From positions 1-23,128 of IMG/VR virus record IMGVR_UViG_3300025133_000615: a DNA stretch of 23,128 bases. One strand, 5' to 3'. A program made the translations under genes and the position numbers. The stretch is from a virus. Shown here in pieces: positions 1 through 23,128 of this stretch (position 1 is its first letter; each line of letters opens with the position of its first letter). The notes beneath the pieces are model-generated. The model had not been told where the DNA came from, did no database searches, and saw only the letters and a list, made by a program, of their open reading frames with translations.

Positions 1-1237
1 AAAAAATAGTCTCAGACGGCGACAACGGTTTAATGGAATTGTTGTCTATAAAAAACAAGTCCAGACTCCTCGATATGCAAACCGAGCATCCCTCCTTTCG
101 GCATACGTTGCATCCCAGCCCTTGGAAGCTGGCGGCGAGGAGGCAGCCGACGGGGAGAGTACAACAGGAAACGCACAGCCCTATTCCGGTGCCCCGTATA
201 CCATTTATAAAGTCTATGTGCCTGAGCTAGAGCCACGCCCGGCGCCCAAGAGCTTCACTGATCCAGTGTTACACACCTATCCTGATATCATGGCTGCGCC
301 TGGCCGTGCCGACCTGAACGGTTTGCCTCTGGGCGCTATTGTGCAAATCACCTACGAGGATCCTAATCGCCTTTATAATCCCCAGCTGGTGGATGGTGAC
401 AAGAGCAAGTATATCATGATGAATGGTTATGAAGAGGAACAGGCAAATGCTGAATTGATGTTTGCTGGCGGGGCGCCAGGATTGTTGGGCCAGAGTGGGG
501 AATGTTCCGAGGGACAGGGTGACGGTGGTGGCAAGGGCTCTGTTAGCTTCAGTTGGGCTCAACTAATCGCATTGCGCCCGGCTTTTGCCGAATTATTGGA
601 ATATATCGCTGCTCACGAATCTAACGGAAACTATAATGCCGTCAATCGTGGAGTCGGCGGAGATACTCCCGGGGGCTCGAAAAAGATTGTAGGGAAAGAT
701 TTGACAGAGATGACCATTGGTGAAGTGCTGGGATATATGAAGGGCGGCCCAAACGCGGCCGCTACAGGCGTAGGCGGAAAGACAGATAAGTCTCCCAATG
801 GTTCGGTGGGGTTTTTGGCGACAGGAAAATATCAGCTCATCCCTGTAACCCTAAGGTCAGCAGTCTCTTCGACCGGAGTAGATAAAACCAAATTATATAA
901 CAAAGAAACTCAAGAAGTATTTGGCGTGTATTTACTCTTGAAAAAACGACCCATCCTGGGGCGCTATTTACTAGGAATGTCTAACGATGTTTGCTTGGCT
1001 GCGCAGAAGGCAGCGCTGGAATGGGCGTCTTTACCTCTACAATATGCCCGAGACAATGGGTGCCAACGGGGATATAGTGCCTATTGTAAAGGGGGCGCCA
1101 ATGCCACTGAGCCCTTGAGTCGAAGCCCCGATGAAGTGGTACAAATTTTGAAGAAGGCACGAGAAGCAGTGCGTCAGAACTCGGTAGCGGTTAAAATGCT
1201 AGGCGATAAAGGCTATAAATCTGAGTTTGTAGCCTAA
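1..1237 (+). CDS. Lysozyme-domain baseplate/tail protein, 5' end cut by window edge
   Basis: The frame is open from base 2 to TAA at 1235-1237, so the true start lies left of the window; the first in-frame candidate start inside, TTG at 122, has no ribosome site and is probably spurious. Three regions are visible. An N-terminal part contains a beta-rich stretch around 'LPLGAIVQITYEDPNRLYNP' (about 320-390) that resembles the OB-fold of tail hub and spike proteins (inference). A Gly-rich linker with acidic residues follows at about 500-545. The C-terminal part is lysozyme-like: 'AAHESNGNYNAVNRG' with the probable catalytic Glu codon at 617-619, 'MTIGEVLGYM', and 'GKYQLIPVTLRSA' near 827-865. 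This order (Glu, YNAVN, GKYQ-P-TL) is typical of muramidase/lytic transglycosylase domains in phages. Its place just upstream of a baseplate cluster argues for a virion-associated enzyme that opens peptidoglycan during entry rather than a lysis endolysin. The exact glycosidase family and cleavage chemistry are not assignable by eye. Confidence 0.75.
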   Translation, partial: KNSLRRRQRFNGIVVYKKQVQTPRYANRASLLSAYVASQPLEAGGEEAADGESTTGNAQPYSGAPYTIYKVYVPELEPRPAPKSFTDPVLHTYPDIMAAPGRADLNGLPLGAIVQITYEDPNRLYNPQLVDGDKSKYIMMNGYEEEQANAELMFAGGAPGLLGQSGECSEGQGDGGGKGSVSFSWAQLIALRPAFAELLEYIAAHESNGNYNAVNRGVGGDTPGGSKKIVGKDLTEMTIGEVLGYMKGGPNAAATGVGGKTDKSPNGSVGFLATGKYQLIPVTLRSAVSSTGVDKTKLYNKETQEVFGVYLLLKKRPILGRYLLGMSNDVCLAAQKAALEWASLPLQYARDNGCQRGYSAYCKGGANATEPLSRSPDEVVQILKKAREAVRQNSVAVKMLGDKGYKSEFVA

Positions 1238-1238
1238 A

Positions 1239-1246
1239 TATAGATA
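1239..1246 (+). promoter_or_regulatory. Candidate T4-late-like promoter box (weak)
   Basis: TATAGATA differs by one base from the T4 late promoter element TATAAATA. It lies in the 26-nt gap before the spike-like gene and begins 25 nt before its ATG. A similar box sits at the same distance before the gp25-like gene. A T4-type start site would fall at about 1252, on top of the ribosome-binding site, which is tight. The match could be chance. Confidence 0.2.
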
Positions 1247-1250
1247 GGGT

Positions 1251-1255
1251 AAGGA
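1251..1255 (+). promoter_or_regulatory. Ribosome-binding site for the spike-like gene
   Basis: AAGGA lies 8 nt before the ATG at 1264. It supports this start for the 336-residue protein. Confidence 0.75.
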
Positions 1256-1263
1256 AAAATACT

Positions 1264-2274
1264 ATGGCAAAACCAAGCATTAGTGTCAAAGCAGTAAGAA
1301 ACAGTAAAGCAGTTGATCCCGAAAAGCTACCAGCTTATGTTAAGCGTCAGTATGATGCTCTAGAGACGGACTTGGAGCGAGCCACCTTTTTTGGTTTCGG
1401 CAACACTTCGCGTCCAAACTATGATTCACCGGCTTACAATGAATCCAAAAATGAAACCGTCATCAATCGCGGCAATTCCTGGATCGTCTTCGGCGTCGAC
1501 CGGCCCCACAACTTAGCCTCAGGCTTCGGTGGTCGTGCAAATTCTCATTGTGCTGCCATCGATCTCGTCGCTGGCCGCATGGGCTCGCGAGCTATTTCTC
1601 AATATGACAACGGCGAACCGGTTATCGTTAATCCTAACTTCAAACTCGACGCTGCAAGAGTGTATATCAGTCAGAAATCTAATGTGGATAAATACTTCGG
1701 CCTGAAGGCTGGCACCGTGGGTAATACTAGTGTTATTGAACCTCGTTCGACGGTCGCCCTCAAAGCCGACACTTTGCGCTTCATCGCGCGTGAGAATATC
1801 AAGCTAGTAACCCATACGGATCGACAAAATTCCCAAGGTGGACGAATGGGGAATGCGATCAATAGTGGCTATGGAATTGATCTGATGGCCAACAATGACG
1901 ATAGAGACATGCAGCCGTTAGTGAAAGGCACTAATCTGACCGAATGCCTCAAAGACACTCTGGCTGCCGTCCATGATCTGAGAGATATCTTTTTGACCTT
2001 TCTTGATTACAATCGTCAGTTCCAGATTGCAATGGTGTCCCATACTCACTACAGTGCGTTCTTTGGGAGCCCGACATCCCCAGACGTTACTAATTTACCC
2101 AAACATTTCCAGAATATCATCAACTTGGTCACAAACGTTGAAACCCAGTGTTATCTTCAGATGCAGAAGATGACGGGAATCGAACAAAAATATATTAGCG
2201 CCCCGGCCGGCGCCGAAACAGTTAAGAACGACAAGAGTTCTTACATTTTAAGCAAGTATAACAACACGAACTAA
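1264..2274 (+). CDS. Probable baseplate spike/hub-associated structural protein
   Basis: 336 residues. The ATG has AAGGA 8 nt upstream. The middle (about residues 75-215) is rich in short alternating hydrophobic strands: 'AAIDLVAGRMG', 'ARVYISQKS', 'STVALKADTLRFIARENI', 'GYGIDLMAN'. Such strand repeats resemble the triple-stranded beta-helical needles of VgrG/gp5/gpV-type spikes; this is inference, since no full-length family match can be made by eye. The C-terminal third is predicted helical and contains 'SHTHYSAFFGSPTSPD', with H260 and H262 (codons at 2041 and 2047). HxH motifs bind iron at the tips of the P2 gpV and phi92 gp138 spikes. Here, however, the motif is followed by about 74 more residues, so a tip role is uncertain. 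It lies directly after the lysozyme-domain gene, which suggests the two together supply functions that T4 gp5 combines. No catalytic motif, signal peptide or membrane segment was seen. An alternative is a generic baseplate or hub adaptor. Confidence 0.6.
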   Translation: MAKPSISVKAVRNSKAVDPEKLPAYVKRQYDALETDLERATFFGFGNTSRPNYDSPAYNESKNETVINRGNSWIVFGVDRPHNLASGFGGRANSHCAAIDLVAGRMGSRAISQYDNGEPVIVNPNFKLDAARVYISQKSNVDKYFGLKAGTVGNTSVIEPRSTVALKADTLRFIARENIKLVTHTDRQNSQGGRMGNAINSGYGIDLMANNDDRDMQPLVKGTNLTECLKDTLAAVHDLRDIFLTFLDYNRQFQIAMVSHTHYSAFFGSPTSPDVTNLPKHFQNIINLVTNVETQCYLQMQKMTGIEQKYISAPAGAETVKNDKSSYILSKYNNTN

Positions 2275-2280
2275 AAAATC

Positions 2281-5200
2281 ATGGCAGAATCAATTACCGG
2301 ACCTAAATTTCGATCCCGCACACCTGGCATTCCTTTCTTTAAGGATGACAAATATACTGTCCGTATCGAGATAGCGCCTAAAATCAACAGTCAGTCTGAG
2401 TTCCAGACCCAATATGAAATACTGCGTAATAAAGCCGTAGATCACTTTATCATGCATTATTATCCGGAACTATGGCCTGGTGTAAACGATGCGCTGGGAT
2501 CAATCCCTACACATGCGGAATATCAAGATTTATATGATGCCGTCCGGAGCACAGTTTATGATGCAACAAATGTAACGGGATTTTATCAACCCGTTGCACC
2601 ACCAGTCGCCGGACGTTCCTTCATAGTTGCTACCTATGATCCAAGCACCAGCGTGGATGCCATTCGCAGAAGCCTCAAAAGGAGCACATTTGGCGGCCAG
2701 TCGGCTAGCTACTATTTTCCTTCATATCAGGATTCCGAGGGTAATAATTTCTTGCGAGGGATGCCCCCTATGGGTCCGGTCATTGAATACTATAACAGTA
2801 TCCAGGAAAAAGGCGGTATCACTGGAGGAGGCTCACAGAGTACCTTTGTTGTGGGCTCAATGATGGAAAACCAAGACATTATAAATAATGGCCTCCTTGC
2901 CTTTGCAATGCAGCTAGCCGCTTATCCCGGCGGCATGAACTCCAATTTGGATATGACGTTTCTCCAGATGGATGTACAACAGTTCCTTAATCTATTCATC
3001 CGCACCTTAGTGAACCAGTTTTCCACTCAAAAGGAAGTCCGGGAATTCGACGAGGCTGATACCCTCACTATATTTTTTGGGGGCTATGCTGACGATCCGA
3101 ATTCGGTAGCGATCAGTGGGATGGAGTATCTGGTGGTGGATGAGTCCCCGGCTACCGAGACTATGGCCGTAGGGTATCTTACTAATATGAGTTACAATTC
3201 TAGTTTTAAGGACCCGCTTACCCTGGCAATGCTGCGTAATTATGAAGATACTCTAGAGGGTATGATGCAGATGCAAGGTCCTTTTGCGGGCAACCCGATG
3301 ATGATGGATGGGGAACAGTTCTCCTTTACTACTTTTGCGAAGAGCCTGGGCCCCGGGGCGCTTGGTCCGACAGACCAGAACTGGGAAGAGTTTGACTTTA
3401 TAACCCCAATCGTCAATCAAACAGCGGAGGAAGTGGAAGGTTATGCAAAGGCAGCCATCGAAGCCGGCCTCCCGGTGGATACCAAGAGTTTATCTGATGG
3501 AATCGAAGTGGCTCTTACATCGAAAGAGATCCGAGAACTTCGAGAGAAGGTGCTCAATAATCCGGAGCTTGCCAAGAAGGTTTTTGCCGAACAGAAGGCG
3601 AAGTCCCTCAAAGCAGGCATAAATGTTTCCAAAAAGCTAGGGAGGATATTAGAGAATGGCCCGATGGGCTTCGTGAAGAAAAATTCTCCCCTCGATATGG
3701 TTTTTCGTCAGTTCGGGATTCAAGAGGTAGCCAAAGAAGCCTTTCGTTGCTTGACATTTGGATTAGCGCCCGAATTGGCGCGCATCAATAGTGCAGTTCA
3801 AAAAGCCCTCACCAACCAGGCCGGAAGTATTTATCTCCCTCCACCCGAGCAGCCTGCTGCATCTATCAGTAAACCCGACATTGATCTTGAAATGTTCAAG
3901 CCATTCTCGTTTACTGGAGATATCTGGAAACAAATTCTCAAATCTATTATCGATGGCCTTCGAAATGCGGTCCTCGAAATCATGAAGGAACTCGCCAACG
4001 TTCTGCATGAGCTGTGTGACTTCAATAATCCTTTTGCCGAGGATTTTGGGGCTCAGGATATTACCGACTTTCTTCCTAGCGAGCCAAATATCTATGGCGC
4101 AAACGATGGATCGTCAGCCCTCCAGGGCATGGCAGATCGCATGGGGGTGCCCCGGGCTACCATCTATCAATATCTTCGCGATCTTTCTAGTATTTTAAGT
4201 TCAATGGAGATTTGTTATCTTTTCACGGACCCGAGCCAGGTGACAGACGAGCTTCTAAAGCGAATTGTGGTATATAATTCCACCTATGATAATGAATATG
4301 TGAAGACGGTGCTAACCAACCGTAATAACATTATGGCCTTTTTTGCCAATTTAGCTACCATTGTGGATGTGACTCAATTATGCGATGAAATTGCCAACGC
4401 CCTCTATGAGCTAAATCAGGATGATATTTGTTTGACAGAAGGTGATTTGGCCGATGCCCTGGAAAGGCAAAACATTGATTCTCTCCTCGATCTTATGGAG
4501 AATGGGCTACAACTAGAGTTACCGCCAGTGAACTTTGAGTGTCCGGACAAGGCCGGCTTTATTGATAACCCGCTTTTCTCCCGGGCCGTTCCCGAGACGC
4601 TGAACATGACGACCGAGCTGGTCGAGATCCAATTTATGAATTCCACTCAAGCTGCTTTAAATGTTCTCCTTGAACCGTCAGTCACCGCGGGCCCAAGCCT
4701 TGGATTAGCCACTATGGCAGCACTCTCTTCCTCGACCTCTGGCGCGTCCGACCCACAAAGCGAGACCACACAGGGGGAAGCCAATTTAGAACTTCTGGAT
4801 ACAATAGCCACTAAGTTTCAAGATTTTTCTGGAGTACTCACCACCGCGCTCGAGGGTGAAGCCTGTGCTGAGGCTTTAGGTGAGAAGCTAGAGCCTATCA
4901 AGGCGGGAACGGAGGCAATTATAGAAGTCTTCAATTCAGGTGAGTTCCTCGAAGCGATGCAAAACATCGGAGATACCTTTTCCAATCTGTCGTCGAGCAT
5001 CTTCGATGCCGCCCAGGGCGGAAAAACACCCCGCGTAACATATGCTTTCCCTGCCAACTACACATCTAATTTTTACAACTTTCTCCCTGCGTTGGGTCCG
5101 ACCTGGGAAAACGACCACGTGGACTCCGGAGGTGTCGACGACGACGGCAACATAATTTATGTCCCCGCCGTTGGTCAAACTCGCGTCGTCGCCGGCGGCT

Positions 5201-8037
5201 TTAGTGCCCATACTGCCGACAGCACTGCACCAAATCTGACTCTTTTCGACATGTCGACCGACCTGCCTGAAAACTCTGTTATGGGTATGGGTGGCGAGAA
5301 TCTAAATATCTCACTGGATAGTGCCTACTATGACAGTTATCAAGACCTCGATTTACGATTTACTTTTAACACCCTTGGTCAAACTGATTCGTTGAGTCTC
5401 AGTTATCCTCGCTTTGACACGGCTGCGCCGAGCACCATGTCGGGAACGGAGGTTAGTTTTGCCTATGTTACACTGAGTTCATCTCAGGCCACTGCGTACT
5501 TACCTGACCGTGCACAGTTTCGGATTACTTCTTCCCTTTTAGATATTATGGAATCACATCTTGTCCCCTTCAACGACGACTTCGGCTCTTACGTTGGACT
5601 GCCGTCGCAGGATCAAGTGAGATTGCAGACTAACCCTTATGTTAGTCGCTTCACTCGGCCCGTGATGTCAAGTCTCAACCCACTGTTAACTTATATGCAC
5701 GCCGGTCAAACGGAGATCATCAGGGAGGAAATCGAAACTCAACTCTTTCCGAGCATGTTTGCAGGTCTTACCAAAGCCATGTTCACCTATATTAGCAAAA
5801 ACGGAATCTTTGATGCGCCTACAGTCCGCTCCCTCCAATTGTTCAAAGATAACACCAACTGTCCCCCTGAGCTAGCGGCAGATCTTTTAGACGCAAATGG
5901 GATTTTAGAGCAAGTGAAGGCCGAATTCTTAGAGTCAGCCTGTTTTGATGAAATGCCTTTGGATATCAAAATTCGTTATGCAACGATGTTATCCTTATTT
6001 TATAGTCTGATTCAGGTCGAACTTGCTGAGTTAGTTATCAAGAACATTTTTGTTTTTAGCGCCTTCAATGTCGATGAATTGATGGAAAAGCCAGTTATAG
6101 CTCAATTCATCGCGACGCAAGTACGCAACGATGTGCTCACTAAATTACAACGTCGTCCTCGGGTACGTCAAGCCATTATAGAATATTATAATTTCAAGAT
6201 GGCTCGTCCGTCGACAGCCTCACAAGGCGGACTCTTAGACTATAATGACCAAGTTGTCTTTCCGATTGGAACGACCTTTAGCACAGTTAATTGGGATGCC
6301 CTGGTAGAATATCTAGTAAGTCAGCGCATTCATTGGTCGAAGACGCCTGTAGCGAACGTATTGCGCATGGCCCGGGCAGACTCCAGTTTTAGAAAGAGTT
6401 TTGACGAGGCATTTGTCCAGGATATTTTAGGCTTCGGCACCAGCCTTAGTTGGGACCCCCCCGATATCGCAGACGCCTTTTCAACCAAATTAGTATCGCG
6501 CACAAAGGGGTCTCCCCTCTCCTATGGAACACTATTAATAGAAAGGGTTGTAGCCTGGGCCGGTATCCAAGGTACGAATGCTCCACCTGCTCTGGAACCA
6601 ACGCGAGACTCCGGAGGCGAAATGGAACTCAGCCTATTTCGGAACAACTTTTTCTATGGCTCCACCTCGGGCCCATATCTGGAAGGTACAATGCCACCCG
6701 CCCTCTCCGATTACCAGGATTTCTCCTTCGTGGATATAAGAGTAGAATATCGATTGGTATACTATCTACCGTCGACTGTCTACGACCCTCTCTCGGCCCT
6801 CGGCCCCACCGGCCAGGAAGTCCTGCAACTCAATTTGGGTGAGCATGGCCATGGCACCGAATTGGGAATGGAAAACTATACCTCTCAAATAACGGATCGC
6901 TTATGGGCGACTGACCCCAATAATACCAATCCGGAGTTGGCCTCAAGCCCAGCCGGCGGCCATGGTGGTCTGGTACGAGATATCCTCCGCAATGGAACCG
7001 CCACATTATTTGAGTATGAAGATGGGGCCCCAGCGGACGGGGGCATTCAATATGGAATCGGCCCCACTGGACAAGAGCTTATCAGGGTGAAAATCGCTGA
7101 CTTCGATAATATGCTCACTAGGAAACAACTTCACCCCCAAAACATGGAGACTCTACGTACTCAAATCTTCAGCCCCGAGTATATGGAAGATGGGATACAA
7201 ACCACCAACTCGCGACTAGCCCGCAAACTTGAGGCCCAAAAGATTGCGAAGGATCCCATGTATAAGAAGATCTTTAGCGAAACCTTTAATCAAGAATTCA
7301 TTACAATGGTTCCGGTCTATGAAAACTTCTACCTCACTAATCGATACTTTGGAAAGATTGAGACAGTCTTTGATTCGACCAAAAACTTTATCATTCAAGC
7401 GTTTATCGATGTCGTCACCGGAAAAGATCCGAGACCCCCGGTTGGTAACGAACGACCGAATGCCGCCGCAGCTGTGCGTAATAGCGCAGGCCCCGATTTC
7501 GCCGCCCAGTTCGAAGGCCTCGGACGAGACTTCATTCTCAAGATGCTCATTGAAACACCTATTATGATTTTGAAGGGTCTGGCGGAAATGATCGATCCTC
7601 ACGTGGCGATATGGAAAATAGTCCGCAACGCAACAGGAATGGCTTTCGACGAAATTGCCAAAGCTATGGATGCTAGTGGAGTTCTCCAGGCGGTAGATGA
7701 AGCAATCGAAGAAGCCCCAGGCGTCGACCCATTCGGGATGAGAGGCGCTGATCTCATCGCCCTTATGCTGTGTCTCTTAGACTTCGGCATGACTCAAGCT
7801 ATCATGGATGATCCGGCAACTCAAAACGTTCCCGAAGATATCATAAATAATATTTTACCCCGAATGTCTGTCGAGGGGATTGACTTTACTGGAACCTTTA
7901 GTGGCATGCTAATGATTCCCCCATTGCCTTTTGGCATCCTGTATATCTTACTTGATCTCTTGAAGAAACACCTCGCCGAGGAACTAACCAGTGACGATTC
8001 CGCACTTTCTGGGGAAGAAAGTTTGGCGGAGTGTTAA
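2281..8037 (+). CDS. Giant (1918 aa) baseplate/tail structural protein of unknown role
   Basis: A single uninterrupted 1918-residue frame. The ATG follows the previous TAA by 6 nt and has no Shine-Dalgarno-like sequence, only an A-rich 'CTAAAAAATC', so translation may depend on coupling. There is no recognisable enzymatic motif. Visible parts: a Met-rich stretch near residues 317-342; an amphipathic helical region near 539-585 ('ILKSIIDGLRNAVLEIMKEL'); a conserved-looking 'NFECPDKAGFIDNP' near 751-764; helical segments near 1150-1270; 'MILKGLAEMIDPHVAI' near 1762-1778; and one strongly hydrophobic segment near 1876-1894 ('MLMIPPLPFGILYILLDLL') just before an acidic C-terminus. The ECPD and LKGLAEMIDPH motifs resemble very large virion proteins I recall from other large phages, without an assigned function. 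Position between the spike-like gene and gp25 points to the baseplate or the tail-tube end. A tape-measure role is less likely, because the protein lacks the usual long uniform coiled coil and sits inside the baseplate cluster. Confidence 0.7.
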   Translation: MAESITGPKFRSRTPGIPFFKDDKYTVRIEIAPKINSQSEFQTQYEILRNKAVDHFIMHYYPELWPGVNDALGSIPTHAEYQDLYDAVRSTVYDATNVTGFYQPVAPPVAGRSFIVATYDPSTSVDAIRRSLKRSTFGGQSASYYFPSYQDSEGNNFLRGMPPMGPVIEYYNSIQEKGGITGGGSQSTFVVGSMMENQDIINNGLLAFAMQLAAYPGGMNSNLDMTFLQMDVQQFLNLFIRTLVNQFSTQKEVREFDEADTLTIFFGGYADDPNSVAISGMEYLVVDESPATETMAVGYLTNMSYNSSFKDPLTLAMLRNYEDTLEGMMQMQGPFAGNPMMMDGEQFSFTTFAKSLGPGALGPTDQNWEEFDFITPIVNQTAEEVEGYAKAAIEAGLPVDTKSLSDGIEVALTSKEIRELREKVLNNPELAKKVFAEQKAKSLKAGINVSKKLGRILENGPMGFVKKNSPLDMVFRQFGIQEVAKEAFRCLTFGLAPELARINSAVQKALTNQAGSIYLPPPEQPAASISKPDIDLEMFKPFSFTGDIWKQILKSIIDGLRNAVLEIMKELANVLHELCDFNNPFAEDFGAQDITDFLPSEPNIYGANDGSSALQGMADRMGVPRATIYQYLRDLSSILSSMEICYLFTDPSQVTDELLKRIVVYNSTYDNEYVKTVLTNRNNIMAFFANLATIVDVTQLCDEIANALYELNQDDICLTEGDLADALERQNIDSLLDLMENGLQLELPPVNFECPDKAGFIDNPLFSRAVPETLNMTTELVEIQFMNSTQAALNVLLEPSVTAGPSLGLATMAALSSSTSGASDPQSETTQGEANLELLDTIATKFQDFSGVLTTALEGEACAEALGEKLEPIKAGTEAIIEVFNSGEFLEAMQNIGDTFSNLSSSIFDAAQGGKTPRVTYAFPANYTSNFYNFLPALGPTWENDHVDSGGVDDDGNIIYVPAVGQTRVVAGGFSAHTADSTAPNLTLFDMSTDLPENSVMGMGGENLNISLDSAYYDSYQDLDLRFTFNTLGQTDSLSLSYPRFDTAAPSTMSGTEVSFAYVTLSSSQATAYLPDRAQFRITSSLLDIMESHLVPFNDDFGSYVGLPSQDQVRLQTNPYVSRFTRPVMSSLNPLLTYMHAGQTEIIREEIETQLFPSMFAGLTKAMFTYISKNGIFDAPTVRSLQLFKDNTNCPPELAADLLDANGILEQVKAEFLESACFDEMPLDIKIRYATMLSLFYSLIQVELAELVIKNIFVFSAFNVDELMEKPVIAQFIATQVRNDVLTKLQRRPRVRQAIIEYYNFKMARPSTASQGGLLDYNDQVVFPIGTTFSTVNWDALVEYLVSQRIHWSKTPVANVLRMARADSSFRKSFDEAFVQDILGFGTSLSWDPPDIADAFSTKLVSRTKGSPLSYGTLLIERVVAWAGIQGTNAPPALEPTRDSGGEMELSLFRNNFFYGSTSGPYLEGTMPPALSDYQDFSFVDIRVEYRLVYYLPSTVYDPLSALGPTGQEVLQLNLGEHGHGTELGMENYTSQITDRLWATDPNNTNPELASSPAGGHGGLVRDILRNGTATLFEYEDGAPADGGIQYGIGPTGQELIRVKIADFDNMLTRKQLHPQNMETLRTQIFSPEYMEDGIQTTNSRLARKLEAQKIAKDPMYKKIFSETFNQEFITMVPVYENFYLTNRYFGKIETVFDSTKNFIIQAFIDVVTGKDPRPPVGNERPNAAAAVRNSAGPDFAAQFEGLGRDFILKMLIETPIMILKGLAEMIDPHVAIWKIVRNATGMAFDEIAKAMDASGVLQAVDEAIEEAPGVDPFGMRGADLIALMLCLLDFGMTQAIMDDPATQNVPEDIINNILPRMSVEGIDFTGTFSGMLMIPPLPFGILYILLDLLKKHLAEELTSDDSALSGEESLAEC

Positions 8038-8038
8038 T

Positions 8039-8046
8039 TATAAAGG
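8039..8046 (+). promoter_or_regulatory. Candidate T4-late-like promoter box (weak)
   Basis: TATAAAGG matches the first six bases of TATAAATA. It begins exactly 25 nt before the ATG of the gp25-like gene, the same spacing as the box before the spike-like gene, in a gap of the same 26-nt length. A T4-type start would fall near 8052, next to the ribosome-binding site. Support is only motif plus position. Confidence 0.22.
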
Positions 8047-8052
8047 AATAAG

Positions 8053-8057
8053 AGGAG
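8053..8057 (+). promoter_or_regulatory. Strong ribosome-binding site for the gp25-like gene
   Basis: AGGAG lies 6 nt before the ATG at 8064, within the purine-rich leader 'AAGAGGAGACAAAA'. This is one of the best Shine-Dalgarno matches in the window. Confidence 0.85.
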
Positions 8058-8063
8058 ACAAAA

Positions 8064-8459
8064 ATGCCATCAGGATTATCTGCTATGTTACCTCTCACAG
8101 TAAGTGAGACGTTTGGAGCGTACAATTTGAATACTAATTTTGCCCAACTGGCCACGCAGAATCTGAAGATGCTGCTGCTTACCAACCCGGGCGAACGAAT
8201 AATGAACCCTCAGTTTGGGGTGGGAATCCGTAGATTCTTTTTTGAAGCTAATGATCCATCGACGTATAACCAAATATCAGAGCGGATTCTGTCACAGGTT
8301 GGCACCTATATGAAATTTCTTAGAGTAGACGACATTGTGTATAACTACGTCGAAAATAATCCGGATCTTTATCCCCACACCGTTTCCATTACTATACAGT
8401 ATACAATTATCCCTCTTCAAATTTCAACTAGTGTATTGATTCCGGTGAACAACAACTAA
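8064..8459 (+). CDS. gp25: Baseplate wedge protein, gp25/GpW family
   Basis: 131 residues, close to T4 gp25 (132). AGGAG 6 nt upstream fixes the start. The family core is clear: 'QNLKMLLLTNPGERIMNPQFG' from about residue 32, followed by 'GIRRFFFEANDP', then a helix ('ISERILSQVGTYM') and a C-terminal beta stretch ('VSITIQYTIIPL'). In T4, P2 (gpW) and type VI secretion (TssE) this protein joins the wedge to the sheath and helps nucleate sheath assembly, with gp6/J as its direct partner. The next gene here is that partner, in the usual order. The TssE-type EPR motif is represented by 'GER'. Identification rests on motif, length and neighbourhood together. Confidence 0.95.
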   Translation: MPSGLSAMLPLTVSETFGAYNLNTNFAQLATQNLKMLLLTNPGERIMNPQFGVGIRRFFFEANDPSTYNQISERILSQVGTYMKFLRVDDIVYNYVENNPDLYPHTVSITIQYTIIPLQISTSVLIPVNNN

Positions 8460-8466
8460 TTATTAC

Positions 8467-8470
8467 AGGA
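8467..8470 (+). promoter_or_regulatory. Ribosome-binding site for the gp6-like gene
   Basis: AGGA lies 9 nt before the ATG at 8480, in the 20-nt gap after the gp25-like gene. It is a moderate match with slightly long spacing. Confidence 0.6.
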
Positions 8471-8479
8471 CCTTAGAGC

Positions 8480-10276
8480 ATGGCAAAAAGACTACAACCA
8501 ATTGATTACACCAGTCGCGACTTCGACTCGATCCGTCGCGACCTGGAAAACTTCGCTAAGCGTTATTACGCAGACACCTATAAAGACTTCAACGAAGCAT
8601 CTTTTGGGTCTCTCATGCTTGATACCGTCTCCTATGTGGGAGACATCCTTTCTTTCTACCTTGATTACCAGGCTAACGAAAGCTTCTTAGAAACCGCGGT
8701 CGAATATAATAACGTCATCAAGCTCGCCCGTCAGCTGGGCTATAAGATCGATCGCAATCCATCGTCCTATGGAATCCTTACTTTCTATATTAAGGTACCG
8801 GCGGCCACTACTGGCCCGGGCCCCAATCTGGATCTTGCCCCCACGTTGCGCGCAGGGTCTACTTTCTCATCTACAGGTGGAGGTATGTATTCTCTCCTCC
8901 AGGATGTGGTGTTCGCCACCAGTACTAATCAGGTGGTGGTGGGTACCGTCAATAGTACCACAGGTCTACCGACTAGCTATGTTATTCGGGCCCAGGGTCG
9001 AGCAGTTTCCGGCCGTATGGCATTTCAGAGTGTGGAACTCGAAGAGTTTGAGCGTTTCCGCAAGGTTCAGTTAGATAATGATAATGTAGCCGAAGTCCTT
9101 AGCGTCCTCGATTCCGAAGGCCACCAATATTTCGAGGTGGACAATCTGTCGCAAAACATCATCTTTAAAGCAATTCGTAACACTACTTCGACTCAAGGAA
9201 CTGTGCCTAATATTTTACGAGCCGTCCCGGTGGCTAGGCGTTTTGTGGTGGAATCCGACGGCAGCAAAACGTGGCTACAATTCGGATATGGCTCTGATTC
9301 GGAACTCTCCAGCGAGAGCGTAGTGAATCCAAGTAATCTCATGCTGGAACTAAACGGACGCAATTACATTACTGATGCGGGATTTGATCCTACTAAACTG
9401 ATTTCTAGTGATAAGTTCGGAATCGCGCCGGCAGATACTACATTGCGTATTGGATATCGAATCAACAGCACTCAGGATGTGAATGCCGGCTCCAACACCA
9501 TTGTGACTGTGGCTAACCCTATTGTGAAGTTCGCAGCGCAAGGATCCTTGTCGACCTCGGCCCGGGCCACAGTTCTTAACTCTATTGAAGTGACCAACGA
9601 AGCACCCTTTGTCGGAAGTGTTAGCCTACCCAGTGCAGACGACATCAAGCAAAGAGTTTTTGGATACTTCGCCACCCAGCACCGCGCGGTTACCCCACAG
9701 GATTACAAAGCCATGTGTTATGCGCTTCCGGCTAAATTTGGTGCCGTCCGTGCGGTGAACGTCGTGCGCGACTTTGATGCATTTAAAAGGAACCTGAACC
9801 TCTATGTCATCTCAGAGGACACATCAGGAAAGCTCGTTACCGCTAATCAGACTCTTAAAGATAATCTCAAAAACTGGATCATCAATTATAAGATGATCAA
9901 TGATACAATTGATATTCTGGATGCGAAGATTATTAATTTTGGAATCAAGTATTCGATCACCATTGATTTGAATAGTAGTCGGTTTACGGTTCTCAATGAA
10001 GCCAATAAGAATATTCGCCAGTACTTCTTCCGTAATCGATTTGAGATTGGCGAGCCAATCATGCTCAACGATATCTATCGACAATTGAACAAGGTAGAAG
10101 GTATTGTGGATGTGGTGAATGTAGAAATCGTATCCAAAAATGGAGGTGTGTACTCTCAAAGCGATTTTGATCCCGAAAGAGCCATGTCTCGGGATGCTCG
10201 ACAAATACTCGCAGAGGAAAATACAATCTTTGAGCTGAAATTTCCTAATGTTGATATTATGGGGAGTATAAGGTAA
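8480..10276 (+). CDS. gp6: Baseplate wedge protein, gp6 / baseplate J-like family
   Basis: 598 residues (T4 gp6 is 660). The N-terminus 'IDYTSRDFDSIRRDL' and 'DTVSYVGDILSFYLDYQANES' are hallmark gp6-like segments of T4-type phages (residues about 8-75). The J-like core lies near residues 382-430, with 'DDIKQRVFGYFATQHRAVT' and 'DYKAMCYALPAKFGAVRAVN'. The C-terminal domain near 527-560 contains 'IMLNDIYRQLNKVEGIVDV', a dimerisation-type region in the family. In T4, gp6 forms the inner ring that ties the six wedges together and rearranges when the sheath contracts; it binds gp25, encoded just upstream. The stop TAA at 10274-10276 abuts the next ATG at 10277, so the following gene is likely translationally coupled. 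Two copies of the 10-mer palindrome GGCCCGGGCC fall inside this gene. Confidence 0.92.
   Translation: MAKRLQPIDYTSRDFDSIRRDLENFAKRYYADTYKDFNEASFGSLMLDTVSYVGDILSFYLDYQANESFLETAVEYNNVIKLARQLGYKIDRNPSSYGILTFYIKVPAATTGPGPNLDLAPTLRAGSTFSSTGGGMYSLLQDVVFATSTNQVVVGTVNSTTGLPTSYVIRAQGRAVSGRMAFQSVELEEFERFRKVQLDNDNVAEVLSVLDSEGHQYFEVDNLSQNIIFKAIRNTTSTQGTVPNILRAVPVARRFVVESDGSKTWLQFGYGSDSELSSESVVNPSNLMLELNGRNYITDAGFDPTKLISSDKFGIAPADTTLRIGYRINSTQDVNAGSNTIVTVANPIVKFAAQGSLSTSARATVLNSIEVTNEAPFVGSVSLPSADDIKQRVFGYFATQHRAVTPQDYKAMCYALPAKFGAVRAVNVVRDFDAFKRNLNLYVISEDTSGKLVTANQTLKDNLKNWIINYKMINDTIDILDAKIINFGIKYSITIDLNSSRFTVLNEANKNIRQYFFRNRFEIGEPIMLNDIYRQLNKVEGIVDVVNVEIVSKNGGVYSQSDFDPERAMSRDARQILAEENTIFELKFPNVDIMGSIR
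10261..10266 (+). promoter_or_regulatory. Ribosome-binding site inside the gp6 3' end for the DNRLRE-like gene
   Basis: GGGGAG lies 10 nt before the ATG at 10277, with AAGG also present 3 nt before it at 10270-10273. Both are inside the last codons of the gp6-like gene, consistent with coupled translation. Confidence 0.55.
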
Positions 10277-11827
10277 ATGGCCATCTTTCGATTCACGGCG
10301 AGTGCCGACACTACTATTACTAATGCATTCAAAGCAGACCTTACGTTACGGGGCACCGGCTCTAATATGGGCTATGCCGACTCGGTGGAGATCTTTTCCA
10401 TCGCCGGCCAACTCTCATCGTCAACTGCCGGCTCATCGCAGGAGCTTTCTCGCGCTCTGATTAAGTTTCCTATTGCTGATATCTCGGCCGCCCGCACAGC
10501 CGGCACACTTCCGGCTTCCGGTAATGTCTCCTTCTTTTTGCGTATGTATAATGCTCAAACCCCCTGGACTCTGCCGCAGAACTTTACTCTAAATGTGCTT
10601 CCGGTTACTCGTGACTGGCAAGAGGGCACCGGCCTAGACATGGACAACTATAATGACCTGGGTGAAGCAAACTGGATGTCAGCCAGCACGAGCGCGGGAT
10701 GGACTAACGTCGGTGGAGACTATAATATCGCCACACCCGGAAACATGTATACTGTCACGTTTCCCTTAGGTTGGGAAGATATCGAGCTTGATATTAGCGG
10801 CTTAGTGGAACAATGGATCGCCGGCCCGGGCGCGGGTGGAATTGAGAACTATGGCGTGGGCGTGCACCTAACTTCCAGCGAGGAAGCATATTTTTCAGGC
10901 TCCGGCGACGCGGATTCCGGGAGTCTTATTAACAATCGTACCGGATCTACTCAATCTTATTATACTAAGAAGTTCTTCGCTCGTTCCACTGAGTTCTTTT
11001 TCAAGCGCCCGGTTATTGAAGCGCGCTGGGACTCAACCGTCAAAGACCAACGAGGTCAATTCTATTTTTCAAGCTCCTTTGCGCTCCCTCCCGAAAATCT
11101 TAACACCATATATTATTACAATTATGTGCGCGGCCGCCTGCGACAACTTCCCTCGGTGGGAAATGATCCGCTCTATGTTTCTTTCTATTCGAGTTCCAAC
11201 GGCGAACCAACTGGCTCTAAGCTAGCACTTCAGGCTGGAGGTGGCGTAGTGGCCACGGGCGATCTAAATGCCACAAGCGCAGCATCTGCAGTGAACGGTA
11301 TTTGGGCGGTCTCTGCTTCCCTTACGGGTGGTGCTACTCCCTTACAGGCAGTCCACGATGTTTGGCACTTTGGAGGAACCGAGTACCATACTGGCTCTAT
11401 CTATCCGAGCGCCATGCCTAAATATGGCAGCGCCCCCACCTTCAACTATAACACCAATATACGTAATTTGCGTAAGAGCTATAGTATAAAAGAAACGGCG
11501 CGCTTCCGTACGTTTGTGAGAGATAAGTACTGGAACCCGACCATCTATGTGAAAGCGACTGCCAACAATCCCACAGAAATTATCAACAGTGCGTCTTATT
11601 CCATCTACCGCGTGGTGGATGATATGACAGTAATTGCTTTCGGGACAGGAAGTAATGACAAGAATTGTACCTATCTTTCATATGATGTGAGCGGCAATTA
11701 TTTTGATCTCGATATTTCTCTCTTAGAGCGAGGTTATATGTATGGGATTAAATTTGCTTATTATAATGATAGTATAGGAAGTTGGATGGAGCAACCGGAA
11801 ACGTTCAAATTTCGAGTTGAAGAATAA
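10277..11827 (+). CDS. Virion protein with N-terminal DNRLRE-like beta-sandwich
   Basis: 516 residues, starting on the base after the gp6-like stop. Residues about 1-225 read like a DNRLRE/CBM-type beta-sandwich: an opening 'ASADTTITNAF', 'SRALIKFPIADISAA', 'FFLRMYNAQ', 'VTRDWQEGTG', and 'ELDISGLVEQWIAG' before 'NYGVGVHLTSSEEAYF'. A short segment 'YYTKKFFARSTEFFFKRPVIEARW' (about 222-250) follows, then a beta-rich C-terminal half of about 265 residues that I do not recognise. DNRLRE-type domains are usually extracellular, stalk-like or carbohydrate-associated. In a phage they fit a baseplate-peripheral or fibre-attachment protein. Its position directly after gp6 corresponds to the slot used by gpI/gp7-type or gp8-type wedge proteins, but no homology to those was seen here. 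No catalytic motif, signal peptide or membrane helix is visible. Confidence 0.72.
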   Translation: MAIFRFTASADTTITNAFKADLTLRGTGSNMGYADSVEIFSIAGQLSSSTAGSSQELSRALIKFPIADISAARTAGTLPASGNVSFFLRMYNAQTPWTLPQNFTLNVLPVTRDWQEGTGLDMDNYNDLGEANWMSASTSAGWTNVGGDYNIATPGNMYTVTFPLGWEDIELDISGLVEQWIAGPGAGGIENYGVGVHLTSSEEAYFSGSGDADSGSLINNRTGSTQSYYTKKFFARSTEFFFKRPVIEARWDSTVKDQRGQFYFSSSFALPPENLNTIYYYNYVRGRLRQLPSVGNDPLYVSFYSSSNGEPTGSKLALQAGGGVVATGDLNATSAASAVNGIWAVSASLTGGATPLQAVHDVWHFGGTEYHTGSIYPSAMPKYGSAPTFNYNTNIRNLRKSYSIKETARFRTFVRDKYWNPTIYVKATANNPTEIINSASYSIYRVVDDMTVIAFGTGSNDKNCTYLSYDVSGNYFDLDISLLERGYMYGIKFAYYNDSIGSWMEQPETFKFRVEE

Positions 11828-11834
11828 TTAATAC

Positions 11835-14800
11835 ATGTCCCTCAAAAACTATTTCGCAATAGCCGAACGAGTAAACTCTGTTTCCGGGCTTACTGGTCAG
11901 GAGATCGGTGGCGAAGTGGAATCCGTGGGATACCACGAACAGGACATTAAATTTGAACAGAGAATGATCCCGCGGGTTGACTTCTCCAAACCAGAAAACT
12001 TTGCTCGATATGGACTGGCCACGGAGTATTACGACGGAGCGCTTAAACGAATTTATGGATCCTTTCCCTATGATGGCTCTCGCCAGGAAAGATTAGAGTG
12101 GGAAAATGAATCCTTAGATATCGACTTGTATATCTATGAGAATCTCTATCCGCGTACCAATGGTTATATCATCTTCTCAGCCGAGGGCTGGGGAACAGGC
12201 AACATGGCCGATGGCTATGGCTCTTCCTCTACCAATGAATATATTCACTTCTACGGGGGGCCGCATGCTAATGATACTGGCTTTACTCCGTATGCTACGA
12301 AGTTCACCGGCTCCAACTATTACGAACCAGCCAAAAACCGCGAGAGCAACCTCAAATACGACATTGCCGATAATGGAGTGAGTGTAGAGTTCTGGCTCAA
12401 GAAGACAGAGTTCATTCCCGGCCTTACCCGTAAAGAGGTGATTTTTGATCTGTGGAATGGTCGACCCTCCTCCTCCGCGGATTATGGCCGATTGCGCATT
12501 CAGCTTACCGGAGCAACATCTGGCCTGAATCCATTCCGGGTCACCCTCCTGTCTGGAACTACGGGCGTCTACGACATGAGCGTTGGAGATGCTACCTTTA
12601 CGAGTGCGTCGGTCGCGGATGATAAATGGCACCACTATGGCTTTACATTCAAGTCAGCCTCAGCGGGACTGCAGACGCGCTTCTATGTGGATGGTGAACT
12701 CAACAATGAACTGATCACTGGCTCGGGCTTCCAAGAGGTTACAGGAGCGCTCCAAGCTTATATCGGCGCACTCATCGCAGCTCCTTCAGCTAGTACGGCT
12801 CTGGCCGGCTACGGCAAGATGTCCGCATCCCTCGATGAGTTCCGATATTGGAAAACGCAACGCAGTTCCAAGGGCATCGGACGCTATTGGTTCACTCAGG
12901 TGGGCGGCGGTACCAATACCGACCCCGAACCCTTTGTAGATTCGATTGGAGATGTGAACACACTTCTTGGCGTTTACTTCAAATTCAACGAAGGGATCAC
13001 CGGAGTCACTAGCACTGATCGAACAGTTTTAGATTATTCCGGTCGTATCACCAATGGTAGTTGGACCGGCTATACACCTTCTTCGCGAAACACGGGCTCG
13101 GCCATTGTTATCTCCGCAGCTGCAATCAAGGAATATAAAGACCCGATCATCTATAACTTTCATCCTGCAGTTGTGGCCCTGTCATCTTCTCTGGAAATTT
13201 CTGGCTCTGATTATGATGCCGGCAACGCAGCGAACATTTACAATTCCATCCCGCAGTGGATTCGAGAAGAAGATGAAGAAGGTCAAAACAATGCACGTTA
13301 TCTTACTCAGATCATGGCGAGCTACTTTGATGACTTTCAGTTAAAAGCTCGTGCTCTCACTGATATCAAATCAGTTGAGTATCCTAGCGGGAGTCAAAAA
13401 CCTCTTCCGTTTGCCGAGCGCCTTCTTAACTCTCATGGTTTTGTTGCGCCCGATATATTCCTCGACGCTGATATCTTAGAAAAACTGGCCGACCGGAGTG
13501 AATTTAGGGTTTACGAAAAGACGCTGAACGATATTAAAAACACAATCTATCAGAATATCTACAACAATCTTTCTTATATCTATAAGACTAAGGGGACGGA
13601 AAAGTCTTTCCGCAACCTTATTCGTTGCTTTGGTATCGATGACGAGTTGGTCAAGATCAATCTGTATGCTAACGATGTTGAAGCAGAGATGCGAAGCAAT
13701 CGAAAGAACGTCGCAGTTCCGGACAAATTCGTTAACTTCAACACCGAGACCAATCTCCAAGGAACGGTGGTTCAGTTCCAGAATCCGAGCAACACCACCA
13801 ATACTGCAGGGTACATTTCGGGGTCCGGAAATCTTCGTAACGGTTATGCATTCACCCTTGAAGCCGAGGTATTGTTTCCACAGAAGGTTTCGGCTCAGTC
13901 CCCGGGCTATCAGAATACTAACATAATCAGTGCAAGTCTCTTCGGTGTGCATGGGAACGCTGGTGTCGACGAAGCTAGCCCGCGCTGGCCTAGTTACGCA
14001 GGTAACGAAGACGTCGTTAACTTCCAGGTATATGCTGTCCGTGATGAGGTGGAGTCTGACAATGTGCGTTTCATGCTCACGGGTACGTCGGGACTCACAA
14101 CAGTGGTCCCACGACTGTCTTCTCAGCTCTTCGAAGATGTCTATACGGATATGAACTGGAACTTAGCTGTTCGGGTACGCCCCGAGAGCTATCCTTATAC
14201 TAATGTGGCGGGCGTTACTCCTACGAATTATGTGGTTGAGCTGCATGGTATCAATGTTGATGCGGGCGTTGTCCTCAACGAATTTACTGTTACAGGTTCG
14301 CTGCTTTCCCCGGGCGCTGGCCGTGAGTATGCTTTCGTTACTGGCTCTCGCCGAGTCTTTGCTGGTGCTCACCGGACTAACTTTACTGGCGCCCTCCGCA
14401 CCCCTAGTGATGTAAAACTCAACTCCTGCCGCTACTGGCTTACCTACCTAGACGATGCAACCCTCGCCGCCCATGGTCATGACACAGCTAATGCAGGAAC
14501 GCTCAATCCTCACTTCTATGCTTTCCCCTTCAACTCATCAGCTTCTTTCGGAGAGGTGGTGGATTTCGATACTCTGGCTTTCAACTGGGAGTTTAGCACT
14601 AACACTGCTTCTAATGCTTCAGGACAGTTTACCGTCGCTGATGAATCATCTGGTTCTAACGCAGTGGCGACTGCCACGAATGGGTGGCTTGGCTCTCTCC
14701 TCAATCAACAATACTCTGCGCGCGCCTTTAACTTCGCACCTTCCTCGACAACGGCCATTGACAAGGATTATGTGATCGCTGCCCGCCAGACGCTTCCCGA

Positions 14801-17800
14801 AAATATCTACTCAACCGATATGGTGACAGTTTATAATCAGGCGGAACAGGATGTATTCCAGATCGACTCCCGGCCTATCAATTACTACTTTGCATTTGAA
14901 AAGAGCTTGTATCAAAATATTTCGGAAGAAATTCTGAATTACTTCGCCACTCTTAAGGATTTGAATACCCTCATCGGTGCACCAGTTAATCGTTATCGCC
15001 AAGAATATAAGGGCCTCAAGTTCCTTCGCGAAAAGTTCTTTGCCACGGTGGCCAATGACACTATTGACTTTGATAAGTTCTACGAATTCTATAAGTGGTT
15101 CGACTCAGCGCTGACTGTAATGTTGCAACAGCTCGTCCCTGCGTCCACCGACTTTGCCTCCAATGTTCGTACAATGATTGAAAGTCATGTGTTAGAGAGA
15201 AGCAAATATCAGAGTAAGTTTCCCTTCCTGGAAAGCAAGTCCTCGCCTCTTATTGGCGCAACATCTGGTACGGGTAACGACTCCACTGCCATGAATTCTC
15301 CCGAGGACTTCCCTGCAGGTACTAGCTTCTTTTCTAACACAGCTTATACCCGACGACAGATTGGATCCTCCAATGTGGTCCGTACCAAGCAATGGCAGCG
15401 CCTCCATGCTCCGCCGGACGGCGCTCAAGATAAGAACACCTATTGGTGGCGCCTCATGGCGGACCGAGCTAAAAATCCAACCCTCACGGGATCGTCAGCT
15501 GCAACTAACAATGCCCGCCAGGAACTCCTCGCCGCTATTGATCGCTCACACCGACGAGAAGCCAATGCACCGGTAAGATTTGGCGCCGAAGGTAGCGTGA
15601 CCCTAGGAGGCATTGGTTTCCACCCCAATAAGCGACCTTCGTTTGTCATGGATGCCACCGCTCCCGCGGGCAACGTCGTCCCTGGAACTAATCTACCAGT
15701 TAATATTATGCTGTCGTTCCAAGACGACGTAGAACAGCTCATCGACACCAAGGACATTTATTATCCCAGCTTGAAGCAGCGCCTAGGCTTCGGAATCAAT
15801 CCTGATATTAACCACGGCGCCCCGGGAGGTGCAAATAAGAGTTCCACAAAGAATCGGATGGACGGAAATGTCTTGGCTCCTTTCAGCCTCTACAGCTCCT
15901 CTGTGAAAACTGGTTTCAACCAAGAAGTTATTTCCATGTATCACTCCGGGGTGACGATCACCAATCTCCACCATGACATTGTCCACACTAATGATGTCCC
16001 GATGCAGGGGCCCTTTACTGAAAAATATGTGGGCGGTTGGCAATATCGTCATCAACCTTTGAATACTTACAACGCTTCTAATCCGGGTACTAACAATCTG
16101 GATGATAGATCTACCCGCGCCGAAGGCTGGATGCTCAAGCTAGGCCTTTGTGAGGCAGCTGTCTCGCGTGGCAGTGGCGCTCTAGGCATCGTAGGTCCCC
16201 AATATCCCGATGCTTCCTCCGTTTCCGGTTCTGCCCCCAAGGGTTATCTTTTTGATCGCCCCAAGGCAAACTTGGCCCGTGTAGAGTACGCCAAGCGTCC
16301 GGTGAACATTCGAAATATCAAGATGACCACGGGTTCCACCATTATTGGGAATTATGAGAAAAACTATCAGGTGGTTCAGACCGTCGGCCGAGAACTAAAT
16401 GATCCTTATTTCAACGATCAGTCCTTTAATTTCGCCCCTTATCCCGAAACACTGGCTACACGCGGCCGTTTCCCGCTTGGCCCCTCCACCGCTCCCTTGT
16501 TTGTTCCAAAGTCTATATTGTTCGGGGGGGCTGGATATCTCGAAACTGATACCGTCCCGGCAACTGACTGGGAGACCAAGATAGGCGGCGCCGGCATGTC
16601 GGCGAAAGCCTTTAGTGTTTCTATGTGGGTAAACCCAACGTCGATGACAGCTGGGGACTACATGTGGTATGTGGGGGGCACGGGGGGTACCAGCGGAAGA
16701 GAAATGGCGGTTTCATCGACCGGCGTCCGGAAGATCCTTTTTCGATCGGGCCCGAGCACCACGTGGGCACGTTCTAACTCTTTGACACTGGGAGTCTGGC
16801 AACACCTCGTTTTCACTTTCGCCGGCGGCGACGTCGCCACTGGCGCGTGGTATATTGATGGCGCGAATGCCACCAACGCCGTCAATAGTGGAAATGACCC
16901 CCAGTCATTGGCTGGGGTACCGGTGCGAATCGGTGGAAAATCCGGAGGGCCCGGTTTCGATGGCTATATGTGTGATGTTGCTGTCTGGAACACCGAACTG
17001 AGCCCTTCCGAGGTGACAGAGATTTATAACGGGGGCTCTCGACTTAAGTTGACAAACTCTACGGTGGCGGGCAATTTGGTCTCCTGGTGGCTTCTCGGCC
17101 TGGACGACCCCACCATCCCCGGAAATCTACGAGACGAGACGGGCTTCGCTCCTGCAAAAACTTACAACATGCTTCCGGCCGATGTCACGAAGGAATCACC
17201 CCCAGCACCCGACCTGGCTCCCCCTAATCCTTATAACACTCCTAACCCTGGCGGCGCGCTTAACTACGCCCTCCCCACCCGAACCGGCAGCAATTCCAAT
17301 GCTAGCATCTTTGTCAACCGTTTTGCAGGCAGCGGCTATGAGGTCATGTCCAGAGGATATATGGACCCGGCGCACGAAGCCTTGTCGATCTATAATGCAT
17401 TGCCTTATCATAACCTCTCTATCATTGATTATGGCCTTTCGGGCTCTGCGTCTGTAGACGCGACTCTTCAAAGAACAATCAGAGTTCAGGATCAGATCAA
17501 CAAGGTTCGTGGCCTCGATCAGCGCGCAACCCTACACTGTGGACAGTTCGGCCACGACGCCGCGTACGGCTCTGTGCCGGCTTCTACCTACGTGACCACC
17601 CCATCATGGCATAAGACGAATAGAAACCCACGTAAACGCATTGTGAGCGCCTCTGGAGGCTATATCACGGGGACTGTCTACGACAACCTCTATGTGCAGC
17701 ACCAGATCCCTCGTTCCACGCAACAGTATTCTTGGATCACTGCTTCCTTGGCCTCTGGTTCAACTATTTTTGGGCTGGAGTCTCCCAGCTGTACCACAGC

Positions 17801-20800
17801 AAATAGTTTGACACAATTGGTCTCGGGAGCTTCTTATGTTTACAGTGCGGTTCCCCACACTACCTCTTTTACTGCCTTAAATTTGGTCGTTCAAGACTCC
17901 CTCAATACCAGTACTCACATAGCGGGCACATCTTCGGTCCAGCGTTTGGTGGACATCTCACGAGCCCAGGCTACTAATGCACTGAACCTTGCTCGCAACG
18001 GGGCTTATGGATACCCTAGCTGGAAGCAAATTCGAGTGGGCGAGAGCCCTATGGCCCGGGCATTGCGGAAGGCTAATAAGATTGGTGTGGTATTACCACC
18101 AGCTCCCGTAGCCAAGGTCTCTACTGTATACTCCGGGAGCACCCTAGTGGGCAGCACGGTTCTGGGATCCGAACCTGGTATAGGCTTTGGACCTTTTGTT
18201 GATTATACTGAAAGACCCGTCGTCAGTCACGCGCGACCGATCTACTTTACTTTTCAAGATAACACAGCGAATTCAAATCCTGCCAACAATATCGCTCTCA
18301 AGGTGAGCTATGGCAATATTTTAGATTACTTTACAAACGAGGGGCTTAACAATCGCCTCAATTTAGGCAAAGTTGTGGATGATGGCCATGCTTACAATAC
18401 TGTTGCTCATTTTGCAGTGGACAGTGGACTCAGTTTGGTAGCCAATTATGGCCAGCGTGTATACCCCGCTGCAATAAATGCCTATAGTGATGCGGTGCGA
18501 AGCCGAACAGAATTTAGCATCAAGAATATTTGGAATGATCTGAGGCCTATTCGAAGCTCTGAGGGCGGTCTCACAGGTTCCATGGGATTCGCCACATCCA
18601 GTCAAAGTATCTGGCCTGGAGATGGCCACAATAATTACACCACCACTTCTTCCATCGTGGGAATCAATGACGGTGCGGGGGAACTCCTCGCCAATTATAC
18701 TCGCTATGTGAAAAACGCTGTGGATGAATATAATGATATTGATGAGACGCGCACCTTCGGCCCGGTTTATAGTATGCCCATATCCTTGGGGTCTGCAAGT
18801 GCCACTTTCGCACGCAACTGCGTTGTCGCTGGTGATGCAAAATTCGTAGCGCCCATACAATCTGGCCGCGTTCCCTATTATGAATCTACCACCTACAATG
18901 AGCGGATGCGATTAGCTGCCAAGGACTATTCTATCATTCCAGAGTTTAGGGTCAGCGAACTTATTCCCACTTATATAAATGAGAAAGAGGGCGACTTCTT
19001 AGCTCAAATTGACAATATTTTCTCCCTTACCGGGGCTTCTCTTAGTAGTGCAGACCCCAATTTCTATAGGGTGTACACCAATGCAGATTTCCTTAAGTAC
19101 TTTAGCGTGGTGGACAATGACCTACACGAGCAACGCTCTGGTGATCTCACAATCACCCGTGATAAACTTAGTCTAAGTTGTAAGGCTTTTCTCAAGCTCC
19201 TGCCTTATAAGGGATTCTTTCCCATTGAAAGAAGCGCTGAGCTGGCCTCCCTATTCTCCGCCTCGATGTGCGCTAGTACTAATATAGCCGACGGCCTTCT
19301 GGCTCCCCGGAAGTCAATCCGCCGGATTCCGATGGAAATGACATATGCCCCCGGGATCTTATTCAATACTATTAAATCTGGTATGGGTGTTTCCCACTTT
19401 TGTTTTGTGAATAATCAAAGCCCGAAGATGATTAAATCTCTCAAGCCAGTCAACAAGGATTATGCCACCACCCCCGGCATGGCATATCAGGACCTTCCCG
19501 AAGGGTTTTTGGTCAATATCCGTGATGCCGCAATCGTCAGCGCCGCATCGTCGTCATGGAATAACGGCTATGTCATCAACAAGGTTCCATTTGAAACCAT
19601 TTACCGCCCCCAAGGATTCTTTAATCCAAGAAACCTGGGCGCCCTTACGGGCACGGTTACCGACGGTTATGCATGGCTTTACGACACCGCACCATCGCAG
19701 AGTAACCGCCCGGGCATTACTTCTTTTCTTCAAAACGATGGAACGATCGCGGTGGCGGGTACAAAGCAGTGTGCTGCCGACCTGCAAAACTTTCGAGTCG
19801 ATAAAACCTATACCCTGGCTATAGATAACTTCCTGTGTGCGACACAAGACATTTTTGTAGATAAGTTTTCATCTTTTGTGTCCGCCCGGGAAGATAATTT
19901 TGGAGAAGCGACTTCTGGCTCAGTATACACCATGACGGTGAAAATGTCACGAACTGCGCTTGAGGCCGTGGGGGCTGCAACGCCCTCTAGCGACCCGGAT
20001 CGAGCCGCCTTTGACATGTACCGTCGCCAGTCAGCATTTGGCGCCCCCATTGCGGGGACTCCTCCCGCAGGCACCACACTCCAGGGCGTAAGCTATATGC
20101 ACGTTACTCCCCCTTACTTCGATGGCCCTGCGTACGCGAAACTGGTTTATACGGCCTCCTATGATGGCCGGCCTTCGCTGAGTGAGATTTTGGGAGGACT
20201 GCAGGTTAGTTATCTGCGCGATGCTGGAAGCGGATCGCAAACGTATGTCACAGCCTCCGGAGGGGATAACACCAAATATGGAGAGCCATCACCGGGAATT
20301 ATGCATCTAGATAGCGTTTATAACTTTACTGAGGCCGTGCCTGAAATTGTCTCGGGGTCGAGAGAACAAAAATTCCGCTGGATGATCCAGTCTAAGTTTG
20401 AGACTCCAATTCTAAATGTTCAGAGTGCGAGTGTGCGCGGAGGATGGTCACCAGCTCCCCCGGTCTCTTATATAACGTCCGCCTCAGTTTATACTGGCGA
20501 AGCGAATGCGGCCACCCTCAAAACATCCGGCCTCTGGCATCAATATGCGACGGTGCCTAGTAAGTCTAAAGAGGGGGTCTTTATCACCATTGAAGACCAA
20601 CAAGCTTTCAAGGCCCCCGAATCGCTCCCACGGGGCGCGGCAAAGAAAACACCAAACTCCTTGGCCCAATTGGTAGGGTTTGATCGAGGGATCAGCAAGA
20701 GAGTGGGTAGTGTAAAGAAAGAATTTAAATGGGAAGAGGCTGTTGTGGCAGTTCCCTTTGAGGTAGTGGAAAACCAACGCAAGTTTATTAGCCTCACTAA

Positions 20801-21530
20801 GCACACCAATTCCAAGAGCTATCATAAATTAGCACAAGCAATGTCGAAATATAACTTTCCTCCTCGCCTAGATTTCACTAAGTTTGATACAGTCGACCCG
20901 ATCTTGATGTATGTTTTTGAATTCAGTGCGGCTATGAGCCAACAGGATGTGGCCGATATTTGGCAAAACCTTTTACCCGATATCGGCTCCAAATTTGACA
21001 CATCTACTGTGATCGTGGAAGAAAGGGAACTACTCGATGTGTTGCTAGAGAGCCACCGCGAGGTACAGTGGATGGTCTTCAAGGTGAAGAAACGCGTCGG
21101 AATGGACTTTGAACGACAGCGCCGCGCGCAACAGAGTTCAAATACCGGGTCACTTCCAACTTATATTCACGAACCCTATAGTTACAACTGGCCGTATGAC
21201 TATTGCTCTTTGGTAGAGTTAGCTCAAATTGAAGAAAGCGTGCAATGGTCCTCCCGAGATCTCCACACCGAAGAGCCAGTAGTGATTGATTATGAGCCGC
21301 CCGAGGCGCGCCAACCAGGAAGTACCCCGGCGCCATCGGCTGCTCCTACTCCACTCAACATTGTGGGCATGGTAGCCAATATTGTACCCCCTTTGATGGT
21401 GCCTCCTGAACTAGACCTCCAAGCGCCAGGGGAAGTGGAGACACCGCCCACCTTCAATATCCAAAAGGCAAAGCCCCCTAGGCGTAAAGCTAAATCCAAG
21501 AGGCGTAAAGGAAAGGGTAAAAAGAGGTAA
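11835..21530 (+). CDS. Giant (3231 aa) LamG-domain baseplate/adhesion protein
   Basis: One continuous 3231-residue frame, three times T4 gp7. The ATG is 8 nt after the previous TAA and lacks a good Shine-Dalgarno (only GAAG 12 nt away). Order of parts: LamG 1, about residues 183-345 ('KWHHYGFTF', 'FYVDGELNN', 'SLDEFRYWK'); helical region with 'YIYKTKGTEKSFRNLIRCFG' at about 581-601, resembling the KGT motif of gpI/gp7-type wedge proteins; a probable degenerate concanavalin-like domain at about 670-890 ('YAFTLEAEV', 'KLNSCRYWLTYLDD'); helical region 1006-1132; a conserved-looking 'MQGPFTEKYVGG' near 1390; LamG 2, about 1590-1735 ('WQHLVFTF', 'WYIDGAN', 'DVAVWNTELSPSEVTEIYNGG'); a Pro/Asn linker near 1785-1807; long beta-rich regions; 'ADIWQNLLPD' and 'VQWMVFKVKKR' near 3025-3092; and a Lys/Arg-rich end. 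LamG folds commonly bind glycans. A combined wedge and receptor-binding surface role is inferred. No transmembrane segment or protease motif was seen. Confidence 0.75.
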   Translation: MSLKNYFAIAERVNSVSGLTGQEIGGEVESVGYHEQDIKFEQRMIPRVDFSKPENFARYGLATEYYDGALKRIYGSFPYDGSRQERLEWENESLDIDLYIYENLYPRTNGYIIFSAEGWGTGNMADGYGSSSTNEYIHFYGGPHANDTGFTPYATKFTGSNYYEPAKNRESNLKYDIADNGVSVEFWLKKTEFIPGLTRKEVIFDLWNGRPSSSADYGRLRIQLTGATSGLNPFRVTLLSGTTGVYDMSVGDATFTSASVADDKWHHYGFTFKSASAGLQTRFYVDGELNNELITGSGFQEVTGALQAYIGALIAAPSASTALAGYGKMSASLDEFRYWKTQRSSKGIGRYWFTQVGGGTNTDPEPFVDSIGDVNTLLGVYFKFNEGITGVTSTDRTVLDYSGRITNGSWTGYTPSSRNTGSAIVISAAAIKEYKDPIIYNFHPAVVALSSSLEISGSDYDAGNAANIYNSIPQWIREEDEEGQNNARYLTQIMASYFDDFQLKARALTDIKSVEYPSGSQKPLPFAERLLNSHGFVAPDIFLDADILEKLADRSEFRVYEKTLNDIKNTIYQNIYNNLSYIYKTKGTEKSFRNLIRCFGIDDELVKINLYANDVEAEMRSNRKNVAVPDKFVNFNTETNLQGTVVQFQNPSNTTNTAGYISGSGNLRNGYAFTLEAEVLFPQKVSAQSPGYQNTNIISASLFGVHGNAGVDEASPRWPSYAGNEDVVNFQVYAVRDEVESDNVRFMLTGTSGLTTVVPRLSSQLFEDVYTDMNWNLAVRVRPESYPYTNVAGVTPTNYVVELHGINVDAGVVLNEFTVTGSLLSPGAGREYAFVTGSRRVFAGAHRTNFTGALRTPSDVKLNSCRYWLTYLDDATLAAHGHDTANAGTLNPHFYAFPFNSSASFGEVVDFDTLAFNWEFSTNTASNASGQFTVADESSGSNAVATATNGWLGSLLNQQYSARAFNFAPSSTTAIDKDYVIAARQTLPENIYSTDMVTVYNQAEQDVFQIDSRPINYYFAFEKSLYQNISEEILNYFATLKDLNTLIGAPVNRYRQEYKGLKFLREKFFATVANDTIDFDKFYEFYKWFDSALTVMLQQLVPASTDFASNVRTMIESHVLERSKYQSKFPFLESKSSPLIGATSGTGNDSTAMNSPEDFPAGTSFFSNTAYTRRQIGSSNVVRTKQWQRLHAPPDGAQDKNTYWWRLMADRAKNPTLTGSSAATNNARQELLAAIDRSHRREANAPVRFGAEGSVTLGGIGFHPNKRPSFVMDATAPAGNVVPGTNLPVNIMLSFQDDVEQLIDTKDIYYPSLKQRLGFGINPDINHGAPGGANKSSTKNRMDGNVLAPFSLYSSSVKTGFNQEVISMYHSGVTITNLHHDIVHTNDVPMQGPFTEKYVGGWQYRHQPLNTYNASNPGTNNLDDRSTRAEGWMLKLGLCEAAVSRGSGALGIVGPQYPDASSVSGSAPKGYLFDRPKANLARVEYAKRPVNIRNIKMTTGSTIIGNYEKNYQVVQTVGRELNDPYFNDQSFNFAPYPETLATRGRFPLGPSTAPLFVPKSILFGGAGYLETDTVPATDWETKIGGAGMSAKAFSVSMWVNPTSMTAGDYMWYVGGTGGTSGREMAVSSTGVRKILFRSGPSTTWARSNSLTLGVWQHLVFTFAGGDVATGAWYIDGANATNAVNSGNDPQSLAGVPVRIGGKSGGPGFDGYMCDVAVWNTELSPSEVTEIYNGGSRLKLTNSTVAGNLVSWWLLGLDDPTIPGNLRDETGFAPAKTYNMLPADVTKESPPAPDLAPPNPYNTPNPGGALNYALPTRTGSNSNASIFVNRFAGSGYEVMSRGYMDPAHEALSIYNALPYHNLSIIDYGLSGSASVDATLQRTIRVQDQINKVRGLDQRATLHCGQFGHDAAYGSVPASTYVTTPSWHKTNRNPRKRIVSASGGYITGTVYDNLYVQHQIPRSTQQYSWITASLASGSTIFGLESPSCTTANSLTQLVSGASYVYSAVPHTTSFTALNLVVQDSLNTSTHIAGTSSVQRLVDISRAQATNALNLARNGAYGYPSWKQIRVGESPMARALRKANKIGVVLPPAPVAKVSTVYSGSTLVGSTVLGSEPGIGFGPFVDYTERPVVSHARPIYFTFQDNTANSNPANNIALKVSYGNILDYFTNEGLNNRLNLGKVVDDGHAYNTVAHFAVDSGLSLVANYGQRVYPAAINAYSDAVRSRTEFSIKNIWNDLRPIRSSEGGLTGSMGFATSSQSIWPGDGHNNYTTTSSIVGINDGAGELLANYTRYVKNAVDEYNDIDETRTFGPVYSMPISLGSASATFARNCVVAGDAKFVAPIQSGRVPYYESTTYNERMRLAAKDYSIIPEFRVSELIPTYINEKEGDFLAQIDNIFSLTGASLSSADPNFYRVYTNADFLKYFSVVDNDLHEQRSGDLTITRDKLSLSCKAFLKLLPYKGFFPIERSAELASLFSASMCASTNIADGLLAPRKSIRRIPMEMTYAPGILFNTIKSGMGVSHFCFVNNQSPKMIKSLKPVNKDYATTPGMAYQDLPEGFLVNIRDAAIVSAASSSWNNGYVINKVPFETIYRPQGFFNPRNLGALTGTVTDGYAWLYDTAPSQSNRPGITSFLQNDGTIAVAGTKQCAADLQNFRVDKTYTLAIDNFLCATQDIFVDKFSSFVSAREDNFGEATSGSVYTMTVKMSRTALEAVGAATPSSDPDRAAFDMYRRQSAFGAPIAGTPPAGTTLQGVSYMHVTPPYFDGPAYAKLVYTASYDGRPSLSEILGGLQVSYLRDAGSGSQTYVTASGGDNTKYGEPSPGIMHLDSVYNFTEAVPEIVSGSREQKFRWMIQSKFETPILNVQSASVRGGWSPAPPVSYITSASVYTGEANAATLKTSGLWHQYATVPSKSKEGVFITIEDQQAFKAPESLPRGAAKKTPNSLAQLVGFDRGISKRVGSVKKEFKWEEAVVAVPFEVVENQRKFISLTKHTNSKSYHKLAQAMSKYNFPPRLDFTKFDTVDPILMYVFEFSAAMSQQDVADIWQNLLPDIGSKFDTSTVIVEERELLDVLLESHREVQWMVFKVKKRVGMDFERQRRAQQSSNTGSLPTYIHEPYSYNWPYDYCSLVELAQIEESVQWSSRDLHTEEPVVIDYEPPEARQPGSTPAPSAAPTPLNIVGMVANIVPPLMVPPELDLQAPGEVETPPTFNIQKAKPPRRKAKSKRRKGKGKKR
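16500..17255 (+). other. LamG cassette with Pro-rich linker inside the giant gene
   Basis: This in-frame stretch encodes LamG domain 2 and its trailing Pro/Asn-rich linker ('ESPPAPDLAPPNPYNTPNPG'). Its base use differs from its surroundings: G runs of 7, 6 and 6 occur at 16524-16530, 16673-16678 and 16682-16687, whereas G runs of six or more were otherwise seen only at 12255-12260. The boundaries are estimates from domain shape and linker position. It may be a swapped-in module. Confidence 0.5.
21480..21510 (+). repeat. Direct repeat AGGCGTAAAG, two copies 21 nt apart
   Basis: Identical 10-mers at 21480-21489 and 21501-21510 encode 'RRK' each time in the same frame (spacing 21 nt, seven codons). 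The pair suggests the basic tail grew by local duplication. Confidence 0.7.
21521..21527 (+). promoter_or_regulatory. Ribosome-binding site for the 323-aa gene, inside the giant gene's 3' end
   Basis: AAAGAGG ends 6 nt before the ATG at 21534 and lies in the last two Lys/Arg codons plus one base of the upstream gene. Coding sequence and initiation signal overlap. Confidence 0.75.
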
Positions 21531-21533
21531 AGT

Positions 21534-22505
21534 ATGGAATTTTTCAACACAAAAGAAGAAGTATTAGAACTCCAGCTGACAGAATATGGCAAATATTTGC
21601 TTTCTCAAGGAGCTTTGGATCCCTCATTTTATGCATTTTTTGATGATGACATCCTTTATAATGATCAGTATGCAGGGTGCAATGAAATACAAAACCAAAC
21701 TGATCAACGAATTCGCTTCGAAACTCCCAATCTCAAAGTCATTGCCAATCGCTCTGGAGCACAGACCCGAGTGGATGAATTCCTTACCAATGTCACCGGC
21801 GCCACCTTCCAGGTTGACTCGGACCCAGCTAACCTGGTAGACAGTTTTGCCTCACAACAGCCATTTGAAGATGTTACTAATATAGCAGCCTTTGCTCTGG
21901 GGACATCGCTGTTGACCTCTGAGTACGATGCAGCCTGGTCGGTGAACCTACTCAACAACAATGAGAGTGTGATATCCTCCAGCCAGGGCTATATCGTTAC
22001 TAATCTTACAAGCAGCTTCATTACCGGCACCCTGAATGGTATCATAACGGAAATCCCCCAAGTGGATATTAATCTGGACTATCAAACTTACTTCTCTGCC
22101 TTAGAAGACGAAAGAACAATCAGCGCAGAATTCCCCACGGGATCAGCAGGCCAGGCTCCGGCAACTCTAGCTTTAATCAAGAACTATTTGGTGTTGGATA
22201 TTCTTGAGAAAAATACAGCTTTCGAGACAGAAAACTTTGACATAGAGGTTTATCATGTGGCCTCGGATAATTTGTTGACACAACTTAACTTTATGCCTCA
22301 ATCCCCAGAAATCTTGAGCCCCAACTCGATGCTGTCGGGAGAAGTAGCTAATGTCGAATATTATATGAATATTCATCGCGATGAAAACATTCCTGCTGAG
22401 ATCCTAGATACTGTGGGTCTCAATCAGAGGGCTGTTCGCTCGAACTCGTCCCGTCTCAATATTGTTCGGGACCTGTACAACACAATTGATGAGGAGCCCT
22501 GCTAA
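21534..22505 (+). CDS. Phage virion protein of the 'FFDDDILY' family, function unknown
   Basis: 323 residues with a well-placed AAAGAGG 6 nt upstream. The N-terminal 45 residues are the recognisable part: 'FNTKEEVLELQLTEYGKYLLS', then 'FYAFFDDDILYNDQY' and 'EIQNQTDQRIRFETP'. I associate this opening with structural proteins encoded near the tail genes of large phages; no biochemical role is known to me. The rest is acidic and Asn/Ser-rich, with beta-type stretches ('QVDINLDYQTYFSAL', 'ENFDIEVYHVASDN') and a helical C-terminus ending 'DLYNTIDEEPC'. No membrane segment, signal peptide or enzymatic motif is visible. The gene follows the giant LamG gene after 3 nt, and its stop overlaps the next start by one base (TAATG), so both are probably translated in one coupled unit and may act in the same assembly. 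Confidence 0.72.
   Translation: MEFFNTKEEVLELQLTEYGKYLLSQGALDPSFYAFFDDDILYNDQYAGCNEIQNQTDQRIRFETPNLKVIANRSGAQTRVDEFLTNVTGATFQVDSDPANLVDSFASQQPFEDVTNIAAFALGTSLLTSEYDAAWSVNLLNNNESVISSSQGYIVTNLTSSFITGTLNGIITEIPQVDINLDYQTYFSALEDERTISAEFPTGSAGQAPATLALIKNYLVLDILEKNTAFETENFDIEVYHVASDNLLTQLNFMPQSPEILSPNSMLSGEVANVEYYMNIHRDENIPAEILDTVGLNQRAVRSNSSRLNIVRDLYNTIDEEPC
22491..22496 (+). promoter_or_regulatory. Ribosome-binding site that fixes the start at 22505
   Basis: GAGGAG, in the 3' end of the preceding gene, lies 8 nt before the ATG at 22505. It decides the start of the last, truncated gene. Confidence 0.75.
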
Positions 22506-23128
22506 TGCAGATTCAAATTGCCAAAGGTATATTCAAGAATAAGCTTCCTAATGTGGTAGTGGATCAGGTTTATTTCGACTCGTTTTACGATGAAGGTATA
22601 AACCAGGTCTCCCTAGATCTTATTTATCAGGTTCCGGCCACATGGGCCACACTTAGCCCCTATCGGGTCATGTTAATACTTTCGGATGATGATTCTATTA
22701 TTCATGGTTTCCGAGAGCACCCAGCTACAGCCAAACATGCCATTCTTGACGATACTCACAAAACCGCTAATTACATGAAGATGTATCTCCCAGGCGATGA
22801 ATCTGGGCAGGTATCCCAGTTTCCCGATCTCATGAGTCTAGGGAATAAATCAGCCGCCGCGCTGCTGCAGAAGAGAGTTAGGGTGGACCTCCCTAAATTG
22901 CCTCAAGATATGTGGCCGAATTTATATATTTATGCTATAGCCTATCGTACGAACCCTCAAGACGAAACTCCCTCGGGAATAAGCGAGAGGCTTCGAACGA
23001 TTCGTATTGGTTCCCCTCTCACTGAGACCCTATATATGGCCAACCGCCCCTCCACCATGGGGGTAGTATACACCTTGGCTGCGAGTGTACCGGGATATGG
23101 TATTAGAGGAGATGCTTGGTATGGTCCT
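22505..23128 (+). CDS. Unrecognised phage gene, 3' end beyond the window
   Basis: From ATG 22505 the frame stays open for all 208 codons to the right edge, so the gene is partial at its 3' end. The ATG shares its A with the previous TAA and has GAGGAG 8 nt upstream. The protein begins 'MQIQIAKGIFKNKLPNVVVD', then 'VYFDSFYDEGINQVSLDLIYQ' with strand-like alternation, 'YRVMLILSDDDSIIHGF', a more helical stretch ('SAAALLQKRVRVDLPKLP'), 'NLYIYAIAYRT' and 'RLRTIRIGSP'. I do not recognise the family. There is no signal peptide or hydrophobic membrane segment in the visible part. Coupling to the FFDDDILY-family gene and its position in the cluster suggest another virion structural protein, but that is only context. 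Confidence 0.7.
   Translation, partial: MQIQIAKGIFKNKLPNVVVDQVYFDSFYDEGINQVSLDLIYQVPATWATLSPYRVMLILSDDDSIIHGFREHPATAKHAILDDTHKTANYMKMYLPGDESGQVSQFPDLMSLGNKSAAALLQKRVRVDLPKLPQDMWPNLYIYAIAYRTNPQDETPSGISERLRTIRIGSPLTETLYMANRPSTMGVVYTLAASVPGYGIRGDAWYGP

Follow-up and report, generated by a model that had tools for sequence, protein, structure and literature searches.

A giant marine phage protein that probably joins a gp7/gpI-type baseplate-wedge core to lectin-like LamG domains

Wedge proteins of the tail tip usually measure ~180-1,000 residues. Subunits of the gp7 type bind two copies of gp6 and carry the periphery (PMC6300606, PMC10457771), and the loop V129-E151 of wedge gp32 contributes to anchoring the long tail fibre in cyanophage A-1(L) (PMC10966104). 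In phage Vp4, the wedge protein Gp119, which has carbohydrate-binding modules, binds bacterial cells, whereas a module-free homologue does not; as far as the authors of that work were aware, such modules had not been reported before in myophages (PMC11406892). Additionally, VrlC has been proposed as the replacement for gp7 in cyano- and pelagimyophages (PMC7029224). This report concerns a 3231-residue protein encoded by the IMG/VR virus fragment IMGVR_UViG_3300025133_000615, the whole of which (23,128 bases) is called the window below. The gene is likely to specify a peripheral baseplate-wedge subunit of the T4 gp7/P2 gpI/XM1 gp17/A-1(L) gp32 class, from a T4-type marine myophage and enlarged by lectin-like modules.

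The giant gene, its locus and its family

A preliminary description of the window had given the giant protein 3231 residues, about three times the size of T4 gp7, and both points were borne out: the frame starts with ATG, contains no internal stop and encodes 3.1 times the 1032 aa of T4 gp7 (Table 1). The gene had also been placed just downstream of gp25 and gp6. Homologues of both do lie upstream, in the order of a baseplate operon, but the gene for a 516-aa protein intervenes. An isolate for comparison is Flavobacterium phage vB_FspM_immuto, in which gene 161 (QQO92079.1, 'hypothetical protein', 1265 aa) likewise lies after gp25 and gp6, separated from them by two small genes. The gp25 and gp6 proteins of immuto match those of the window (E 9e-11 and 2e-86, respectively), and the first 119 residues of the 516-aa protein are weakly similar to immuto 159, which has the equivalent position. 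The gp6/gpJ-type protein is the presumed partner of the giant protein's core.

Table 1. Positions of the baseplate genes and of the parts of the giant protein within the window
Feature	Position	Strand	Evidence or remark
gp25-type sheath initiator/wedge protein	8064..8459	+	PF04965, E 8e-12
gp6/gpJ-type wedge protein	8480..10276	+	phrog_219, E 3e-24; PF04865 over cut-off
516-aa protein, between gp6 and the giant ORF	10277..11827	+	
3231-aa ORF, putative gp7/gpI-type wedge core, three LamG domains and long C-terminal part	11835..21530	+	
LamG1, residues 108-432, pentraxin/LNS-type fold, before the core	12156..13130	+	AlphaFold model, VIA-align Z 17-18
Core, first half, residues 460-626: NSIPxWIxEED motif, helices, KGT motif, first strand	13212..13712	+	
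KGT motif YIYKTKGTEKSFRNLIRCFG, residues 581-600	13575..13634	+	
LamG2, residues 639-987, between the core halves	13749..14795	+	VIA-align Z ~16 (model 638-987)
Core, second half, residues 1006-1130, conserved LVPAS motif	14850..15224	+	hhalign to immuto core, E 1.4e-10
LamG3, residues 1578-1734, variable module	16566..17036	+	Pfam; presence differs among relatives

Two further large frames precede gp25. The first (2-1237, +), open at its 5' end and 411 aa long, matches phrog_37890 (2e-27) and the endolysin family phrog_90 (8e-12) with its C-terminal half, and its sequence suggests that it is probably a tail-associated lysin or hub protein. The second (2281-8037, +) encodes 1918 aa and is kept in relatives at ~1050-2090 aa; no family match to it exceeded the cut-off, a TarH-like match at 1061-1167 staying below it (E 1e-4). 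At the other end of the locus, the giant protein closes with a strongly basic stretch, RRKAKSKRRKGKGKKR (21432-21527, +), within its poorly conserved last part. The 644 C-terminal residues before the variable tail matched no known family, structure or isolate phage.

Relatives of the giant protein are common in viral contigs, one scan having found 72 loci and a profile scan with the core at least 488 stretches. In four long relatives (98-165 kb) a gp23 capsid protein of the T4 type was found, so that these are T4-type phages rather than free injection systems. A relative outside this setting was seen at L352:8675-13354, in a MAG labelled as a candidate division WOR-3 chromosome (CP070664.1), where a relative of the LamG/KGT core and a D12 DNA adenine methyltransferase domain are fused in one 1559-aa ORF among non-phage genes; it may be either a remnant or an assembly chimera.

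The KGT core and its kinship with gp7 and gpI

The KGT-type motif anticipated near residues 581-601 was located at 581-600. Of 50 non-redundant relatives, 49 retain KGT, and K586, G587, R593, N594, R597, C598 and G600 are invariant in the 50-sequence alignment, T588 being conserved in at least 90 %. The surrounding positions, Y-N-N...K-x-K-G...K-x-x-R-N-x-x-R-C-x-G, are likewise invariant, and residues 501-600, the KGT block, form the most conserved part of the protein (69 %). The pattern [YFHL]xxKGTxxx[FALIV]R occurs once in the giant protein and nowhere in the 314,050 residues of the other ORFs from the same loci. The core to which the motif belongs is also present in the smaller immuto 161, which matches residues 460-612 directly (E 1e-7) and, by profile comparison, both the KGT half (E 5.6e-17) and the second half of the core. 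Because these halves are close together in immuto and parted by LamG2 in the window protein, LamG2 is nested inside the core, and it shows where a wedge fold tolerates a large insertion.

Based on profile comparisons, the core resembles both gpI and gp7. Whole P2 gpI-type profiles aligned with it with their KGT helices in register (P 0.02-0.03). After removal of a variable loop from the immuto core, the gpI profile gave P 2e-4, with none of 137 column shuffles reaching the score, a value that is optimistic in that the trimming was chosen by the analyst. The P values given here all refer to single comparisons. On its own the gpI evidence is weak, since a sliding-window scan of the giant protein with gpI alone ranked the KGT block below trivial matches of 9-11 columns. 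For gp7, the narrow T4 profile gave the KGT block as its top four sliding windows in the whole protein; hhalign of this narrow profile against the immuto core failed, as it did for gpI, the positive control. The match to the core improved when distant gp7 relatives were added to the profile. The resulting diverse gp7 profile picked the KGT block from all 3231 residues with the KG in register (score 36.6, P 1.3e-4), windows not reaching the core scoring ~19 or less, and against residues 451-640 it scored 30.6, which none of 200 column shuffles reached. A second motif, NSIPxWIxEED, aligns with MMPDSYL of gp7, and the order of the two motifs is the same in both proteins. The helix - KG(T/I) - helix motif of the gp7/gpI superfamily is thereby present, aligned with KGT of gpI and with KGI or RSKGT of gp7. 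The latter form comes from distant gp7-like proteins in viral contigs (L434-L443; 26-35 % to T4-type gp7), several of which read RSKGT where T4 has STKGI and thus bridge the gp7 and gpI motifs.

Fold was compared through a model of the immuto core predicted with low confidence (pLDDT 58). Its best VIA match was the A-1(L) wedge gp32 (8kea; Z 5.6 over 103 residues), at a Z that a common arrangement can also give. Lower VIA values to this low-confidence model (Z 3.3-3.8) were obtained with wedge proteins of a Streptomyces CIS (9gtp), P1 (9ay5), T4 (gp7, 5iv5) and phi812 (9euk). The wedge-protein matches cover model residues 160-364 (from 46 in P1), most other matches lying at 58-136. If the ends of the T4 gp7 range are ungapped, they would pair K183 with K738, the KGI lysine, and P352 with P885 of HPVGF, a correspondence read from the ranges rather than from a printed alignment. 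Foldseek with the immuto core model gave no significant PDB hit (best E 2), two contractile-system wedge proteins being among the top seven. The significant BFVD matches were all to uncharacterised or unnamed viral proteins.

Curated family models did not recognise the core, and Pfam, PHROGs and PDB sequence searches with it returned noise or unrelated names. Against Pfam Tail_P2_I (PF09684), no protein of the window matched over the cut-off, and two of 42 relatives reached E 0.085 at best. The preliminary reading of KGT as a gpI/gp7-type wedge motif is supported by the sequence profiles, the smaller homologue, synteny, the low-confidence structural match and the single register that they share, but the protein is not placed in Pfam Tail_P2_I. 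As several weak-to-moderate tests agree, the gp7/gpI reading is moderately well supported. The gp7 class of the core is well supported but not proven, and the giant protein probably works like, and belongs to, the wider gp7/gpI wedge superfamily. A separate gpI or gp7 elsewhere would have spoken against this; nine relatives of 90-165 kb contained none that Tail_P2_I or the T4 gp7 profile could find, and no neighbour gene scored as gp7/gpI, a weak negative in that both models are blind to divergent members and the window's record is a fragment. The regions of cyanophage S-PM2 that were inspected carried no annotated gp7. For this group of T4-type phages, the wedge reading helps account for the missing gp7, and it offers a likely function for giant marine phage proteins that form a common but uncharacterised family.

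The LamG domains and the role of the protein

The two to three concanavalin-like domains of the preliminary description can now be set at three. Membership of the LamG/concanavalin-like class follows from a Pfam Laminin_G_3 match (E 5e-29, in two stretches) together with fold. In an AlphaFold model of residues 1-1195 the LamG domains were well predicted and the core poorly, and the model confirmed LamG/pentraxin folds for the first two (Z 16-18). Structural neighbours of LamG1 are pentraxins, PAPP-A and the neurexin LNS domain (Z up to ~18), while those of LamG2 are the lectin-like domains of dimethylformamidase and N-acetyl-(R)-beta-phenylalanine acylase.

At the level of sequence, the lectin-like domains share a chain with the wedge-type core, and LamG2 is inserted in it. 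To that extent the earlier idea of a fusion between wedge and host recognition stands, its second half being the conjectural one. That the protein might make up much of the baseplate skirt, as was also suggested, is likewise conjecture. In the proposed arrangement, residues ~460-626 and 1006-1130 would form the gp7-like core and pack with two copies of the gp6-like neighbour, LamG1 would precede the core, and LamG3 and the further copies of relatives would hang on the chain after it. LamG2 probably sits at the position equivalent to the fibre-anchoring loop of A-1(L) gp32, and probably occupies or extends the fibre-docking site, because the VIA offset (model 161 to chain 85) puts that loop after the first core strand, the point at which LamG2 is inserted. 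The LamG domains may stand out from the rim to bind glycans of the host surface, or to hold fibres; contact would then travel by way of the wedge itself towards the sheath initiator. Host recognition by LamG domains of a wedge is argued here by analogy, with one experimental precedent in Vp4 Gp119. A broader suggestion, put forward tentatively and on the unlikely side, is that across a large group of T4-type marine phages the gp7 wedge subunit is itself the host-recognition platform. A single polypeptide, up to 4274 aa long and present in six copies per baseplate if the gp7 pattern holds, would in that case acquire and lose LamG cassettes, and receptor contact would act on the wedge core directly, with no separate fibre or peripheral protein as go-between. 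The question of whether lectin domains that are part of the wedge can trigger the baseplate thereby becomes open to direct test.

A wedge protein could instead carry LamG domains that are structural, clamping neighbouring wedges or docking receptor-binding fibres without host binding, and this is a real possibility, if one held at less than even weight. In its favour, almost every relative covers LamG1 and the LamG2 region, which is what structural parts would show; A-1(L) uses the equivalent loop to dock a fibre, and relatives have large proteins downstream that could be fibres. The LamG3-type modules, in contrast, fit surface recognition better. LamG3 itself is uncovered in about half of the relatives and, gaps aside, no block is less conserved than its region (13 % identity, 36 % aligned). 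Relatives have between zero and about five or six copies of this type, the highest count coming from L062, as counted with a model that misses diverged copies such as LamG2.

It is distinctly unlikely that the protein lies outside the gp7/gpI class altogether, as a large tail-fibre or adhesin-like baseplate protein with a coincidental KGT and a true gp7 unrecognised elsewhere. The failure of family models to match would suit such a protein, as would the frequency of LamG domains in large tail proteins and the other giant structural proteins of S-PM2; however, two separate motifs of the core follow the gp7 order, the profile and structural matches share one register, the core is near-invariant and the gene is syntenic with gp25-gp6, all of which favour a wedge subunit. 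The suspicion that the length is an assembly artefact, with separate genes joined by error, can be rejected, since ~40 complete relatives from independent assemblies nearly all have single ORFs of 2782-4274 aa, the homologue being broken into two ORFs in L060:10001-22337 (near residue 550-610) and L035:10001-21788 (near residue 2500), through either gene fission or sequencing error. Cleavage of the wedge-like protein into several proteins after translation is possible.

Comparison with known systems

One of the nearest known proteins is immuto 161, which has both halves of the KGT core and the same position after gp25 and gp6; unlike the window protein, its core is not interrupted by LamG2, it has 40 % of the size, and it was never annotated as a wedge protein. 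VrlC resembles the giant protein in being a very large baseplate-region protein of T4-type marine phages without a recognisable gp7, but the one VrlC sequence compared, that of S-PM2, lacks KGT and had no detectable similarity to the giant-protein family profiles. Vp4 baseplate wedge 3, Gp119 (831 aa, Herelleviridae), is likewise a wedge protein bearing carbohydrate-binding modules; it differs in being of the A511 gp105 type with CBM folds, in that a KGT core is not shown there, and in its much smaller size.

Among members of the proposed class, A-1(L) gp32 (8kea) offers the best structural match of the low-confidence core model (Z 5.6) and carries, at the presumed insertion point, the loop by which the long tail fibre is anchored (PMC10966104), but it is a chain of 191 aa without lectin domains. 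P2 gpI and pyocin R2 PA0619 (Pfam Tail_P2_I) share the KGT helix-turn-helix in register, while differing in length (~176 aa) and in a Pfam model that misses the window protein. T4 gp7 agrees in the order of the KG motif and the upstream motif and in lying after gp25/gp6, and its core too is surrounded by additional domains and has a stretch separating KGI from HPVGF; it differs in having KGI instead of KGT, one third of the size and weak sequence similarity only. T4 gp7 is not known to carry LamG domains. Compared with T4 gp7 and the minimal gpI, the window protein is set apart by its nested LamG2, its N-terminal LamG1, its variable LamG3-type modules and a C-terminal part of ~1,500 residues.
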